Assembly: GCF_025362475.1 (NCBI RefSeq)
Contig: NZ_JANYGH010000025.1
Span: 1 to 64,000 of the forward strand
Direction: 5' to 3'
Length of the DNA: 64,000 nt
From: Mucilaginibacter sp.
GTDB taxonomy: Bacteria; Bacteroidota; Bacteroidia; Sphingobacteriales; Sphingobacteriaceae
Translations under genes and position numbers: made by a program
The notes under the pieces: generated by a model
Seen by the model: only the letters and a program-made list of their open reading frames with translations
Database searches by the model: none
Told to the model about the DNA's origin: nothing
Shown: positions 1 to 64,000 of the stretch, piece by piece
How the letters are laid out: each line of letters begins with the position of its first letter
How positions within the stretch are numbered: position 1 is the first letter of the stretch

Positions 1-212
1 AACCAACCTAACCAACCTAACCAACCTAACCAACCTAACCAACCTAACCAACCTAACCAACCTAACCAACCTAACCAACCTAACCAACCTAACCAACCTA
101 ACCTAACCAACCTAACCAACCTAACCAACCTAACCAACCTAACCTAACCAACCTAACCTAACCAACCTAACCAACCTAACCAACCTAACCAGCCTAACCA
201 ACCTAACCAACT
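1..212. repeat. 9-bp tandem repeat array (AACCAACCT)n upstream of recF
   Basis: About 23 head-to-tail copies of AACCAACCT, with three shortened 5-bp AACCT units and one A-to-G variant near 191. The array runs from the window edge, so its true length is unknown. It stops about 45 bp before the recF promoter element. The 5-bp units shift the reading frame, so it is unlikely to code for protein. The strand asymmetry (C and A on one strand) resembles telomere-type repeats, but nothing else suggests a chromosome end. Confidence 0.95.
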
Positions 213-255
213 TAATATTCCATTTGCAAATCAATTCAAACCAAGCCAAAAACCT

Positions 256-263
256 TACCTTTG
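256..263 (+). promoter_or_regulatory. Bacteroidota -7 element TACCTTTG for recF
   Basis: An exact match to the Bacteroidota -7 consensus TAnnTTTG. The recF ATG is 8 bp downstream, so transcription would start at or within a base or two of the start codon, giving a leaderless or nearly leaderless mRNA. A TTTG lies at 223-226, but its 29-bp spacing is longer than the usual -33 distance. Confidence 0.6.
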
Positions 264-270
264 TAACCCC

Positions 271-1371
271 ATGTATTTGCAGCAACTATCAGTTATTAAT
301 TTTAAAAATTACGAAGAGGCCGAACTTGTTTTTAGTGAGGGTGTTAATGCTTTTACAGGTAATAATGGCGCGGGTAAAACTAACCTGCTCGATGCTATAC
401 ATTACTTATCTTTATGTAAGAGTTATTTTAACCCGATAGATAGCCAGCAAATAAAACAGGGGACTGATTTTTTTATAATTACCGGGCTTTTTAACAAAAA
501 CCAACAGAACGAAGCCGTTGCCTGTTCTGTAAAACGGAACCAGAAAAAGCAGTTTAAGCGTAATAAAAAAGACTATCAGCGCCTGGCAGATCATATTGGT
601 TTATTACCGCTGGTGATGATATCGCCGTATGATACCAGTATTATTACCGAGGGGAGTGAGGAGCGCCGTAAGTTTATTGATAACGTAATATCGCAAACGG
701 ATAACCATTACCTGGATGAATTGATTACCTATAATAAGGTGTTGGCTAACCGCAATGCCTTGTTAAAATTGATAGCCGATACCGGCCGTTATGATCCTCA
801 TTTGCTGGAGGTGCTTGATGAGCAGTTGGTACTATCGGGCAATAGGATATATGAGCGGCGCAAAGCTTTTATGGAGGGTTTTACTGCTATTTTTAATAAG
901 CATTATAGCTTTATAAGTGACGATGCCGAACTGGTTGAACTGGTGTATGAGTCGCAATTAATTCATGACGACTTTGCCGCATTGCTAAAAAAGACGGTTG
1001 AGCGGGATAGGGTGCTGGAGCGTACTACGGTGGGGATTCATAAAGACGACCTGCAGTTTGGCATTCACGGTATGGCCATGAAAAAGTTTGGATCGCAGGG
1101 GCAGCAAAAATCCTTTTTAATAGCGCTTAAGCTGGCGCAATACACTTTCCTGTACCAGCAAAAAGGATTTAAACCATTGCTGTTGCTTGATGATATTTTT
1201 GATAAACTTGATGATGAGCGTGTTACCAAGTTGATGAAGATGGTAAGTAATAACGATTTTGGGCAGGTGTTTATTACGGATACCAGTGTGAGCCGTGTGG
1301 AGCAGATATTTGCTAAAATAACTGTGGATGTAAAATTGTTTAATGTAACTAAAGGAGCTATCGATGCGTAA
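271..1371 (+). CDS. recF: DNA replication and repair protein RecF
   Basis: RecF is a cytosolic SMC-like ATPase that loads RecA at single-strand gaps together with RecO and RecR. The 366-aa protein has the usual family length. Visible motifs are a Walker A at residues 30-37 (GNNGAGKT), an ABC-type signature around the GSQGQQKS segment near residue 275, and a Walker B LLLLDDIFDKLD near residue 305. The ATG lies 8 bp after a -7 element and I see no better start. The 3' end overlaps the next gene by 8 bp, so the two are translationally coupled. In many Bacteroidota recF stands apart from dnaA and is paired with this DUF721 gene, as here. Confidence 0.97.
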   Translation: MYLQQLSVINFKNYEEAELVFSEGVNAFTGNNGAGKTNLLDAIHYLSLCKSYFNPIDSQQIKQGTDFFIITGLFNKNQQNEAVACSVKRNQKKQFKRNKKDYQRLADHIGLLPLVMISPYDTSIITEGSEERRKFIDNVISQTDNHYLDELITYNKVLANRNALLKLIADTGRYDPHLLEVLDEQLVLSGNRIYERRKAFMEGFTAIFNKHYSFISDDAELVELVYESQLIHDDFAALLKKTVERDRVLERTTVGIHKDDLQFGIHGMAMKKFGSQGQQKSFLIALKLAQYTFLYQQKGFKPLLLLDDIFDKLDDERVTKLMKMVSNNDFGQVFITDTSVSRVEQIFAKITVDVKLFNVTKGAIDA

Positions 1372-1654
1372 AACTAACGACAAACCATTAAAAGAAGCCA
1401 TTGAGCAGATGCTTAATGTATATAAAATTAAGCGCCGGTATGATGAAACGGCCGTTGTGGCAGCATGGCCCGAGCTGGTGGGCAAATCGGTAGCCAACCG
1501 TACCAAGGAATTGTTTATAAGAGACAGGAAATTGTTTCTGCGGATAGAATCGTCGGTTATAAAAAACGAATTGATGATGATACGTACCCAGATAATTGAT
1601 AAGATAAACGAAGAGGCAAAGGGGATTTTAATAACAGAGATTATCTTTTTATAA
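1364..1654 (+). CDS. DUF721 (DciA-like) protein
   Basis: A 96-aa protein of the DUF721 family, which includes DciA, a loader or partner of the replicative helicase DnaB in bacteria that lack DnaC. The family core is visible: an N-terminal helix (LKEAIEQMLNVYKIKRRYDE), an AAWPELVGKSVANRT segment and a C-terminal beta-alpha unit with LFLRIESSVIKNEL. The start codon lies inside the recF stop region (ATGCGTAA), giving an 8-bp overlap. Coupling to recF suggests a replication or repair role. The DciA function is inferred from the family and not shown for this short Bacteroidota form. Confidence 0.85.
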   Translation: MRKTNDKPLKEAIEQMLNVYKIKRRYDETAVVAAWPELVGKSVANRTKELFIRDRKLFLRIESSVIKNELMMIRTQIIDKINEEAKGILITEIIFL

Positions 1655-1669
1655 ATTCAGGCATAAAAA

Positions 1670-1686
1670 AACCGGTGTTCCCGGTT
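1670..1686 (-). terminator. Hairpin terminator, strongest on the minus strand
   Basis: Inverted repeat AACCGG-tgttc-CCGGTT. On the minus strand it is followed by a run of T (the A-run at 1665-1670), which makes it a good intrinsic terminator for the small membrane-protein gene at 1731-1940. On the plus strand the T-run is weak, though it may still help end the recF operon. Confidence 0.6.
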
Positions 1687-1730
1687 AAATAGTGTTTTTA
1701 TAAAAAAGCCCGCTGGCGTTGCAGGAGTGA

Positions 1731-1940
1731 TTATCTGCCTCTTGAAAAACGAAAATTACGGGAACGTACATGTTGTTTTATGCCCATATCATCGGTTATG
1801 AGCGAGTATACAAAAATAAATACTCCTGGAATTATAAAGGCTAACTGCACTTCGGGGTGAACCCTGTAAAGCAATATGGAAGCTGTAATTAAACACACCA
1901 CTACAAGGGCGTAAATGATTGATTTTAATAACAGTTTCAT
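1731..1940 (-). CDS. Small two-helix membrane protein
   Basis: A 69-aa protein I do not recognise. It has two hydrophobic segments, about residues 5-25 and 32-48, joined by a short RVHPEVQ loop, and a basic Arg-rich tail (HVRSRNFRFSRGR) likely to be cytoplasmic. It stands alone on the minus strand, between the convergent recF operon and ndk, with its own terminator at 1670-1686. The coding-like composition and clean hairpin favour a real gene. No function can be assigned. Confidence 0.6.
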   Translation of the reverse strand: MKLLLKSIIYALVVVCLITASILLYRVHPEVQLAFIIPGVFIFVYSLITDDMGIKQHVRSRNFRFSRGR

Positions 1941-2100
1941 AATATTTATGCTTTAGAAGGAAAAGGTTACGTTTAATTTTAATGCGAGGCTAAAGTAAAC
2001 CCCGTTTGGTAAAGTTACAAACCTTAAAATCAAATAACAAACAAACAACTAAATAATTTACGGATGTAATATTGATGTTACACCCGTAAATTGTTGATTG

Positions 2101-2520
2101 TTAGAATTTTTCGAAAGCCGAGAAGAAGAAGCTGCCTTCAAGAGCGGCGTTTTCATCAGAATCTGATCCGTGAACGGCGTTTGCATCAATTGATTTTGCA
2201 AACAAGTTGCGGATGGTGCCTTCTTCTGCTTTAGCAGGATCAGTTGCGCCAATCAGCTTGCGGAAATCTTCAATTGCATTGTCTTTCTCCAATATAGCAG
2301 CTACGATGGGGCCAGATGACATAAAGCTAACCAGGTCTTTATAAAAAGGACGCTCTTTGTGTACTTCATAAAACTGACCAGCTTTTTCCGGGCTTAAATA
2401 AGTGTATTTAAGCGCGATGATTTTAAAGCCGCTTTTGGTTATTTTATCTACAATTGCACCAATATGCCCGTTTGCTACAGCATCGGGCTTTATCATGGTA
2501 AAGGTTCTGTTAGTTGCCAT
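2101..2520 (-). CDS. ndk: Nucleoside diphosphate kinase
   Basis: Transfers the gamma phosphate between nucleoside tri- and diphosphates to balance NTP and dNTP pools in the cytosol. The 139-aa length is typical. Motifs seen are the N-terminal [10 protein letters not shown] strand, the KERPFY segment, and the active-site NAVHGSDS with the phosphorylated His at residue 117. It is a single-gene unit with its own promoter (2619-2626), divergent from the DHH phosphoesterase gene. Confidence 0.97.
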
Positions 2521-2618
2521 TATTTTTAATTGTTTCTTTGTGGGTAATGTTTATCGCAAGCATATTCTATTGTTTAGAAGTAGCTTATGATATTTTATCT
2601 GTTTGTTTAAAATTGGCG

Positions 2619-2626
2619 CAAAAGTA
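2619..2626 (-). promoter_or_regulatory. -7 element TACTTTTG for ndk
   Basis: On the minus strand this reads TACTTTTG, an exact TAnnTTTG match about 100 bp upstream of the ndk ATG. It sits back to back with the promoter of the divergent DHH gene. Confidence 0.55.
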
Positions 2627-2672
2627 GCGTTTTACATCTGTATGATAAAGCTTTTTGAATTAAATTAGATGG

Positions 2673-2701
2673 TTTGTATTTAATTTATTTATTTAGCTTT
2701 G
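2673..2701 (+). promoter_or_regulatory. Full -33/-7 promoter of the DHH phosphoesterase gene
   Basis: TTTG at 2673-2676, a 17-bp spacer, then TAGCTTTG at 2694-2701. This is the most complete match to the Bacteroidota promoter consensus in the window. The ATG at 2721 leaves a leader of about 12 nt. Confidence 0.65.
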
Positions 2702-2720
2702 CAACTCTTTTTTAAAATTG

Positions 2721-3731
2721 ATGTTAGATTTAGCCGCGCTTAAGGAACTTTTAGCAAGCCCTCAAAAAATAGTGATCACTACCCATCATAAACCTGATGG
2801 AGATGCTATGGGTTCGTCTTTAGGTTTATATAATTATTTAATACAGCAGGGGCACCATGCCACCGTTGTTGCGCCTACCGATTACCCCGACTTTTTAAGC
2901 TGGATGCCCGGCAACGATGGGGTAATTATATATACCGAGCAACCTGAAAAGGCTGCCACGCTTATTGCCAATGCAGCGCTTATATTTTGCCTTGATTTTA
3001 ATGCTTTAGGCCGTATTAACGAAATGGGAGCTTTGGTTGGCGAGAGCAAGGCCTATAAAATAATGATTGATCATCACCTTGAGCCCGAGGATTTTGACGA
3101 TTACAGGCATTGGAATATAAATGCCTGCGCAACTGCTCAGCTTATTTATGATTTTATAGTTAATGAGCTGCATCATCAAGAACTGGTGAATAAAGATGTG
3201 GCTACCTGCCTTTATACAGGCATCATGACCGATTCTGCCTCATTCCGCCTGCCAAATACAACATCAACCGTACACCGCATAGTAGCCGACCTGATTGATG
3301 CAGGCGCTGTTAACTGGCGGATACATGAATTAGTATACAATAGCGCGTCAGAAAGCCGTTTAAGGTTCCTGGGGCATTGCCTTGCAAACTGCCTTGAAGT
3401 TTTGCCCGAATACAATACGGCCATAATATCCGTTAATAAAGAAGACTTGGAGAAATACGATGTTGATACCGGCGATACGGAGGGCATTGTAAACTATGCG
3501 CTATCAATGGCCAGCATTAAGTTAGCTGCGTTTATAGTAGAGCGTAAGGATAAGGTAAAGCTTTCGTTACGTTCAAAAGGAGAATTCCCCGCAAATGAAA
3601 TTTGTAAAAAATATTTTGGTGGTGGCGGTCACCGCAATGCGGCCGGCGGATTCTCAACAGATAGCCTTGAACAGGTTGTGCAACAATTTAAAACCCTATT
3701 ACCCGAATATAAAAAACTATTAAAACAATAA
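2721..3731 (+). CDS. DHH/DHHA1 phosphoesterase (NrnA-like oligoribonuclease/pAp phosphatase family)
   Basis: A 336-aa cytosolic metal-dependent phosphoesterase of the NrnA group, which degrades short RNA and sometimes dephosphorylates pAp. The DHH domain shows HHKPDGDAMGSS near residue 22, a CLDFN metal-binding segment and the DHH triad in MIDHHLEPED near residue 115. The C-terminal DHHA1 domain has the nucleic-acid-binding GGGGHRNAAGG near residue 305. The ATG at 2721 is preferred over the TTG one codon earlier. It is followed with one base between by the FKBP lipoprotein gene, so the two may be co-transcribed. NrnA versus a cyclic-dinucleotide-hydrolysing relative cannot be settled from sequence alone. 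Confidence 0.9.
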   Translation: MLDLAALKELLASPQKIVITTHHKPDGDAMGSSLGLYNYLIQQGHHATVVAPTDYPDFLSWMPGNDGVIIYTEQPEKAATLIANAALIFCLDFNALGRINEMGALVGESKAYKIMIDHHLEPEDFDDYRHWNINACATAQLIYDFIVNELHHQELVNKDVATCLYTGIMTDSASFRLPNTTSTVHRIVADLIDAGAVNWRIHELVYNSASESRLRFLGHCLANCLEVLPEYNTAIISVNKEDLEKYDVDTGDTEGIVNYALSMASIKLAAFIVERKDKVKLSLRSKGEFPANEICKKYFGGGGHRNAAGGFSTDSLEQVVQQFKTLLPEYKKLLKQ

Positions 3732-3732
3732 A

Positions 3733-4698
3733 ATGAAACAAAAATTAATGTTCTTAGCCATTGCTGCAATTGGATTTGCAAGTTGTAACGGCGGCTTTAA
3801 AAAAGGAGATGCAGGCTTGCTTTACAACATCCACACCTCAAAAGGTGGTGTGCATATTAAAGAAGGCGATTTCGTGAGTCTTAACATGGTTGTAAAAACC
3901 GATGGCGACTCCATATTGGTTAACAGCTACGAAGCAGGCAGGCCTATTATTATGCCAATGCCAAAACCACAATCAAAAGGTGACGTATACGCAGGTATTG
4001 AAATGCTTGGCGAAGGCGATAGCGCTACATTTAAAGTAGCTACTGATTCTATATTTAAAGGCGGTCAGCAGCGTCCACCAAACATTAAAGGTAAATTTTT
4101 AATCTTCCAGGTTAACATCAATAAAGTAATTGCCAAAGGCGCGCTTACTGAGCAGGTTTTCCGCGGCAGGGTTACCGATTATTTAAAAACCCTTACTGAT
4201 GTAATGAAAAACCAGGAGCCAGGTAAGATCAAAAAATACATTGCTGATCATAACTTAAAAACTACTAAAACTCCATCAGGTTTAAATTATGTGATCACTA
4301 CACCAGGTACTGGTCCGGTACCAGCAGTTGGCGATACCGCAGTTGTAAATTACACAGGCAGGCTTCCAAATGGTAAAATATTTGAAACCAGCGTTAAAGA
4401 AGTAGCCATTAAAGAAAAACAACCTATGGAGCCAGGTCGTCAATACGCGCCTATCCGTATCCCTGTTGGCCAGGGTAAAGTAATACCAGGTTGGGATGAA
4501 GGCTTGCAATTGATGAACAAAGGTTCGAAAATTGTTTTAGTTATCCCTTCTGATATCGCTTATAAAGAACAAGGTGTAGGCCCAATTGGTCCATACACGC
4601 CAATTGTTTTTGAAATGGAAATGGTTGATATTGTTCACCCGAATCCAAACGCGCCAAAACCGGTTATGCCGCAGATGGCTCCACCAACAACAAGGTAA
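3733..4698 (+). CDS. FKBP-type peptidyl-prolyl cis-trans isomerase, lipoprotein
   Basis: A 321-aa isomerase that should act on proteins outside the cytoplasm. It has a lipoprotein signal with lipobox FASC (lipid-modified Cys at residue 18). The N-terminal half (about 25-145) looks like a degenerate FKBP-like domain. The C-terminal half is a canonical FKBP core: GDTAVVNYTGRLPNGKIFE, then VIPGWDEGLQLM and a Pro/Gly-rich loop before FEMEMVDI. It begins one base after the DHH gene and is followed by a strong terminator. The next gene is a paralogue with the same two-part layout, so this is a tandem duplication. Confidence 0.93.
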   Translation: MKQKLMFLAIAAIGFASCNGGFKKGDAGLLYNIHTSKGGVHIKEGDFVSLNMVVKTDGDSILVNSYEAGRPIIMPMPKPQSKGDVYAGIEMLGEGDSATFKVATDSIFKGGQQRPPNIKGKFLIFQVNINKVIAKGALTEQVFRGRVTDYLKTLTDVMKNQEPGKIKKYIADHNLKTTKTPSGLNYVITTPGTGPVPAVGDTAVVNYTGRLPNGKIFETSVKEVAIKEKQPMEPGRQYAPIRIPVGQGKVIPGWDEGLQLMNKGSKIVLVIPSDIAYKEQGVGPIGPYTPIVFEMEMVDIVHPNPNAPKPVMPQMAPPTTR

Positions 4699-4715
4699 TT
4701 AAAAAGAATTTTTAC

Positions 4716-4750
4716 AGCCTTCCTGACAACCTGTCGGGAAGGCTTTTTTA
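4716..4750 (+). terminator. Intrinsic terminator after the first FKBP gene
   Basis: The stem GCCTTCCTGACA pairs with TGTCGGGAAGGC (one G-U pair) and is followed by TTTTTTATTTTT. The next ATG (4760) begins only about 10 bp after the T-run. Confidence 0.9.
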
Positions 4751-4759
4751 TTTTTATTT

Positions 4760-5749
4760 ATGAAAAGCATTTTTTATTTCTTAACCCCCCTGTTGGGGAT
4801 AGCTACTTTAGCCGCTCATGCGCAAGGTGGTTTACAAACTACAGCCAAAGGTGTGCAATGCCAGATATTTACCCATAACCCTGGCGAAAAGGTAAAACAG
4901 AACGATGTAATCACCTTTCATTACATCCAGAAAACTGATAAGGATTCTGTTTTATTTAGTTCATACGTAGCGGGTCATACCGTACAGGCGCAGATCCATC
5001 CTTCTCAGAATGTAGCCGATTTAATGGATATATTTCCTTTGCTTGCCCTTAATGATAGCGCCATGGTAAAGGTACCTACCGATTCTATTTTTAAAGGACA
5101 TGAAGAGGCCCGCCCTCCGTTTTTTCCTAAAAGCAGCTATTTAACCTTTATTATTAAGATAACTAAGGTGCAATCGTTAGAAGCGGCTATGGCAGAAAGA
5201 ACTGCAGCAGGTGAAAAACTAAAACAACAGGAAGCTACTGATGTCAATGCCTATATTGCTGCTAATAAGCTTGCGCTTGTTACTACAGCTTCGGGTTTGA
5301 AATATACAGTTACAAAGCCCTCGGCGCTACGCAAGGCCTTGGCTGGTGATACGGTATTGGTAAATTATGTGGGTAGTTTAATAAACGGGAAAGTTTTTGA
5401 TACCAGCATCGAGTCTGTGGCAAAAGCTTCAGGGCTTGATCAGCCGGGCAGACCATATGAGCCTATCAGCGTAGTGTTGGGTCAGGGCCAGGTAATACCG
5501 GGCTGGGACGAAGGTTTAGCCTTATTGCACGAAGGTTCAAAAGCTAAATTCGTCATTCCATCTGCCTTAGCCTATGGCGAAAAAGGTGGAGGCCAGGTTA
5601 TCCCGCCATACAGCACCCTTTTATTTGATATAGAAGTTGTAAAGGTAAAACCAGGCAAACATGCTCCTGCAGTTGCAAAACCAGGCGTTAAACATCCGGT
5701 TAAAAAAGCTGCCGGCAAAAAAACAGCCGTAAGTAAAAAGAAAAATTAA
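4760..5749 (+). CDS. FKBP-type peptidyl-prolyl cis-trans isomerase, secreted
   Basis: A 329-aa paralogue of the preceding lipoprotein. It has a Sec signal (MKSIFYFLTPLLGIATLAAHAQ) with no lipobox, so it is probably periplasmic and soluble. An N-terminal degenerate FKBP-like domain precedes the canonical one, which shows GDTVLVNYVGSLINGKVFD, VIPGWDEGLALL and IPPYSTLLFDIEVV. A Lys/Ala/Pro-rich tail of about 30 residues ends SKKKN. This tail is absent from the first copy and may bind anionic envelope or nucleic-acid material. It is flanked on both sides by near-identical terminators, so it is probably its own transcription unit, although I see no clear -7 element. Confidence 0.93.
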   Translation: MKSIFYFLTPLLGIATLAAHAQGGLQTTAKGVQCQIFTHNPGEKVKQNDVITFHYIQKTDKDSVLFSSYVAGHTVQAQIHPSQNVADLMDIFPLLALNDSAMVKVPTDSIFKGHEEARPPFFPKSSYLTFIIKITKVQSLEAAMAERTAAGEKLKQQEATDVNAYIAANKLALVTTASGLKYTVTKPSALRKALAGDTVLVNYVGSLINGKVFDTSIESVAKASGLDQPGRPYEPISVVLGQGQVIPGWDEGLALLHEGSKAKFVIPSALAYGEKGGGQVIPPYSTLLFDIEVVKVKPGKHAPAVAKPGVKHPVKKAAGKKTAVSKKKN

Positions 5750-5755
5750 GCAAAA

Positions 5756-5786
5756 AGCCTTCCCGATAAATCGGGAAGGCTTTTTT
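5756..5786 (+). terminator. Perfect intrinsic terminator after the second FKBP gene
   Basis: A 12-bp perfect stem (AGCCTTCCCGAT / ATCGGGAAGGCT) followed by TTTTTT. The stem core (CCTTCC...GGAAGG) matches that of the terminator at 4716-4750, consistent with duplication of the gene together with its terminator. Confidence 0.93.
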
Positions 5787-5793
5787 ACTTTTG
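5786..5793 (+). promoter_or_regulatory. -7 element TACTTTTG overlapping a terminator T-run, for the TatD gene
   Basis: An exact TAnnTTTG match that begins at the last T of the upstream terminator and ends 4 bp before the ATG at 5798. A transcript started here would be leaderless or nearly so. No -33 TTTG is seen, because that space is occupied by the terminator stem. Confidence 0.45.
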
Positions 5794-5797
5794 CAGC

Positions 5798-6565
5798 ATG
5801 GTTTTAACAGATACGCATACCCACCTATACTACGAAACTATTGCCGATAAACGCGCGGCCCTGGTACAGCGCTGTATTGATAATGATATCAACAGGCTGT
5901 TTTTACCCAATGTGGATGCCGAATCGGTACCCCTGGTGTATGACCTGGTAAAAGCCTACCCCGAGCTATGTTACCCCATGCTCGGCCTGCACCCCTGCTC
6001 TGTAAAGGCCGATTGGGAGCAGGAACTGGCAGCAATAAAAGCAGCCCATCAGCAAAATAAAATATATGCCATCGGCGAAATCGGTATTGATCTGTATTGG
6101 GATAAAACATTTTTAACCGAACAGGTTGAAGCTTTCAGGCAGCAGATTAACTGGGCAAAAAGTTTAAAGCTGCCTATAGTAATACATTGCCGCGATGCCT
6201 TTAACGAGGTATACGAAGTATTGCAGCAGGAGCGTGACGAAGATCTGCGCGGTATCTTCCATTGCTTTTCGGGCAACCTGGAGCAGGCTAAACAGGTAAT
6301 TGACCTGGGCTTTTATTTGGGAATAGGTGGCGTTGTTACCTATAAAAATGCGGGTTTGGATAAAGTAGTATCTGAAATTGACTTAAAGCATATAGTTTTA
6401 GAAACAGATTCTCCGTACCTTACGCCCGTTCCGTTTCGTGGTAAACCTAATGAAAGTTCATACTTGATTTACATAGCCCAAAAGGTGGCGGATCTGCACC
6501 AAACCGGTGTGGAGGAGGTGGCTTTTATCACCACGCAAAACTCCAGGCAGGTGTTTGGTATATAA
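5798..6565 (+). CDS. TatD family metal-dependent hydrolase
   Basis: A 255-aa TIM-barrel amidohydrolase of the TatD family, cytosolic DNases or RNases with 3'-5' exonuclease activity. All metal-site landmarks are present: DTHTH at residues 5-9, GEIGIDLYWD near residue 92, IHCRDA near 128, FHCFSG near 152 and the final ETDSPYL near 205. The length is normal. It is followed by the asparaginase gene after 37 bp. A specific substrate cannot be given. Confidence 0.93.
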   Translation: MVLTDTHTHLYYETIADKRAALVQRCIDNDINRLFLPNVDAESVPLVYDLVKAYPELCYPMLGLHPCSVKADWEQELAAIKAAHQQNKIYAIGEIGIDLYWDKTFLTEQVEAFRQQINWAKSLKLPIVIHCRDAFNEVYEVLQQERDEDLRGIFHCFSGNLEQAKQVIDLGFYLGIGGVVTYKNAGLDKVVSEIDLKHIVLETDSPYLTPVPFRGKPNESSYLIYIAQKVADLHQTGVEEVAFITTQNSRQVFGI

Positions 6566-6602
6566 TAACAGCAATTGATTTAAACAGCATAAACCTTAAT
6601 TA

Positions 6603-7625
6603 ATGAGTCAGATACTGATCATTTATACCGGGGGGACAATCGGTATGATGAGTGATCCCGTAACAAAGGTGCTCAAGCCCATCAACTTTGAGCAGATAAT
6701 GGATAACGTGCCCGAGCTGGAGAAGCTTAATTGTAGAATTAAGGTGCACTCTTTTGAGGAGATCATTGATTCATCAAACATGAATCCTGAAATCTGGAGC
6801 CAACTGGCGGGCTTGATTGAGTCTAACTACGATGAAAACGACGGCTTTGTAATATTACATGGCTCAGATACCATGGCCTACACGGCATCGGCATTGAGTT
6901 TTATGCTCGAGAACCTGGAGAAGCCCATTATTTTTACCGGCTCGCAACTGCCTATAAGCGCGATACGTACCGATGCCAAGGAAAATTTAATGACCGCCAT
7001 TGAAATTGCCAAGGCCAAAAAGAATGAGCGTTCACGTGTGCCCGAGGTTTGTATCTATTTTGATTACAAATTATTTCGTGGTAACAGGGCGTTTAAATAT
7101 AATTCATCCAAATTCGAAGCTTTTCGCTCGCCAAACTATCCTATTCTGGCCGAGTCTGGCGTGCACCTGAAGTTTAATGTAAATGATATCAGGCAGCCAT
7201 TGGATGGTGAAAAATTAATTATTCATAACAACCTGGTAAGTGAAGTAGCTGTACTGAAACTGTACCCCGGCATTGGCCCCAAAGTGGTTGAAGCCATTTT
7301 AAATGCCGATGTAAGAGGCGTTGTAATGGAAACCTTTGGTGCTGGTAACACCACAACCGACAGCTGGTTTATTGATCTGCTGGAGAAAGCCATTAAAGAA
7401 GGTAAAGTTATTGTTGATATTTCCCAATGTAAAGTGGGTACCGTTGAGCTTGGCCGCTACGAAACCAGCAAGCAATTGAAGGATATAGGAGTAGCCAACG
7501 GATACGATATGACCTTTGAATCGGCCGTAACCAAAATGATGTACTTATTAGGCGAGTTTGACGATCCGGCTATGGTGAAACACTATATGGAAACGGATTT
7601 AAGGGGCGAGATTACGGTATCGTAG
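6603..7625 (+). CDS. ansA: Type I L-asparaginase (cytoplasmic)
   Basis: Hydrolyses L-asparagine to aspartate and ammonia. The 340-aa protein has no signal peptide, which fits the cytoplasmic type I enzyme. The first catalytic Thr lies in YTGGTIGM (residues 8-15), and the second Thr-Asp pair lies in HGSDTMAYTA near residue 92. A C-terminal regulatory domain of the AnsA type is present, with FGAGNTTT near residue 245. It lies 37 bp after the TatD gene on the same strand and is probably co-transcribed. The gene is followed by a spacer with a palindromic repeat element. Confidence 0.94.
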   Translation: MSQILIIYTGGTIGMMSDPVTKVLKPINFEQIMDNVPELEKLNCRIKVHSFEEIIDSSNMNPEIWSQLAGLIESNYDENDGFVILHGSDTMAYTASALSFMLENLEKPIIFTGSQLPISAIRTDAKENLMTAIEIAKAKKNERSRVPEVCIYFDYKLFRGNRAFKYNSSKFEAFRSPNYPILAESGVHLKFNVNDIRQPLDGEKLIIHNNLVSEVAVLKLYPGIGPKVVEAILNADVRGVVMETFGAGNTTTDSWFIDLLEKAIKEGKVIVDISQCKVGTVELGRYETSKQLKDIGVANGYDMTFESAVTKMMYLLGEFDDPAMVKHYMETDLRGEITVS

Positions 7626-7656
7626 GATAGGTGCCGTAAACTCCCGTTCTTCCCCA

Positions 7657-7855
7657 CGTCGTTGCGAACGAAATCCAGGGACTCTGAAGGAGAATTGACG
7701 ATTTAAAAAGTTTGTCATCCTGAACGAAGTGAAGGATCTAATCGCAGGCTGTACAGGGCGAAGAGTATGGCGGATAACAGATCCTTCACTGCGTTCAGGA
7801 TGACAAAAAGTTTTTCTGCGAACCTGTCATTGCTTCGTACCTCGACGTGTTTAAT
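7657..7855. repeat. Composite interspersed palindromic repeat, copy A
   Basis: The inner palindrome has its left arm at 7711-7740 (TTTGTCATCCTGAACGAAG...) and its right arm at 7779-7807, with about one mismatch over 29 bp. The loop contains CTGTACAGGGCGAAG. Outer sequence at 7657-7700 (GTTGCGAACG..., CTGAAGGAGAA) and 7826-7855 (CATTGCTTCGTACCTCGACG) matches the outer arms of copy F near 39.1-39.4 kb in degenerate form. It fills the spacer between two convergent genes. Confidence 0.85.
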
Positions 7856-7863
7856 TTGGACCC

Positions 7864-8574
7864 TCAAAACACCCTTTTATTAATCACCGCCATAAACCCA
7901 TCCTTAAACTTTTCACTTACCGGGATGCGCTTATCGCCTATAAAAATATGATTATCCTGTATTTTTATCAGTTGTTTGGTGTTTACGATATAGGAGTTGT
8001 GGACCCGCACAAAGGGTGGCAACAGTTGCTCTTCAATGTCTTTTAAGCGGCGGTAAATCAGCAATTGCTCCTGCGCGGTAACCAGTCTTACATACTCCTT
8101 TTCGCCTTCAAAATAGAGGATGTCATCAAGCAATATCTTACGCAGCTCCTTGCCCGATTTTACAAAGAAGTATTCCTGGTTTGGCGCAGACGGTTCGGTT
8201 GCAACATGCCCCGGCTTGTCAAAATAATGTTCTATCTTTTGCATCGCTGCCAAAAAGCGTTTAAGGGTTATAGGCTTTAGCAGGTAATCTATTGTTTGAA
8301 AGGAATAGCTTTCGGCGGCGTACTCTGAGTACGCTGTTGTAAACACAATTTTGGTTTGTGACGGCAACAGGCCGGCCAGTTCCATGCCGGTAAGGTTAGG
8401 CATATTGATATCCAAGAATATAAAATCAACCTTGTTGCCCTTTAAAAATGCCAGTGCTTCCAAAGCATTGTAGCACTTGGCTTTTAGTTGCCAGGGAGTG
8501 CTTTGCTGTATTAGCATTTCCAGCAGGTTTACCGCATTGGGCTCATCATCTATTATAATACAGCTTAAACTCAT
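7864..8574 (-). CDS. LytTR-family response regulator
   Basis: A 236-aa cytosolic response regulator. The receiver domain (residues 1-120) has the acidic pair in IIIDDEP and the phospho-acceptor Asp55 in FIFLDINMP, with the conserved Lys in LLKPIT. The C-terminal LytTR DNA-binding domain (about 135-236) carries FEGEKEYVRLV and the RVHNSYIVN motif. It overlaps the histidine kinase gene by 4 bp, as usual for a LytS/LytR pair. Target genes are unknown. The divergent secreted protein at 9829 is a candidate by position only. Confidence 0.94.
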   Translation of the reverse strand: MSLSCIIIDDEPNAVNLLEMLIQQSTPWQLKAKCYNALEALAFLKGNKVDFIFLDINMPNLTGMELAGLLPSQTKIVFTTAYSEYAAESYSFQTIDYLLKPITLKRFLAAMQKIEHYFDKPGHVATEPSAPNQEYFFVKSGKELRKILLDDILYFEGEKEYVRLVTAQEQLLIYRRLKDIEEQLLPPFVRVHNSYIVNTKQLIKIQDNHIFIGDKRIPVSEKFKDGFMAVINKRVF

Positions 8575-9590
8575 GCTAATGGTATTTTTAAAAACGTGTT
8601 GAAATTCCGGTCATTTTTATCAATGGCAAGTTCAAAGTTTTCGCCGTAAAGCATGGTGAGCCTTTTTTTTAAATTGGCAATCCCAAATCCGTTGGGCTGG
8701 TTATTTAAAGGTACATCATAAATGGAATTGCTGGTTTTAAAAAGGAGGTAGCCTTGTTGCTGCTTTAGTGAAATGGAAACCCGGTTTTCGATACTTGATT
8801 TATCAATGCCGTGTTTAAAAATGTTTTCTACAAACGTCATCAGCAACATAGGTGGAATGCGCAGATCTGAATTGTATGTCTTTTCAAAACTGACCTCTAC
8901 CCCATGCCTGATGCGGATTTTTTCCAGCTCGATATAATTTTCGAGGAATTGCACTTCTGTTGTAATAGCCACATCATCCTTCGGACTTTCATCCACAAAA
9001 TACCGCATGATATCTGATAGCCGCTCTATGAGTGCCGCCGTGCGTGGGGCTTCTTTATAAGCCTCGTAATAGATGTTATTCAATGTATTAAACAAAAAAT
9101 GAGGCTGCACCTGCGATTTTAGCAAATTGAGCTCGGCCTGGCTTTTTTGTACCATGATCTCTTCGGTTTGCTGCTTGAGTTTAAAATAGGCCAGCGCTAT
9201 CCGGAAAATAAGGCTCATGATAAATATCAGTATCCCGCCCGAGATAAAGTTGAGGAGTGTTTTTACCGTAATTAACTCGGGTGTTTTGGCAAAGAATTGA
9301 TTGTATAGCCACATGGTTGTATAACCCCTTATCAGCCCTATAGCCAATAAAAACAGGATAACCAGCACCACATACCATACGTATTTCTCTTTTTGGTAAA
9401 ACCGCGGATACAGAAACAAAATGTTGCCGTATATAGTAATCGCGTAAAACGAAGTATTTACAATGGTATAAATAGCCGATTGCTTAAAGCCGTCCATCGG
9501 CAATAAAGAAAAAAAGAGGATAAAGATGACGGATACCCAAACCAATAACTGTAGCTGCAGAGTGGTTGGCCTGGTTTTTAACAGTTGCAT
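8571..9590 (-). CDS. LytS/YehU-type sensor histidine kinase
   Basis: A 339-aa membrane kinase. Four transmembrane helices fill residues about 15-130, followed by a coiled linker and a His_kinase domain with phospho-accepting His164 in QPHFLFNTLNN. A HATPase domain follows, with MTFVENIFKHGI (N box) and the GFGIANLKKRL G box. This four-helix plus His_kinase layout is standard for Bacteroidota partners of LytTR regulators. Its stop codon overlaps the start of the regulator gene, so the two are made together. The stimulus cannot be read from the sequence. Confidence 0.93.
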   Translation of the reverse strand: MQLLKTRPTTLQLQLLVWVSVIFILFFSLLPMDGFKQSAIYTIVNTSFYAITIYGNILFLYPRFYQKEKYVWYVVLVILFLLAIGLIRGYTTMWLYNQFFAKTPELITVKTLLNFISGGILIFIMSLIFRIALAYFKLKQQTEEIMVQKSQAELNLLKSQVQPHFLFNTLNNIYYEAYKEAPRTAALIERLSDIMRYFVDESPKDDVAITTEVQFLENYIELEKIRIRHGVEVSFEKTYNSDLRIPPMLLMTFVENIFKHGIDKSSIENRVSISLKQQQGYLLFKTSNSIYDVPLNNQPNGFGIANLKKRLTMLYGENFELAIDKNDRNFNTFLKIPLA

Positions 9591-9828
9591 GCTTAAAAAT
9601 ACAAAGCTTTTTGATTGATAGCACCTGTTTTAAACGGATGCCGCAGTTTATTCAATAAAAGCCTCTAAACTTTAAACGGAGAGCCTAAAACATACCTTAT
9701 TGAATAAATAGTGCCACCTGTTAAATAAAGACCAACAATGGTTGAATTGATTTTTTGTAAAGGTGATTGCAAGGCAAATTTGGTTAACCAACAAAATTAA
9801 CCAATCGATCACCTATCATTAAATTGCC

Positions 9829-10641
9829 ATGAAAACCGAACAGATTGTTGAAAAAGTTATAGCCATCAGTTTAACAGTATTGTTGCTGTTGTCGCATACA
9901 CCAAAGGTATTCGCACAAACAGATACCATCCGCTTACAGGACTTGCGCCTTATCACTTCGGCCCTAAAGCCCGGACTTAAACAATACCTGGTTTATTATC
10001 AAAATGTAAAAGACAGTCGCCGGATGCGTTTTTCGCTTTGGCTGCGCAATGTGGAAATTGAGAAACGTAATAAAGTAAATTACTTTGCAATTGCCCAGCA
10101 CTGGTATGGAGCCGATAGCGCGGCGTACCGATCTGTTTATTCGCTTAATAAAATGGCCGATTTTTCACCGGTTTATCACGCGGAAACCATTGGCAAAAAA
10201 ACAAAAGCCTATAACTGGGAAACGGATAAAATTACGGGTGCCGATACCGTTGCCGGTAACGATCAAAAAAACTTTAAGCTTGATTTTACCTTACCAAATT
10301 TTAACTGGAACCTGGATATTGAAACTTTTGAGATGCTACCCCTTGAAGCAGGCAAAACTTTTGCCATTAACTTTTACGATGCAGGAATTGATGTGCCGCA
10401 ATATGTGCTTTATAAAGTGACAGGCAGCGAGGTGATAACCACATCGGCAGGAGATAAAACCGATTGCTGGAAACTATTTACCGAAAGCGATTACAAGGGC
10501 CGCCATTTTACCGAAACCTATTGGATAAGTAAAGAAGGCCATGAGTTTTTAAAAGAAGAAGATTTTTTTGACGGTGGCTATCGCTATAAAATAAAGATGA
10601 TAGGTGCCGCGCCTGATGTGTTGGCGAGGTTTGTGAAGTAG
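9829..10641 (+). CDS. Secreted protein of unknown function
   Basis: A 270-aa protein with a signal peptide (cleavage near VFAQ, about residue 30). The rest is rich in beta-strand and aromatic residues with no catalytic motif I recognise. The overall look (YWISKEGHEFLKEEDFFDGGYRYKIKMIG) recalls LolA-like or DUF3108-type periplasmic proteins, but this is weak. It is divergent from the LytS/LytTR operon with a 238-bp spacer, so it could be its target. A strong hairpin lies at 10802-10834 downstream. Confidence 0.8.
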   Translation: MKTEQIVEKVIAISLTVLLLLSHTPKVFAQTDTIRLQDLRLITSALKPGLKQYLVYYQNVKDSRRMRFSLWLRNVEIEKRNKVNYFAIAQHWYGADSAAYRSVYSLNKMADFSPVYHAETIGKKTKAYNWETDKITGADTVAGNDQKNFKLDFTLPNFNWNLDIETFEMLPLEAGKTFAINFYDAGIDVPQYVLYKVTGSEVITTSAGDKTDCWKLFTESDYKGRHFTETYWISKEGHEFLKEEDFFDGGYRYKIKMIGAAPDVLARFVK

Positions 10642-10690
10642 AATAATACCAAAACAGCAAAGTGTTATACCGAATACATTAGTAAAGAAA

Positions 10691-10787
10691 TTTATCATCC
10701 TAAACGATAGTGAAGGATCTAATTGCAGACTGTACAGAGCGAAGAAGTATGGCGAATAATAGATCCTTCACAGCGTTACCTATGACA
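10691..10787. repeat. Interspersed palindromic repeat, copy B (degenerate)
   Basis: Left arm 10691-10720 (TTTATCATCCTAAACGATAG...) and right arm 10761-10787 (AGATCCTTCACAGCG...) enclose CTGTACAGAGCGAAG. It is the same family as copies A and C, with more mismatches. Confidence 0.75.
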
Positions 10788-10801
10788 AGTTGTTGAATCC
10801 C

Positions 10802-10837
10802 AGACTTACGAAGTTTTAAAAACTTCGTAAGTCTTTC
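10802..10837 (+). terminator. Perfect 16-bp hairpin, probable terminator
   Basis: AGACTTACGAAGTTTT pairs perfectly with AAAACTTCGTAAGTCT around one central base, and TTT follows. It lies 160 bp after the secreted-protein gene at 9829, beyond repeat copy B. The short T-run leaves some doubt that it terminates. Confidence 0.55.
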
Positions 10838-11010
10838 GCCGCTTTTCATTTCCACCCTTTAGAGTTTTTCGAATTTTATCAACTCAGAACGACAAATCTT
10901 TCAAAGCATAAGTGGTTTATAAGAGAAGGCAATATAATAAATAGCCAATATTGCTGCAACCCATTAAACCTTAGCGGCTAACAGTCGTCATACTACAAAA
11001 CCGCCACATC

Positions 11011-11541
11011 ATGAAAAAACCTATCCTTGTCCTGTCAGCAATGCTGTTTGCCTGCCATGCGTTTGCGCAAAAAAAAGATACATTTAATTTAAATGATTTA
11101 GCTGTTTACAATGCTGTGGCATCAAGCAGGGATAGTGCGTACACCTTTACTTTTACCTATCCCACCGGCAAACCTGGGGTAGTGATCAAAAATGGCATGA
11201 TGTCCACAATTGTTAATCCGGATGGTAGCAACACCCTGATCACTAAAACAGGTCAAACATCCGTGGTGGTCAACGCTGATGGCACTCATTCGTTATGGAT
11301 AGATAATGGTGCTACGGCTACTATAGTCAATCCAAACGGTACGCATTCTGTTGTAATAAAAAATGGTCAAACAAGTACTATTGTTAATCCAAACGGAACA
11401 CATTCTACCATGATCGATAACGGATCAACTTTTATTATTGTAAACCCGGATGGTACACATACCGTCGGGATCAAGGCAGGCGGAAATACTACTATTGTTG
11501 TAAATCCTGATGGTACGCATACGGTTGTGACTACGCCATAA
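11011..11541 (+). CDS. Secreted 19-residue-repeat protein
   Basis: A 176-aa protein with a signal peptide (residues 1-20, ending AFAQ) and then tandem units of 19 residues (one of 20) starting at about 68, 87, 106, 125, 144 and 164. Each has the form VNPDGTHxxxIxxGxxxxI, with a half unit before the first. The Asn/Asp-Gly turns and alternating Val/Ile predict a small beta-solenoid or beta-meander. At the position before the second Gly the units switch between Lys and Asp (VIKNG, MIDNG). No enzyme motif is present. It is a single-gene unit, and function is unknown. Confidence 0.85.
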   Translation: MKKPILVLSAMLFACHAFAQKKDTFNLNDLAVYNAVASSRDSAYTFTFTYPTGKPGVVIKNGMMSTIVNPDGSNTLITKTGQTSVVVNADGTHSLWIDNGATATIVNPNGTHSVVIKNGQTSTIVNPNGTHSTMIDNGSTFIIVNPDGTHTVGIKAGGNTTIVVNPDGTHTVVTTP

Positions 11542-11573
11542 AGCGGTGGAAATTGATTTTTCCTTCTTAAAGA

Positions 11574-11671
11574 TTTGTCATCCTGAACGTAACGAAGGAT
11601 CTATAACAGACTGTACAGGGCGAAGATGCATGATGAATAATAGATCCTTCACTGCGTTCCAGGATGACAAA
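11574..11671. repeat. Interspersed palindromic repeat, copy C
   Basis: Left arm 11574-11602 (TTTGTCATCCTGAACG...) and right arm 11642-11671 (AGATCCTTCACTGCG...) are nearly complementary, with the CTGTACAGGGCGAAG loop at 11611-11625. It lies between two convergent genes. Confidence 0.85.
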
Positions 11672-11693
11672 AAAAATGCTAAAACCTCGTTAT

Positions 11694-13178
11694 TTACTTC
11701 TTCCACTCATTATCCACTAAGCGCCAAATCCCTGTTGGGTTAGCGTTTTGCAATGCCAGTGGCAGCAGACCATCAGGGCAGCTTTGAAAACATACCGGGC
11801 GTACCCAGCGTTTTACGGCATTGGTGCCTACAGCGGTAAAACGGCTATCGGTAGTTGCCGGGTAAGGCCCACCGTGTACCATGCTGTGGCAAACTTCAAC
11901 ACCGGTTGGCACACCATTAAAAAGGATGCGGCCGGCAATGGATGGCAATAATTGCAGCAGGCGGGAGTGACCGGCGAAATCATCATCGGTACCCATTACC
12001 GTGGTAGTTAACTGGCCAGATACTGATTTTAATACTTTAAGCAATTCCTGCTCATCCTGGCAGTTCACCATGAGGGAGTAAGGACCAAAAACCTCTTCGT
12101 GCAATAAAGGGTTTTCTAAAAATGTTTGGCCGCTAACCAATGCAACGGTTGGCAAGGCCTCAATATCCTTTGCTTCGGTGGCTGATTGTTGAATCACTTT
12201 TACACCATCCTGCTCCAAAGCGGCGTGGCTCTTTTTTTCATAGGCCGAATGGATGCCGGCATGCAGCATTCTTGCTGGCTGCACAGCCTCAATGCCCTTG
12301 CCCAGGCTATCCAGGAAACTGTAAAGGCCATCGCTTTCAATAGCTATCATGAGGCCGGGATTGGTGCAAAACTGGCCCATGCCCAAGGTAATGGAACCCG
12401 CGTATTGCGCTGCAAGACTGGCCGCGTTTTTATTTAATGTATCCGGTAAAAATATAACCGGGTTTATGCTGCCCATCTCAGAAAATACCGGGATAGGGTT
12501 TTTACGTTGTGACGAATAATCATATAAAGCCTTGCCGCCTACGGTTGAGCCGGTAAAGCCGACAGCAGCTGTATCTGCTGCCTGTACCAAAGCCTTGCCG
12601 CTCTCGAACGAAGTGCCATGCACATGCTGGAAAATATGCTCAGGCATATTGCTGCTTGTAATGGCTTTGCGGATGGCGGTATATACCATCTCTGATGTTT
12701 CCGCATGTGCCGGATGTGCTTTTACCACTACAGAACAGCCTGCCGCTAACGCGCTTGCAGTATCGCCCCCGGCGGTTGAATAAGCGAACGGGAAATTACT
12801 GGCACCAAAAACTACTACCGGCCCCAGGGGGATCAGCATTTTACGAATGTCGGGTTTGGGTAGCGGGGCTCTGTCTGGTATGGCAGTATCAATGCTGGCT
12901 TCCACCCAGCTGCCTTCGCGCAGCATGGTTGCAAACATGCGGAGCTGACCGGTTGTGCGGGCGCGTTCGCCCGTTAAGCGTGGAATTGGCAGGTTGGTTT
13001 CTTCGGATGCTTTTTGAAGCAAGGCATCGCCCAAAGCTTCAATTTCTGTGGCGATAGCCTCTAAAAATAAGCTTTTTTCTTCGATGCTTGTTTTTTGGTA
13101 AGCCTCAAACGCTGCCTGCGATTGCTGCATTACCTGGTTTATTTCTTCAACGCTTGCTTCTTTAAAATTATTAGCCAT
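11694..13178 (-). CDS. NAD(P)-dependent aldehyde dehydrogenase, 2,5-dioxovalerate (alpha-ketoglutarate semialdehyde) type
   Basis: A 494-aa aldehyde dehydrogenase of the subfamily that oxidises 2,5-dioxovalerate to 2-oxoglutarate at the end of non-phosphorylative sugar-acid pathways. The usual landmarks appear: FGASNFPFAYSTAGGDTASALAAG (cofactor fold), GFTGSTVGG, an EMGSINPV segment, the catalytic Cys in GMGQFCTNPG, and EEVFGPYSLM. I place the start at 13178 (MANNFKEAS). The longer TTG start at 13232 lies inside a -7 element and so would be upstream of the transcript. Substrate is assigned by resemblance. The IlvD/SDR/lactonase cluster at 25.9-29.4 kb may supply it. Confidence 0.88.
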   Translation of the reverse strand: MANNFKEASVEEINQVMQQSQAAFEAYQKTSIEEKSLFLEAIATEIEALGDALLQKASEETNLPIPRLTGERARTTGQLRMFATMLREGSWVEASIDTAIPDRAPLPKPDIRKMLIPLGPVVVFGASNFPFAYSTAGGDTASALAAGCSVVVKAHPAHAETSEMVYTAIRKAITSSNMPEHIFQHVHGTSFESGKALVQAADTAAVGFTGSTVGGKALYDYSSQRKNPIPVFSEMGSINPVIFLPDTLNKNAASLAAQYAGSITLGMGQFCTNPGLMIAIESDGLYSFLDSLGKGIEAVQPARMLHAGIHSAYEKKSHAALEQDGVKVIQQSATEAKDIEALPTVALVSGQTFLENPLLHEEVFGPYSLMVNCQDEQELLKVLKSVSGQLTTTVMGTDDDFAGHSRLLQLLPSIAGRILFNGVPTGVEVCHSMVHGGPYPATTDSRFTAVGTNAVKRWVRPVCFQSCPDGLLPLALQNANPTGIWRLVDNEWKK

Positions 13179-13229
13179 GACAGATGTTTGTTTTGAATTA
13201 AGAACGGTTTGCACCGTTATATGTTTAAG

Positions 13230-13237
13230 CAAATATA
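13230..13237 (-). promoter_or_regulatory. -7 element TATATTTG for the aldehyde dehydrogenase gene
   Basis: An exact TAnnTTTG match on the minus strand, about 52 bp above the ATG at 13178. It rules out the alternative upstream TTG start, which overlaps this element. Confidence 0.55.
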
Positions 13238-13863
13238 TTTAAAGTGGGGCTAAAGCTGTGGATATTTTCTATCTGGTAGTAACAGGATTTTGCCTTTTTT
13301 GAGAGGCTATTTTGTTGGGGTTTGTGTGGTCACTTTGGATGTTCGGAAGGTTTTTTAATTTTCTCTCAAGGGGCTGCCGTGCGTATCTTTTCAATCCTTA
13401 AAACCGATTGTCATTTCGAACGAACCGGGTGGGAATTGCGCGACTGACTGGGTGAGGAGAAATCTTCTACACCCTGCTCTAAGCCATACATAGATCAAGC
13501 ATGTCGTAGAAGATTTCTCCTCGTACCTCGTTCGAAATGACAACGATTTTAATACAAAATGGGAATAAAGAGATTCATCCACCTAATAACCAAGGGTATG
13601 TGAATGAATATTTCGAACTGCTATGGTATTCTCACAACAGCCGGAAAGAGTTTTTTTAATTTTATAACGCATAGCTACCTTTCTCCAGCGCCCGATGTTT
13701 TAATTAATATTTAAAACCTGCCACTTTTTGGTAAATTAAAGCTACCTTTAAGAAATTCCTTCCCGCTAAATACTTAGACATTGCCATTTTCTTATACGGT
13801 GATAGTTAAGCTTTAACATAATACCAGCCTGCTGCAGGCTGCAACAACCATAAAAAAATTCTC
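13238..13863. other. Long intergenic region with one palindromic element
   Basis: About 630 bp with no convincing gene. The only clear structure is the two-armed palindrome at 13407-13544. The rest is AT-rich, with no promoter match strong enough to report for the gene at 13864. Confidence 0.6.
13407..13544. repeat. Nested palindromic element, copy D (variant family)
   Basis: The outer arms ATTGTCATTTCGAACGA (13407-13423) and TCGTTCGAAATGACAA (13528-13543) are complementary. The inner arms GAGGAGAAATCTTCTAC (13454-13470) and GTAGAAGATTTCTCCTC (13506-13522) are perfectly complementary. It starts with TGTCAT like copies A-F, but the arm sequence differs, so it is a second subfamily. Confidence 0.85.
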
Positions 13864-14196
13864 ATGATAGCTGCTAAAGAATCTGTTGAAACCGAAACCC
13901 GCATGTATATGTACGACTTGCTGAACACTGCCAAAGAGTTTGGCTTTAAGGCAGAAGACAGTTGGGAACTGAGCATGGTAACCAATACCGAAAGAATAAG
14001 GATTCAAAAAGATTATTATCCAACGATTGCCGCCAAAGTTGGTCCCGAAATTTTGATGGAGGTGTTTCATACTATTAAAACAAGACTTAACCAGTCGTTC
14101 CAGAAAGAAGAGCCTAAGACTGATGGTCGTGGGGTTGCTGTACCAGAGGAGCTTAATTACCTGGTTGCCTTTAATCCTAAAAGACCAAGAACCTAA
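13864..14196 (+). CDS. Hypothetical 110-aa protein
   Basis: A soluble, mostly helical 110-aa protein that I do not recognise. It has no signal peptide and no membrane segment. The C-terminus is basic and Pro-rich (FNPKRPRT). It is a single-gene unit with a hairpin terminator downstream at 14253-14285. Codon use looks like that of its neighbours, which supports a real gene. Confidence 0.7.
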   Translation: MIAAKESVETETRMYMYDLLNTAKEFGFKAEDSWELSMVTNTERIRIQKDYYPTIAAKVGPEILMEVFHTIKTRLNQSFQKEEPKTDGRGVAVPEELNYLVAFNPKRPRT

Positions 14197-14252
14197 TAAT
14201 TGATTTAACTTTCAAACAAGCATTTCCCTTTTGGGGCTTTAAAATACTGATT

Positions 14253-14285
14253 GCGCTACCTTTTTTAAATTGGGGGCGCTTTTTT
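14253..14285 (+). terminator. Intrinsic terminator after the 110-aa gene
   Basis: GCGCTACC pairs imperfectly with GGGGGCGC over an 11-nt AT-rich loop and is followed by TTTTTT. Confidence 0.6.
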
Positions 14286-14362
14286 GTGAAATGAACTTTG
14301 CTGCTCATGGGGTGTTTAAAAATGATCTGCAAATTTCAAAACCTCTGATGTGCTGTTAATGA

Positions 14363-14370
14363 TATATTTG
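14363..14370 (+). promoter_or_regulatory. -7 element TATATTTG for the ModE-like gene
   Basis: An exact TAnnTTTG match 26 bp before the ATG at 14397, giving a leader of about 20 nt. No clear -33 TTTG is seen. Confidence 0.5.
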
Positions 14371-14396
14371 TACCATGTTTAGTTTCAATTTATAAC

Positions 14397-14741
14397 ATGT
14401 TAGACAAGACATTGAGTTTAAACGGAAAGATTTGGTTTGAAACTCCCGATGGTAAGTTATTAGGTCACGGCCGGGTGGAGTTGTTGGAGCGGATACAGCA
14501 ATCGGGATCATTAAGGCAGGCGGCTTTGCAAATGAAAATGTCATACCGCCAGGCCTGGGATATGATCAATTATATGAATGAACATTTTGGGGCGCCGGTG
14601 GTTATTTCGCACCGCGGCGGTAAGGGTGGCGGCAGTGCCGAGCTTACCGAAAAAGGCCTTAAGGCAATTGAACAGTTTAAATTGTTTCAACAAAAATTCC
14701 AGGAATTTTTAAAAACTAACAGTCCGCTTATCCAGATTTAA
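14397..14741 (+). CDS. ModE N-terminal-like winged-helix regulator (single domain)
   Basis: A 114-aa protein matching the DNA-binding half of ModE, the molybdate-responsive regulator. It shows the KIWFETPDGKLLGHGRVELLE entry, then a helix-turn-helix (GSLRQAALQMKMSYRQAWDM) and a wing with HRGGKGGGSAELTEKG. The C-terminal molybdate-binding Mop/TOBE domains are absent, so it cannot bind molybdate as classical ModE does. A terminator separates it from the TonB-dependent receptor gene 100 bp downstream. In Bacteroidota such single-domain ModE proteins often sit beside metal-uptake genes. Control of the receptor is an inference. Confidence 0.85.
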   Translation: MLDKTLSLNGKIWFETPDGKLLGHGRVELLERIQQSGSLRQAALQMKMSYRQAWDMINYMNEHFGAPVVISHRGGKGGGSAELTEKGLKAIEQFKLFQQKFQEFLKTNSPLIQI

Positions 14742-14768
14742 CCAGGCGGGGGAGCATAAATTTATAGT

Positions 14769-14795
14769 CCGGTCTTTTGGACCGGTTTATTTTTA
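14769..14795 (+). terminator. Terminator between the ModE-like gene and the receptor gene
   Basis: The stem CCGGTC-ttttg-GACCGG is followed by TTTATTTTTATTT. Read-through or attenuation into the receptor gene (ATG at 14844) is possible. Confidence 0.8.
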
Positions 14796-14843
14796 TTTGT
14801 CGTTATATAAATAAAAGCATATCGATTTGTAACTTGCGGCTAT

Positions 14844-17432
14844 ATGAAGAAATTTTACTCCTTAATATTGTTGATGGCGTTTACCTGCGGCCATCTTTTT
14901 GCGCAAAAAAGCGGAAAAGCAAAAGATACAACTGCTGTAAAAAGCGATACTACGCGGATAAAAAAACAGGAACTTAGTGAGGTAGTAATATCCGCATCGC
15001 GCATCAGCGAAAGCATATTACGATCGCCGGTGAGTATTGAAAAAATAACCGCTGCCGATTTCAGGCGCTCGGCCGCGCCATCTTTTTTTGATGCGCTGGA
15101 GAATGTAAAGGGCGTGCAGCTGATAACACCCAGTCTCGGTTTCAGGATAATTAACACCCGGGGCTTTGCCAATACCACCAATGTGCGTTTTACCCAGCTG
15201 GTTGATGGTGTTGATAACCAGGCACCACATATTGGTGCTCCGATAGGTAATGCCATGGGGCCAAACGACATGGATATCGAAAGCGTGGAGATCATCCCCG
15301 GTACGGCATCCGCTTTATATGGCTTAAATGCTATTAATGGGCTGGCTAATTTTATAACCAAAGATCCATTTACCAGCCAGGGCATCAGTATCCAACAAAA
15401 AACGGGCATCAATCATCTTGGCGATTCAGAAACATCGGCTAAGTTGTTTTCAGAAACCAGTTTCCGGTTGGCAAAAGCTATCTCAAAAAAATTCGCCTTT
15501 AAAATAAATGGTACCTACACCACAGGTTATGATTGGATAGCCGACAACCGTACCGACCTGAACGCGGCTGCCAATGCTAAACTCGGGATTCCCGGTGGGG
15601 TGGATAATCCGGGGTACGACCCGGTTAATGGCTACGGCAATGAATCATCCGACAGGAAAACCGTTACCCTTGGTGGCAAACAATATTCTATTGCCCGTAC
15701 CGGCTATGCCGAAAAGGATGTAACCAGCTATAATTTACACAACGTGAAAGTTGATGTGGGCCTGGTTTATAAAATTAATGATGATACCCGTTTAACCTAC
15801 ACCTATCGCTTTGCCGATCTGGATAATATTTACCAGCGCGCCAATCGGTTCAGGCTATCGGGTTATATATTGCAGCAGCATGCACTCGAACTAAAAAATA
15901 ACATTTACCAGTTACGCGCCTACTGGACGAGCGAGAACACCGGCAAATCATATAACCTGCGCTCGGCAGGTGAAAACGTAGATCGTAACTATAAAGATGA
16001 TAATACCTGGTACGCCGATTTTACAAAAGGTTTTAATACGGCAACAACAGGTGGTGCAACCGTGCCGCAGGCTTTGCAACAGGCCCGTCAATTGGCTGAT
16101 GCCGGCCGTTACCAACCGGGAACAGCAGCTTTTAAAAATACGCTTGATAAATTGGCCGATATCAATAACTGGGATATTGGATCGGCGCTGCGGGTAAAGG
16201 ATGACATGTGGCATGCGGAGGGGCAGGTTGATATCTCCAATGCTATTTCATCAACCTTTAAAAAAACAACCGGACTTGAACTTTTAGCCGGATTTGATCA
16301 TCGTACCTATATCATTCACCCTGATGGTAACTACTTTATTAATTACGTAAAGGGCAAAGAGTACAGTAATATTGATTACAGCAAAACCGGTGGCTTTGTA
16401 CAGGTAGGCAAATCGTTTTTTGATAGTAAGCTTAAACTTTCGGCCACGCTGCGTGCCGATAGGAATGATTATTTTAGTTTGAAATTAAATCCAAGGCTTA
16501 CGGCTGTTTTTTCGCCGGTTCCCGAGCAAAATTTCAGGATATCATACCAGAGCGGCTACCGTTTTCCAAGTATTTTTGAGGCTTTCTCCAACGTAAATAG
16601 TGGCGGCGTAAAACGGGTTGGCGGTTTAAGGGTGGTATCAAGCGGGGTATTTGAAAACTCCTATATCCGTACTTCTATCGATGCTTTTCAGGCGGCTGTT
16701 AAAAACGACTTTAACGCGGGCAGCAGCACCAGCGCGGCCATTGAAAAGGAAAAAGGCTTGCTTAAAAAGAATACTTATACTTACCTGCAGCCAGAGCACA
16801 TTAACTCTTTTGAGGCAGGCTATAAATCTCTGTTTTTTGAGGGCGACCTGAGTGTGGATGCCGATTTTTACTATAACAGGTACAACAATTTCATCGGGCA
16901 GATTGAAATTAACGTACCCAACACCCAAAAGGCAGATTCCATTCCCTATTACCTGAACGATAAAACCAAACAGGCCCGTTACCGCGCCTGGACAAATTCG
17001 CAAAGTACGGTTTACAACATTGGCGGCAGTTTAGGTTTGCAATACAAAATATGGCAAAAGTTTATCCTGGCGGGCAATGTATCGTATGCCAAACTACAGC
17101 GTACTGCCAATGAGGATGCCTTAGAAGATGGGTTTAACACACCGCGATGGATCACTAATTATTCTTTCGGCGGTAACCGGGTGATTGGCAATTTTGGGTT
17201 TAATGCAACCTATAAATGGCAAAGCGGCTTTTACTGGCAATCGTTTTTAGTTAATGGCAACGTGCAGGCCTATGGCACTATTGATGCACAGGTTAATTAT
17301 GATTTCCTGAAAACAGGGCTCAACGTGAAAATTGGAGCGAGCAACCTAACCAATAAATACTATTACTCGTTTTTAGGCGGACCGGCCATAGGTGGTTTTT
17401 ATTATACTACGCTCACGCTCAACTTGAAATAG
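14844..17432 (+). CDS. TonB-dependent outer-membrane receptor
   Basis: An 862-aa receptor with a signal peptide (residues 1-21, ending LFAQ) and a short Lys-rich linker. The plug domain (about 45-165) shows VVISASRISESILRSPVSIE and SVEIIPGTASALYGLNAING. A long 22-strand-type beta-barrel follows, with the family segments ATLRADRNDY, FRISYQSGYRFPSIFEAF and PEHINSFEAGYKS. It lacks the N-terminal carboxypeptidase-like domain of SusC proteins and has no SusD partner, so a small ligand such as a metal chelate, siderophore or vitamin is more likely than a glycan. Its only neighbour on this strand is the ModE-like regulator. The substrate is not visible from sequence. Confidence 0.92.
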   Translation: MKKFYSLILLMAFTCGHLFAQKSGKAKDTTAVKSDTTRIKKQELSEVVISASRISESILRSPVSIEKITAADFRRSAAPSFFDALENVKGVQLITPSLGFRIINTRGFANTTNVRFTQLVDGVDNQAPHIGAPIGNAMGPNDMDIESVEIIPGTASALYGLNAINGLANFITKDPFTSQGISIQQKTGINHLGDSETSAKLFSETSFRLAKAISKKFAFKINGTYTTGYDWIADNRTDLNAAANAKLGIPGGVDNPGYDPVNGYGNESSDRKTVTLGGKQYSIARTGYAEKDVTSYNLHNVKVDVGLVYKINDDTRLTYTYRFADLDNIYQRANRFRLSGYILQQHALELKNNIYQLRAYWTSENTGKSYNLRSAGENVDRNYKDDNTWYADFTKGFNTATTGGATVPQALQQARQLADAGRYQPGTAAFKNTLDKLADINNWDIGSALRVKDDMWHAEGQVDISNAISSTFKKTTGLELLAGFDHRTYIIHPDGNYFINYVKGKEYSNIDYSKTGGFVQVGKSFFDSKLKLSATLRADRNDYFSLKLNPRLTAVFSPVPEQNFRISYQSGYRFPSIFEAFSNVNSGGVKRVGGLRVVSSGVFENSYIRTSIDAFQAAVKNDFNAGSSTSAAIEKEKGLLKKNTYTYLQPEHINSFEAGYKSLFFEGDLSVDADFYYNRYNNFIGQIEINVPNTQKADSIPYYLNDKTKQARYRAWTNSQSTVYNIGGSLGLQYKIWQKFILAGNVSYAKLQRTANEDALEDGFNTPRWITNYSFGGNRVIGNFGFNATYKWQSGFYWQSFLVNGNVQAYGTIDAQVNYDFLKTGLNVKIGASNLTNKYYYSFLGGPAIGGFYYTTLTLNLK

Positions 17433-17464
17433 AAAACAGGCTATTGTCATAGTATAAGTTTATT

Positions 17465-17505
17465 CCGTTGATCCATTGGGAGGGTCAACGGATTATTAAT
17501 TTTCT
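17465..17505 (+). terminator. Terminator after the TonB-dependent receptor
   Basis: CCGTTGATCC pairs with GGGTCAACGG (with G-U pairs) over a 7-nt loop, followed by an AT-rich tract ending in TTTTC. It lies between convergent genes and could serve both strands. Confidence 0.65.
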
Positions 17506-17521
17506 TATAGACAATTACAAT

Positions 17522-18508
17522 CTATCTCACTTCTAACCCGTCCTTATATTTCTTGGGCTTTATTTTAAAATGCTTTTCAAATAGCCTCCCAAAATGACTC
17601 AGGTTGCTAAAGCCAAGCTGGTAGCCGGTTTCGGAAACTGAAAGGTTGCCGAGCAGGCGGGCGGCTTCATTCATTCTTGCCGATTGATAGTAGTTGTAAA
17701 TACTATCGCCAAATATTTGCCTGAAAAGCTGTTTCATTTTAGTAAGACTGATGCCTATCCTGCCAGATAATTCTGGCAACTGGGGTGTTAAACTGAGGTC
17801 GGTTAAAATAGCTGCTCTAAGCTTGTATATTTTTTCTGCATCGGCCTGATCTACCGTGATGGAGGCGCTTGCGGCCCGGGTCATTAATTTGGAGAACAAC
17901 AGATACATCAATTCTTCGGCCTTTGTTTTGTAAAGCAACATGGCCAATGGGGCGGTTTGATCAACGTGGCTCAGTTGTTTTAACGTATTTTCCATCTCCC
18001 GGGTCATTACCTCATGCAATACAAATGAATGGCTATCCCTGATCAGGGATTCTATCGGGCAGCCTTCTTCCCGGAGGTTTAAAATATCAAGCAAGGCTTG
18101 GCGCGATGCACCAATAACCAGGAAATTAATATGCTGATTGGACGGTATAATAAGATCAGTGAAAAAATTACCGGTACCCAATTCTACCTCGCTGCCATTG
18201 CTGCCGGTAAACAGAGGGTCATGTGGTAAATTGTTTTGGCCTGCAGGGATCCGCCTGCAATCAAACTTCATAGTAAGCATAGTCGAGGATGATGTATCCA
18301 TGCGACGCAATACCAATTCCTCTTTTAAATGGTAATGGTGAATACATAAAGAGAGCCCATTATTAAGAAAAACTTCCTGTATATAGCCCTCGCCAAGCAT
18401 TCCCGGCAGGTTTACCCGGTTGTGTATAACATCAACATTAAAACGACCGGCGAAGGCTTCGGCAAAATGAAAACCTTTATCTACCTCAAACTCAAATTCT
18501 ATTGCCAT
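17522..18508 (-). CDS. AraC-family transcriptional regulator
   Basis: A 328-aa regulator. The C-terminal AraC DNA-binding domain (about 230-328) has two helix-turn-helices, the first around ELSGRIGISLTKMKQLFRQIFG and the second around SVSETGYQLGFSNLSHFGRLFEKHF, ending KPKKYKDG. The N-terminal 200 residues form an effector domain I cannot assign. It lies 26 bp downstream of the cupin gene and ends a minus-strand unit of OYE, cupin and araC. It may therefore control its own operon. Confidence 0.9.
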   Translation of the reverse strand: MAIEFEFEVDKGFHFAEAFAGRFNVDVIHNRVNLPGMLGEGYIQEVFLNNGLSLCIHHYHLKEELVLRRMDTSSSTMLTMKFDCRRIPAGQNNLPHDPLFTGSNGSEVELGTGNFFTDLIIPSNQHINFLVIGASRQALLDILNLREEGCPIESLIRDSHSFVLHEVMTREMENTLKQLSHVDQTAPLAMLLYKTKAEELMYLLFSKLMTRAASASITVDQADAEKIYKLRAAILTDLSLTPQLPELSGRIGISLTKMKQLFRQIFGDSIYNYYQSARMNEAARLLGNLSVSETGYQLGFSNLSHFGRLFEKHFKIKPKKYKDGLEVR

Positions 18509-18534
18509 GATTTTATGCCTTATAAAGATATGGT

Positions 18535-19038
18535 TTAGCGGTCAAGGTAATCTGGCGGGTAAAGTTTCTGTCCATATTTTTCGGCGATGGCTCCTAATTT
18601 TTTCTTTAATTCGTCATCCATCGGGGGCGGCGGTAAAAAAGTACCGAAAGGGGCCGGCCGGCCTATTTCTTCAAAAAGAAGTTCGAGGCCGGCAGGTGTT
18701 ACCGTGCAAAGCAGCTGCGCAATTTTATCCGTATTGTTATGAAAGCAGTGAACAATACCACCAAAGGGAATATTAACGAAAGAGCCTTTGCGCGCGGTGT
18801 AATTACCGGCCTCGGATTTTACCTCAACCTCGCCATCGACCACATAAAAACTTTCCTGTATATCGGCGTGGGCATGAGGACCTGGGCCGCCACCGGGTGG
18901 TACCAGCATTTCAATAAGCGCATACTTGCCATCAGTTTGCTTGCCTGATATGATTACCCGGTATGAATTGCCTGCAATTGATAAGCCTTGCCCATCCTGC
19001 GGGCCAACAATTGTTACCGTTTTATTTAAATTTTCCAT
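18535..19038 (-). CDS. Cupin-domain protein
   Basis: A 167-aa single-cupin protein. Motif 1 shows GGGPGPHAHADIQESFYVVDGEVEV, and motif 2 shows the Pro-Phe-Gly-Gly-x-x-His pattern (NIPFGGIVHCFHN). The two motif-1 His residues, its Glu and the motif-2 His could bind a metal. The C-terminal tail has a PPPPMDDELKKKL helix. It lies between the Old Yellow Enzyme gene and the AraC gene, with gaps of 36 and 26 bp, so it is part of that operon. The reaction is unknown; a small-molecule or quinone-related role would fit the neighbours. Confidence 0.87.
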   Translation of the reverse strand: MENLNKTVTIVGPQDGQGLSIAGNSYRVIISGKQTDGKYALIEMLVPPGGGPGPHAHADIQESFYVVDGEVEVKSEAGNYTARKGSFVNIPFGGIVHCFHNNTDKIAQLLCTVTPAGLELLFEEIGRPAPFGTFLPPPPMDDELKKKLGAIAEKYGQKLYPPDYLDR

Positions 19039-19074
19039 ATTGCTTTAAATATATAGTGCATTGTTTATAAAAGA

Positions 19075-20150
19075 TTAAGCAGTTACCGCCAGCTTTGGAT
19101 AATCAGTATATCCCTGTGCATCTGGTGTATATAGTGTTGAAAAATCAACCGCGTTTAACGGTGTGTTGTTTGCAATGCGAACGTCCAGATCGGGGTTTGC
19201 TAAAAACGAGCGGCCAAAAGCAACAAGGTCGGCAAAACCTTTAGCTAAGGTGTCAGCCGCGCTCTCGGGTGTATTACCATTACAAATAATTATGGTACCG
19301 CTAAACCCCGCACGGATTTCATCGAATGTTTTTTGAGCGATTTTTGGCGAAAAGCAGATGTGAATATAAGCGATACCTATTTTGTTTAATTCATGCGCCA
19401 AGTAAGCATAGGTATTATGTATTTCTTCTGCATCATATTCCTGTAGGTCGCCAAGTGTTGAGAACGGCGAAAAACGGATACCTACCTTTTCTTTACCGAT
19501 GGCATCGGCAATTTGCTGTGCTACTTCAAGCCCGAATGATGCCCGGGCTTTAAAATCACCGCCATATTGATCTGTACGGTTGTTGGTATTGGGTTTAAAA
19601 ACTGTTCAATCAAATAACCGTTGGCACCATGTATTTCAACGCCATCAAACCCGGCCTCAACGGCGTTTTTGGCGGCAGCTACATGCTCCGCTATAGTGGC
19701 TTTAACTGCCTGTGTTGTTAAGGTTACGGGTATAGGATAATCTTGCAGGCCCAGGCTATCTGTATACATTTGCCCGGCGGCTTTAATATCCGAAACGCCT
19801 ACCACGTCGGCGTTTGGGGGCAAATTATCGGGGTGAGTTATCCGGCCGGTATGCATTAACTGAACAAATATTTTACTGCCGCCATCATGTACCGCGGTAG
19901 TTACTTTTTTCCAGCCTTCAACCTGCTCGTTACTAAAAATACCGGGGATACGGGCATAGCCCAATCCATTGGGCGATGGGGAGGTGCCTTCCGTTATAAT
20001 TAAACCGGCGCCGCTGCGCTGGCCATAATATTGAGCCATAAGGTTATTAGGGATGTTGCCTGTTGCCCTGCTGCGTGTCATAGGGGCCATCACCAGGTGG
20101 TTTTTTAATTGAAATCCCTTTTGGTGATAGGGTGCTAAGATATTGTTCAT
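19075..20150 (-). pseudogene. Old Yellow Enzyme family alkene reductase, 1-bp frameshift
   Basis: The two halves of one flavin-dependent ene-reductase (NemA/XenB type) lie in different frames. The N-terminal part (20150 down to about 19594) has HLVMAPMTRSRA, QYYGQRSGAGLIITEGT and the FDGVEIHGANGYLIEQFLNP motif. The C-terminal part continues with NTNNRTDQYGGDFKAR in the next frame and ends at 19075 after FVAFGRSFLANPDL-like residues. The break is at the run GGG at 19591-19593 (CCC on the coding strand), where restoring one C gives a normal 358-aa enzyme. Everything else looks intact, so this is either a very recent mutation or a homopolymer sequencing error. Confidence 0.88.
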
Positions 20151-20313
20151 GCTATTTTTATTTAAGTATATAAATACACAACAAATGTAGATGTATGAAG
20201 ATACTTAAAATAGCCGCAAAAGTTTTAAAAATAGTCCGATCGGTCGGCTTTTGGTAGCCGGGTAGCCCTAATTGTGCCTGATATTATAATTAGCATTTGA
20301 TGCTTGTTAAGTA

Positions 20314-21573
20314 TTACTGATAAGCGGCTTTGACAAATTCATTAATCGCCTGGATATAATAGCAGCCCCCATGATTGTGATGTCGCATTTTATTAGCTGT
20401 GGACTTTAATACCTTTTGTATTAGCTGCTCATTTGGTATTGGGGTGTAATTAGTTTCTCCGGTTTTAAAACCAGCGTCTCTTAAGGTTGCTATCTCGTTT
20501 AATTTAGTTTTAATGGCTTTTAGCATCGGCGCGTTTTTGCGCATCTGGTTCCAGGCTAAAAAATTGCTGATATAGGTATTTATGATTTTTTTTGCCTTAG
20601 GTACTTCGGCCTGGCGTTGCGTTATGGTAACATCATTTAGTTTTGATAGTTCATCAACGTTTACCAATTTAATGTTTGAAAGCTTCCTGGATGATGCTTC
20701 CACATTATAGGGGATGGAAAGATCTATCACTAATTTGGGGCCGGATGCTTCAAGCTGGGTGTAAAGGATGGTTGGTTTTTCTGAATTAGTGGCAGTTATA
20801 ATGATATCGGCTGATGCAATATACTCATCTAACCGGTCCATTGGAGCATGTTTCAGGTTCAGTTTTGCTGCAAGGTTTATGGCTTTTTCTTCGGTCCGGT
20901 TAATCAGGGTGATATCGGTGGCACCAAGATAGTCTACCATATTTTTACAGGTGTTACTTCCTATTTTACCAGTTCCCAGCAATAAGATCTTTTTATCGGC
21001 TAAGTTGGTTACCGTTTCCTTGATATATTTAATGGCGGCAAACGATACAGAAACAGTTCCATCACTCAGCGATGTTTCATTTTTTATTGTTTTGGATGAT
21101 TGCAGTACATCGTTAACCAAACGCTCCAAAAAGCAGTTGATAAAATCCCTGTCCTTAGCAAATTTTACGGCTTGTTTTAGCTGACCTATGATCTCATAAT
21201 CACCCAATATTTGTGAATCAAGCCCTGCCCCTACATTAAACAAATGTTCAATGGCTTTCTTTCCGTTTTTTACGTAGGCAAGCTGTTTAAATGAGGCGGC
21301 GTTGCCCAGGGTTTGGGTACATAGTAAATTAATCAGTTGTGCAGGTTGGTCTGCAAAGCCATAAATTTCTGTTCTGTTACAGGTGGAAATAATAAATAAA
21401 GAGGATATACCAAAAGCAGGTGCCAGGTTTATTATATTTTCATACTGATCATGACTGATTGTAAACATGCCCCTCATAGAAGCATCCGTTTTTTTGTAAT
21501 TGATACCTGCAATAAAGAAGCCGCCAATGTTACAGGGCGTGGTTATATTCAAGAATTTTAGATCCGTATCCAT
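20314..21573 (-). CDS. hemA: Glutamyl-tRNA reductase
   Basis: Reduces glutamyl-tRNA to glutamate-1-semialdehyde with NADPH, the first step of C5 tetrapyrrole synthesis. The N-terminal catalytic domain has FFIAGINYKKTDASMRG and the active-site Cys in STCNRTEIYGFA. The NADPH domain has LLLGTGKIGSNTCKNM and ITLINRTEEKA. A helical dimerisation domain follows. I choose ATG 21573 (419 aa, normal length); a start at 21657 would add 28 residues not typical of the family. hemC and hemD are not beside it, so this copy stands alone. Confidence 0.92.
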   Translation of the reverse strand: MDTDLKFLNITTPCNIGGFFIAGINYKKTDASMRGMFTISHDQYENIINLAPAFGISSLFIISTCNRTEIYGFADQPAQLINLLCTQTLGNAASFKQLAYVKNGKKAIEHLFNVGAGLDSQILGDYEIIGQLKQAVKFAKDRDFINCFLERLVNDVLQSSKTIKNETSLSDGTVSVSFAAIKYIKETVTNLADKKILLLGTGKIGSNTCKNMVDYLGATDITLINRTEEKAINLAAKLNLKHAPMDRLDEYIASADIIITATNSEKPTILYTQLEASGPKLVIDLSIPYNVEASSRKLSNIKLVNVDELSKLNDVTITQRQAEVPKAKKIINTYISNFLAWNQMRKNAPMLKAIKTKLNEIATLRDAGFKTGETNYTPIPNEQLIQKVLKSTANKMRHHNHGGCYYIQAINEFVKAAYQ

Positions 21574-21806
21574 AAATAGTAAAATGTGCTTTTTAGCATC
21601 TTTTAAGTATCGAAAAACATTACTTAACCTGCTGTAAGCAACAGCACAAAGATTCATTAAACCTGTTGATGTATGTATGATAGGTGTCAGTAATAATAAT
21701 GACGTAGGTCACAAATTGGGAGGTAAAAATTATTGATGATCTGTATCATGATAGGCTATGCATCATGTAAATAATGTACTATAAATAGCAAACCCAGTGT
21801 TTTTTA

Positions 21807-21814
21807 TAGCTTTG
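21807..21814 (+). promoter_or_regulatory. -7 element TAGCTTTG upstream of the D-lactate-type dehydrogenase
   Basis: An exact TAnnTTTG match. A second match, TAAATTTG, lies at 21824-21831. Transcripts from either would carry a 60-80 nt leader that includes the 13-codon mini-ORF at 21852-21893. Confidence 0.5.
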
Positions 21815-21851
21815 ATAGTTGAATAAATTTGATTCACCAGAATTTAAGAAA

Positions 21852-21893
21852 ATGGATTTTGAAAGTATAGATTTGGATAAATTACGCGACTAA
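21852..21893 (+). other. 13-codon upstream mini-ORF
   Basis: ATG to TAA encoding MDFESIDLDKLRD, preceded by AAGAAA and ending 7 bp before the dehydrogenase ATG. It has no run of one amino acid, so classical attenuation is not suggested. It may couple translation or be chance. Confidence 0.3.
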
Positions 21894-21900
21894 AACTGTG

Positions 21901-24732
21901 ATGGAAATTGAGGAGGAATTAAAAAAGATACTACCCGCTGCCCGTATCAAAACCCGGTATATTGACCTGGTATCATTTGCATCAGATGCCGGCTTTTATT
22001 ATTTAGTACCAAACGCTGTAGTTCAACCTGCCGGCGAGCAAGAGATTGTTGCATTATTTAAGTTTTCACATCAATATAATATCCCGCTGGTTTTTCGTAC
22101 CGGTGGTACAAGTCTTTCGGGCCAGTCAATAACGGATGGTATATTGATTGATCTTAGTCAGTTTTGGGATAAGATCACCATAGAAGAATCCGGAAACCTG
22201 GTGCGGGTACAGCCGGGTATTACGGGGCAAATGGTTAATACCTTCCTGAAAAAATATAACAGGAAAATAGGCCCCGATCCATCAAGTATCAGCGCGGCCA
22301 TGATGGGTGGTATTTTATCCAACAACTCCAGCGGTATGTGTTGCGGTGTTAAACTTAACTCCTACCACACTACCAAATTTATAAGGTTTATTTTACCAGA
22401 TGGCAAGGTGTTTAGTACCGAAGACGTAAACGACTACTCCCGGTTTAAAAATGAATGTGCCGCACTGTACCAGGTATTGACAGAGCTGAAGGCGCGTATT
22501 GAATTAAATAGCGCTTTGTATAATAAGATCAGGAATAAATATCAAACCAAAAATACAGTTGGTTACTCGTTGAACGCCTTTATTGATCATACCCACCCGT
22601 TAGATATTCTTGCGCATTTATTAATTGGCGCCGAAGGTACATTGGCATTTATTGCCGGAGCCGTGTTAGAAACCGTTCCCGATTATCCGTGCAAATCAAC
22701 CGCGTTGATTTATTTTCCTGATATTTATTCGGCTTGCCAGGCTATTATACCGCTCGCTGATGCCGGGGCCCTGATGGTAGAATTGATGGACAGAGCATCA
22801 TTACGATCTGTTGAAAATATGGTCGGGATGCCTGCAATTGTAAAGGAATTGCCCCCGGGCGCGGCCGCATTGCTGATTGAATTTCAGGAAAATACCTATG
22901 ATGAGCTGGAAATTAAGGTGAATGGTTTTTTACAATCAGTAACAGAACTTTTATTATTAAACGCCCCCGTTTTTACGAGCGACCCAATTGAGCAGGATTT
23001 TTTCTGGAAAGTTAGAAAAGGGCTTTTCCCGGCGGTAGGCGCTGTACGCGCAAGCGGCACTACGGTGATCCTGGAAGACCTTACCTTCCCGGTAAGCAAA
23101 TTGGGCGATGCCATTTTAGATCTGCAGGAGTTGTTTGTAAAATACAATTACACCAATGCCATCGTCTTCGGGCATGCAAAGGATGGCAATATCCACTTTG
23201 TAGTAACGCAATCATTTGATGAACCCGAAGAAGTAAAACGCTATGATTTGTTTTTGCGGGAGGTTGTTGCTTTAGTGGTAGATAAATACGACGGCAGCTT
23301 AAAGGCCGAGCATGGTACCGGCCGCAACATGGCTCCGTTTGTAGAAACCGAATGGGGTGGCGAAGCTTACGATATCATGAAAATCATCAAGCAGGCCATT
23401 GACCCTAAAAGGCTTTTAAACCCGGGCGTGATCATCAATGATGATGCAGAAGCCCATCTAAAAGATTTAAAAGAGATGCCGGCTGTGGAAAGCGAAGTAG
23501 ACAAGTGTATAGAATGCGGGTATTGTGAGCATAAATGCCCAAGCCGCAATTTAACTACCACACCACGGCGGCGCATTGTAATAAGAAGGGTGCTAAAGAA
23601 ACTGCAAAAGGCAGGTGATGAATCTAAATATAAACTCCTGCTTGATCAGTACCAGTACGATGGTTTGGAAACCTGTGCCGTTGATGGCCTTTGCGCTACC
23701 GCTTGCCCGGTTGACATCAATACCGGCGATCTGGTTAAGCGCTTACGAAGAGAAAATCATTCTTCCTTTCAAAACAAGCTCGCACTCATTGTTGCCAAAA
23801 ACTTTAAAACGGTGGAGTGGGGCATTCGTACAGGTTTGAAGATAGGCTTCGGGATCAATAAGTTTTTTGGGGATAAAGCCATGTATAGGCTTACCAAATT
23901 TGGGCAGCGGGTTATACCGGCAATGCCTTTATGGTCAGATCAAATGACCTATCCCCCTCATCTTTCCTTTAGCAAACCTGTAAATAACCGTGCTCATGCA
24001 AACCCGGCAAATACCATTGTGTATTTTCCTGCCTGTATCTCGAGGATGTTGGGCACTTATAAAGGGAAGGAGAAGAATATCATGGATACCTTTATGAGCG
24101 TGTGCGCTAAAGCCGGTGTAGCAGTACGTGTATTAAACAACCTGAGTGGCAGCTGTTGCAGTCAGATATATTCGTCTAAAGGATTTAAAGACGCCTACGA
24201 GCATACCGCTAATGATATTGTGCAAAGACTATGGGCATCAAGTAATGATGGGCAATTACCAGTAGTAACAGATGTGAGCTCTTGTGCTTACACTTTGCAC
24301 AATATGCGGGGAGTACTCAGTGCAGATAACCAGGCAAAATTTGATAAACTCCGCATATTGGATAGCGTCGATTTTTTTCATGATCATGTGAAGCCTATCG
24401 TCACTGTAAAACAAAAGAAAGGCAGTATTACTGTGCACACCGTTTGTTCTTTGGAGAAAATGAAAACGGTAAATAAATTTGTAGCGCTGGCCAGGCATTT
24501 TGCGGCAGACGTAACCGTGCCAAAGCATGGAGGTTGCTGTGGTATGGCCGGCGACCGGGGATTTTTGTTTCCCGAGCTTACTGACTCAGCAACTATGGCC
24601 GAGGCGCTGGAAGTAAAGCAAAATAATTATGATGGGTATTATTCCTCAACAAAAACCTGCGAAATGGCCATGTCAAAAGCTGTTGCTCAAAATTACGAAT
24701 CAATTCTTTATTTGATAGATGAGGCGATATAA
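21901..24732 (+). CDS. FAD-binding and 4Fe-4S oxidoreductase, D-lactate/glycolate dehydrogenase type
   Basis: A 943-aa fusion of three modules. First is an FAD-binding PCMH domain (about 35-210, with FRTGGTSLSGQS and PSSISAAMMGGILSNNSSG). Next is the FAD-linked oxidase C-terminal domain, which ends with KAEHGTGRNMAPFVE. Third is a GlcF-like part with two 4Fe-4S motifs (CIECGYCEHKCPS near 540 and CAVDGLCATACPVD near 595) and a CCG domain with SGSCC and HGGCCGMAG. Such fused enzymes oxidise D-lactate or 2-hydroxyacids and pass electrons to quinone at the membrane. I prefer the ATG at 21901 to the GTG one codon earlier. Substrate choice is inferred from the family. Confidence 0.92.
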   Translation: MEIEEELKKILPAARIKTRYIDLVSFASDAGFYYLVPNAVVQPAGEQEIVALFKFSHQYNIPLVFRTGGTSLSGQSITDGILIDLSQFWDKITIEESGNLVRVQPGITGQMVNTFLKKYNRKIGPDPSSISAAMMGGILSNNSSGMCCGVKLNSYHTTKFIRFILPDGKVFSTEDVNDYSRFKNECAALYQVLTELKARIELNSALYNKIRNKYQTKNTVGYSLNAFIDHTHPLDILAHLLIGAEGTLAFIAGAVLETVPDYPCKSTALIYFPDIYSACQAIIPLADAGALMVELMDRASLRSVENMVGMPAIVKELPPGAAALLIEFQENTYDELEIKVNGFLQSVTELLLLNAPVFTSDPIEQDFFWKVRKGLFPAVGAVRASGTTVILEDLTFPVSKLGDAILDLQELFVKYNYTNAIVFGHAKDGNIHFVVTQSFDEPEEVKRYDLFLREVVALVVDKYDGSLKAEHGTGRNMAPFVETEWGGEAYDIMKIIKQAIDPKRLLNPGVIINDDAEAHLKDLKEMPAVESEVDKCIECGYCEHKCPSRNLTTTPRRRIVIRRVLKKLQKAGDESKYKLLLDQYQYDGLETCAVDGLCATACPVDINTGDLVKRLRRENHSSFQNKLALIVAKNFKTVEWGIRTGLKIGFGINKFFGDKAMYRLTKFGQRVIPAMPLWSDQMTYPPHLSFSKPVNNRAHANPANTIVYFPACISRMLGTYKGKEKNIMDTFMSVCAKAGVAVRVLNNLSGSCCSQIYSSKGFKDAYEHTANDIVQRLWASSNDGQLPVVTDVSSCAYTLHNMRGVLSADNQAKFDKLRILDSVDFFHDHVKPIVTVKQKKGSITVHTVCSLEKMKTVNKFVALARHFAADVTVPKHGGCCGMAGDRGFLFPELTDSATMAEALEVKQNNYDGYYSSTKTCEMAMSKAVAQNYESILYLIDEAI

Positions 24733-24748
24733 ACTCTGGGAAAAGTCT

Positions 24749-24914
24749 TTTAAAAAGGAGGCACCTACAGAGCCCGGCTTTGCGATTTTATTGTACTATA
24801 AACACGTAACTCCTACGGAGTTGGAAGTGGATAGATCATTAACTCCAGCGGAGTTACGTGTTTATAGTGAAAGAATATCTCGTTTTTTGGCTCCGTAGGT
24901 GCCACCTTTTTAAA
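24749..24914. repeat. 166-bp MITE-like nested palindrome
   Basis: The outer arms 24749-24774 and 24889-24914 (TTTAAAAAGG...GCACCTAC, with CTACGGAGCC on the other side) match at 24 of 26 positions. The inner arms 24795-24813 and 24850-24868 (ACTATAAACACGTAACTCC and its complement) are perfect over 19 bp. The centre repeats CTCCTACGGAGTT and AACTCCAGCGGAGTT. The whole segment could fold into one long hairpin. It carries no ORF and lies between convergent genes. Confidence 0.9.
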
Positions 24915-24940
24915 GCGATTTCCCGTGTAAACTCAATTGC

Positions 24941-25804
24941 CTACAAAAACTGCTTGCGGTACGCAAATGGTGTTTTGCCCATTATAGCTTTAAACTGCCT
25001 GTTGAAATAAGAAAGGTTATCAAACCCACATTCAAAACTTACCTTGGATATGCTTAGTTCTTTTTCGGCCAGTAAAGATGAAGCGTGAGTGATCCTGACG
25101 TTATTAATAAATTGCGATAGCGTTTTATGGGTGCGCCGTTTAAAATAGCGACAAAATGCGGCTTCATTCATGCATGCCAGCGAAGCTGCTTTCTTGGTAT
25201 TAACATCTTCTTTGAAATTTTCAAGCACATAGGTGAAAACCGCCTCTAACCGGTTTTCACCCTCCCGGGCACGGGTCGGCTCTTTAAACTGTTCGGAGCT
25301 GATCATGGTAATTTTATCCTTTTGGAGAGAAGAAACGTTTTCCAGCAGTTGCATCAGCGTAATTAAGGCTTTTAATCCTTTCTGTTTGTGAATCTCAAAA
25401 ATCAGCTTCTTTAACTGCGTTGTTGGGTGATTGATCCTGATACCCCTTTTGGCCAATTTAAACAGCTCTTTTACAATTTTAAATTCGGGTTTCAAATAAA
25501 AGTCATGCCCTAAAAAATCCTCTTTAAACTGGATGATGATGGAATGGGCCAATTCTCCGGAATCAACAAAAGATTTTTCATTGATGAAATAATGAGGAAA
25601 GCCCGGCCCGAAAATGTACATATCACCCTCGGTGAAATTCATGATCCTATCGCCACCGTAAAATTTCCCATGTCCCTTTACAATAATGGTAAATTCATAT
25701 CCCTCATGAAAATGGAAGGGCGCAGCAAACTGGGAAGTGATCTCTTCTTTAACTACAAAACTTGCATCTGTAGAAAGTGAAAGCTCACGTAAAATCTTCT
25801 TCAA
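24941..25804 (-). CDS. AraC-family regulator with N-terminal cupin
   Basis: A 287-aa regulator. The N-terminal cupin sensor (about 25-110) shows FHFHEGYEFTIIVKGHGKF and a GDMYIFGPGFPH loop. The C-terminal AraC domain (about 185-287) has ACMNEAAFCRYFKRRTHKTL and ISKVSFECGFDNLSYFNRQFK. It is divergent from the sugar-acid dehydratase operon across a 124-bp spacer holding promoters for both directions. It is therefore the likely local regulator, sensing a sugar or sugar acid. Confidence 0.92.
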   Translation of the reverse strand: MKKILRELSLSTDASFVVKEEITSQFAAPFHFHEGYEFTIIVKGHGKFYGGDRIMNFTEGDMYIFGPGFPHYFINEKSFVDSGELAHSIIIQFKEDFLGHDFYLKPEFKIVKELFKLAKRGIRINHPTTQLKKLIFEIHKQKGLKALITLMQLLENVSSLQKDKITMISSEQFKEPTRAREGENRLEAVFTYVLENFKEDVNTKKAASLACMNEAAFCRYFKRRTHKTLSQFINNVRITHASSLLAEKELSISKVSFECGFDNLSYFNRQFKAIMGKTPFAYRKQFL

Positions 25805-25832
25805 ATGATGTTTTTTTGGATATTGGTTAAAA

Positions 25833-25840
25833 CAAATGTA
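25833..25840 (-). promoter_or_regulatory. -7 element TACATTTG for the AraC gene
   Basis: An exact TAnnTTTG match on the minus strand, 28 bp above the ATG at 25804. Confidence 0.5.
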
Positions 25841-25894
25841 AATATTGTATCAGTAATGGCAAAATTTGTGTTTTTTATGCCACTTCTGCTTCTA

Positions 25895-25902
25895 TAAATT
25901 TG
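25895..25902 (+). promoter_or_regulatory. -7 element TAAATTTG for the sugar-acid operon
   Basis: An exact TAnnTTTG match 26 bp before the dehydratase ATG. A TTTG at 25865-25868 lies 26 bp above, too far for an ideal -33, as expected if an activator is needed. Confidence 0.5.
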
Positions 25903-25928
25903 AATAGGTATAAAACCCCAATTATACA

Positions 25929-27644
25929 ATGGACGACAAAGAATTAAGAAGCAGGGCTTGGTTTGGCCGCAAAGGGAAAGATGGTTTTATATACCGTGCC
26001 TGGATGAAAAACCAGGGTATCCCTGATTATGAATTTAACGGTAAACCGGTAATTGGGATATGTAATACCTGGAGTGAGTTAACCCCATGTAACGCCCATT
26101 TTCGTGAACTCGCCGAATCTGTAAAACGGGGCATTTTGGAAGCCGGTGGTTTCCCGGTGGAGTTCCCGGTAATGTCATTGGGCGAAACGTTAATGAAGCC
26201 AACGGCCATGCTGTACCGTAACCTGGCCAGTATGGATGTAGAGGAATCCATCAGGGCAAATCCTTTGGATGGGGTGGTGCTGCTGTGTGGTTGCGATAAA
26301 ACAACGCCATCATTGGTAATGGGTGCCTGCAGCGTAAACCTGCCAACCATAGTTGTATCTGGCGGACCAATGTTAACCGGCAACCACAGAGGCAAGCAGA
26401 TTGGCACCAGCGATGTTTGGCGGTATCATGATGATGTACGTGCCGGCAAAATAATGGAAGAGGAACTATTGACCATTGAATCGGCCATGTGCCGCAGCCA
26501 GGGGCATTGCGCGGTTATGGGTACAGCATCATCTATGGCCTGTATGGTTGAGTCATTAGGTTTGTCGCTGCCTGGCAATGCCGCTATCCCTGCTGCCGAT
26601 TCCAGGCGTAAGGTTTTGGCCCAGCTTTCGGGGCTGCGGATTGTTGAAATGGTTAAGGAAGACCTGAAGCTATCGGATATATTGACCAGGAACGCTTTTG
26701 AAAATGCCATAAAAACCAATGCAGCCATCGGCGGTTCAACCAATTTTGTGATCCACTTACTGGCCATTGCTGGCAGGATCGGCATGCCTTTGGAGTTAAA
26801 AGATTTTGATCACCTCTCGAAGAACATCCCGCTGATCGCAAACCTTCAGCCGTCTGGCAAATATTTCATGGAAGATCTGTTTTACGCAGGTGGCTTACCG
26901 GTTGTATTAAAGGCGCTGGATAATATACTACACCGCGATTGTATCACCGTGAACGGAAAAACCATCAGCGATAATTATAGTAATGTAATTGGGTACAACA
27001 GTGATGTGATCACTACGGTTGACGCACCATTTAATACAGCCACCGGCCTTGCTGTATTAACCGGGAACTTGTGCGAAGCGGGAGCGGTTATCAAGCCATC
27101 TGCAGCAAGCGCGCATTTGATGCAGCATACGGGTAAAGCTGTTGTTTTTGAAAATATAGAAGATTTTAAGGCACGTATTGATACGGATGAGTTGGAGGTG
27201 GATGAAAATAGTGTGCTGGTATTAAAAAATGTTGGCCCAAAAGGATACCCCGGAATGCCCGAAGTTGGCAATATGGGTATCCCTAAAAAATTGCTGGAAA
27301 AAGGGATCACGGATATGGTGCGCATCTCTGACGGCAGGATGAGCGGCACAGGATTTGGCACCGTGGTATTGCATGTATCACCGGAGGCTGCAACCGGAGG
27401 GGATTTTGCCATGATTAAAACCGGCGATCTGATAACGCTTGATGTGCCAAACCGGCTATTAAATGTTGACATTAGCCCGGCGGAACTTGCGGAAAGAAAA
27501 AAACAATATTTGCCACCCCCACCTATTACAGATCGTGGATATGTAAAGCTATATACAGATCATGTTCAGCAGGCGCATTTAGGCGCCGATATGGACTTTT
27601 TGATCGGTGGTTCCGGGAGTAAGGTTTTAAGGGATTCGCATTAA
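25929..27644 (+). CDS. IlvD/Edd-family sugar-acid dehydratase
   Basis: A 571-aa Fe-S dehydratase. In the family these convert aldonates to 2-keto-3-deoxy acids, or act as IlvD in branched-chain synthesis. Cluster-binding and active-site features are present: CNTWSELTPCN near residue 41, the LCGCDKTTPS segment near 115, and the SMCRSQGHC-like stretch near 180 (AMCRSQGHCAVMG). The closest resemblance is to pentonate dehydratases such as L-arabonate dehydratase, because of the start RSRAWFGRKGKDGF. It leads an operon with an SDR (gap 9 bp) and an SMP-30 lactonase, which fits oxidation of a sugar via lactone and aldonate. Confidence 0.9.
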   Translation: MDDKELRSRAWFGRKGKDGFIYRAWMKNQGIPDYEFNGKPVIGICNTWSELTPCNAHFRELAESVKRGILEAGGFPVEFPVMSLGETLMKPTAMLYRNLASMDVEESIRANPLDGVVLLCGCDKTTPSLVMGACSVNLPTIVVSGGPMLTGNHRGKQIGTSDVWRYHDDVRAGKIMEEELLTIESAMCRSQGHCAVMGTASSMACMVESLGLSLPGNAAIPAADSRRKVLAQLSGLRIVEMVKEDLKLSDILTRNAFENAIKTNAAIGGSTNFVIHLLAIAGRIGMPLELKDFDHLSKNIPLIANLQPSGKYFMEDLFYAGGLPVVLKALDNILHRDCITVNGKTISDNYSNVIGYNSDVITTVDAPFNTATGLAVLTGNLCEAGAVIKPSAASAHLMQHTGKAVVFENIEDFKARIDTDELEVDENSVLVLKNVGPKGYPGMPEVGNMGIPKKLLEKGITDMVRISDGRMSGTGFGTVVLHVSPEAATGGDFAMIKTGDLITLDVPNRLLNVDISPAELAERKKQYLPPPPITDRGYVKLYTDHVQQAHLGADMDFLIGGSGSKVLRDSH

Positions 27645-27653
27645 TTTTATAAA

Positions 27654-28424
27654 ATGAGTTTTAAAAATAAAGTAGCTATAGTAACGGGGGCGGGTCAGGG
27701 TATTGGCTTCGAGATCTGTAAAATACTTGCTGCAAAAGGAGCCACGGTAATCCTGAACGATATTGATGCCGACCTGGCTAACAAAGCAGAAATACTGATT
27801 AATGAAAACAATAGCGATCAATGTTTAGCCATGGTTGGTGACTCAAGCGATCTATCCTTTATCAACAAAATGGTGGAAACCGCTGTTGAGCGCTACGGAC
27901 GATTGGATATCGTTATAGCAAATGCGGGCATCACCCTGTACGGTGATTTTTTTACCTATACTAAAGAATCTTTTTCTAAAGTAATGGATGTTAACCTCGG
28001 CGGCTCATTTTTTTTAGCCCAGGCGGCCGCAAAGCAAATGAAACAGCAGGAAAACGGGGGCGCTATCCTGTTCACATCTTCGGTAGTTGGTCACCAGGCA
28101 TTGAAAAGCCTTGCGGCCTATGCCATGACCAAAGCCGCTTTAGAAATGCTGGCCAAAAACCTGGTTATTGAGCTTTCGCCATATAAAATTAACGTAAACA
28201 CGGTAGCGCCGGGGGCAACACTCACCGAGCGTACTATGGAGGAGGCCGACTATGAACGCGTCTGGTCGGACATCACCCCGATGGGTCGCCCTGCTTATGT
28301 GGCTGATATAGCAAACACCGCTTTGTTTTTAGTATCTGACGAGGCCAAACATATTACCGGCCAAAGCCTTATTGTTGATGGTGGGTGGACATCAGTAAGC
28401 GCTTTGCCCAACGGAATTAAATAA
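27654..28424 (+). CDS. SDR-family dehydrogenase, probable sugar 1-dehydrogenase
   Basis: A 256-aa classical short-chain dehydrogenase. It has the cofactor motif TGAGQGIG (residues 11-18), NAG in IANAGI near residue 90, a catalytic Ser in FTSSVVG, and YAMTKAA with the Tyr-x-x-x-Lys pair near residue 155. The acidic residue after beta-2 (LNDID) suggests NAD preference. It starts 9 bp after the dehydratase and is followed by a lactonase, so it most likely oxidises an aldose to its lactone. The exact sugar is not visible. Confidence 0.9.
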   Translation: MSFKNKVAIVTGAGQGIGFEICKILAAKGATVILNDIDADLANKAEILINENNSDQCLAMVGDSSDLSFINKMVETAVERYGRLDIVIANAGITLYGDFFTYTKESFSKVMDVNLGGSFFLAQAAAKQMKQQENGGAILFTSSVVGHQALKSLAAYAMTKAALEMLAKNLVIELSPYKINVNTVAPGATLTERTMEEADYERVWSDITPMGRPAYVADIANTALFLVSDEAKHITGQSLIVDGGWTSVSALPNGIK

Positions 28425-28488
28425 AAGGCGTTTACGATTGCCTGCAGGCAGGTTATAGGTTAAAAAAATACTTAATCAAAATAAAGCT

Positions 28489-29370
28489 ATGGTAGAGGTT
28501 GCTTTTAAAAGTGAATGCTTTTTAGGAGAGGGACCGGTTTGGGATGATAAAACTAAAACCTTGTGTTGGGTAGATATACTGGGCGGCCATATTCACGAAT
28601 TTAACCCGGATACGGAAACCTGCAAAACGTTGCATGTTGGGCAGATGATTGGCGCGGTAGCTATCTGTAACGATGGGGATTTCCTGGTGGCGTTAAAAAA
28701 TGGTTTGGGTATCATTAACCGCAAAAACGGAAATCTTAGCCTGTTTGCTCACCCCGAATCTCATTTGTTGGAGAATCGGTTTAATGATGGCAAATGTGAT
28801 CCTGTTGGGAGATTTTGGATTGGTTCAATGGCGATTGACGAACAGCCAAATGCGGGAAGCCTGTACATGTTGGATCTCAATAACGACATTATCCTTAAAA
28901 TTGATAATACCACAATATCCAATGGCCTGGCCTGGAGCCTGGATAATAAAACCTTTTATTTTATAGATACGCCTACCATGAATGTGGTTGCCTATGATTT
29001 TGAATTAAGCACCGGGAATATAACTAACAAAAGAACGGTTATTGTTATTGAGGAAAGGGACGGCTACCCTGATGGCATGACTATAGATAATGAAGGCATG
29101 CTATGGATTGCCCATTGGAATGGCTGGCAGGTAACACGTTGGGACCCTGTTAAAGGCGAAAAACTATTTGCATTGCCCCTGCCGGTAGCCAACGTGACAT
29201 CCTGCACATTTGGAGGTTCAAATTTTGAGGATTTGTATATAACTACTGCAAAAAAAGGATTGACAGAGGATGAGCTTAAACAGCAGCCACTTGCGGGTAA
29301 TCTCTTCGTGTGGAAAAATACTGGTTACACCGGTATGGCAGCCGTTGAATACAAAAAGACGATAGCATAG
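28489..29370 (+). CDS. SMP-30/gluconolactonase/LRE-family lactonase
   Basis: A 293-aa six-bladed beta-propeller hydrolase that opens sugar lactones to aldonates. Metal-site residues are recognisable: Glu in FLGEGPVWDD near residue 14, Asn in NRFNDGKCDPVGRFWIG near 100, and Asp in GYPDGMTIDNEG near 200. It has no signal peptide and so acts in the cytosol. It follows the SDR after 64 bp and completes the set of dehydrogenase, lactonase and dehydratase. A downstream aldolase or second dehydrogenase is not in the cluster. Confidence 0.9.
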   Translation: MVEVAFKSECFLGEGPVWDDKTKTLCWVDILGGHIHEFNPDTETCKTLHVGQMIGAVAICNDGDFLVALKNGLGIINRKNGNLSLFAHPESHLLENRFNDGKCDPVGRFWIGSMAIDEQPNAGSLYMLDLNNDIILKIDNTTISNGLAWSLDNKTFYFIDTPTMNVVAYDFELSTGNITNKRTVIVIEERDGYPDGMTIDNEGMLWIAHWNGWQVTRWDPVKGEKLFALPLPVANVTSCTFGGSNFEDLYITTAKKGLTEDELKQQPLAGNLFVWKNTGYTGMAAVEYKKTIA

Positions 29371-29420
29371 GATGATGGATTTTTCTATCTCTTAGAGGCT
29401 GTTTAAAAAAAATAGATCTT

Positions 29421-29667
29421 CATTGCGAGTTGTAAAATCTGGTGGCCTCTGAAGGAGAAAATGACGTAACAAAAAAAGGCTGTCATCCTGAGCTTGTCGA
29501 AGGATAGCGGGCAAAGGCCTCTCCGCGCGAGTCTTCGACAGGCTCAGACTGACAGGTCCAAACGCCTCAAAATCCAATACGTCATGGGTAGGTTTACTAT
29601 CCGGGGAACACTGAAAGGAAAATGACGTTTGAAAAGTTTGTCATCCTGAGGAACAAAGGATGACAAA
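29421..29667. repeat. Interspersed palindromic repeats, copies E and E2
   Basis: Copy E: left arm 29480-29505 (CTGTCATCCTGAGCTTGTCG...), right arm 29532-29555. Copy E2: a short palindrome 29637-29667 (TTTGTCATCC...GGATGACAAA). Outer-arm remnants CATTGCGAG (29421-29429) and CTGAAGGAGAAAATGACG precede copy E, and a similar CTGAAAGGAAAATGACG precedes E2. Two partial elements thus fill this 339-bp spacer between convergent genes. Confidence 0.8.
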
Positions 29668-29709
29668 AAGGGCTTTAACAATTACTTCCCGGGATAGGTA
29701 TAATGATAT

Positions 29710-30510
29710 TTATTTTTTAATGCTGACCTCCGTAATGGCGGTTCTGCGGGTGGCGGTGTACACGATGCCATTTACCATTTCGTACCCGGTAGAAACGGTT
29801 TGCGAATATCGTTTTAAAACAACACCGGTGTTATTATCTATTAATAATGAACCATTAATCCGGCTATTTAAATTACCGCCTAAAACGGAGGTTTTGTAGG
29901 TTATAGTAGTGGTTAGGCCATTTATAGCGTAAATTGTATAATTGGTTGTTGCTGATGGCGTAACATCGGCCCATGAATAGCCCTTTTTCAGCGTGGGATT
30001 TACCGGGAAATCTACCATGAATTGTAACGTGCTGCCTGGCGACAAATGCTCTGGCTGTATCCCGGTGAACGACAAAAGCGTATCATTTACAAAAGCAGGG
30101 CGTTTTAAATTCAATATTTCGCCTTTGTTATTTACCGAAACCATTGATTGGGCATTTACCATTTTCTGCAAACCGCTTTGAATAACTGAATTAGGGTCGG
30201 CTGGCTTGCCTGAATTGTATACCAGGTTTTGATCCATGGCATTTATTGTATCAACAAGCTTATCTGTGGTGATTGTAAATGAGGCTGCCTTTGGAGAAGC
30301 ATCGGTTACTTTGTAAGTTTTAACAACTATAGAAACTGAGCCAACATGTAAGGTTTGGCTGCCGCGCTGCAGTACACAGTTTGATTTTGTAATTACATGT
30401 CTTTGAAATTCATCTCCCGCCTTAAATCTCATCTGCGCAGATGTAACACCACTAATCAATGTTAATATTATAATTAATATATGTTTAAACCCCATTGGTG
30501 TAGTTTTCAT
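29710..30510 (-). CDS. Secreted protein resembling DUF6263
   Basis: A 266-aa protein with a signal peptide (MKTTPMGFKHILIIILTLISGVTSAQ). The mature part begins with a MRFKAGDEFQRHV strand and is rich in Thr, Ser and beta-type residues throughout, ending TAITEVSIKK. The pattern resembles Bacteroidota DUF6263 periplasmic proteins, which have no known function. I choose ATG 30510; an upstream start at 30552 adds 14 residues before the signal. The next upstream gene (Pro-rich protein) lies 58 bp away on the same strand, so they may form one unit. Confidence 0.75.
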   Translation of the reverse strand: MKTTPMGFKHILIIILTLISGVTSAQMRFKAGDEFQRHVITKSNCVLQRGSQTLHVGSVSIVVKTYKVTDASPKAASFTITTDKLVDTINAMDQNLVYNSGKPADPNSVIQSGLQKMVNAQSMVSVNNKGEILNLKRPAFVNDTLLSFTGIQPEHLSPGSTLQFMVDFPVNPTLKKGYSWADVTPSATTNYTIYAINGLTTTITYKTSVLGGNLNSRINGSLLIDNNTGVVLKRYSQTVSTGYEMVNGIVYTATRRTAITEVSIKK

Positions 30511-30568
30511 TTTTGTGTTTTTGTAATAATGCCTATAGGTATCTATTGACATTATGCCATTATTGCCA

Positions 30569-31291
30569 TTACTTTTTGGGTGATGGAGATTTAACTTTTT
30601 TTGCGCTTTTACCGCGGGATCTGCTCGCTTTTTTTGCTGCCGGTTTTACCAGCTTAAAGCTTACATTTTCCAGGATACCGGGAGTAGACCATATAGCCGG
30701 GCCGTTACCCTGGGGTAACACGGAGGTAGGCTGGTTCATCACATCCGGCATTACAGGAAGTGGTCCCTTTACAGTTGAGGCTTGCCCCGATGGTGTAGGC
30801 TCCTTGGCAGAAACCGGCATCTCTGGGGATTCCGGAACAGGCAGATCAAAAGTGGAGGTAACCGGTACGTCCTGGGGCGATTGTCGCGGCAGCGGTGGTG
30901 CATGGGGCACGCCGGGCAATGGTATTGCTGCCGATCCCGTTTCAATACCCAATATAGTTGGCTGGTCGGGGGCGTTTACCAATGGTGATGTAGTGGCAAT
31001 AGCAGCCAGGGCCTGCATCTGCACGGCCGGTCCGGGTGGCAGCGAAATTGCAGGAACATCCTTAAGCGTTAGTACAATTGGCTTACCGGGTACCAATTTC
31101 CCTGTATTTCCTTTTGGCAGGTTGCGGGGTGGCAATGGTGGCGGAACGTTCCAGTCCGATAAATTACTTTTTTGGGCCATTGCCTCATTTAAGGAGCAGG
31201 CAAGAGCTATAAACGTCAAAATCAAGATCGGCAGTAATTTAGTGCGACCCCGGATTCTTTCCGTTTTTTTTTGTGGGTATGATGTTTTCAT
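30569..31291 (-). CDS. Proline-rich envelope protein with Lys/Arg-rich tail
   Basis: A 240-aa low-complexity protein. The N-terminus has a basic stretch (KKTERIRGRTK), then a hydrophobic segment (LLPILILTFIALACSL) and NEAMAQ, giving a long signal peptide or an N-terminal anchor. The mature region is about one quarter Pro, with many PxxP and PPLPP stretches, and it ends with a cationic tail KKASRSRGKSAKKVKSPSPKK. This could span the periplasm or bind anionic polymers. No catalytic domain is present. A 261-aa open frame lies antisense to it, which I treat as a by-product of its composition. Confidence 0.7.
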   Translation of the reverse strand: MKTSYPQKKTERIRGRTKLLPILILTFIALACSLNEAMAQKSNLSDWNVPPPLPPRNLPKGNTGKLVPGKPIVLTLKDVPAISLPPGPAVQMQALAAIATTSPLVNAPDQPTILGIETGSAAIPLPGVPHAPPLPRQSPQDVPVTSTFDLPVPESPEMPVSAKEPTPSGQASTVKGPLPVMPDVMNQPTSVLPQGNGPAIWSTPGILENVSFKLVKPAAKKASRSRGKSAKKVKSPSPKK

Positions 31292-31753
31292 TCAATAATT
31301 ATCTTTTTATAGAAGACGGGCAACACCGTTATCAATGATGAATTTGGTTAGCTGATGGATATCCAGGAAATTTTATTCAAAAACCAAAAGTCAATGTGTT
31401 TTTAAACGGTTTTATACCCACCAGATGTTTCAAATTCATTCCAAATCATTCATTATTAAAGTTAATCTTTTTTATTAATTCGCGGGTTATAGGTGCATTA
31501 ATGCCAAAAGCATCTGCACTTTTTGATAGCATCATTCCGCTCGCTTATTTCTGTCTTTATCCACCCTACTCACCATTGGTAAACTTACGTTTTACCAGGG
31601 TCGCAAAAAATACCAATTGCTTTGTATTGTAGGCCTTGGCGCAGGTCCATAAAATTGTGTTATAAAAAACAGCCAAAAGTCACGATGGAAAATTGATGAC
31701 TTTATTAAACACAGGGCTATAACAACAGATTTTTTAACCTAAAGAAAAATGTC
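31292..31753. other. Intergenic region with a shared regulatory module
   Basis: About 460 bp with no convincing gene. The useful part is 31603-31658, a three-block module also found at 34469-34524 with identical spacing (reported separately). The rest shows nothing clear. Confidence 0.5.
31603..31658 (+). promoter_or_regulatory. Three-block upstream module, copy 1
   Basis: Blocks GCAAAAAATACCAA (31603-31616), GCTTTGTATTGT (31619-31630) and TCCATAAAATTGT (31646-31658). The third contains TAAAATTG, one base off the -7 consensus, and the second contains a TTTG. The same three blocks with the same spacing lie at 34469-34524. Confidence 0.65.
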
Positions 31754-31972
31754 ATGAGCAGCTATTTGGAATATTTGATTTACTGTATCCCCATCCCATT
31801 TATAGTATTAGCATACAGGTACAGGCTTAGATGTAAAAGATTGCAGAGTACGGGTAAAATACCAGACATTATTGACGCAAGGCAACGGCAAACGCTATTC
31901 TCTTTACTGGCTATACTATCGGCTTTGATAATTATTATTACACAATTGCAGTTTTTTTCCGACAGCATATAA
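31754..31972 (+). CDS. Small membrane protein (72 aa)
   Basis: A 72-aa protein with two hydrophobic helices (about residues 5-20 and 47-66) joined by a basic loop (YRLRCKRLQSTGKIPDIIDARQRQ). I do not recognise it. It lies about 95 bp downstream of the shared module at 31603-31658 and 34 bp upstream of the TPR histidine kinase gene. The text before its ATG (TTAACCTAAAGAAAAATG) resembles that before the 47-aa secreted peptide gene at 34636. Shared control with that gene supports both being real. Confidence 0.6.
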   Translation: MSSYLEYLIYCIPIPFIVLAYRYRLRCKRLQSTGKIPDIIDARQRQTLFSLLAILSALIIIITQLQFFSDSI

Positions 31973-32006
31973 ATCACTATCTTTAGCTGGGAACATATAC
32001 CCGGAT

Positions 32007-33794
32007 ATGAAATACTCTTTTTTAGTTCTGTTTATTTTAGCCGTAATTCCGTGTTCCGGTCAAAATATTGATAGTTTAAAAAAAATAGTTTTCAGTAAGT
32101 CCCCAGCTCAAAAACGGTTAAACGCTGCTACGCAAATTACAAGCTATTCATCACTAAAAAATCCAAATGAAACTTTTGCAATTGCAAAGGTAGGGTTAGG
32201 CCTTGCAACCAAATTAAATAATAAAAAAGCGCTCGGCTTAATATGGAGAGATATTGGAAAAGCCTGGTATTTAACAGGCAGCTATGATTCTACGGCTTAC
32301 TATTATAACAAGGCCGCGGGCATTCTGAGTAAAATAAACCAGGCAGATATTTTAGCAGACAACTATAATGAGCTGGCAACGCAATATGCTAAACTAAAGA
32401 ATTACGATAAAGCGCTGGAGTTTTACAGCAGGGCAATTTCCTACGCCCCTAAAACCGGGTCGCGGCGCGTGCTGATGACTGCTTTAAACCAGGTTGGATT
32501 GTTGTATGAAACCAAACATAACTACCGCGAGGCCTTAAATTATTTCAGGCAGTCTTTTGATATAAGCGACTCTTTGGATTTTGTTAAAAAAGCAAAAGAA
32601 AATACATCCGAAGCTTATAGCCATAATTTTATGGTTGATGTTATGGGGAGCATTAAACAGAAAAATGAATCTGCCCAGGATATTTTAAAAACTATCGATA
32701 CCAAAAAAGCTTTAAACGATACCCTGGCGCTTACCATCAATTATTTTAATCTGGGGTTGGTTTATAAGAGTAAAAGAATGTACCCCCAATCACTTGATGC
32801 CTTACAAAGCTGTTTACAATATGCCACTAAAATAAATTACACAGATATGCAAGCCAGCGCCGTAAACGAGATAGCTGATTTGTACGGGCAAACAGGCGAT
32901 TACAGGCAAGCGCTTATTTATTTAAAAAAGCGCTTGGCATTAAATGCTTTGAATAACACCAAAAATTCAAAAAGCATTGATGAGCTACAGACTAAATACG
33001 AGATAACACAACGGGAAGACCAGCTACTGCAACAGCAGTTTGAGATAACAAAGCGTAATTACTGGATGACGGGCATCGTTATTTTTATACTGCTGATACT
33101 TGTAATAGGGTTTATTTATTATAAGCAAACACAGCTTAAGCAACGCAACATCGCCATGCAGGCTATCATTGCAGCGGAGGAAAGCGAACGCAGGCGAATA
33201 GCCCAGGATTTGCACGATAGCGTAAGCCAAACGATGTCTGCAGCAAAAATTAACCTGACAGTTATTGGCGGCGAATTGCCTTTCGTAGACGATGAACAAC
33301 GAAAACGGTTTGAGAAGGTAATTAACCTGGTTGATTATGGCTTTAAGGAGGTAAGAACAATATCGCACAACATGATGCCCTGGGCGCTTCATAAAACAGG
33401 CCTGGCGCAGGTGGTTAAACAGTTTATTGAGAATATTGAAAACGAAGCCATCGCTATAAATTTCTTTAGCAGGGGCTTTGATGCGCCATTTGATGATACT
33501 ACAGAAATTATTTTATACCGGGTGCTACAGGAAAGTGTAAATAACGTAATGAAGCATGCTAATGCAAGCAGGCTTGATATTTCATTGATAAGAGACAAGG
33601 ATAATATCAGCTTAACTATTGAAGATAATGGTAAAGGATTTGATGCCAGCAATCCCGGCATCAACAAAGGGATGGGGTTGAGCAACCTGCGATCGCGGAT
33701 CAATTTTTTAAATGGTAAGGTTGAGCTTGATTCGCAGGTGGGCAAGGGTACCTTGGTATCAGTTTATATTCCCGTTATCAATAAAGCCCTATAA
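32007..33794 (+). CDS. TPR sensor histidine kinase (HisKA_3 type)
   Basis: A 595-aa membrane kinase. A signal peptide (to about residue 19, CSGQ) precedes TPR-type helical repeats (about 40-330), presumably periplasmic. A transmembrane segment lies at about 352-371 (WMTGIVIFILLILVIGFIYY). The cytoplasmic dimerisation domain has the phospho-His in RRIAQDLHDSVSQTMS, and the HATPase domain has LQESVNNVMKHANA and IEDNGKGFD. This is the NarX/DesK-type kinase that pairs with NarL/FixJ regulators. The response-regulator gene is convergent, and the two overlap by 6 bp at their 3' ends. Confidence 0.93.
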   Translation: MKYSFLVLFILAVIPCSGQNIDSLKKIVFSKSPAQKRLNAATQITSYSSLKNPNETFAIAKVGLGLATKLNNKKALGLIWRDIGKAWYLTGSYDSTAYYYNKAAGILSKINQADILADNYNELATQYAKLKNYDKALEFYSRAISYAPKTGSRRVLMTALNQVGLLYETKHNYREALNYFRQSFDISDSLDFVKKAKENTSEAYSHNFMVDVMGSIKQKNESAQDILKTIDTKKALNDTLALTINYFNLGLVYKSKRMYPQSLDALQSCLQYATKINYTDMQASAVNEIADLYGQTGDYRQALIYLKKRLALNALNNTKNSKSIDELQTKYEITQREDQLLQQQFEITKRNYWMTGIVIFILLILVIGFIYYKQTQLKQRNIAMQAIIAAEESERRRIAQDLHDSVSQTMSAAKINLTVIGGELPFVDDEQRKRFEKVINLVDYGFKEVRTISHNMMPWALHKTGLAQVVKQFIENIENEAIAINFFSRGFDAPFDDTTEIILYRVLQESVNNVMKHANASRLDISLIRDKDNISLTIEDNGKGFDASNPGINKGMGLSNLRSRINFLNGKVELDSQVGKGTLVSVYIPVINKAL

Positions 33795-34430
33795 ATCATA
33801 CTGTAGTATAAACCGGGTAAGCTCTACCGGGTTTTTTAAATTCAGTTTCTGCATGATGTTTTTACGGTGCGTTTCAACCGTATAAATGCTCAAATGAAGG
33901 TGATTGGCCATTTGCTGATTGGTGAAATCCTGTTTAATGAATTGTAATAGTTCGGCTTCTCTTTTGGTAAGCTGGAATTGTTTTAAAAAAGGATCCGATT
34001 CATTAAACGTTGAATTGGTAACCGGTTGTTTGTATGGAAAACATAGTTCGCCCTGCGCCACCAGGCGCATAGCTTTTAACAATTCACTCTTTTCGGCATT
34101 TTTAAACAGGTAGCCGTTGGCGCCGGCGGCTTTTGCTTTTTCAATCAGGTGCTCTTCATTATAGGTGGAAAGCATGATCACTTTAATTTTAGGATGATAG
34201 GATTTTACCCGCTTAAGCACCTCGAAGCCATTAATGCCCGGCATATTTATATCGAGCAATAACAGGTTGGGTGTATTGGTATGTAACAGGCCCAACACCT
34301 CTTTGCCATTAGCGGCAATATTCATGATCTCAATATCGGGCTCATTTTGCAATAGCATGCAAAGTCCGTTTATAAATAGGGTATGATCATCTGCTATGAT
34401 CACTGATATTTTTTCGGCTGTCATTTCCAT
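33789..34430 (-). CDS. NarL/FixJ-type response regulator
   Basis: A 213-aa regulator. The receiver domain has IIADDHTLF, the phospho-Asp in LLLLDINMPGING near residue 58, and a Thr/Lys set with MLSTYNE and YLFKNAEK. The C-terminal LuxR-type HTH (about 148-210) shows LTKREAELLQFI and HLSIYTVETHRKNIMQKL. It is convergent with, and overlaps by 6 bp, the TPR histidine kinase gene that should be its partner. The shared module upstream of the two small-protein genes is a candidate binding site, by position only. Confidence 0.93.
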   Translation of the reverse strand: MEMTAEKISVIIADDHTLFINGLCMLLQNEPDIEIMNIAANGKEVLGLLHTNTPNLLLLDINMPGINGFEVLKRVKSYHPKIKVIMLSTYNEEHLIEKAKAAGANGYLFKNAEKSELLKAMRLVAQGELCFPYKQPVTNSTFNESDPFLKQFQLTKREAELLQFIKQDFTNQQMANHLHLSIYTVETHRKNIMQKLNLKNPVELTRFILQYDL

Positions 34431-34468
34431 CGTAGTAATTATTTATAAATCTACTTTTTCTTCATGCG

Positions 34469-34524
34469 GCAAAAAATACCAACAGCTTTGTATTGTGTAC
34501 TGACTGGCTGCTCCATAAAATTGT
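34469..34524 (+). promoter_or_regulatory. Three-block upstream module, copy 2
   Basis: GCAAAAAATACCAA (34469-34482), GCTTTGTATTGT (34485-34496) and TCCATAAAATTGT (34512-34524). Offsets of 16 and 27 bp between block starts are identical to copy 1 at 31603-31658. It precedes the 47-aa secreted peptide gene and is divergent from the NarL-type regulator gene. Confidence 0.65.
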
Positions 34525-34635
34525 ACTACCAAAACAAAAAAGGGAAAATAAAAAATAGCGTCTGTTAAGCCTGTTTACAACCGGGAATAACAGGTACAAT
34601 ATACAATTTATAAGCACTTGTTAACCTCAAAAACA

Positions 34636-34779
34636 ATGGAATACCTTATCGCTACACTTATAATCATGCTGTTTTGCATAACAGCTTTAGCCCAGGACAG
34701 ATCCTCAGAAAACACAACAAGTATCTCGAGATCAAAGCCTAAACCATTAAAACCTGGGAGTAACCTGAAGCATCAGTAA
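34636..34779 (+). CDS. Small secreted peptide (47 aa)
   Basis: An ATG-to-TAA frame encoding a 47-aa product: a signal peptide (MEYLIATLIIMLFCITALAQ, 20 residues) and a mature, basic, Ser/Pro/Lys-rich peptide of 27 residues ending NLKHQ. It has its own upstream module (34469-34524) and a terminator overlapping its stop codon, so it looks like a complete gene. I do not recognise a family. It may be a secreted or periplasmic peptide controlled by the adjacent kinase/regulator pair. Confidence 0.65.
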   Translation: MEYLIATLIIMLFCITALAQDRSSENTTSISRSKPKPLKPGSNLKHQ

Positions 34780-34808
34780 TATACTGGTGCTTCCTGGTTT
34801 ACTTTCTT
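34767..34808 (+). terminator. Terminator overlapping the stop codon of the 47-aa gene
   Basis: GAAGCATCAGTA pairs with TACTGGTGCTTC (one G-U pair) around ATA, followed by CTGGTTTACTTTCTTTT. The stem begins before the stop codon. Confidence 0.7.
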
Positions 34809-34820
34809 TTACAGGTACAT

Positions 34821-35312
34821 TTAATCCCTGCAAAGCCTGTTTAAAATGTTCTTATGCTCCGGGTATAGCAGTTGTAGCACGTCCTTTTTACCCATCTCAA
34901 ATTCGCTAAAATCAAACCCGGGAGCAACCGCACAACTAACAAGGGAGAACCCATGGGGTGTAATGGTTTCTGCGGCAAACCAGCAACCCGCCTCAATGGC
35001 TAAAGATAAACTGCCCGTTGTTATATCCGATAGCTCAAAGCTCCCCAGCTTACCATCGTGATCAATAACGTGGATCAGCAACGGAGTTCCCTTATGAAAA
35101 TACCAGATCTCATCAGACGATAAGCGGTGGAACCCGGAAAAATCATTTCCTTCCAATAAATAATAAATAGAAGTGCAGGCCTGTTTAAGAGGCCCGCCGG
35201 TTTTCCTAAACACTGTTTGATTTGATCGGAATGTTTCTTTGTAATATCCGCCTTCGGGATGTGGTTGGAGCTTTAAATGGGCGATCCAGCCTTTTGCGTT
35301 TTCCATGGTCAT
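34821..35312 (-). CDS. Cupin protein of the DUF985 family
   Basis: A 163-aa cupin. DUF985 hallmarks are PHPEGGYYKETFRS near residue 18, SIYYLLEGNDFSGFHRL near 48, DEIWYFHKGTPL near 66, and the C-terminal PGFDFSEFEMG. The His/Glu set of the cupin pocket is kept. The function of the family is uncertain (some relatives bind sugars or nucleotides). A start at 35306 is equally possible. It is a single-gene unit convergent with the 47-aa gene. Confidence 0.88.
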   Translation of the reverse strand: MTMENAKGWIAHLKLQPHPEGGYYKETFRSNQTVFRKTGGPLKQACTSIYYLLEGNDFSGFHRLSSDEIWYFHKGTPLLIHVIDHDGKLGSFELSDITTGSLSLAIEAGCWFAAETITPHGFSLVSCAVAPGFDFSEFEMGKKDVLQLLYPEHKNILNRLCRD

Positions 35313-35520
35313 GTTTACAAACTTAAGGCTTGTTTTAAAAAAACAATACAGGATTGTTTAATAGGTTGCAGCCAGAAAGAGTTGCTGCCGCCGCTAAGTT
35401 AGGAAGCTATGCTTTTAATTAATCGATAAAGGACTTTGCGCCGCTGTTTCTGACATAATTACGTCAATTTCTGACAAATACGGGGTTTACAAATGGACGG
35501 CAATAAATACTTGATTTTAT

Positions 35521-35548
35521 TTATCGTTATTTGCGATAAGTATTATCG
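35521..35548. promoter_or_regulatory. Candidate Rrf2 operator (TTATCG repeats)
   Basis: TTATCG (35521-35526), its complement CGATAA (35534-35539) and a further TTATCG (35543-35548), in an AT-rich stretch upstream of the truncated ORF at 35571 and the Rrf2 gene. The inverted pair spaced by 7 bp fits a dimeric regulator. The link to Rrf2 is an inference. Confidence 0.35.
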
Positions 35549-35570
35549 TAATTATCTAAATTAAACAAAA

Positions 35571-35684
35571 ATGGTAAAACAATTGCTAATTATTGGAGGC
35601 GGATTTGCTGAGAATTTAGAACAGGCCCTGGGCGATTCGTTTACGGAAATGCCTGTATATTAGAATACATACGATCAGCATAGT
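35571..35684 (+). pseudogene. Truncated ORF with an FAD/NAD-binding N-terminus
   Basis: A 37-codon frame starting MVKQLLIIGGGFAEN. The first 13 residues match the Rossmann GxGxxG-type start of NDH-2-like flavoproteins such as the one at 36486 (VVGGGFAGLSFA). After that the sequence no longer resembles the family and soon stops. It may be a 5' remnant of a second NDH-2 gene that was deleted. It could also be a genuine small leader gene. Confidence 0.35.
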
Positions 35685-35737
35685 AATCAATTGCTTATTT
35701 TTGAGCAATAAACAAAAACATCACTTAAACTAACCGG

Positions 35738-36262
35738 ATGCCAACTTTAGGAAAAAATGTGGAGTATGCGATACACTCTTTAGTGTATTTTGTAGGTAAT
35801 CCTAAAGGGAGTACGATCACCGTTCGCGATCTGGCTAAATTTCAGAATATATCTGAAACGTATCTCGCCAAAACTTTTACCAAACTCAAAAAATCGGGAA
35901 TTGTAAAGTCGAATATCGGCGTAAAAGGCGGCTATTCTTTGGCCAGGGCTCCAGACGAAATTACCTTTTTGGATATTGTTTTGGCGGTTGAGGGCGAGAT
36001 ATCTTTTTTTGAATGTAATGGGATAAGAGACAATTGCATCTTATTAGATCAGGAAAATCTGCCCTGGAAAAAGGGCGACTATTGCACCATTCATAAGGCT
36101 ATGATTGATACCGAAAATAAGATCAAGGAGTCTCTCGGCGAAAAAAATCTGCAATGGGTTTTTGATACGATTAATAAAAAAGCATCCCCTGAATTAACGG
36201 GGGCAACAAAAGGCTGGTTTGAGGATAATGTGTTTAAAACATCCAAAAAGGAGCTTTCGTAA
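35738..36262 (+). CDS. Rrf2-family transcriptional regulator with cysteine cluster
   Basis: A 174-aa regulator. The winged helix-turn-helix occupies residues 1-80 (NISETYLAKTFTKLKKSGIV and VKGGYSLARAP). Three Cys follow in the family position (FFECNGIRDNCIL then KGDYCTIHK, near residues 92, 99 and 115), which could hold an Fe-S cluster or sense redox/NO as in IscR and NsrR. The C-terminal 40 residues extend beyond the usual length. It lies 224 bp upstream of the NDH-2/DoxX genes on the same strand, which it probably controls. Confidence 0.92.
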   Translation: MPTLGKNVEYAIHSLVYFVGNPKGSTITVRDLAKFQNISETYLAKTFTKLKKSGIVKSNIGVKGGYSLARAPDEITFLDIVLAVEGEISFFECNGIRDNCILLDQENLPWKKGDYCTIHKAMIDTENKIKESLGEKNLQWVFDTINKKASPELTGATKGWFEDNVFKTSKKELS

Positions 36263-36485
36263 CCTGGTTATTTACTACTGAATCCACACTTGAAGGATAG
36301 TACCTATTATAAGGTAAGCCTTCTGTTAAGGCTGCCCATGTGGTAGTAATTAACCGAACTGTGTTTTGCCGACGGTAACACCCCATGACTACCGCAATAA
36401 GTTTGGGGCACATTAATAATCAAATACCAGGATTAGTAAGCAATGCCTATACCTGCCCTACTGATCCCTCATAAATTAATACTAT

Positions 36486-37775
36486 ATGGAAAATTTAAAA
36501 GAATTTGACAACAGGGAAAAGATCATTGTAGTAGGTGGCGGTTTTGCAGGCTTAAGTTTTGCACGGCTGCTTTTCAAAAACAAGCATTACCAGGTTACGC
36601 TGGTTGATAAAAATAATTACAACTACTTTACGCCCCTGCTTTACCAGGTGGCCACCAGTTTTCTTGATCCGTCAAGCATCAGTTACCCTTTTCGTAAGAT
36701 GTTTAGGGACAAAGGTGTCCGTTTCAGGATGGCAGAATTATTAAGGGTTGATACAGAAAATAAAACTATCCAATTGAGTGATGGTGCACTTTCATATGAT
36801 CACCTGGTGTTTGCGGCCGGCACAAAAACAAATTTTTTTGGTAACGAGGGTATCAGGGAAAAGGCTATTTCGATAAAAGGAATTGATGACGCATTGTATA
36901 TGCGAAATGAGTTAATGAAAACTATGGAAAAGGCCGTTATTGAAACCGACCCGGCCGAACGAAAGAGGTTATTAACTATTGTTGTGGCGGGTGGTGGCCC
37001 TACCGGGGTGGAGATTGCCGGCATGCTGGCCGAAATGAAACGATATATTTTAGGCAAAGACTACCCCGAACTAAAAGGTGCCGGGGGGAGTATTCATATT
37101 GTTGATGGCACATCTGTATTACTGGCCCCAATGAGTGATAAAACCCATAAAGAAGCCTATCAGGCGTTGACAGAACTCGACGTGAAGATTAAACTAAATA
37201 CACGCGTAAACAGCTATGATGGTCATATAGTGAAGCTTTCTGATGGCGGGGAGATTGAAACAAAAACCCTCATTTGGGCGGCCGGTGTTACCTCGCATAC
37301 TTTTGAAGGTATTCCTGAAACCAGTCTTGGAGCTGGCAACAGGATGGTTACCAATGCATATAACCAGGTAACAGGCCTGGACAATGTATGGGCTATAGGC
37401 GATATCAGCATACAGGAAACAGATGCTGCTTATCCTAAAGGGCATCCGCAACTGGCGCAGCCTGCCATACAGCAGGGGAAGGCATTAGCTAAAAACTTCC
37501 TGGCTATTGCCAAAGGAAAACCTATGGAGCCATTTAAATATTTTGATCGCGGGGATATGGCCATAATAGGGCGAAATACGGCGGTTGCTGATCTGCTTAA
37601 ACACAAACTCCACTTTAGCGGTTTTTTAGGTTTGTTCAGCTGGTTATTTATCCACCTCATATCGCTGGTTAATTATAATAACAAGATCAAAACCTTGTAT
37701 AGCTGGCTGGTAGCCTATACAACCAGGGACCAGGCACTACGGATGATCTTCCGTTCAGAAAACCGGGGTACTTAA
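36486..37775 (+). CDS. Type II NADH dehydrogenase-like FAD oxidoreductase
   Basis: A 429-aa flavoprotein of the NDH-2 family that passes electrons from NADH to quinone without pumping protons. The first Rossmann motif is VVGGGFAGLSFA (about 15-26), the second VVAGGGPTGVEIAG near 163, with VWAIGDIS near 300 and the QPAIQQGKALAKN segment. The C-terminus has a hydrophobic/amphipathic region (FLGLFSWLFIHLISLVNY) for membrane attachment. It leads a unit with DoxX (gap 31 bp) and a PEP-mutase-like gene. Rrf2 upstream suggests control by redox or respiratory stress. Confidence 0.93.
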   Translation: MENLKEFDNREKIIVVGGGFAGLSFARLLFKNKHYQVTLVDKNNYNYFTPLLYQVATSFLDPSSISYPFRKMFRDKGVRFRMAELLRVDTENKTIQLSDGALSYDHLVFAAGTKTNFFGNEGIREKAISIKGIDDALYMRNELMKTMEKAVIETDPAERKRLLTIVVAGGGPTGVEIAGMLAEMKRYILGKDYPELKGAGGSIHIVDGTSVLLAPMSDKTHKEAYQALTELDVKIKLNTRVNSYDGHIVKLSDGGEIETKTLIWAAGVTSHTFEGIPETSLGAGNRMVTNAYNQVTGLDNVWAIGDISIQETDAAYPKGHPQLAQPAIQQGKALAKNFLAIAKGKPMEPFKYFDRGDMAIIGRNTAVADLLKHKLHFSGFLGLFSWLFIHLISLVNYNNKIKTLYSWLVAYTTRDQALRMIFRSENRGT

Positions 37776-37806
37776 TAAAACCAAATATCTATTTATATTA
37801 TAGCAA

Positions 37807-38235
37807 ATGAAAAAACATGTTGTTTATGCCCAGCTTTATCTGCGGCTCGCGCTCGGGATTGGTTTTATCTATCCCGTATTGGATCGTATTGGCTGGCTTG
37901 GGCCGGCGGGTCAGCATAATGTTGACTGGGGTAACTGGGGTAGTTTCCTCACTTATGTTCATGCATTGCTACCTTTCCTGGCTAAATCAGTATCTGATGT
38001 TATGGGCTGGCTGGCCACTTTTTTAGAAGTCATCTTCGGGGTATTACTGATTACCGGCTATAAAACAAGAATTATGGCATTGGGCAGTTTTGTGCTCACA
38101 TTAACTTTTGCCTTGTGTATGGCACTTTTTTTCGGCGTCAAATCACCATTTAACTATTCGGTATTTGCTGTAAGTGCAGGCTCATTATTGTTATCAACTA
38201 TTCCTGCTTATAAGTGGAGTGTGGATAATTTATGA
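37807..38235 (+). CDS. DoxX-family membrane protein
   Basis: A 142-aa integral membrane protein with four hydrophobic segments (about 8-25, 46-60, 65-85 and 90-130). The DoxX start YLRLALGIGFIYPVLDRIGW and the GWLATFLEVIFGVLLITGYKTR block identify the family. DoxX proteins accompany quinone-linked oxidation, and the NDH-2 gene 31 bp upstream fits that. The exact role is not known. Confidence 0.9.
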   Translation: MKKHVVYAQLYLRLALGIGFIYPVLDRIGWLGPAGQHNVDWGNWGSFLTYVHALLPFLAKSVSDVMGWLATFLEVIFGVLLITGYKTRIMALGSFVLTLTFALCMALFFGVKSPFNYSVFAVSAGSLLLSTIPAYKWSVDNL

Positions 38236-38287
38236 TCGCCCCTAAACAGCTAAATATTAAAAACTTATTAACTTAATACAGACTACC

Positions 38288-39109
38288 ATGTTGTTAACAC
38301 AAAAAGAAAAAGCGGATTTATTTCGCCAGCAGCATTTGGCACCGCAATTATTGATCCTGCCTAATATATGGGATCCGCTAAGTGCAAAACTTATCGCATC
38401 ACTTGGTTACCAATCTCTGGCTACAGCAAGCGTCGCTACGAACCTTATCGCAGGCTTTCCCGATGGCGAACATATCCCGTACAAAAAGTTAATGGAAAAT
38501 GTATCGCACATAACAGCTGCTGTTGATTTGCCTGTGTCTGTTGACCTGGAAAGCGGATTTGCTGATAACATAGCGCAATTGAAGGATAATATAAAAATGC
38601 TGCTGGATGCCGGCGCCATCGGCTTAAATATAGAAGACAGCCACGATCATGGTAAAATGATGACGCCCATTCACGAACAGTGTTTGAAGATAGAAGCCAT
38701 AAGGGAAGTAGGCATTCAATATAATGTGCCGATAGTCATCAATGCCCGTACCGATCTGTTTTTTCAGCCGGTGCAAAAGGATACTGTGAACCTGGCTGTT
38801 GAACGTGCAAAAGCTTACCAATTGGCAGGAGCCGACTGCGTGTACCCTATTGTAATTCCTGGTTATCATGAAATAGCTCAATTGCTGGAAAACTTAGATG
38901 TACCCATCAACATCCTGTTATATGGGCAAATCCGCGACCTGAAAGAATTGGAAAGTCTTGGCGTATCAAGGGTTAGTGTAGGCCCGGGTTTATTAAAATT
39001 GGCCTTATCGCAAATGAAACAGGCTGCCGAAGGCTTACTGAACTATAGTACGGACGAGTTTTTTAAGGAAGGGCAGATTACTTTCGACGTGATGAGCAGC
39101 CTGGTCTAA
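38288..39109 (+). CDS. Isocitrate lyase/PEP mutase-family protein
   Basis: A 273-aa TIM-barrel enzyme of the isocitrate lyase/phosphoenolpyruvate mutase superfamily. It shows ILPNIWDPLSAKLIASLGY near residue 22, VSVDLESGFAD near 80, GLNIEDSHDH near 113 and INARTDLFF near 155. The Cys of the lyase KKCGH motif is absent, and the active-site loop reads DSHDHGKMM. The short form is common in bacteria and mostly uncharacterised; some relatives cleave 2-methylisocitrate or oxaloacetate. It follows DoxX after 52 bp and is probably in the same unit. Confidence 0.88.
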   Translation: MLLTQKEKADLFRQQHLAPQLLILPNIWDPLSAKLIASLGYQSLATASVATNLIAGFPDGEHIPYKKLMENVSHITAAVDLPVSVDLESGFADNIAQLKDNIKMLLDAGAIGLNIEDSHDHGKMMTPIHEQCLKIEAIREVGIQYNVPIVINARTDLFFQPVQKDTVNLAVERAKAYQLAGADCVYPIVIPGYHEIAQLLENLDVPINILLYGQIRDLKELESLGVSRVSVGPGLLKLALSQMKQAAEGLLNYSTDEFFKEGQITFDVMSSLV

Positions 39110-39127
39110 ATGAAGTACATACCCGCA

Positions 39128-39390
39128 CGTCATTGCGAGTGACAAAATCCGGGAGACACTGAAGGAGAAATGAGGTTAAAAAAGTTTGTCATCCTGAGGA
39201 ACGAAGGATCTACTCTCCACCGTGCTTCTTCGCCCTGTACAGTTTGCGAATAGATCCTTCGTTCCTCAGGATGACAAAAGGGGTTTTAGCGAATACATCA
39301 TAGGTAGGTACGAAGCAATCCCAAACTGTACAGATCGGATTTGTAAAGCTACTCTGTAAGGTGGGGATTGCTTCGTGCCTCGCAATGACG
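39128..39390. repeat. Full-length composite palindromic element, copy F
   Basis: The most complete copy. Outer terminal repeats CGTCATTGCGAG (39128-39139) and CTCGCAATGACG (39379-39390) are perfect. The first inner palindrome has arms 39185-39212 and 39251-39278 (28 bp, perfect). The second has arms 39311-39322 and 39364-39375 (CGAAGCAATCCC and complement). The loop module CTGTACAG occurs in both. It carries no ORF. Confidence 0.9.
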
Positions 39391-39466
39391 GGTGGTTAAG
39401 TGCTTCATTATAAGCATAAAAAATTAATAAATCAAAGTTAAACAGCTTCTTAGTATTTAAGTTAAA

Positions 39467-40324
39467 ATGGACAGAATACCAATAAGACATATTAATGTAA
39501 CGCAAAAGGAGCCGGATTTTTCTGGAAGCTTTAGCATCCGGGATATTCATAATTTACTTGCCGGGGCAGACATGGTTCAGGAGCTTCACCGGCATGATTT
39601 TTTTTATATTCTCGTTTTAAAAAAAGGGGCCGGCCACCATGAAATAGATTTTATACCATACACAGTTGATGATAATTCTGTTTTCTTTATGCGCCCGGGC
39701 CAGGTACACCAATTGGTGCTAAAAGCAGGGAGCACCGGGTATTTGATGCAATTTAGAGATGAATTTTATTTCCCTCATGATAGGGTATCAAACCAGCTAT
39801 TACACAAAGCCAGTAACGCCAATCATTATCAGCTTACAGCAGCTGGGTTACAAAAGTTACTTACTATAATGACCTATATTTTTCAGGAATATGCCGATAA
39901 GCAAGAAAGATATGAAGAGGTTATCAAAGCAAATATGGGTATTTTCTTTATCGAGCTTATCCGGCAAAACAGCAGCGCTCCGTCCGGGGATGTCAGTCTT
40001 TATACCCAGGAACGACTTGAAAAGTTTTTAGAACTTTTAGAGGCAAATATCTTTACCCATAAGCAAGTATCTCAATATGCTGTTATGCTGAATCTTTCCA
40101 CCTATCAGCTTAATGCAATCACTAAGGTAACCTTAAACAAAACCTGTTCCGAACTTATTAATGAGCATATTATATTGGAGGCCAAGAGATACCTTCTGGC
40201 AACTTCTAACCAGGTAAATGAAATAGCATACCACCTGGGGTACGAAGATGTTTCTTATTTTATCAGGTTTTTTAAAAAGCACACGGGATATTCGCCCGAG
40301 GCGTTCAGGCATAACTTTAGATAA
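39467..40324 (+). CDS. AraC-family regulator with N-terminal cupin
   Basis: A 285-aa regulator with an N-terminal cupin-type sensor (ELHRHDFFYILVLKKGAGHHEIDF, FMRPGQVHQL) and a C-terminal AraC domain (about 185-285) with MLNLSTYQLNAITKVTLNKT and VNEIAYHLGYEDVSYFIRFFKKHTGYSPEAFR. It is upstream of a small membrane protein and a thioredoxin-reductase-like flavoprotein on the same strand, which it may regulate. The effector is unknown. Confidence 0.92.
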   Translation: MDRIPIRHINVTQKEPDFSGSFSIRDIHNLLAGADMVQELHRHDFFYILVLKKGAGHHEIDFIPYTVDDNSVFFMRPGQVHQLVLKAGSTGYLMQFRDEFYFPHDRVSNQLLHKASNANHYQLTAAGLQKLLTIMTYIFQEYADKQERYEEVIKANMGIFFIELIRQNSSAPSGDVSLYTQERLEKFLELLEANIFTHKQVSQYAVMLNLSTYQLNAITKVTLNKTCSELINEHIILEAKRYLLATSNQVNEIAYHLGYEDVSYFIRFFKKHTGYSPEAFRHNFR

Positions 40325-40373
40325 ATCCTACACAATCACATTTTTGTCCTACCCTTCAGTTTACCGCTGAAAT

Positions 40374-40381
40374 TACCTTTG
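40374..40381 (+). promoter_or_regulatory. -7 element TACCTTTG
   Basis: An exact TAnnTTTG match 40 bp before the 74-aa membrane-protein ATG at 40421. Confidence 0.5.
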
Positions 40382-40420
40382 TACAGAGCAAAACGCTTCC
40401 CGAAAAGTAATTTCTAAAGT

Positions 40421-40645
40421 ATGAAAACAAAAGCTAAGTTAATAGCATCTTTAAAGGTTTGGATAGTAATCTACCCCTCTATCACATTATTCCTTTATTT
40501 GTTTGGTAAGCCGTTATCGGTATTGCCATTGTATCAAAGAACACTGTTACTGACCATTCCATTAGTTCCATGGATAGTGTTTGCCGGCGTACCTTTGGTG
40601 GATTCTATTATCCGCCTGGTTTCATCTAAGGATAACGACAAGTAG
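40421..40645 (+). CDS. Small two-helix membrane protein (74 aa)
   Basis: A 74-aa protein with a basic N-terminus (MKTKAKLIASLK) and two hydrophobic helices (about 12-28 and 42-62), ending in a charged tail (SSKDNDK). I do not recognise a named family. Its promoter match at 40374 and position directly before the flavoprotein gene (gap 73 bp) support a real gene. Confidence 0.65.
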   Translation: MKTKAKLIASLKVWIVIYPSITLFLYLFGKPLSVLPLYQRTLLLTIPLVPWIVFAGVPLVDSIIRLVSSKDNDK

Positions 40646-40718
40646 TATGCGATGATCACCGGTGAGAATCGTCATCGCTTTTTTGCTTCAATTAATACAA
40701 TTTTAAAAATATCATAAA

Positions 40719-41627
40719 ATGACAAACCGAAAAAAATTTGACGTAATAATCGTTGGAGGAAGTTATTCAGGACTTGCAGCAGGTATGGCTTTGGGCAGGG
40801 CATTAAAGCAGGTTTTAATTATTGATAGCGCAAAACCTTGTAACCAGCAAACACCTCATTCGCATAACTTCCTTACCCAGGATGGAAAAACCCCCGCAGA
40901 AATTGCAACTCTTGGAAAACAGCAGGTACAAATGTATCACACCGTAACGTTTTTAAACGATTTGGCCATAAACAGCACTAAGACCGAAAATGGTTTTGAA
41001 ATTCAGACGGCATCGGGCGAAACATTTAGCGCACAGAAATTAATTTTTACTACAGGCATCAGGGACCTTTTGCCTGACATGGAGGGCATTGCAGCATGTT
41101 GGGGCATTTCGGTTCTTCATTGTCCTTTTTGTCATGGATACGAGGTGAGAAATGAAAAAACCGGCATCCTTGGCAATGGAGAAGATGGGTATGAATTATC
41201 CAGCCTTATTTCAAATTGGACAAATGATTTAACGCTTTTTACCGATGGTCCATCAACGTTGACCGCCGAACAAACCGGGAAACTTGAAAAACATCAGATC
41301 AAAATAGTAAACAAGGAAGTTGAACGATTAGAACACATCAACGGGTATCTTCAAAATATGATCTTCAACGACGGCACAAAATCTTCTGTGAAGGCTATAT
41401 ACACACGGAGCCCTTTTGAACAACATTGCCGGATACCGGAGTCTTTGGGGTGCGAATTAACTGAAGATGGCTACGTTAAGGTTGATTCTTTTCAAGAAAC
41501 TACAGTTAATGGAGTTTTTGCCTGTGGCGATAACACAACGCGCATTCGTACAGTGGCAAATGCGGTAGCCATGGGAACAACAGCCGGTATAACGGTGAGC
41601 AGAAAAATGATTTCGGAGGGTTTTTAA
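40719..41627 (+). CDS. Thioredoxin reductase-like NAD(P)/FAD oxidoreductase
   Basis: A 302-aa flavoprotein with the thioredoxin-reductase fold. It has the FAD motif VGGSYSGLAAG (about 11-21), LHCPFCHGYE with a Cys-x-x-Cys near residue 140, a GILGNGEDGYEL segment that replaces the usual NADPH GxGxxA, and VFACGDNTT near 268. The CPFC disulfide is in the TrxR position, but this shorter family also includes uncharacterised redox enzymes with no thioredoxin partner. The 3' side is a short SDR gene after 88 bp. The natural electron acceptor is unknown. Confidence 0.88.
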   Translation: MTNRKKFDVIIVGGSYSGLAAGMALGRALKQVLIIDSAKPCNQQTPHSHNFLTQDGKTPAEIATLGKQQVQMYHTVTFLNDLAINSTKTENGFEIQTASGETFSAQKLIFTTGIRDLLPDMEGIAACWGISVLHCPFCHGYEVRNEKTGILGNGEDGYELSSLISNWTNDLTLFTDGPSTLTAEQTGKLEKHQIKIVNKEVERLEHINGYLQNMIFNDGTKSSVKAIYTRSPFEQHCRIPESLGCELTEDGYVKVDSFQETTVNGVFACGDNTTRIRTVANAVAMGTTAGITVSRKMISEGF

Positions 41628-41715
41628 ATTAACAGTTATGAGTGAAACCTGGGGTAAAGCGTACTTCAGGGGTTTAAACATGCAAGCTTAACAAAGTAAA
41701 ATATTTATAAAAAGA

Positions 41716-42312
41716 ATGAAAATTATCATAGTAGGCGCAACAGGAACCATGGGGAAGCACCTGGCAAGTGTGTTGGAAAAAGATCATGAAATAATAAGAG
41801 TAGGCTCCAAAAGCGGAGATATTCAGGCAGATATTACCTCGCCCGAATCCATAGAAAATATGTTTAAGCAGGCTGGTCCGTTTGATGCGCTGATATGTAC
41901 AGCTGGGCCTACGTATGTTGGTCCCTGGAAAAACATGACGGATAAGGAATTCAGGAGAGGTATCGACGGCAAACTGATGGGGCAGGTTAATTTAGTACTC
42001 ATTGGGCAACACTACATCAATCCTAAAGGTTCATTTACATTAATCACCGGCGCTTTAACGCATGAGCCGGTTTTGAAATTCGCCAACGCATCGGCTGCCA
42101 ACGGCGCGGTTGAAGCATTTGTGCGCGCAGCAGCCATAGAGCTGGAAAATGGTGTTCGTATCAATGCTGTTAGTCCTACAGTGATTGAAGATTCTCCGCA
42201 ATATTTTGCTTTTTTCCATGGTGATATTCCCGTAACCATGAAACAACTGGAATATGGCTTTCGCAAAAGTGTGTTCGGTGCAAACACAGGACAAGTAATA
42301 AAGCCCTATTAA
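41716..42312 (+). CDS. Short-chain dehydrogenase (short form lacking Tyr-x-x-x-Lys)
   Basis: A 198-aa Rossmann protein of the SDR superfamily, with a GATGTMG cofactor loop (residues 7-13) and AGPTYVGPW and TLITGALTHEP strands. The segment where the catalytic Tyr-x-x-x-Lys should sit reads ANASAANGAVEAFVRA, with no Tyr or Lys. This is known in the short SDR subfamily that keeps the fold but may use another mechanism. A terminator follows at 42402-42435. Confidence 0.88.
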   Translation: MKIIIVGATGTMGKHLASVLEKDHEIIRVGSKSGDIQADITSPESIENMFKQAGPFDALICTAGPTYVGPWKNMTDKEFRRGIDGKLMGQVNLVLIGQHYINPKGSFTLITGALTHEPVLKFANASAANGAVEAFVRAAAIELENGVRINAVSPTVIEDSPQYFAFFHGDIPVTMKQLEYGFRKSVFGANTGQVIKPY

Positions 42313-42401
42313 TTTTTATTGGGGGAAAGCGGTAGCCGGGCCAATTTACGGGCATTAAAGTTATGGCAATAAAAATGCCCCCAAATAGTGTCTAATTTTT
42401 T

Positions 42402-42435
42402 GGGGCAGTGTAGATTTTTGATACTGCCCCTTTTT
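42402..42435 (+). terminator. Intrinsic terminator after the short SDR gene
   Basis: GGGGCAGT pairs perfectly with ACTGCCCC over a 13-nt loop and is followed by TTTTT. Confidence 0.85.
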
Positions 42436-42527
42436 GTTGATATACTTTCCCTCATCAAAGCAAATACTTAAATTAGCACTATGGAGCTTATGAGATATTC
42501 TAATATACAAACCTTCGCCACGCTCTA

Positions 42528-42686
42528 ATGGAAGCAGACAAAATATTTAACGGACTGTCGGCAGGCGGAGATGTTGAAGGCCCCATTGGCGACAGTCCCT
42601 GGGGTACATACGCCGGAATGTTTAGAGACAAATATGGTATTGAATTGATTGTGGAATTTGACCCAAATTATAACGGGCAAGTTTAA
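42528..42686 (+). pseudogene. C-terminal remnant of a PhnB-like VOC protein
   Basis: 52 codons matching the C-terminal end of PhnB/VOC proteins: EADKIFNGLSAGGDVEGPI and SPWGTYAGMFRDKYGIELI correspond to the family's last two strands (usually ADRIFxxLxxGGxVxMPL then FWGxxFGMxxDKFGxxW). The first 80 or so residues are missing. A short frame from 42481 that ends TAATG overlaps its start, but does not look like the missing part. It is probably a decayed gene. Confidence 0.6.
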
Positions 42687-43099
42687 CCGAATAAAAAGCG
42701 GTTCCTTACATGTTGCCGAGTCCAATGTCATCAGGTTAAGCAAACCATTTTGTTCATAAGGATTGAATTTAGGGTAATAACATACTTATAAATTAATAAG
42801 ATTTGATTACGGCTTTAAAGTCGATTTGAATTTTTAAAATCTCTAAAATGTAAAAAATGGTATTAGGTGTTCGATCGGAATCCGCCCCCTCTCCGCTGAG
42901 AACGTTAACAAAAGCATCAAAAAGTCTTTTAATTCCACATTAAAGGGCTTTTCTATTTTCCATTCCATAAAAAATCGCATAAAAACCAAGCCTTTTCTGT
43001 CACGGGCTTTTGGGCTCAAAAGAGGGTGGCAAATAATGTTGGCTAAAGGAGTTGTTGGCTTTTGATAAAAACAATATCTTCCTCCTTTTAAAAAAGCCA
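42687..43099. other. Gene-free spacer
   Basis: About 410 bp. An open frame on the minus strand (42843-43100) has no recognisable motif and overlaps the acyltransferase start. I see no promoter match or hairpin worth reporting. Confidence 0.5.
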
Positions 43100-44173
43100 A
43101 TGACTGTTGTTAAACCTCCTAGAAATTACGGCATAGACCTATTACGTGTTATTGCCTGTTACATGGTAATGCAGATACATACCGGTGAATTTTATTATAT
43201 AGGACCGACCGGCAATGTTTTAAATACGCCAGACGCGCATATTGTAGGTTGGTACAACTCGTTTTTTCGTATCTGCGTTCCTTTGTTTGTGTTGATCTCG
43301 GGATTTTTCCTTTTTCCGGTTGGTGATACACAAACATTTTTAAAAAAGAGGTTAAGCAGGGTAGTTGTACCTTTTGTTCTTTGGTGCATACTATATGCGT
43401 TCTATTATCACTTTACTGCAGGTGCTGATTTGAAAACAACAATGATCCATATCTTGCATATTCCGGTGAACTACGGCGTTGAGATTGGGCACCTGTGGTT
43501 TGTCTATATGTTGATCGGCATTTACTTATTCGCACCTATATTATCGCCGTGGATAGAAAAAGCCGATCGAAGGGGGATGGAACTTTATTTGGTAATATGG
43601 GCGATTGCCTTAAGCCTACCATTTATTCACTTAATATTTCCCGAAGTGTTAGGCGAATGTGCCTGGAACCGTACGCCATTGCTTTATTACTTTTCGGGCT
43701 TGCTTGGCTATGTGATTTTGGCCAGCTACATTAAAAAATTTCATATGGCGCCCAAACCATTGGACCTCCCTTTAGGAATAGTGCTGATTATCATCGGTTA
43801 CGCCATCACTGCATTGGTATTTGAGCAACGTTTAGGTACCGAGAAAATGGTTAGTACCCTCGAGCTTTCCTGGGGATTTGATACGATTAATGTAGCGATG
43901 ATGACGGCAGGAGCGATCCTTATTTTTAAAAATATTAGCTTTAAAAACACAAACTCTTTTTTTGTACGACTCATCGCCGGCATTTCTTCCATTAGTTATG
44001 GAATTTATTTGGCGCATATAATGGTGCTCAATATTTATTACCATTTACTCAACCAATATTTTGATACCGCGGCGGTCAAAATCCCGCTAATTGCCTTTTG
44101 TACATTTATTACTACTTGTGTGCTGGTTAAATTACTTTCACTCTTGCCGAAAAGTAAATGGCTTGTAGGATAA
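43100..44173 (+). CDS. Acyltransferase-3 family membrane protein
   Basis: A 357-aa integral membrane acyltransferase (AT3/OafA type) that O-acylates surface glycans or other small molecules. It begins with the family block GIDLLRVIACYMVMQIHTGE, holding a His in the position expected for catalysis, then FFRICVPLFVLISGFFLFP, then about nine hydrophobic helices including GHLWFVYMLIGIYLFAPIL. I choose ATG 43100; an upstream TTG at 43052 would add 16 unlike residues. No C-terminal SGNH domain is present. It stands alone, so the target is unknown. Confidence 0.9.
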   Translation: MTVVKPPRNYGIDLLRVIACYMVMQIHTGEFYYIGPTGNVLNTPDAHIVGWYNSFFRICVPLFVLISGFFLFPVGDTQTFLKKRLSRVVVPFVLWCILYAFYYHFTAGADLKTTMIHILHIPVNYGVEIGHLWFVYMLIGIYLFAPILSPWIEKADRRGMELYLVIWAIALSLPFIHLIFPEVLGECAWNRTPLLYYFSGLLGYVILASYIKKFHMAPKPLDLPLGIVLIIIGYAITALVFEQRLGTEKMVSTLELSWGFDTINVAMMTAGAILIFKNISFKNTNSFFVRLIAGISSISYGIYLAHIMVLNIYYHLLNQYFDTAAVKIPLIAFCTFITTCVLVKLLSLLPKSKWLVG

Positions 44174-44776
44174 TTAAGAAATACATGGATATTACCGAGG
44201 AAGACTGACACTATTATTACAAAAAGCAGAAATTTGATGTGGATGATTATTAGCCAAATAAAAATTGGATTATTTATGGCAGGGTCGGGTCGAAATCATC
44301 AAACTTTTACTAAGTCATCTTTTAAAATCTACCATTAGATAATAATTAACAATATTTATTTAATGGTAGATTAATAAATCATGCTTTTTTAAGTGTTCAA
44401 ATCCCGCGGATAAAGAATGATGTTTTCGAATCCGAACTTCTCATAACTTATATGTTTACTAAATTGAATTAAGCTTTCAACTTCGATACATACCAATTTC
44501 TTATTTCAACCTCCTCGCCATCATCAAAATGCATCAAGGTAAATTTAGTTAACACACCTTGCTTCGGCAGTATGGATTAATATTTTACTTTGAAACTGCC
44601 AGGTAAACTTCCTTTTGTGGTATTATTCAACTTTTATGTGGCACTTTTCGTTGTTAATGCTAAAATTATTTTTATTTACCGAACGTTCAGTACATTTGAT
44701 TGGTAATTCAAAAAGCAATATCAAATGGAGCTCATAATAACAGAATTCATTTATATTAAAAAAACAATTTTAAAAT
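44174..44776. other. Long spacer with a perfect inverted repeat and a TetR operator
   Basis: About 600 bp without a gene. AATCTACCATTA (44326-44337) and TAATGGTAGATT (44361-44372) form a perfect 12-bp inverted repeat with a 23-nt AT-rich loop. The TetR-type operator and promoter lie at 44677-44698. I see nothing else. Confidence 0.6.
44677..44698 (+). promoter_or_regulatory. TetR-type operator overlapping the tetR promoter
   Basis: TACCGAACGTTCAGTA (44677-44692) is a near-perfect palindrome, and TACATTTG (44691-44698) is an exact -7 match that overlaps its end. The arrangement predicts autorepression of the regulator at 44777. The operator core matches the perfect copy at 45421-45438. Confidence 0.75.
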
Positions 44777-45337
44777 ATGCGTACTCAAAAAGTTGATCCT
44801 GAAAATGTAGATCTGAAGCTGTTTGAAACCTTTAGTAAGTTGGGTTATGATGGAGCATCGATGCAACTGCTGGCAAAGGCAACAGGATTAAAGAAAGCCA
44901 GCTTATACCACCGTTTCCCCGATGGAAAAAAGGAAATGGCGCAACATGCCCTGAGCATTGTTGAGGAATGGATTCAGCAAAATATTGTTTCGGTATCGGC
45001 AAATAAAAATATAAAACCAGAAGCCCGGCTCAAAAAGGTTATCGCTTCTATTGATGAATTGTATAATGGAGGAGCAAACAATTGCCTGCTCAGGACATTA
45101 ACTGTTGGTACAGACGCTGATGCATTTAAAGAAAATGTGAACAGTTGCTTTAATCTGCTGGCAGATGGTTTTGCAGATATTGCCATTGACCTTGGTTTAT
45201 CGCCAGAAGCCGCGGAGCAACAGGCAAGATTTATTAATCTCCTGATCCAGGGTTCACTTGTACTGGCCGGCGCCACCAGCGATAAAAACTATTTTAAAAA
45301 CAGCCTGGCCAAAATACCTGCATTATTAGCGGCATAA
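44777..45337 (+). CDS. TetR/AcrR-family regulator
   Basis: A 186-aa regulator. The N-terminal HTH shows FSKLGYDGASMQLLAKATGLKKASLYHRFPDGK (about 17-50), and a helical ligand-binding half follows, with Cys residues in NNCLLRTLTV and NSCFNLLADGFADIA. Matching palindromic operators lie upstream of its own gene and upstream of the alpha/beta hydrolase gene 141 bp downstream. It very probably represses both and responds to the hydrolase substrate or a related compound. Confidence 0.93.
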   Translation: MRTQKVDPENVDLKLFETFSKLGYDGASMQLLAKATGLKKASLYHRFPDGKKEMAQHALSIVEEWIQQNIVSVSANKNIKPEARLKKVIASIDELYNGGANNCLLRTLTVGTDADAFKENVNSCFNLLADGFADIAIDLGLSPEAAEQQARFINLLIQGSLVLAGATSDKNYFKNSLAKIPALLAA

Positions 45338-45420
45338 TTTAATCTAATACAAACAATCGTAGTACTAATCATGAAATGAGTGGTACTAATCACAGAAAAG
45401 GATTTTTGCATTTTTATTAT

Positions 45421-45438
45421 TTACCGAACGTTCGGTAA
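45421..45438. promoter_or_regulatory. Perfect palindromic TetR operator before the hydrolase gene
   Basis: TTACCGAACGTTCGGTAA, a perfect 18-bp palindrome 40 bp upstream of the hydrolase ATG. Two direct copies of GTACTAATCA (45362-45371 and 45383-45392, 21 bp apart) lie just upstream and may bind a second factor. Confidence 0.85.
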
Positions 45439-45478
45439 ATAAAGTATCAATAACTGAATAACTTAAAATTTAAATAAC

Positions 45479-46357
45479 ATGAAAAATCAAACCCAACACC
45501 ACTTCATTAAGATCAATGGAGTGAACATTTTTTACCGTGAAGCAGGGCCTAAAGATGCACCTGTATTAGTATTACTGCATGGCTACCCAAGTTCATCGCA
45601 TATGTACAGAAACCTTATTAATGACCTATCGGACAAATACCATTTAATTGCCCCCGACTATCCTGGTTATGGCAGAAGCGAACAGCCGCCCATCGCTGAG
45701 TTTGCTTATACCTTTGAAAACTACTCTGTAATAGTACAAGGACTATTAGATCAGCTTAATATTAAAAAATACAGTTTATACCTGATGGATTACGGCGCAC
45801 CTGTTGGATGGCGTATTGCATCAAACCACCCCGAAAGAATAGATACCCTGATTGTTCAAAATGGTTGTGCTTATGACGAAGGCCTGGAAGCTTTCTGGGA
45901 TCCGATTAAAGCTTATTGGAAAGACAGGAACAACAAAGAAGCCGAAACCACATTAAGAGGATTTCATGATGCCAACGGATTGAAATGGCAGTATACCCAT
46001 GGCGTACCCGACCAAAGTGTAATTAGCCCCGATAATTGGGAAATTGACCTGCGCCACCTGGAAAGACCAGAAAACGACCAAATACAATTGGATATGTTTT
46101 ACGATTACCGCACCAATGTTGATTTGTATCCTAAATGGCAGGAATACTTCCGTACCTATAACCCAGAGATGCTGATTGTGTATGGTAAAAACGATTATAT
46201 ATTCCCGGTTGCCGGCGCTGAAGCTTATAAGAAAGACATCAAAAACCTCGAATATCATCTATACGATGCTGGCCACTTTGCTTTGGAAAGTAACGGTAAC
46301 GAAATAGCCGCCGCAATAAGGCAGTTCCTTGATAAAAAAACAGGAACTCAAAAATAA
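45479..46357 (+). CDS. Alpha/beta hydrolase (haloalkane dehalogenase/epoxide hydrolase type)
   Basis: A 292-aa alpha/beta hydrolase. The oxyanion loop is HGYPSSSHMYRN near residue 35. The nucleophile elbow reads LYLMDYGAPVGW near residue 108, with Asp in place of Ser; Asp nucleophiles are typical of haloalkane dehalogenases and epoxide hydrolases. The acid is probably in IVYGKNDYIFPV near 238, and the base His in YDAGHFALESNG near 270. It is controlled by the TetR regulator next door through the 45421-45438 operator. The compound it acts on is unknown. Confidence 0.9.
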   Translation: MKNQTQHHFIKINGVNIFYREAGPKDAPVLVLLHGYPSSSHMYRNLINDLSDKYHLIAPDYPGYGRSEQPPIAEFAYTFENYSVIVQGLLDQLNIKKYSLYLMDYGAPVGWRIASNHPERIDTLIVQNGCAYDEGLEAFWDPIKAYWKDRNNKEAETTLRGFHDANGLKWQYTHGVPDQSVISPDNWEIDLRHLERPENDQIQLDMFYDYRTNVDLYPKWQEYFRTYNPEMLIVYGKNDYIFPVAGAEAYKKDIKNLEYHLYDAGHFALESNGNEIAAAIRQFLDKKTGTQK

Positions 46358-46367
46358 TATCACCATA

Positions 46368-46417
46368 AAAACATACCATTGATCAGTAAACATCGATGGT
46401 ATGTTTTATCATTTTTA
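46368..46417 (+). terminator. Terminator after the hydrolase gene
   Basis: AAAACATACCAT pairs perfectly with ATGGTATGTTTT, with an extra GAT/ATC pair inside the loop, and is followed by ATCATTTTT. Confidence 0.75.
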
Positions 46418-46464
46418 GTACCTTTAATAACACCCCTTAAGATCAAATATCTTCAATACACGTT

Positions 46465-46893
46465 ATGGATGCAAACCCTCATAAAATATATATGGATCGT
46501 TGCTTTGAACTGGCTGCAATAGCGGCATCGCAGGGAGAAAGCGCGGTGGGCAGTGTTGTTGTACTTAACGGTGAAATTATAGGAGAAGGTTACGAAAAAA
46601 GTCGTCAGCTTCAAGATGTTACCCGCCATGCCGAAGTAGTAGCCATATTGGATGCTGTACAAAAGCGGGGAACCTGTAAGGAGGCTGTATTGTATTCAAA
46701 TATAGAACCCTGTATACTTTGTTCTTATGTTATCAGGCATCATAAAATTGCCTCGGTAGTGTTTGGAAAATACTGCGGAGAATTGGGAGGAACCGTTGAA
46801 AAATTCAATATTCTGACAACTAATGTAATCAAGAGTTGGAAAGCTGCGCCTGCCGTTCATGTTTACGACGATACTTCTACTAAAAATAACTAA
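46465..46893 (+). CDS. Nucleoside/cytidine deaminase-like zinc hydrolase
   Basis: A 142-aa CMP/dCMP deaminase-fold protein. The zinc site is complete: RHAEVVAIL (His and catalytic Glu, near residue 54) and EPCILCSYVIR (the Pro-Cys-x-x-Cys, near residue 80). The length and the EGYEKSRQ segment fit guanine deaminase or tRNA/nucleoside deaminase relatives (TadA-like). The exact base cannot be chosen from sequence. It is a single gene upstream of the FkbH operon on the same strand, 200 bp away. Confidence 0.88.
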   Translation: MDANPHKIYMDRCFELAAIAASQGESAVGSVVVLNGEIIGEGYEKSRQLQDVTRHAEVVAILDAVQKRGTCKEAVLYSNIEPCILCSYVIRHHKIASVVFGKYCGELGGTVEKFNILTTNVIKSWKAAPAVHVYDDTSTKNN

Positions 46894-47093
46894 ACTGCGG
46901 CAACCAAGGGCGCATTTGCAGGGTTTGTAATTTATGATATCATCAATCGTCATTTGTGCTTCCAATGACCACCCTTCTGAAAGCAGCCGATTTTTTAATA
47001 AGTCAATAGTTAATATATTCACTTTCTACAATCAGGTAAAGTATCTAATTTTATAGCGAAGCAAAACATTGCCTGCCTTCATCATTATTAAAA

Positions 47094-48824
47094 ATGCCCA
47101 TGAAGATCTTTTCGGAATTGAAAAAAAACTTAAAGAATGATTTTTCGCCTTTAAGATCTGTTAAAATCGCACTCCTCGGCGATACCTCCACACAATTATT
47201 CACCCAGGCGCTCAGGGGCACAGGCTTTGATATGGATTTTGACTTTCTGATATGGGAAGCCGATTTTAACCAGGTAGAACTACAGGTATTCGACCCTAAA
47301 TCCGCACTATATGCTTTTGCTCCCGAAGTGGTTGTCATATTCCATTCTTCGCATCAATTATTAGCCAAATACAATAAACTAAACCCAGCGGAATACGATA
47401 GCCTGGCCCAAAACAGGTTAACATTGATCGGCGATCTCCATAATGCTTTAAATAACAGTCTGAACGCAAAGATCATTTACTATAACTACACCGAAATAAA
47501 TGATGCGGTATTTGGTAATGGTGCCAGCAAAATAGCGTCGTCATTCCTGTTTCAATTGCGGAAACTCAATTATGAATTGATGCACTATGCCATGGGGCAA
47601 GATAATTTTTACATCTGTGATATTTCATCCATACAAAATCAGTTAGGCAAGGCAACCTTTTTCCAGCCACCACTGTATATAAATGCGGAGATGGTGCTAA
47701 GTATAGATGTATTACCCTGGGTGGCCGCCCAAACAGCCGATCTGATTGGGTCTATGTATGGCCGGTTAAAAAAATGCCTGATCCTTGACCTGGATAATAC
47801 CTTGTGGGGCGGTGTAATTGGCGATGACGGAATAGGAAACATCCAACTTGGAAACCTGGGCATAGGCAAAGCATTTACAGCGTTTCAGCACTGGATAAAA
47901 AAGTTAAAAAACCGGGGCGTAATCCTGGCTATCTGCAGTAAAAACACCGAAGCCATCGCCATGGAATCTTTTGAAAAGCATCCGGATATGGTGTTGAGCC
48001 GTGATGATATAGCGATTTTTAAAATTAACTGGGATAACAAAACCGATAATATCAGGCAAATTCAGGCCGAATTAAATATAGGCTTTGACGCTATGGTGTT
48101 TTTGGATGATAATCCTTTTGAAAGAGCTATGGTACGTGAGTGTATACCAAACATTACCGTTCCCGAACTGCCAGAAGATCCGGCAAATTACCTGGAATAC
48201 CTGTATACCCTGAACCTGTTTGAAACCATATCACTTACCAACGAAGATACTGAACGTACAAAGCAGTATCAAAGCGCAGCCAAACGGAATACGGATCAGC
48301 AGCAATATGCTGATGAAGACGCCTTTTTGCAAAGCCTGAACATGGTATCTGTGATAGAACCTTTCAACAGCTTTAATATACCAAGAGTGGCTCAGCTTTC
48401 GCAACGGTCCAACCAGTTCAATTTACGTACGGTGAGGTATACCGAAACCGATATTAAAGCCATTGCAGATTCCATTGATTCCTTTAGCTTTTCGTTTACG
48501 TTAGCCGATAAATTTGGCGATAACGGGCTCATCTGCGCAATCATTTTAAAGAAAGAATCTATAGATACTTTATTCATCGATAACTGGTTTATGAGTTGCC
48601 GGGTGTTAAAAAGGGGCATGGAGCACTTTACCTTAAACACTATTGCAGCTTTTACCAAAGCAAAGGGTTTTAGGTATTTAAAAGGGCAATACCTGCAAAC
48701 CCCCAAAAACGAAATTGTAAAACATCACTACCGGGATTTGGGCTTTGAGCAACATGACGGGCATTGGATACTGGATACCCAAACCTGCATCCCGAAGAAA
48801 AACTACGTGAAAGCCTCCTCATAA
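47094..48824 (+). CDS. FkbH-like HAD-IIIC family protein
   Basis: A 576-aa three-part protein. An N-terminal alpha/beta region (about 1-220, KIALLGDTSTQL) precedes the HAD-IIIC catalytic core, with LILDLDNTLWGGVIGDDG near residue 230, AICSKNTEAI and VFLDDNPFERA. The C-terminal part (about 430-570) is GNAT-like. FkbH enzymes take 1,3-bisphosphoglycerate, remove phosphate and load the glyceryl group onto an acyl carrier protein. The ACP gene begins 21 bp downstream, which fits exactly. It leads a five-gene operon with VOC, MBOAT and SGNH-like genes. Transfer of a glyceryl or derived acyl group to a surface polymer is an inference. Confidence 0.92.
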   Translation: MPMKIFSELKKNLKNDFSPLRSVKIALLGDTSTQLFTQALRGTGFDMDFDFLIWEADFNQVELQVFDPKSALYAFAPEVVVIFHSSHQLLAKYNKLNPAEYDSLAQNRLTLIGDLHNALNNSLNAKIIYYNYTEINDAVFGNGASKIASSFLFQLRKLNYELMHYAMGQDNFYICDISSIQNQLGKATFFQPPLYINAEMVLSIDVLPWVAAQTADLIGSMYGRLKKCLILDLDNTLWGGVIGDDGIGNIQLGNLGIGKAFTAFQHWIKKLKNRGVILAICSKNTEAIAMESFEKHPDMVLSRDDIAIFKINWDNKTDNIRQIQAELNIGFDAMVFLDDNPFERAMVRECIPNITVPELPEDPANYLEYLYTLNLFETISLTNEDTERTKQYQSAAKRNTDQQQYADEDAFLQSLNMVSVIEPFNSFNIPRVAQLSQRSNQFNLRTVRYTETDIKAIADSIDSFSFSFTLADKFGDNGLICAIILKKESIDTLFIDNWFMSCRVLKRGMEHFTLNTIAAFTKAKGFRYLKGQYLQTPKNEIVKHHYRDLGFEQHDGHWILDTQTCIPKKNYVKASS

Positions 48825-48845
48825 ACATAAAACAACCACATACAC

Positions 48846-49088
48846 ATGGATAAAGGCGAAATATTAAAAACCGTAAACGATGTTTTTATTGATGTACTGG
48901 ATGACGAAAACATTATGCTAACTTATGAAACAACCGCAAACGATGTGGAAGAGTGGGATTCTTTAAACCATATCCAGCTGGTAGTGGCCATTGAAAAACA
49001 ATTCGGGATCAGGTTTACCTCATGGGAAATTCAAAGCTGGAACAAAGTTGGCGAACTGATCAACACCATAAGCAATAAGATCAATTAG
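48846..49088 (+). CDS. Acyl carrier protein
   Basis: An 80-aa carrier protein. The 4'-phosphopantetheine attachment site is Ser39 in EEWDSLNHIQLVVAIEKQFG, a standard carrier helix-2 motif. It has the short acidic four-helix size. It is encoded between the FkbH-like loader and the VOC protein (gaps 21 and 6 bp) and is therefore probably a dedicated carrier for the acyl group handled by this operon, separate from fatty-acid ACP. Confidence 0.93.
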   Translation: MDKGEILKTVNDVFIDVLDDENIMLTYETTANDVEEWDSLNHIQLVVAIEKQFGIRFTSWEIQSWNKVGELINTISNKIN

Positions 49089-49094
49089 CAACAT

Positions 49095-49475
49095 ATGAAA
49101 CTTCATCACATAGGGGTAGCCTGCAAAAATATAGCGACGGAGATAAACAGTATCACTAAACTCCATACTGTTACAGCCATAAGCGCCACTGTTTTTGACC
49201 CGGAACAAGATGCCGAGCTGGCTTTACTTACCCTAAGCGATGGAACCCAAATTGAACTGATTGCGGGCAAACAGGTAGAAATAATTGTGAAAAAAAACAT
49301 CAGCTATTATCATTTGTGCTTCGAAGTTGATGATATCTATGCTGAGATTGAGCGGCTGAGCTGCGAGGGGGCGCTATTAGTTTCTCCTCCAAAACCGGCA
49401 ATATTGTTCAACAACCGGGCAGTTGTCTTTTTGCAGGTTTCCTATGGATTAATTGAATTATTAAGCTCAAAATAA
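49095..49475 (+). CDS. VOC-superfamily protein (methylmalonyl-CoA epimerase-like)
   Basis: A 126-aa glyoxalase-fold protein. Four possible metal ligands sit at the usual strand positions: His in KLHHIGVAC (residue 4 or 5), Glu in TQIELIAG (about 56), His in SYYHLCFEV (about 75) and Glu in YGLIELLS (about 122). This resembles methylmalonyl-CoA epimerase. Within the operon it could isomerise or epimerise the ACP-bound or free acyl group. It starts 6 bp after the ACP stop. The reaction is inferred. Confidence 0.82.
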   Translation: MKLHHIGVACKNIATEINSITKLHTVTAISATVFDPEQDAELALLTLSDGTQIELIAGKQVEIIVKKNISYYHLCFEVDDIYAEIERLSCEGALLVSPPKPAILFNNRAVVFLQVSYGLIELLSSK

Positions 49476-49482
49476 TATCGGG

Positions 49483-50931
49483 ATGCTGTTTACCTCCATC
49501 ACATTCGTTATTTTTTTCTGCCTGTTTTTTCTTTTATACTGGTTTGTTTTTAACCGGAACTTTAAATTGCAAAACCTCCTGCTCCTGGCAGGCGGCTATG
49601 TGTTTTATGCCTGGTGGGACTGGCGCTTTCTGCCCCTGCTAATTGCCAGCTCTTCCCTCAACTATTTTTTAGGCATCGGTATATATAAAGCCCGGCAAAC
49701 AAAACAACGTAGCCTGTTGCTTTGGATAGGTTTGCTACAGGGGCTGGGCACCTTGCTTTTTTTTAAGTATTTCAACTTTTTCGTAAAATCTACCATTTCC
49801 GCATTTGCTACGTTTAACATCAGGCTGGATACCTATACGCTCAACATCATATTGCCTCTTGGCATAAGTTTCTATACTTTCCGTACTATAAGTTATTTAC
49901 TGGATATTAAGCATGGCAAAATTAAGCCCACTACAGATTGGGTGGTATTTTTCTGTTATGTGTCCGTTTTCCCGTGTGTTATATCGGGGCCCATTGATCG
50001 CCCTAAAACACTCATCCCCCAGTTAACCCGGCGAAGGGTGTTTGATTACGCCCAGGCAACAGATGGTATGCGCCAGATACTCTGGGGGGTATTCAAAAAA
50101 ATGGTGATTGCTGATAACTGCGCGGTATTTACCGACAATATTTTTGAGCATTACAAAACACTACCGGCCAGCTCTCTCTTATTCGGCGCTTTTCTGTACA
50201 CCATACAAGTTTATGCAGATTTTTCGGGTTACTCAGATATCGCTATTGGTTTATCCAACATCATTGGCATTAAAGTTACCCGTAATTTTAATACACCTTT
50301 TTTTGCCCAAAATATCGCCGATTTTTGGCGGCGCTGGCATATTTCCCTAACGGGCTGGCTTACGGATTATGTTTTTGCCCCGCTTACCATCTATTTCAGA
50401 GACCTGGGAAAAACGGGACTCATACTGGCCATCGTGATCAATTTTACTGCCATCGGGATCTGGCACGGCCCCAACTGGACCTTTTTTCTTTTCGGCTTTT
50501 TAAACGGCTGCTATTACATCCCGCTTATACTGCGCGGGACATTATATAAAAAGAAAAAGATAACAGACCAGCTTCAGCCCGCGTTACCCGCTTTGCTCGG
50601 AGTGGCCGGCACTTTCACCCTGGTCATGTTCACTTTTATTCTCTTCCGTGCCGATAGTTTAGCCCAGGCTTTTGATTATTACCAGAGGCTTTTTTCGCGC
50701 TCTATGTTCACGGCCCCGGTGATTATAGAAAAAGTGAATACCGCCGCAACGCTGGTTTGTATTGTGATCATGTTGGCCGCCGAGTGGCTGCAACGCGATA
50801 AACAGCATGCCTTGCAGATCGATTTTATAAAAAAATCGCCGGTGAGGGTTATCATATACTATGGCTTAATACTTATTATTATCACGTTTACAGCTACCCG
50901 TAACAGCGACTTTATTTACTTTAAATTTTAA
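49483..50931 (+). CDS. MBOAT-family O-acyltransferase (AlgI/DltB-like)
   Basis: A 482-aa multi-pass membrane protein. MBOAT landmarks are the N-terminal block NLLLLAGGYVFYAWWDWRF, the inner-membrane segment FWRRWHISLTGWLTDYVFAPL near residue 285, and the catalytic His in GIWHGPNWTFFLFGF near residue 328. The family moves acyl groups across or onto envelope polymers: AlgI for alginate, DltB for teichoic acid with carrier DltC. It begins 7 bp after the VOC gene, and the SGNH-like gene follows with one base between. Confidence 0.93.
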   Translation: MLFTSITFVIFFCLFFLLYWFVFNRNFKLQNLLLLAGGYVFYAWWDWRFLPLLIASSSLNYFLGIGIYKARQTKQRSLLLWIGLLQGLGTLLFFKYFNFFVKSTISAFATFNIRLDTYTLNIILPLGISFYTFRTISYLLDIKHGKIKPTTDWVVFFCYVSVFPCVISGPIDRPKTLIPQLTRRRVFDYAQATDGMRQILWGVFKKMVIADNCAVFTDNIFEHYKTLPASSLLFGAFLYTIQVYADFSGYSDIAIGLSNIIGIKVTRNFNTPFFAQNIADFWRRWHISLTGWLTDYVFAPLTIYFRDLGKTGLILAIVINFTAIGIWHGPNWTFFLFGFLNGCYYIPLILRGTLYKKKKITDQLQPALPALLGVAGTFTLVMFTFILFRADSLAQAFDYYQRLFSRSMFTAPVIIEKVNTAATLVCIVIMLAAEWLQRDKQHALQIDFIKKSPVRVIIYYGLILIIITFTATRNSDFIYFKF

Positions 50932-50932
50932 C

Positions 50933-51838
50933 ATGAAAAGCACGGTCAAATTCCTGTTTAAAACGCTGCTGTTCGCGCTGCCGGTACTGCTTGTTTTTGA
51001 GGTGCTATTTCGCCTGGGTTACTTTCCTATCATCACCAATTCTACCATTTTCGACCTAAAGATGATCCGTTTGCAAAAGCAGCATATTGAGCGTGTAAAA
51101 GTGATGTCTATTGGTTCTTCGGTAGGTTTGTATGAGTTTAATTCAGACATTATCTTACAAAATCTGCACACATCTTATTATAATTTCGCCTCCTGGGGTT
51201 TGCAGATAGGCGATATACGGACGCTTGTGAAAAGTTTTGCAAAGGATTACCGGCCCCGGTATGTTATCATTGGCTCCTCTATCGGCGATTTTATAGCGCC
51301 GTTAAATGAAACTTATCTCAACTACGTAAATACCGGTACCTATATCAGAAAAAACTTCCCGGAGGTTTTTTATTTTAAAAATTACAACTCCATACACCAG
51401 ATCATTCGCAGAAAACATACCGCTTTTCCCGTTCAGCTTGATAGCTGGGGAGGTGCCCTGCTAACCGTTAAAGCCAAAGACATCAACCGGGAAAAATGGA
51501 ATGAGCATAATATATTCCCCACAAAATATACCGCTTACCAATATCATGAATTGGATAGCCTTGGTATATGGCTCCAGGCACAACATATCAAGCTTATTTT
51601 CGTCCAGGTACCCATCAAGGCATCATATGCCAATACACCGGTATCAAAACAGATATTGCAGCATCATTTTGATCAATGCCAGGCCATTATTGAAAAGCAT
51701 GCAGGCGTTTATCTGAATTACCATAACCCTGCTGTTTTTACTGATAGCCTGTTTTTTGATCAGTATCATCTCCAGGCCGCGGGCGGTAGAGTTTTTACCC
51801 GGCAGCTTGTTGTGGACATTAAAAAAATAATCAAATAA
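50933..51838 (+). CDS. Membrane-anchored SGNH-like protein (DltD/AlgX-like role)
   Basis: A 301-aa protein with one N-terminal membrane segment (about 7-25) and a periplasmic alpha/beta domain. SGNH-type landmarks are VMSIGSSVGLYEFNS near residue 58 (block I Ser), YRPRYVIIGSSIGDF near residue 105, and FFDQYHLQAAGG near residue 273 (Asp-x-x-His, block V). Partners of this kind (DltD, AlgJ/AlgX, PatB) accept or hand over acyl groups from MBOAT proteins. It ends the operon, one base after the MBOAT gene. Whether it transfers or removes the group is not shown. Confidence 0.85.
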   Translation: MKSTVKFLFKTLLFALPVLLVFEVLFRLGYFPIITNSTIFDLKMIRLQKQHIERVKVMSIGSSVGLYEFNSDIILQNLHTSYYNFASWGLQIGDIRTLVKSFAKDYRPRYVIIGSSIGDFIAPLNETYLNYVNTGTYIRKNFPEVFYFKNYNSIHQIIRRKHTAFPVQLDSWGGALLTVKAKDINREKWNEHNIFPTKYTAYQYHELDSLGIWLQAQHIKLIFVQVPIKASYANTPVSKQILQHHFDQCQAIIEKHAGVYLNYHNPAVFTDSLFFDQYHLQAAGGRVFTRQLVVDIKKIIK

Positions 51839-51911
51839 AAAATATAACGAAAGTCCAACGGGATTCGATGGCTTATTAAATAGAAACAGCGTTGTAATGG
51901 CTTCGGGAAGT

Positions 51912-52667
51912 TCACACTTCAGCTGTCATTTTTGGACTATTTTCAGCGGTAATATCTGATAAAAGCTTAGGTAAAGTATAATAAAAAGTGGTCCCCTCAC
52001 CAACTGATGATTCTGCCCAGATCCTGCCATTCATTTGCGCTATCATATCACTACAAATACTCATGGCCATTCCCGCTCCTTTTAAAAGGTCACCTGTATC
52101 AGAAAGATTATCCTTTAAATGAAAAAGGTCGTGAAGTTGGGAGTCGGTCATTCCCTTTCCCTGGTCGGTAAAAGCAACCGTTATCCAATTATCGTCTTCG
52201 CTGCACGTTACACCAATTACCCCTCCATCCGGAGAATACTTGGTAGCATTGCTTAAAATATTCCTGTTGATAAACTGGAGCATCTCTTTATGCGCATAAA
52301 CCAGCTGATGCTCCGGAACGATATTGTACAATATAATATGCTTATTAAGCTGATCATAAAGATACAGGCTGTTGGCTTCGTGAAGAAGGTCATGAAGAAG
52401 CAATGGTTCTGTTTTGATTGAAAAATCGAGACTTGTTGATTTTGCCCAATAAAGCAAGCCGTCAAGCAGGTCAATGCTTTTAGATGCAGTATTGCGCAAC
52501 TCTTCAAAAAGTAAATGAACTTCTCCGGCAGATAGCGACTTCCTGGTGTGTTTAATCATATCCGCGGTCATCACCAGGGTGGCGAAAGGCTGCCGCAGAT
52601 CATGAGCCAAAATGGCAATCAGGGTTTTACTGAAATTATCGGATATTTCTAATTCCTTAGTCCTCAT
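51912..52667 (-). CDS. Soluble sensor histidine kinase
   Basis: A 251-aa kinase with no membrane or sensor domain in front. Phospho-His is in LIAILAHDLRQPFATL near residue 20. The HATPase domain has the N box FINRNILSNATKY, the G1 box AFTDQGKGM, and KGAGMAMSICSDMIAQMNG as the G2 box. A missing sensor suggests it is driven by a partner protein. It faces the FkbH operon convergently and is the last gene of the minus-strand signalling island. The start has little before it; an alternative start further up is not apparent. Confidence 0.88.
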   Translation of the reverse strand: MRTKELEISDNFSKTLIAILAHDLRQPFATLVMTADMIKHTRKSLSAGEVHLLFEELRNTASKSIDLLDGLLYWAKSTSLDFSIKTEPLLLHDLLHEANSLYLYDQLNKHIILYNIVPEHQLVYAHKEMLQFINRNILSNATKYSPDGGVIGVTCSEDDNWITVAFTDQGKGMTDSQLHDLFHLKDNLSDTGDLLKGAGMAMSICSDMIAQMNGRIWAESSVGEGTTFYYTLPKLLSDITAENSPKMTAEV

Positions 52668-52848
52668 ATTTTAGCTGATAGTAACATAACCTGGCCCTCA
52701 AATAAGGCGGTTTACCAGCAAAGAAAAACAAGATCATACAACGAAAAAAAAGGTTCGACAGATTGTTTACTACAACCGACGGAATGGTCATTATAGCAGA
52801 CCAGTATTAAAGTATAATTTACGGGGAGAAAACTTTAAAATAAACTAT

Positions 52849-53583
52849 TTACAGCCACTTATGCGCAAACTTCCTAAACTCATCCTTAAATTGTTCTGTT
52901 ACCGGGATGGTCGTTTTTCTGATTTTAATGGTGTTTTTGGTAAGGGCATCTATTTTGTCAACAGCAACAATAAACGAGCGATGTACCCGTATAAAGCCAT
53001 TAGCAGGTAGTTTTTCTTCCATGGCTTTCATCGTGGTAAGGGCCTTTACGTATCCTAAATCGCCTGTTAAATACACTTTAACATAATCTTTAAACCCTTC
53101 CACATATAATATATCCTTTAAATAAATACGTACCATTTCATACTCTACTTTTAAAAAGATAAACTCATTCAACAGGTAGTTTTCTGTAGCAGGGGTTTGT
53201 TTCTCTTTTTCAGTAAAATAAGTTTTTGCTTTGTAGGCTGATTTTAAAAAATCCTCATACACTACCGGTTTAAGCAAATAATCAAGCGCATTTACTTTGT
53301 AACCTTCCAGCGCAAACCTTTCATAACCGCTAATGAAAATGATACGCGGCGCGGCGGCACCGTGTGCAGATTGTAATATCCTGGCAAATTCCATCCCGCT
53401 CATTTCAGGCATATCAATATCCATAAATATAAGCTGAACATCATTTGTTTCCATTGCCGAAAGTGCCTCGGCAGGTGATTGATAGTATGCCAGTAAATTA
53501 AAAAACGGAATTTGATTAACAAACACCCTCAGGTGAGTGATAGCAAATTCGTCATCATCTACAATGATACAATTTATTGACAT
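52849..53583 (-). CDS. LytTR-family response regulator
   Basis: A 244-aa regulator. The receiver domain has IIVDDDEF and the phospho-Asp in LIFMDIDMPEMSG near residue 56, with LLKPVVYE as the Lys motif. The C-terminal LytTR domain shows VEGFKDYVKVYL and RVHRSFIVAVDKI. I choose ATG 53583 (MSINCIIVDDD); a start 6 codons upstream at 53601 is possible. No LytS-type kinase is adjacent; the soluble kinase downstream or the hybrid kinase upstream are candidate partners. Confidence 0.92.
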   Translation of the reverse strand: MSINCIIVDDDEFAITHLRVFVNQIPFFNLLAYYQSPAEALSAMETNDVQLIFMDIDMPEMSGMEFARILQSAHGAAAPRIIFISGYERFALEGYKVNALDYLLKPVVYEDFLKSAYKAKTYFTEKEKQTPATENYLLNEFIFLKVEYEMVRIYLKDILYVEGFKDYVKVYLTGDLGYVKALTTMKAMEEKLPANGFIRVHRSFIVAVDKIDALTKNTIKIRKTTIPVTEQFKDEFRKFAHKWL

Positions 53584-53812
53584 AGGAGAACATTTAAACA
53601 ATAAGGAGTCAACAAAACTAAAACCAACCTTTGATTAAAGATATATAAATATGGTTTTATTTTTGGCGGTCAGTCGCATTATATAATTAAAATTATCTGT
53701 TAGTTTAATATATGATCGACAGTTAAAAGTCTGACTACGCGCTAAGAAATCAAAAGCGTGTATTTTTTACTCAATTATTGCACCGCTTTCCACAATTTGC
53801 GATGCTGCTTTT

Positions 53813-55960
53813 TTACCGTTCAAGTGCAGATACAACCTGTTTAATTAGTTCGGCCTCTGTAAAAGGTTTTTCTAAAATGCCTGTAAAACCTTGCTTTAAG
53901 TATTTTTCTCCTTGCAATGATAGCTCTTCGGCGCTGATGGCAATTACGGGTGGCTTGCTTAACAGGCTTTTTGATTTTTTTATACTTGTTGCCAATTGCT
54001 CTGCACTTGTTTCACGCATACTTAAATCGGCCAGCACAACATTTATGGTTTCTTTGGATAGAATTTCCAGGGCTTCCTTTTCGCCGGATGTCTGGTAAAA
54101 CTTAATGTTCCATTTACTTGTCATCATTTTAAGGAAAGTTAGGCTAAGCTCATTGTCGTCAACCGCTAAAATGCTTAGGCCGTTTAATTTCCACAAGAGG
54201 TTATCCTCAGCATTTTCAATCACTTCGTCTGTACTTTTGTTGTAGGTTATGTAAAAATCAAAAGTGCTTCCGGTACCTTCGTTACTTTCTACGTTAATTT
54301 CGCCATCCTGCAATTGAACAAGCTGCTTACAGATGTAGAGTCCCAAACCGGTGCCTGTTTGCCCCCTGGCCGAATTTGTTTGATAATACTTTGAAAAAAG
54401 CCTTGCCTGCTGCTGTATACTAATGCCAGGACCGGTATCTGTTATTCTTATTTGCAACTTATCGGCACCGTTTATCTCCGTAAGACTTGCGTTCACTTTA
54501 ACACTTCCGGTTTGGGTATATTTTATGGCGTTACTTAGTAAATTGATCATGATTTGTTTAAGCCGGAAGCTATCGCCAAGCACCATGGATACTTTATTAC
54601 CCTCGAAACTGTAATCCAACTCAAGTTTCTTTTTAGCAGCGCTAAATTCCATGCTTTCCAATACTTCTTTCAGTACATGATTCGGATTAAAAGGATCCTT
54701 GTTGATCTTAAATTCACTGGTTTCCATTTTCGCGGCATCGAGCGTGTCATTAAGGGTATGCAACAACATCTCTGACGAAAGCCTGATGGAGCCAAGCATA
54801 TCAATCTGTTTTGCCGAAAGGTTTGAGCGGCTAAAAATGTATAAAAAACCATTTATTGCCGTAAGCGGATTACGCACTTCATGACTCATGTGCAGTAACA
54901 GATCCATTTTTTGCTGCGCCATAGCTACAGACCGCTCATTCTCATGAAGCAGGTAAACTTCGGCACGGTTAAGGTTAATTATAAATATAATAAGCAGGGT
55001 AGCAAACACCAAAACAAGAAAAAGCGAAGAGAGATAAAACTTATTTAATAATGAGGTTGTTTCCCGGTAGTTTTTAAGCGTGTTTTCTTTAAGCTCATTA
55101 ATAAGCCCAGCATTCATGCTGTTTACTTCATTAACAATCCTTTCCAGTTCGCTATTAATGTGCATATTAAGAACAACCATTTGCTTTTGCGTGGTGAATA
55201 ATTTAGAATTACGCCGTTGCAGCTGCTGTAGTTTTTGACTGTATAGATCTTTGTCGCGCCGGGCTATTCCCCTGTTCACAGAGTCAATTATTCTGTCAGT
55301 TCGATTGCGGTTGATGATTGTTAAATTGGATACTCCCGCATTTGCATTTTTGTTGGCAATCGCATCTTTTATCCTGCCAAAAACCCCTCTCTTTTTTACC
55401 TGGGCTTCTTTTTTTACCGTATCGCTGCTTCCCATCCTCTTTCCCTTTTTCCGGTAAACAGTGGTGGAGTATTCGCCCGCACTATCGTTCAAAGTGCTTA
55501 AGCCTGATGCCGCTGTTAAAAGCGAATCAAAACTATGCTTTAAAACATATAGGCTGCCAGAGAGCTTTAGCTTCTTTATGTACAGATATTTAACTTTGGC
55601 ACGCTGCGCCGCTGTTAATTTTGCGGTATCTACATTGTCTTTAAGCAAACTATCAATAAGGGTAAAGGATTCTGAAAGCTTTGTTTTGTAGCCTTTGTCT
55701 TTTAAAGCGTTGGGGGTTAAAAGTGATGCCTGAAAGTCATCCTCGGCTTCATGCAACAACAGTAAAGCCTTTTGTGATTTTGCCTGATCATATTCAAGGT
55801 TTAGTGTGAGCTTTGATAATGCGTTTAGCCGGTTGGATATAGAAGTATTTACGAACAAGGCAATTATTGCAAGGGCGATTGCTAACGCTATAAACGCGAG
55901 CAGGATCTTTCTTGAAATACTTTTAATTTTGGTGGAGGTTGAGTCTTTTTTATAAAACAT
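53813..55960 (-). CDS. Hybrid sensor histidine kinase
   Basis: A 715-aa membrane protein. A first transmembrane helix at about 16-40 and a second at about 311-330 flank a helical extracytoplasmic region. HisKA follows with phospho-His in LLLHMSHEVRNPLTAI, then HATPase (MINLLSNAIKYTQTG, ITDTGPGIS, GTGLGLYICKQL). A C-terminal receiver domain has ILAVDDNELSL and phospho-Asp in VVLADLSMRE, ending GILEKPFTEAELI. Its start overlaps the 3' end of the PAS pseudokinase gene by 11 bp, so the two are likely co-produced and may form one complex. Confidence 0.92.
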   Translation of the reverse strand: MFYKKDSTSTKIKSISRKILLAFIALAIALAIIALFVNTSISNRLNALSKLTLNLEYDQAKSQKALLLLHEAEDDFQASLLTPNALKDKGYKTKLSESFTLIDSLLKDNVDTAKLTAAQRAKVKYLYIKKLKLSGSLYVLKHSFDSLLTAASGLSTLNDSAGEYSTTVYRKKGKRMGSSDTVKKEAQVKKRGVFGRIKDAIANKNANAGVSNLTIINRNRTDRIIDSVNRGIARRDKDLYSQKLQQLQRRNSKLFTTQKQMVVLNMHINSELERIVNEVNSMNAGLINELKENTLKNYRETTSLLNKFYLSSLFLVLVFATLLIIFIINLNRAEVYLLHENERSVAMAQQKMDLLLHMSHEVRNPLTAINGFLYIFSRSNLSAKQIDMLGSIRLSSEMLLHTLNDTLDAAKMETSEFKINKDPFNPNHVLKEVLESMEFSAAKKKLELDYSFEGNKVSMVLGDSFRLKQIMINLLSNAIKYTQTGSVKVNASLTEINGADKLQIRITDTGPGISIQQQARLFSKYYQTNSARGQTGTGLGLYICKQLVQLQDGEINVESNEGTGSTFDFYITYNKSTDEVIENAEDNLLWKLNGLSILAVDDNELSLTFLKMMTSKWNIKFYQTSGEKEALEILSKETINVVLADLSMRETSAEQLATSIKKSKSLLSKPPVIAISAEELSLQGEKYLKQGFTGILEKPFTEAELIKQVVSALER

Positions 55961-57023
55961 TGTATTTGTTTATTCTGATTTCCCAGACAGTAGTATTATA
56001 AGGCTTTTTGTAAGTTAATAATTTGCCGCCATGTTCTTCAAGGATCTTTTCTGCATTAAGTAATCCTGCATTAAATCCATCTGTATTCAAATTGGTGTTA
56101 CCTGGGGTTCCTGGTTTGCCCTCTAAATCATATGACGTTTGCTCATCTGCGATGATCAAACTTTGAAAATAATTTTCGTCGATATTAGAAATAACAATGT
56201 CACCATCCTGTTTACCGGTCAAAACAATGTAATTGATAATACTTACAAAAGCTATCTCCAGTATAAAGCGATCATAAAATATAATTTTATGAAAATCCAG
56301 CTTAAAAAGCAATCGTATATTTTTTTTTGTAAGACGATGCCTTAAACTTTCGTAACGTTTTTTTAAAAAAGATTCGAGTTCAATTAAATCTGGCTGGAAA
56401 CTAAACGCCCCCCTTTCAATTCCGGTACGAAAAAGCGCTGCATTGAGCAGGTTTGTGGCGTGCCCAACATGCAAACCCAAATCGGAAAGTATATTATCAA
56501 ACTGTTTTTTCTCTAAACCCTGGTTGTTATGATAAAGGTTATCAAGCAACGTTCTGATGACTAATAATGGATCACGCACATCCTGCACAATATGGGAAAG
56601 CAGCAGGTTTTTTTCCTCAACGGCATCTTTAAGCCGGTTATTTTCTATTTCCAGCTCATTGATGTTCAAAAAAGTAAATACGGTTAAATTGTCTATCCGG
56701 GTTTCATATATATCGTACCAATAATATGATCCGTCTGCGCAACAAACCTTTGTCTCCAGATGGAAGTACGAGTGCCCGTATTTTTTAGCAATCTCCTGCC
56801 GTTTGTCGCGACTGCAGATGATCTCTTTCCGGTAGTCCTGATCAGGATACGCTTTCTCAAACCAATCTTGTAAACCGTGAAGATTGTAACCGATCTCCGT
56901 TAAAAAGGCATTATTACTGTATAAATAATCATTGCCGGAAGCGGAACTATTAACGATCATAACAGGCATAACCATAATATCCGCAATTTTTAAAAAACTG
57001 TCAGAATTAGTGATATTTTCCAA
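55950..57023 (-). CDS. PAS-domain histidine pseudokinase
   Basis: A 357-aa soluble protein with a PAS-type N-terminus (about 12-125) and a histidine-kinase-like C-terminus. It is a paralogue of the intact kinase at 58921 across its whole length. In that alignment the phospho-His is replaced by Gln147 (HIVQDVRDP, where the paralogue has LTHDIRSP). The two N-box Asn residues are Ser261 and Tyr265, and the DxGxG G1 box reads DEQTS. It therefore probably cannot phosphorylate. Its 3' end overlaps the hybrid kinase gene by 11 bp, suggesting it senses a signal and controls that kinase. Confidence 0.88.
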   Translation of the reverse strand: MENITNSDSFLKIADIMVMPVMIVNSSASGNDYLYSNNAFLTEIGYNLHGLQDWFEKAYPDQDYRKEIICSRDKRQEIAKKYGHSYFHLETKVCCADGSYYWYDIYETRIDNLTVFTFLNINELEIENNRLKDAVEEKNLLLSHIVQDVRDPLLVIRTLLDNLYHNNQGLEKKQFDNILSDLGLHVGHATNLLNAALFRTGIERGAFSFQPDLIELESFLKKRYESLRHRLTKKNIRLLFKLDFHKIIFYDRFILEIAFVSIINYIVLTGKQDGDIVISNIDENYFQSLIIADEQTSYDLEGKPGTPGNTNLNTDGFNAGLLNAEKILEEHGGKLLTYKKPYNTTVWEIRINKYNVL

Positions 57024-57078
57024 GGTAGGTGGATTAAGTAAGCACTATACTATTTCAAAAATAAAAAGGCAATAAGGT

Positions 57079-57270
57079 TCACACTTTAAAAGCCCGCTCT
57101 TGCTCCAACGTCATAATCCGATAACGGGATTTGAGGCACTTAGCGCAAAAAAAACGTTTAACCGGAAGAAAAAAAAACAAATTGCGCCCAACCCAGTTTC
57201 TCGGCATTTTATAATGAAAGGGAGCTGAACACTTACGGCATCGGATAAAGGGTCTATCGTTGTAATTCAT
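57079..57270 (-). CDS. Small zinc-ribbon protein (63 aa)
   Basis: A 63-aa basic protein with two Cys-x-x-Cys pairs, CRKCSAPF near residue 11 and CAKCLKSR near residue 42, which could bind one zinc. The linker between them is aromatic and basic (NWVGRNLFFFLPVKRFF). It is just upstream of the pseudokinase gene on the same strand, 55 bp away. It could bind nucleic acid or a protein partner. I do not recognise a named family. Confidence 0.65.
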   Translation of the reverse strand: MNYNDRPFIRCRKCSAPFHYKMPRNWVGRNLFFFLPVKRFFCAKCLKSRYRIMTLEQERAFKV

Positions 57271-57367
57271 AAAATTCGGTTAACGCCTTTTAAAGGCTAT
57301 TTTATTAAGTGCAAAAAAACTAATTATAAAATTTGGGGGAGTGAATAATCACTACCCACATTTACCC

Positions 57368-57393
57368 GCGATACATCATTGATGATGTATCGC
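57368..57393. repeat. 26-bp near-perfect palindrome
   Basis: GCGATACATCAT-TG-ATGATGTATCGC, 12-bp perfect arms around TG. It lies between the zinc-ribbon gene and the TPR-HTH gene and has no T-run on either side, so it is more likely an operator or structured RNA than a terminator. Confidence 0.7.
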
Positions 57394-57435
57394 CTGTATT
57401 TTAACTTATAAAATTTATTGGGGGCGCCTTTTTTA

Positions 57436-58908
57436 TTAAACATTCGCCATCCAAACATTAATATCAATTGCCGATGGAATGCTTAGCTTCTTCCGTATCC
57501 GGCGCTTTTTACCTTCTACCGAACGAACAGAACTTTGTGTAAAACGGGCAATTTCTTTGGTGTCAAAATTAATCCGCAGTAACACACACATCTCAACTTC
57601 TGCCGCAACCATATGGGGAGCTTTATCAAGTATATTTTGTACAAATTCGGGATCGTACTGATTGAACCTGGTTAAAAAAAGAGGATTATTTTCCATGGCC
57701 AGATGTAAAATTTCACTCAAATCCTCCTTTTTCCTTTTTGCAATATTACTTTCAGTTTCTTTAGTCAGCTTATCTACCGTTGCAACACTAAGGTTCAATT
57801 CTCTCCTTAGCTTACCAGATATAAACAGTGCTGTAAAAACTACTATGCTAAGTATAAGTGATATAGCTGCGATGAGCCAGGCCAACTGCTTTTTATTTTT
57901 ATTGGTTTTTTCGTCCTGTGTTTTAAGGAGGTAAACCAGGGGGGCCTTTGCTGCCGATTTATCAACTATATTCAGGCTATCTGTAAGTGTAGTATACCGC
58001 TCCAGGAAATTGGCGGCTTTATCTGTTTTCTTTAACATGAAATAAACGTTAGCCAGGCCTTTGTAAGCATCCCTTAACTGGTACGCGTTATTTAAACGGG
58101 ATGATACCCCAATATTCAGGGTGTAATAATCTTCGGCCCAGGCATATAGCTTTAGTGTATAATAAAGATCACCAAGTTCTTTGTAAGTAAAGGCACATAC
58201 ATTATCGTCTTTATAATTTTCGGCAAGGGTTGCTGCTTTGTGTAAATAAAACGAGGCTGAGTCAATTTGGTGAAGTTCCAGAAAAATGCTGCCCATGTTA
58301 TAGGTGGCCAGTATATAACCTCTAACATATTTAGCGTTGGTGCTTACATTTTTAAACTCCAGGTAACTTTTTCTGATAAAAAAGAGCGGGTCTTTTGAAT
58401 CCCGGTCTAAACTCTCTTTACATTGACTCAGGCCTGTATAAATGTTCCCTAACCAGTAATGCCGCGAACCTGGATCATTTATCTTTTTTGCAACAACAAT
58501 GGCGCTATTCAACGTTAGCCAGCCCTCCTTATAATAGCCAAGCTTATTGTATATAGTTCCTTTTGCTGTCTGGATCTGTGTAATCAATAAAACATCATGT
58601 ATTTTTTGGGCTGCGCTTTCCGACTCAACAACGTATTTGAAAGCTTCTTCATATCGGCCGGAGTTAAAACAGGCGCCGGTGCGCATCATTAGCCCTTTGG
58701 CTATACCCTCATCATAGTTTATGATTTTAGATGCCTGGTAAATTGCAACCCCTAATTTTTCTTTTTGCTGAATGTCAATTGTTTGGGTAGCTATATTAAG
58801 CATACTGTCAATCTGTTTCTGCCTGTACTGTGCGTAGCTTTTACGCTCAGCCAAAACAAAAACAACACATAATAACCTCGCAATTACCTTCCTGCTCTGC
58901 ACAACCAC
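57436..58908 (-). CDS. Membrane-anchored TPR protein with LuxR-like HTH
   Basis: A 490-aa protein. A hydrophobic N-terminus (about 6-27) may be a signal peptide. TPR-like helical repeats occupy about 30-320 (AFTYKELGDLYYTLKLYAWAEDYY). One transmembrane helix lies at about 343-362 (LAWLIAAISLILSIVVFTAL). The C-terminal part has a helix-turn-helix with FTQSSVRSVEGKKRRIRKKLSI, the LuxR-type recognition region. This layout joins an outside sensor to a cytoplasmic DNA-binding tail, as in Bacteroidota one-component regulators. The upstream kinase gene is 12 bp away on the same strand. Confidence 0.88.
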   Translation of the reverse strand: MVVQSRKVIARLLCVVFVLAERKSYAQYRQKQIDSMLNIATQTIDIQQKEKLGVAIYQASKIINYDEGIAKGLMMRTGACFNSGRYEEAFKYVVESESAAQKIHDVLLITQIQTAKGTIYNKLGYYKEGWLTLNSAIVVAKKINDPGSRHYWLGNIYTGLSQCKESLDRDSKDPLFFIRKSYLEFKNVSTNAKYVRGYILATYNMGSIFLELHQIDSASFYLHKAATLAENYKDDNVCAFTYKELGDLYYTLKLYAWAEDYYTLNIGVSSRLNNAYQLRDAYKGLANVYFMLKKTDKAANFLERYTTLTDSLNIVDKSAAKAPLVYLLKTQDEKTNKNKKQLAWLIAAISLILSIVVFTALFISGKLRRELNLSVATVDKLTKETESNIAKRKKEDLSEILHLAMENNPLFLTRFNQYDPEFVQNILDKAPHMVAAEVEMCVLLRINFDTKEIARFTQSSVRSVEGKKRRIRKKLSIPSAIDINVWMANV

Positions 58909-58920
58909 TAATTAGTTCTA

Positions 58921-60012
58921 TTAATTGTATATCATTATCTCACATGAGGTACCTTTTGCCGGCGTGCTGGAAATAGCCAGTTTACCTCTGTGTTTTTCTA
59001 AGATTTCCTTCGCACTTATAAGGCCTAAACCAAAACCATCAACAATTTCCCGACTGGCGGCTCTTTGATTGGTGTTATGGGCTATAGCATCAATTTGTTT
59101 AGACGTCATTCCTTTTCCCGAATCGGTGATAACCAAACTGGAATATTTTTCATGATGAATCAACGAAATTTTAATTACCCCATTTTTAGGCGTATATTTT
59201 ATAGCATTATCAATAATATTCCTGAAAATGATCTCCAGTATAAACTGATCATAATAAATGATGGCGGGTTCGGGAATTTCAAAAATTAGATTGATCTGAG
59301 CATTGCTAAGCACTTTGCTGAATACGTGCCGGCAACTATCTAAAAAAACATTCAATTTTATTTCCTCAGATCGAAACTTAAACGTACCCCTTTCGCTGCC
59401 AACACGTAACCGGGTAGAATCTATCATATTTAGCAGGTAACCAATCTGATCAATTAATGTCACCGCTACTTCGCAAATTTCATTCTTGTTCAGGTAATTC
59501 ATCTCATAACCATCCAAAATCGACTTTATGTTACCTAAAGGCGATCTGATATCATGCGTGAGGATAGAAAACAATAACGCCTTCTGCTGAATTACATTAA
59601 TCAGTTTTTCGTTTCTCTCTTTTATTCGGTTAATGTTCAGGAAGGTGACCACTTTCACCCGCCCCATAGTTAAACAATAAACTTCTACACAATGAACTTC
59701 GTACCATTTCATGGAGCTATCGGCACAGCGTATTCTTGCTGTTAAACTAAAATGAGGATCGCCTCTTTTTTCGGCCAATGCTTGCTTTGTATTCCAGGCA
59801 AGCATTATTTCTGCCCGGTAGTCAGGGTCGGGATAGGCTGTTAACCACCAGCTTGCCTTGTCAGGGATTGCGTGAATATCGTATCCTATCTCCGCACAGA
59901 AAACCTTGTTTAAATAAAGTGCGCTTGCGCCTGCCCAATCATCAACTATAATAATTGGAGTAATAGCCTGATCCATAGTTTCAAGAAAAGCACTCCTGCT
60001 TAAACCATTCAT
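58921..60012 (-). CDS. PAS-domain sensor histidine kinase
   Basis: A 363-aa soluble kinase. A PAS-type domain (about 15-128, with WYEVHCVEVY) precedes HisKA, with phospho-His153 in LTHDIRSPLGN. The HATPase domain has N265 and N269 in FRNIIDNAIKYTPKNG, the G1 box ITDSGKGM and the G2 box DGFGLGLISAKEIL. All residues needed for activity are present, in contrast to the paralogue at 55950. It is 12 bp upstream of the TPR-HTH gene and heads this part of the minus-strand signalling island. Confidence 0.91.
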   Translation of the reverse strand: MNGLSRSAFLETMDQAITPIIIVDDWAGASALYLNKVFCAEIGYDIHAIPDKASWWLTAYPDPDYRAEIMLAWNTKQALAEKRGDPHFSLTARIRCADSSMKWYEVHCVEVYCLTMGRVKVVTFLNINRIKERNEKLINVIQQKALLFSILTHDIRSPLGNIKSILDGYEMNYLNKNEICEVAVTLIDQIGYLLNMIDSTRLRVGSERGTFKFRSEEIKLNVFLDSCRHVFSKVLSNAQINLIFEIPEPAIIYYDQFILEIIFRNIIDNAIKYTPKNGVIKISLIHHEKYSSLVITDSGKGMTSKQIDAIAHNTNQRAASREIVDGFGLGLISAKEILEKHRGKLAISSTPAKGTSCEIMIYN

Positions 60013-60371
60013 AATAAGAAATTTATGTAAATCCCGGTAGAATTTTCAATCTCTATTTCATCTTTAAATAAATCTTCGCCCCCATTCAAACCCAACGTAA
60101 GTAAAGAAATACTTCAATTAAATTCTGAAAAAGCGACAGAAAGGAAGAAACAGGCGATGAAATGAAAAAACTAACAGACCAAAAAAAGCTCAGGAGGCGT
60201 GAGTAAAAAAGCTTCTTTTTATAAAAAAACAACCAGGTTTATTACCTCCAATTTTGATAAACCATAAAAGGGGGCTGTATCATAAGTCATGATCAGCCTC
60301 TTTTTTATTAAGCTCAATTTCTTGTTGCTTTAATCCTGTATCGCTGCATTTGCTCCCACTTTTATAAACAG
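60013..60371. other. Spacer with a possible IS end
   Basis: No gene is seen. GGCTG-TATCAT-aagtc-ATGAT-cagcc (near 60272-60297), followed by TCTTTTTTATT, forms a hairpin. GGCTGTATCA-type sequences are common at IS1182 ends, which fits the transposase remnant that follows. Confidence 0.4.
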
Positions 60372-60554
60372 GAAAAGGATTGTTACATCTGCCCGATGGG
60401 CCAGCGGATGGACTTTATTTAAAATTACAGCAGGAAAACCAGCACCCGATTTGAACAGAATGCAAAAAGATACCAGGCCAGGAATTGCAGGAATTGCCCG
60501 CTAAACGGTGCCTGTCATAAATTGAAAGCTAACCGGGAAAAAGTAACGATTTAA
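60372..60554 (+). pseudogene. IS1182-family transposase remnant
   Basis: In one frame this reads EKDCYICPMGQRMDF, then an in-frame TAA (60420-60422), then NAKRYQARNCRNCPLNG and ACHKLKANREKVTI, then TAA. These are the Cys-rich segments of IS1182 transposases (DCYxCPMGQ and YxAxxCxxCPLxxxCHKxKxNR). Everything before and after is lost, and the internal stop shows it is dead. A hairpin near 60590-60625 (GCAGCCT...GGGGGCT) may be the other end of the element. Confidence 0.7.
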
Positions 60555-60731
60555 TGGGGTTTACCTGTTATCGCACAAAATCTCAGAAAAAAAGCAGCCT
60601 GAAGGGGGCTTTTTGACTGTTCTTCGGTAGTTGGGTGATAATCCCCGAAATGTATAAGTGATCAGTAGAAAAGTATAAATCAGCCATCGCCTTTCGCCGC
60701 ACCTTTGTTTCAGCAATTAAATATAAAAGCA

Positions 60732-61543
60732 ATGAAAAAGACAGTATTAATAACCGGCGCTTCATCAGGTTTTGGGAAAGAGGCCGTTAAATTATTTCAT
60801 AAAAACAACTGGAACGTGATCGCTACCATGCGTTCACCAGAAAAAGAAACAGAATTATCGGCACTTGACCAGGTTTTGGTAACTAAATTAGATGTAACCG
60901 ACAAAGCCAGCATACAGAACGCCTTGAAAGCCGGCATCGAAAAGTTTGGCCAGATTGATGTATTGGTGAACAACGCGGGTTATGGCTCATTTGGCGCATT
61001 GGAAGCCGCTACCGAAGCTGAGATCAAACGACAGTTCGACGTTAATTTCTTTGGACTGATCGAAGTGACAAAAGCTTTATTACCGGTTATGCGTCAACAA
61101 AGATCGGGCGTTATCATCAATGTTTCCTCTATAGGCGGCAAAGTTACCTTTCCATTTTCGTCGCTTTACCATGCCACTAAATTCGCGGTGGAAGGTTTAA
61201 CTGAATCTATACAATACGAACTCAACCCTTTGGGTATCCGGTTAAAATTGTTGAACCGGGCGGCTATAAAACCGAGTTCGCAGGTCGTTCGATATCCATT
61301 TTCGGCGTAGGCGAATCAGGCGATTACCAGGCTCCCTTTGATAAATTTATCAGCGCGGTAGAGCAATGGCCGATGTCTGAAAATATTGGCGAAGTGGCTG
61401 AAGCCATTTATGAGGCAGCCACCGATGGTGCCGAAAAATTGCGTTACCCCGTAGGTCATGACGCCGGGCCAATAATTGAGGCAAGGCATCAAATGGATGA
61501 TGTGGATTTCAAAAACATGATAGTGGGCCAAATGGGCATTTAA
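60732..61543 (+). pseudogene. SDR-family oxidoreductase, 1-bp frameshift
   Basis: A classical short-chain dehydrogenase with TGASSGFGKE (residues 7-16), NAGYGSFGAL near 83 and YHATKFAVEGL with the Tyr-x-x-x-Lys pair near 149. After IRLK the frame breaks and would end at 61310. In the next frame it continues with VEPGGYKTEFAGRS, FGVGESGDYQAPFD and HQMDDVDFKN to the stop at 61543. Adding one A to the A-run at 61244-61247 restores a normal 270-aa protein. As with the ene-reductase at 19075, this may be a recent mutation or a homopolymer sequencing error. ATG 60732 is preferred to a TTG at 60705. Confidence 0.88.
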
Positions 61544-61584
61544 AAATCATTGGCTGCCCGGGTTGGGGCAGCCAATGATTTTTT
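61542..61584 (+). terminator. Perfect 18-bp terminator
   Basis: AAAAATCATTGGCTGCCC pairs perfectly with GGGCAGCCAATGATTTTT over a 6-nt loop. The stem begins at the stop codon of the SDR gene and ends 23 bp before the next ATG. Confidence 0.93.
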
Positions 61585-61606
61585 GCTTTAACTTTACAAT
61601 AAAAAC

Positions 61607-62512
61607 ATGCCGGATAAATATATTGAAATCAAATCGATCAGCGATCTGCACCGGATGGTACAATACACCTCACCCAGGCATCCCCTGGTGAGTGTGATAA
61701 ATCATTGCGACTTTTATAAAAGCTATAATCCTAAGGCAGATGTGTTTTACCGGTTTGGGTTTTATATCATTTCGTGTAAAAAGTTTGACGGAGTGTTAAA
61801 ATACGGTAAGGGACATTATGATTTTAATGAGGGTTCCCTGATGTTTACCGCTCCCGACCAGGTTCTTGGACCCGGACCTGATGTTCAGGTGGAAGAAGGT
61901 TGGGCGCTGTTCATCCATCCAGACCTGATTCATGGTACCGACCTGGGCAAAAAGATACATCAGTATTCGTTTTTTAATTATGAGATAAACGAGGCGCTGC
62001 ACATTTCGGAAGAGGAAAAACTGATCATTAAAGACTGTTTGGCCAAGATCGAAAAAGAGTACGCGCAAAACATCGATAAGCATTCGCAGGGCCTTATCGT
62101 TAGTAATATTGAATTGCTGTTGAATTATTGCAACCGATTTTATGACCGCCAGTTTTATACCAGGGCAAAGGTTAATTCGGATGTGGTACAACAGTTTGAA
62201 AAATTATTAAAAGATTATTTTTCTCAAAACAACCTCATAGAAACCGGCCTGCCCAACGTGGGTTATTTTGCCTCCAGGCTCAACCTGTCGCCTAATTATC
62301 TGTCAGATCTGTTGGGTAAATTCACGGGTAAAACCACACAGGAACATATTCATCTGGAGTTGATAGATAAAGCAAAAACCATGCTGTGGGGCAGCAATCA
62401 GTCCATCAGCGAAATTGCTTACGGACTTGGGTTTGAGCACCCATCGCACTTTACAAAAATATTTAAAACAAAAACAGGGAAATCGCCGAGTGAGTACAGG
62501 TTATTAAACTGA
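61607..62512 (+). CDS. AraC-family transcriptional regulator
   Basis: A 301-aa regulator. The N-terminal half (1-170) is a sensor-like domain with GHYDFNEGSLMFTAPDQV, a cupin-type shape. The C-terminal AraC domain (about 200-301) has ASRLNLSPNYLSDLLGKFTG and ISEIAYGLGFEHPSHFTKIFKTKTGKSPSEYR. It lies 64 bp after the frameshifted SDR gene, which it probably regulates. This SDR-AraC pairing is common in Bacteroidota. Confidence 0.92.
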   Translation: MPDKYIEIKSISDLHRMVQYTSPRHPLVSVINHCDFYKSYNPKADVFYRFGFYIISCKKFDGVLKYGKGHYDFNEGSLMFTAPDQVLGPGPDVQVEEGWALFIHPDLIHGTDLGKKIHQYSFFNYEINEALHISEEEKLIIKDCLAKIEKEYAQNIDKHSQGLIVSNIELLLNYCNRFYDRQFYTRAKVNSDVVQQFEKLLKDYFSQNNLIETGLPNVGYFASRLNLSPNYLSDLLGKFTGKTTQEHIHLELIDKAKTMLWGSNQSISEIAYGLGFEHPSHFTKIFKTKTGKSPSEYRLLN

Positions 62513-62781
62513 AATTATTTTTATCAAGCCTTCACCGGTAGTTTTAGGTCTCTTTACGTAAAAGAGTAGCGCAAAAGATGTGCTCATAGCGGCCTGCTTT
62601 TTAAGTGAATAAAGGTAGTTTTTAACCATACTGAAATCAAGATGTTTAGTTGCTGAAAATATTGATTTTCAGATTCTTATAGGATTTGTAGTGGCCTTTT
62701 GCTTTTTGACCTCGGCAGGTCAGCCAGAGGTAGCCAGAAGTATGCAATTATTTGGTTTATTTTGGCTTTTGATATAAACAG

Positions 62782-62815
62782 AAAACGCCGTAAATTATTC
62801 ATTTACAGCGTTTTT
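62782..62815. terminator. Terminator-like hairpin
   Basis: AAAACGCCGTAAAT pairs with ATTTACAGCGTTTT (one mismatch) over TATTC and is followed by TTTTTG. Confidence 0.6.
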
Positions 62816-62834
62816 GTTGTTTTTAAAGTCTACC

Positions 62835-62853
62835 TGGCGGAGAGGGAGGGATT
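62835..62853 (-). other. Candidate att site: tRNA-Ser 3'-end fragment
   Basis: The minus strand reads AATCCCTCCCTCTCCGCCA, which looks like the last 18-19 bases of a Bacteroidota tRNA-Ser plus CCA-side bases. The rest of a tRNA is absent. Such fragments are left when integrative elements insert at tRNA 3' ends. Identity is based on general knowledge of tRNA-Ser, not a comparison with this genome. Confidence 0.4.
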
Positions 62854-63320
62854 TGTTTACCTCTTAAACCGACTTGATATTCAATATGTTAGGCGTATTT
62901 TATTTCTTACTCACCGAAATACTCACCACTTTTTTTGTACAGATTAATTGCAAATCTTATAATACAAATATAGGGATTATGCATTCGTAAAACAGATTAT
63001 TTGGAGCTTATTATGCTGATCATCTGTAACCGCAAAGGTAGCCCGCGAAGCCAAGGCAGTAAAGGGCTTTCGCGGCATAAACCCACAGCCCTTTCACGCA
63101 CATATCCATTTATTCCACTTTCCCTTGACAGCCCTGTCTTCTTCCGCTTTTTGTTGCTTAACAGAAGATCACCTGAACGACTATGCCCGTTTTATAAAGT
63201 AGTCCGCTAATAGGAAGCAAGTTTGTGTTTTTGTTACCACAAAAACTACCCCGATGCCTTCGGCTCGGGGCAAACTTGCCATTGCTCCCGGTGGTTGCAA
63301 TGGAATAAACATATTATCTG

Positions 63321-63758
63321 CTAACCATGATTGTGTAGCATGTTCTTAATTCTCATATGCTCTTCTGGTCCAAAACGATCATAAACCAAATGAATAATTT
63401 TAATATTATCTAAAATCCAATCATAGTTATTAAATCCTTCATTGCCTGGGGTAATATTTGACGGCTCTCCAAATTCTTGCACAAAATATTTTTGAAATTC
63501 GTTGAAAGAACTTTGTTGATCATCATAATTTGTTCTGAAAAATTCAAATTCTGAAAGATGCCCATTTAGTCCCGGTTCAAAGTGAAAACCGATCATACAA
63601 TTTAAACCGTTAAATAATGTACATTTAATTGTGTAGTAACCGTCAGTTATGTGTTTTAAGTGTTTACCATTAAATAACTCCACAAGGTTTTCCTCACTAA
63701 TTTCCCACGGCACAAAAATACTTGGCTCATCTATTTGAATTCCTTTATGAATATTCAT
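63321..63758 (-). CDS. Hypothetical protein, possible immunity protein
   Basis: A 145-aa acidic, soluble protein with no signal peptide. It is rich in aromatic and acidic residues (SEFEFFRTNYDDQQSSFNEF, DWILDNIKIIHLVYD) in an alpha/beta pattern like many small immunity proteins. It starts 3 bp after the stop of an upstream gene cut by the window edge, whose end looks like the C-terminus of a toxin or effector. The DNA is more AT-rich than the neighbourhood, which suggests transfer. Function is inferred from the layout only. Confidence 0.6.
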   Translation of the reverse strand: MNIHKGIQIDEPSIFVPWEISEENLVELFNGKHLKHITDGYYTIKCTLFNGLNCMIGFHFEPGLNGHLSEFEFFRTNYDDQQSSFNEFQKYFVQEFGEPSNITPGNEGFNNYDWILDNIKIIHLVYDRFGPEEHMRIKNMLHNHG

Positions 63759-63761
63759 TCC

Positions 63762-64000
63762 TTAATAATTAGAATTCGCCTCAAGTTGTTCTAAAAGTCT
63801 TTCGGCTTCAAGTTTTTTGACGGTTATAAACTTTACACCGTTATTTGGGTTCGTGTAACTTTCTTTTCTTCTAAGATATTCGACAGCATCTTTTAGCTCT
63901 TCTATTGATAAACTTTTAAGGTCTGGATATTTATCTAAAACATTAACGGTTTCTAATGATCCATTTTCAATAGCAGCAAATCTTTGCTTGTCTGTTTTTT
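63762..64000 (-). CDS. Partial CDS, C-terminal end (possible toxin module)
   Basis: A 78-residue C-terminal fragment open through the window edge, ending LEAERLLEQLEANSNY. It is helical, with IENGSLETVNVLDKYPDL and SIEELKDAVEYLRRKESYTNP. I do not recognise a catalytic motif. The tight spacing (3 bp) to the small acidic gene downstream is the usual order of effector then immunity protein. Confidence 0.5.
   Translation of the reverse strand, partial: KTDKQRFAAIENGSLETVNVLDKYPDLKSLSIEELKDAVEYLRRKESYTNPNNGVKFITVKKLEAERLLEQLEANSNY

Follow-up and report, generated by a model that had tools for sequence, protein, structure and literature searches.

Organization of a five-gene operon encoding FkbH, a carrier protein, and a membrane acyltransferase

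FkbH proteins are best known from natural product clusters of the antibiotic type, which raises the question of what such a protein does in an operon that ends with an MBOAT and an SGNH-like protein. The operon in question lies within a 64,000-nucleotide stretch of Mucilaginibacter sp. DNA (hereafter, the window) and consists of five genes, which encode an FkbH-like HAD-IIIC protein, an acyl carrier protein (ACP), a VOC protein, an MBOAT, and an SGNH-like protein (Table 1). A preliminary description had placed these genes in close order, and their coordinates and the intergenic gaps of 21, 6, 7, and 1 bp were found to be correct, with all five genes on the + strand. On its upstream side the operon is bounded by a gap of 200 bp and on its downstream side by a convergent gene; no glycan gene adjoins it. 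Sigma-70-like sites numbered 18 vs. 16.9 expected, while the Bacteroidota promoter consensus TTTG-TAnnTTTG was found nowhere upstream of the operon and 6 times in the window vs. 4.4 expected.

Table 1. Genes of the operon, with positions numbered from the first nucleotide of the window
Product	Position	Strand	Characteristics
FkbH-like HAD-IIIC protein	47094..48824	+	576 aa; proposed glyceryl loader; TIGR01686, FkbH_N
Acyl carrier protein (ACP)	48846..49088	+	80 aa; serine in WDSLNH; PP-binding
VOC metalloenzyme	49095..49475	+	126 aa; proposed tailoring (epimerase-like) enzyme; Glyoxalase_4
MBOAT	49483..50931	+	482 aa; His328; C-terminal FIYFKF; no GG[SN] loop
SGNH-like, DltD-like protein	50933..51838	+	301 aa; candidate Ser63, Asp276, His279; profile match DltD 6o93

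The family assignments first given to FkbH and the ACP were upheld. FkbH exceeds the curated cut-off, scoring 305 bits against TIGR01686 (cut-off, 147) and 228 bits against FkbH_N (cut-off, 27), its HAD-motif residues Asp232 and Asp234 are invariant in all 12 aligned proteins, and its nearest solved protein is BF1531 (3slr). The ACP scores 22.3 bits against PP-binding (cut-off, 20.8), whereas DltC models match it at only 14.7-17.6 bits; the motif holding its phosphopantetheine serine is also present in relatives.

The gene set recurs in other genomes

The preliminary description had made its proposal depend upon these genes keeping company elsewhere, and this proved to be the case. Among 41 close FkbH loci, an ACP is encoded ≤1.2 kb from FkbH in 39 and an MBOAT ≤5.5 kb from FkbH in 31; the 10 loci having no MBOAT within this distance include one with an AT3 protein and one at a contig end. 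Because simple arithmetic (95 MBOATs in 60 genomes) predicts an MBOAT in only ~0.4% of random 12-kb stretches of a 5-Mb genome, the adjacency of FkbH and MBOAT is no chance neighborhood. Operon parts also recur in rearranged order on alphaproteobacterial plasmids, S. meliloti (Sinorhizobium meliloti) pSymB included, and the full set of five is found, differently ordered, in S. meliloti ml46 and Rhodobacteraceae SC52, with the SGNH-like member judged by eye. A single-protein scan of genome contigs yielded one locus (L029). FkbH is the one constant member of the cassettes compared.

Given the clusters in which FkbH is usually encountered, the operon might instead make or export a small acylated metabolite and leave the envelope unmodified, and the Methylosinus and Pseudalkalibacillus plasmids do indeed carry FkbH of the polyketide type. 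However, those stretches contain no annotated MBOAT or VOC, MBOAT-SGNH pairs act upon envelope polymers (PMC12148441, in part), and no megasynthase-sized frame is found in 40-60 kb of the window, where the longest frame spans 715 aa and the earlier statement that no polyketide or peptide synthetase adjoins the operon holds. We consider this natural product reading very improbable.

The MBOAT belongs to a loop-less type associated with carrier proteins

The MBOAT scores 61 bits against its family model (cut-off, 27), and the catalytic-type histidine attributed to it earlier (His328) is invariant in 29/29 aligned MBOATs; locus L001 was dropped from a first MBOAT alignment. FXYXXF ends 35 of the 36 MBOATs near FkbH; the remaining one (L029) is cut by a contig end and was left out of the motif and tree counts. 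The same motif is the acyl shuttle shown for DltX and PatA (PMC12148441, in part), and it is unspecific, being present by eye in 28/30 control MBOATs. Most MBOATs near FkbH, that of the operon among them (altered loop at residues 298-312), have no GG[SN] loop, and the carrier-fed DltB likewise has none, whereas the loop is present in 31/31 control MBOATs, four of which (loop MGGSR, LGGNK, or LGGNR) were counted partly by eye. Since this first control set was biased, having been drawn from the top-scoring MBOATs whose locus was fetched, with one taken from each genome, the comparison was repeated with all 95 MBOATs of 60 related genomes. An ACP is encoded ≤5 kb from 0/74 loop-bearing vs. 12/21 loop-less MBOATs, bearing in mind that FkbH-type ACPs served as the seed of the ACP profile, which may overlook other kinds, and that some contigs end ≤5 kb from an MBOAT. 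Among the MBOATs not used to find the loop signature, the corresponding counts are 0/44 with the loop and 5/14 without it (exact probability about 4e-4). The loop-less MBOAT type is associated with carrier proteins, and the FkbH-linked MBOATs are not a single clade, as the tree requires 8 label changes vs. 23 in shuffles.

These counts bear directly upon the possibility that the MBOAT and the SGNH-like protein together act as an ordinary acetyltransferase supplied with acetyl-CoA, sharing their operon with a separate FkbH-ACP-VOC pathway. Such a separation would suit the common occurrence of FXYXXF in ordinary MBOAT-SGNH pairs, the GG loop in three extra MBOATs within FkbH loci, and locus L021, in which FkbH-ACP-VOC occurs with no MBOAT nearby. 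It is at odds with the confinement of nearby ACPs to loop-less MBOATs, and the genome that contains L021 (G192) encodes three MBOATs elsewhere, all of which are loop-less. We therefore regard an acetyl-CoA-fed pair as improbable.

The SGNH-like protein shows a weak profile match to DltD

On its own, the fifth protein yielded no family match above any cut-off. A profile built from the window protein and 17 relatives (18 of 28 candidate frames) had DltD (6o93) as its best solved match, albeit a weak one (E 0.0016), and Pfam DltD matches 2 of the 18 members. Gly61, Ser63, and His279 are invariant in all 18 rows, while Asp276 is present in 16 and absent in two. These proteins diverge strongly, as in the first set of eight the invariant residues beyond the start were limited to His279 and Gly284. 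A single-sequence structure model (mean pLDDT, 39.6) was confident only for the N-terminal helix, which could serve as a membrane anchor.

VOC alternates with other proposed tailoring modules

Inspection of the genes beside FkbH-ACP revealed that the tailoring module varies: there is none, a VOC, or a MaoC-SDR pair, and a methyltransferase occasionally joins the cassette. VOC and MaoC-SDR occur together in 0/41 close FkbH loci (hypergeometric probability, 0.041), and the two types interleave on the MBOAT tree. A MaoC-SDR-ACP fusion adjoins FkbH, which places the tailoring modules on the carrier. To the preliminary description can thus be added that VOC is a single option within a set of exchangeable modules.

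As for the chemistry of the VOC protein, it scores 52 bits against Glyoxalase_4 (cut-off, 27) but only 28 bits against the methylmalonyl-CoA epimerase equivalog model TIGR03081 (cut-off, 115). The four residues listed earlier as metal-ligand candidates (His5, Glu54, His73, and Glu121), which by analogy we take to be such ligands, are invariant in 19/19 FkbH-linked VOC proteins. Glu occupies position 41, presumably that of the second base in epimerases, in no more than eight of the 19, and for this reason epimerization remains a preference. VOC could alternatively resemble glyoxalase I, combining methylglyoxal with holo-ACP to yield lactoyl-ACP, or catalyze some other rearrangement. Among solved proteins, the VOC profile is best matched by 2qh0 and 3hdp, which are named lactoylglutathione lyase or glyoxalase I (E about 1e-27); methylmalonyl-CoA epimerases reach no better than 3e-10, and the metal ligands do not separate the two enzyme types. 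However, a lactoyl-forming VOC would make FkbH redundant, yet FkbH is present in every VOC cassette examined, though necessarily so because the loci were found through FkbH. Furthermore, VOC accompanies FkbH-ACP at locus L041, which also encodes NeuB, and it excludes MaoC-SDR as expected of a second tailoring route. On balance, we find the glyoxalase-like route doubtful, if deserving of serious attention.

A further alternative concerns the identity of the acyl group. MaoC and SDR are also enzymes of the fatty acid type, and among solved proteins MaoC comes nearest to a 3-hydroxyacyl-thioester dehydratase and to R-specific enoyl-CoA hydratases, so FkbH-ACP with VOC or MaoC-SDR might load an acyl group that is neither glyceryl nor derived from it, e.g., one from fatty acid metabolism, with the remainder of the system operating as proposed. 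Against this, the constant member of the cassettes belongs to a family known for glyceryl loading (PMC7489565, in part), and ketosynthases are missing from the cassettes of this close group, apart from isolated KASIII calls in the vicinity of L031 and L054. Such an acyl group seems unlikely to us, and a glyceryl group is what the family analogy would suggest.

A proposed Dlt-like route for a glyceryl group

The operon shares with the Dlt system of teichoic acid D-alanylation (DltA, DltB, DltC, DltD, and DltX) a carrier beside the MBOAT, with PP-binding above its cut-off, as well as a loop-less MBOAT, a putative SGNH-like partner, and an acyl-Tyr shuttle motif. Unlike Dlt, none of its five genes encodes a DltA-type AMP-forming ligase, and FkbH occupies that place; only the operon has tailoring enzymes, and its acceptor would not be teichoic acid in this type of host. 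The shuttle motif is the C-terminus of the operon MBOAT itself rather than a separate DltX; a gene for the latter would not fit between the five genes, which lie no more than 21 bp apart. The preliminary description had proposed a Dlt-like system in which FkbH replaces DltA, and this architecture is well supported by the recurrence of the gene set, the acyl-shuttle motif, and the loop signature. The MBOAT, however, is not DltB proper, as it scores 180 bits against the DltB equivalog model TIGR04091 (cut-off, 375) and carries its own C-terminal shuttle, as PatA does. Our best reading is that the operon works like Dlt but, judged by DltA ligase, DltB equivalog, and DltX, falls outside it.

O-acetylation pairs such as PatA-PatB and AlgI-AlgJ similarly have an MBOAT gene adjoining an SGNH-like gene and a C-terminal FXYXXF (PMC12148441, in part). 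The operon differs in its added carrier and loader and in having an MBOAT without the GG[SN] loop, and its ACP argues against the carrier-free, acyl-CoA-fed type. Polyketide operons for glycerate utilization or methoxymalonyl-ACP (FkbH, ACP, FabH or dehydrogenases, and a methyltransferase) have FkbH and a stand-alone ACP in common with it, and there glyceryl-ACP is tailored by other enzymes, methylation included (PMC7489565, in part). The window operon, by contrast, has no FabH-like gene or synthase, and its acyl group would go to a membrane acyltransferase.

From these comparisons, we propose that the operon is probably a carrier-protein-fed MBOAT-SGNH system for envelope acylation, with glyceryl loaded by FkbH, tailoring by VOC, and an acceptor in the envelope. 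Judging from its family, FkbH would transfer glyceryl from 1,3-bisphosphoglycerate to the phosphopantetheine of the ACP, where VOC may then alter the acyl group, preferably by epimerization of the thioester-adjacent carbon, from D- to L-glyceryl. By analogy with Dlt and PatA, the MBOAT would use His328 to shift the acyl group to its own Tyr479 in FIYFKF, from which it would pass to Ser63 of the SGNH-like protein, and that protein would esterify an acceptor in the envelope, most probably a glycan rather than a lipid. In sister operons, MaoC and SDR might convert glyceryl-ACP to pyruvyl-ACP and then lactyl-ACP, while a methyltransferase would provide O-methylglyceryl.

Implications for surface acylation

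More tentatively, and with a little less than even confidence, we suggest that the operon represents a widespread, unrecognized surface acylation family, in which a C3 hydroxyacyl-ACP derived from a glycolytic intermediate feeds MBOAT-SGNH or AT3 proteins, plug-in enzymes choose the group, and loss of GG[SN] marks the carrier-fed members. If so, the choice of plug-in would specify glyceryl (none), epimerized glyceryl (VOC), lactyl (MaoC and SDR), or O-methylglyceryl (methyltransferase), and carrier-fed surface acylation could be distinguished from CoA-fed by sequence, whatever the loader, making the loop signature a cheap and testable predictor of donor type. A glycolytic intermediate would be tied to surface chemistry, the FkbH family would gain a role outside natural products, and the operon and its relatives would suggest where bacterial glycans obtain their glyceryl and lactyl substituents.

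Searches of the literature on FkbH with acyl carrier protein, acyltransferase, and lipopolysaccharide and on a gellan glyceryl acyltransferase gene cluster returned nothing. Among the matches listed, no title showing the operon appeared for MBOAT-SGNH, glycan, FkbH-lactate, FkbH-glycerate/MaoC, Sinorhizobium MBOAT, Bordetella Dlt, or HAD-IIIC. Dlt-like loci exist in Bordetella, and the available portions of the Bordetella Dlt literature searched make no mention of them. FkbH and MBOAT were found together only in work on aeruginosin- or suomilide-type peptides, where FkbH-like glycerate loading and an MBOAT belong to one suomilide-type cluster (PMC13122637, in part). In that cluster, FkbH provides the first step of peptide assembly on a synthetase and the MBOAT acylates a hexose in the product; the accessible part of that report (PMC13122637) proposes no connection between these steps. 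Campylobacter jejuni flagellin offers a known case of a surface sugar bearing a glyceroyl-type group, namely 2,3-di-O-methylglyceroyl pseudaminic acid (PMC3068675, in part). There the group is joined to a sugar precursor through an amide bond, whereas the operon is expected to rely on a membrane enzyme for the transfer. Comparable FkbH loci are L041, with VOC, ACP, and NeuB, and one in Sinorhizobium sp. RAC02 that includes a DUF4910 protein, the type to which Cj1295 belongs.

Recurrence of the FkbH operon among Bacteroidota

The five co-directional genes of the operon are separated by gaps of 21, 6, 7, and 1 bp and are bordered by a 200-bp gap upstream and a convergent gene downstream. In a family model search, the FkbH protein scored far over the family cut-off. 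The host genome carries one FkbH gene and two MBOAT genes. Nine matches to the Por secretion tail point to a likely origin in Bacteroidota, as does the one named FkbH relative, from a Chitinophagaceae MAG. At E 1e-10, 13 of the 201 genomes in the family have FkbH relatives; at E 1e-80, 33 of 400 genomes in the order and 19 of 395 in the phylum do, with the genome of the window included in each count. Thus, the gene is sporadic. The surroundings of all FkbH finds (54 loci) were combined with one further locus (L029) and the window into a set of 56, in which FkbH is close in 41 and distant in 15.

An ACP was found ≤1.2 kb from FkbH in 39 of the 41 close loci (≤2 kb in the remaining two) and an MBOAT ≤5.5 kb away in 31. 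These counts and those below are not independent, since some of the same loci served to seed the profiles and the genomes are related. Among the distant loci, 1/15 has an MBOAT. Within 3 kb of a close FkbH, a VOC gene is present in 9/41 loci and MaoC plus SDR in 11/41; a class I SAM methyltransferase occurs in 6/41. One VOC (L026) and one MBOAT (L017) lie on the opposite strand. The identical five-gene order is shared by the window, L064, L065, and L066, of which L064 and L066 differ very little and L065 has an ACP frame called too long. Two loci (L051 and L055) have this order with an inserted methyltransferase, as do two from a sample chosen independently of FkbH (L164 and L159), where the comparison covered the genes other than SGNH. 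The preliminary description was right about the architecture, which recurs widely. In one locus (L018), an AT3 gene occupies the place of the MBOAT.

Features and gene orders in the window and in related loci
Record	Positions	Strand	Feature
Window	47094-51838	+	FkbH, ACP, VOC, MBOAT, fifth protein without a family of its own
Window	43097-44173		Acyltransferase-3 gene, 139 bits, 3 kb upstream of the operon
Window	51912-60012	-	Convergent row after the operon; reads as histidine kinases and a response regulator (only the first family-checked)
Sinorhizobium sp. RAC02 (L109)	6098-11619		FkbH-Antibiotic_NAT, MaoC-SDR-ACP, DUF4910 protein in a row; NeuB-like frame (by eye) upstream
L162, genome of the same class	3864-8174		Dlt-like operon; ligase-like frame (by eye) with an ACP part, 374-aa MBOAT, one more gene after it
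L163	5900-12535		Loop-less MBOAT ending FLYFRF; ACP and ligase-like gene (by eye) about 3 kb off
S. meliloti ml46 pSymB (L103)			VOC, MBOAT, protein annotated TonB-dependent receptor, ACP, FkbH
S. meliloti ml46 pSymB (L103)	7263-8492		Between MBOAT and ACP, labelled TonB-dependent receptor; SGNH-like by eye, no family match
Sinorhizobium meliloti 1021 pSymB (L101)	11206-13268		FkbH gene as two overlapping frames (one open frame in ml46)
Rhodobacteraceae SC52			ACP, FkbH, MBOAT, hypothetical protein, VOC
Tistrella			FkbH, ACP, methyltransferase, MBOAT; mixed strands
Paroceanicella			ACP, FkbH, methyltransferase, VOC; stretch without annotated MBOAT
Subdoligranulum			FkbH, ACP, MaoC, SDR

An exchangeable tailoring module

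VOC and MaoC-SDR were found together in none of the 41 close loci (hypergeometric 0.041, or 0.011 with the methyltransferase loci joined to VOC). In the MBOAT tree, the window falls inside well supported sets of 2, 3, 8, and 16 rows, every one of them FkbH-linked, and VOC and MaoC-SDR operons interleave within these sets. FkbH-linked rows do not form a single clade when the tree is taken as a whole and require 8 changes versus 23 in shuffles. The four versions require 13 changes on the FkbH tree versus 19.9 in shuffles.

Y-x3-K is present in 11/11 SDRs and D-x-N-P-x-H in 9/11 MaoC proteins, the other two retaining the Asp and His (by eye). RAC02 encodes a single MaoC-SDR-ACP protein, its MaoC and SDR parts identified by Pfam and profile and its ACP part by our own profile only, adjoining an FkbH fused to an Antibiotic_NAT domain. 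In Niveispirillum, a MaoC-SDR fusion is found two genes after an FkbH-ACP start, with a WcbI gene between. These fusions suggest that dehydration and reduction by MaoC-SDR act on the group loaded by FkbH. Glyceryl-ACP that loses water becomes the enol of pyruvyl-ACP, and its reduction then yields lactyl-ACP, a route known from bryostatin.

As for VOC, four candidate metal ligands are invariant in all 19 FkbH-linked proteins, three of which are alphaproteobacterial. The nearest solved relatives are proteins named glyoxalase I, followed by methylmalonyl-CoA epimerases. A putative epimerization of glyceryl-ACP is the simplest fit, but at the position of the second acid of epimerases, only 8/19 VOCs have an acid. 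The closest solved relatives, PDB 2qh0 and 3hdp, are named lactoylglutathione lyase or glyoxalase I, and their true substrate may merit re-examination.

MBOAT donor, SGNH-like partner, and acceptor

FXYXXF ends 35 of the 36 MBOATs near FkbH, the remaining one being cut, and is unspecific, as it is also present in 28/30 control MBOATs (by eye). PMC12148441 describes this motif as the acyl-carrying shuttle of DltX and PatA, and MBOAT-SGNH pathways other than Dlt as lacking a carrier, evidently because acyl-CoA is used. A GG[SN] loop following the RRWHISL stretch was found in 31/31 controls versus 3/38 FkbH-linked rows, and all three belong to additional MBOATs within their loci. The loop is likewise missing from the solved structure of DltB, a carrier-fed enzyme. 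Among all 95 MBOATs from 60 relatives, an ACP lies ≤5 kb from 12/21 loop-less MBOATs versus 0/74 with the loop (Fisher 5e-10), or 3/12 versus 0/74 with FkbH-linked MBOATs left out (0.002). Of these three, the L162 MBOAT (374 aa) has neither shuttle motif nor GG loop, L163 may be a carrier-fed system that uses a different loader, and L153 has its ACP at a contig end. Nine loop-less MBOATs have no near ACP. Three of them (L154, L146, and L160) belong to one genome (G192) with an FkbH-ACP-VOC set elsewhere and no MBOAT adjoining it; could they be its distant partners? Given that the other six are unexplained, we argue that loop loss by itself is no proof of carrier feeding. Two other loci (L030 and L031) contain two or three MBOATs with SGNH-like frames near each, one FkbH, and one GG-loop MBOAT per locus.

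The profile of the fifth protein with 17 relatives best matched DltD among solved structures (E 0.0016), followed by acetyltransferases (0.03) and AlgX (0.88). Ser63 and His279 are invariant in these 18 SGNH-like rows, and Asp276 is kept in 16/18. Across the eight partners of a broader initial set that includes two subfamilies, only His279 and Gly284 are kept beyond the start, so this partner is very divergent.

The operon would work like Dlt but is not a member of Dlt, as it has no DltA-type ligase, scores below the DltB cut-off, and has no separate DltX; it belongs with the MBOAT-SGNH systems as a probable carrier-fed variant. We make a strong proposal for its predicted chemistry, in which FkbH would load glyceryl onto ACP, VOC would tailor it, and MBOAT with its SGNH-like partner would pass the acyl group to an envelope acceptor. 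This acceptor is most likely a glycan, and possibly a lipid. Glyceroyl on surface sugars is known from C. jejuni flagellin (PMC3068675). One VOC-FkbH-ACP set (L041) lies within an apparent nonulosonic-acid pathway containing NeuB. Judged by eye, some other cassettes (L018 and L022, for example) are among glycan genes, unlike the window operon.

FkbH loci on alphaproteobacterial and other plasmids

FkbH matches were obtained in 69 plasmid records, ten of which were opened. The FkbH loci of Methylosinus and Pseudalkalibacillus resemble those of the polyketide type, their stretches containing no annotated MBOAT or VOC. Judged by eye from GSS-type and DxxH stretches, the third protein of ml46 and the fourth of SC52 may be SGNH-like, an identity for which Pfam and our own profiles gave no support. 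The MBOATs of both ml46 and SC52 end in FXYXXF.
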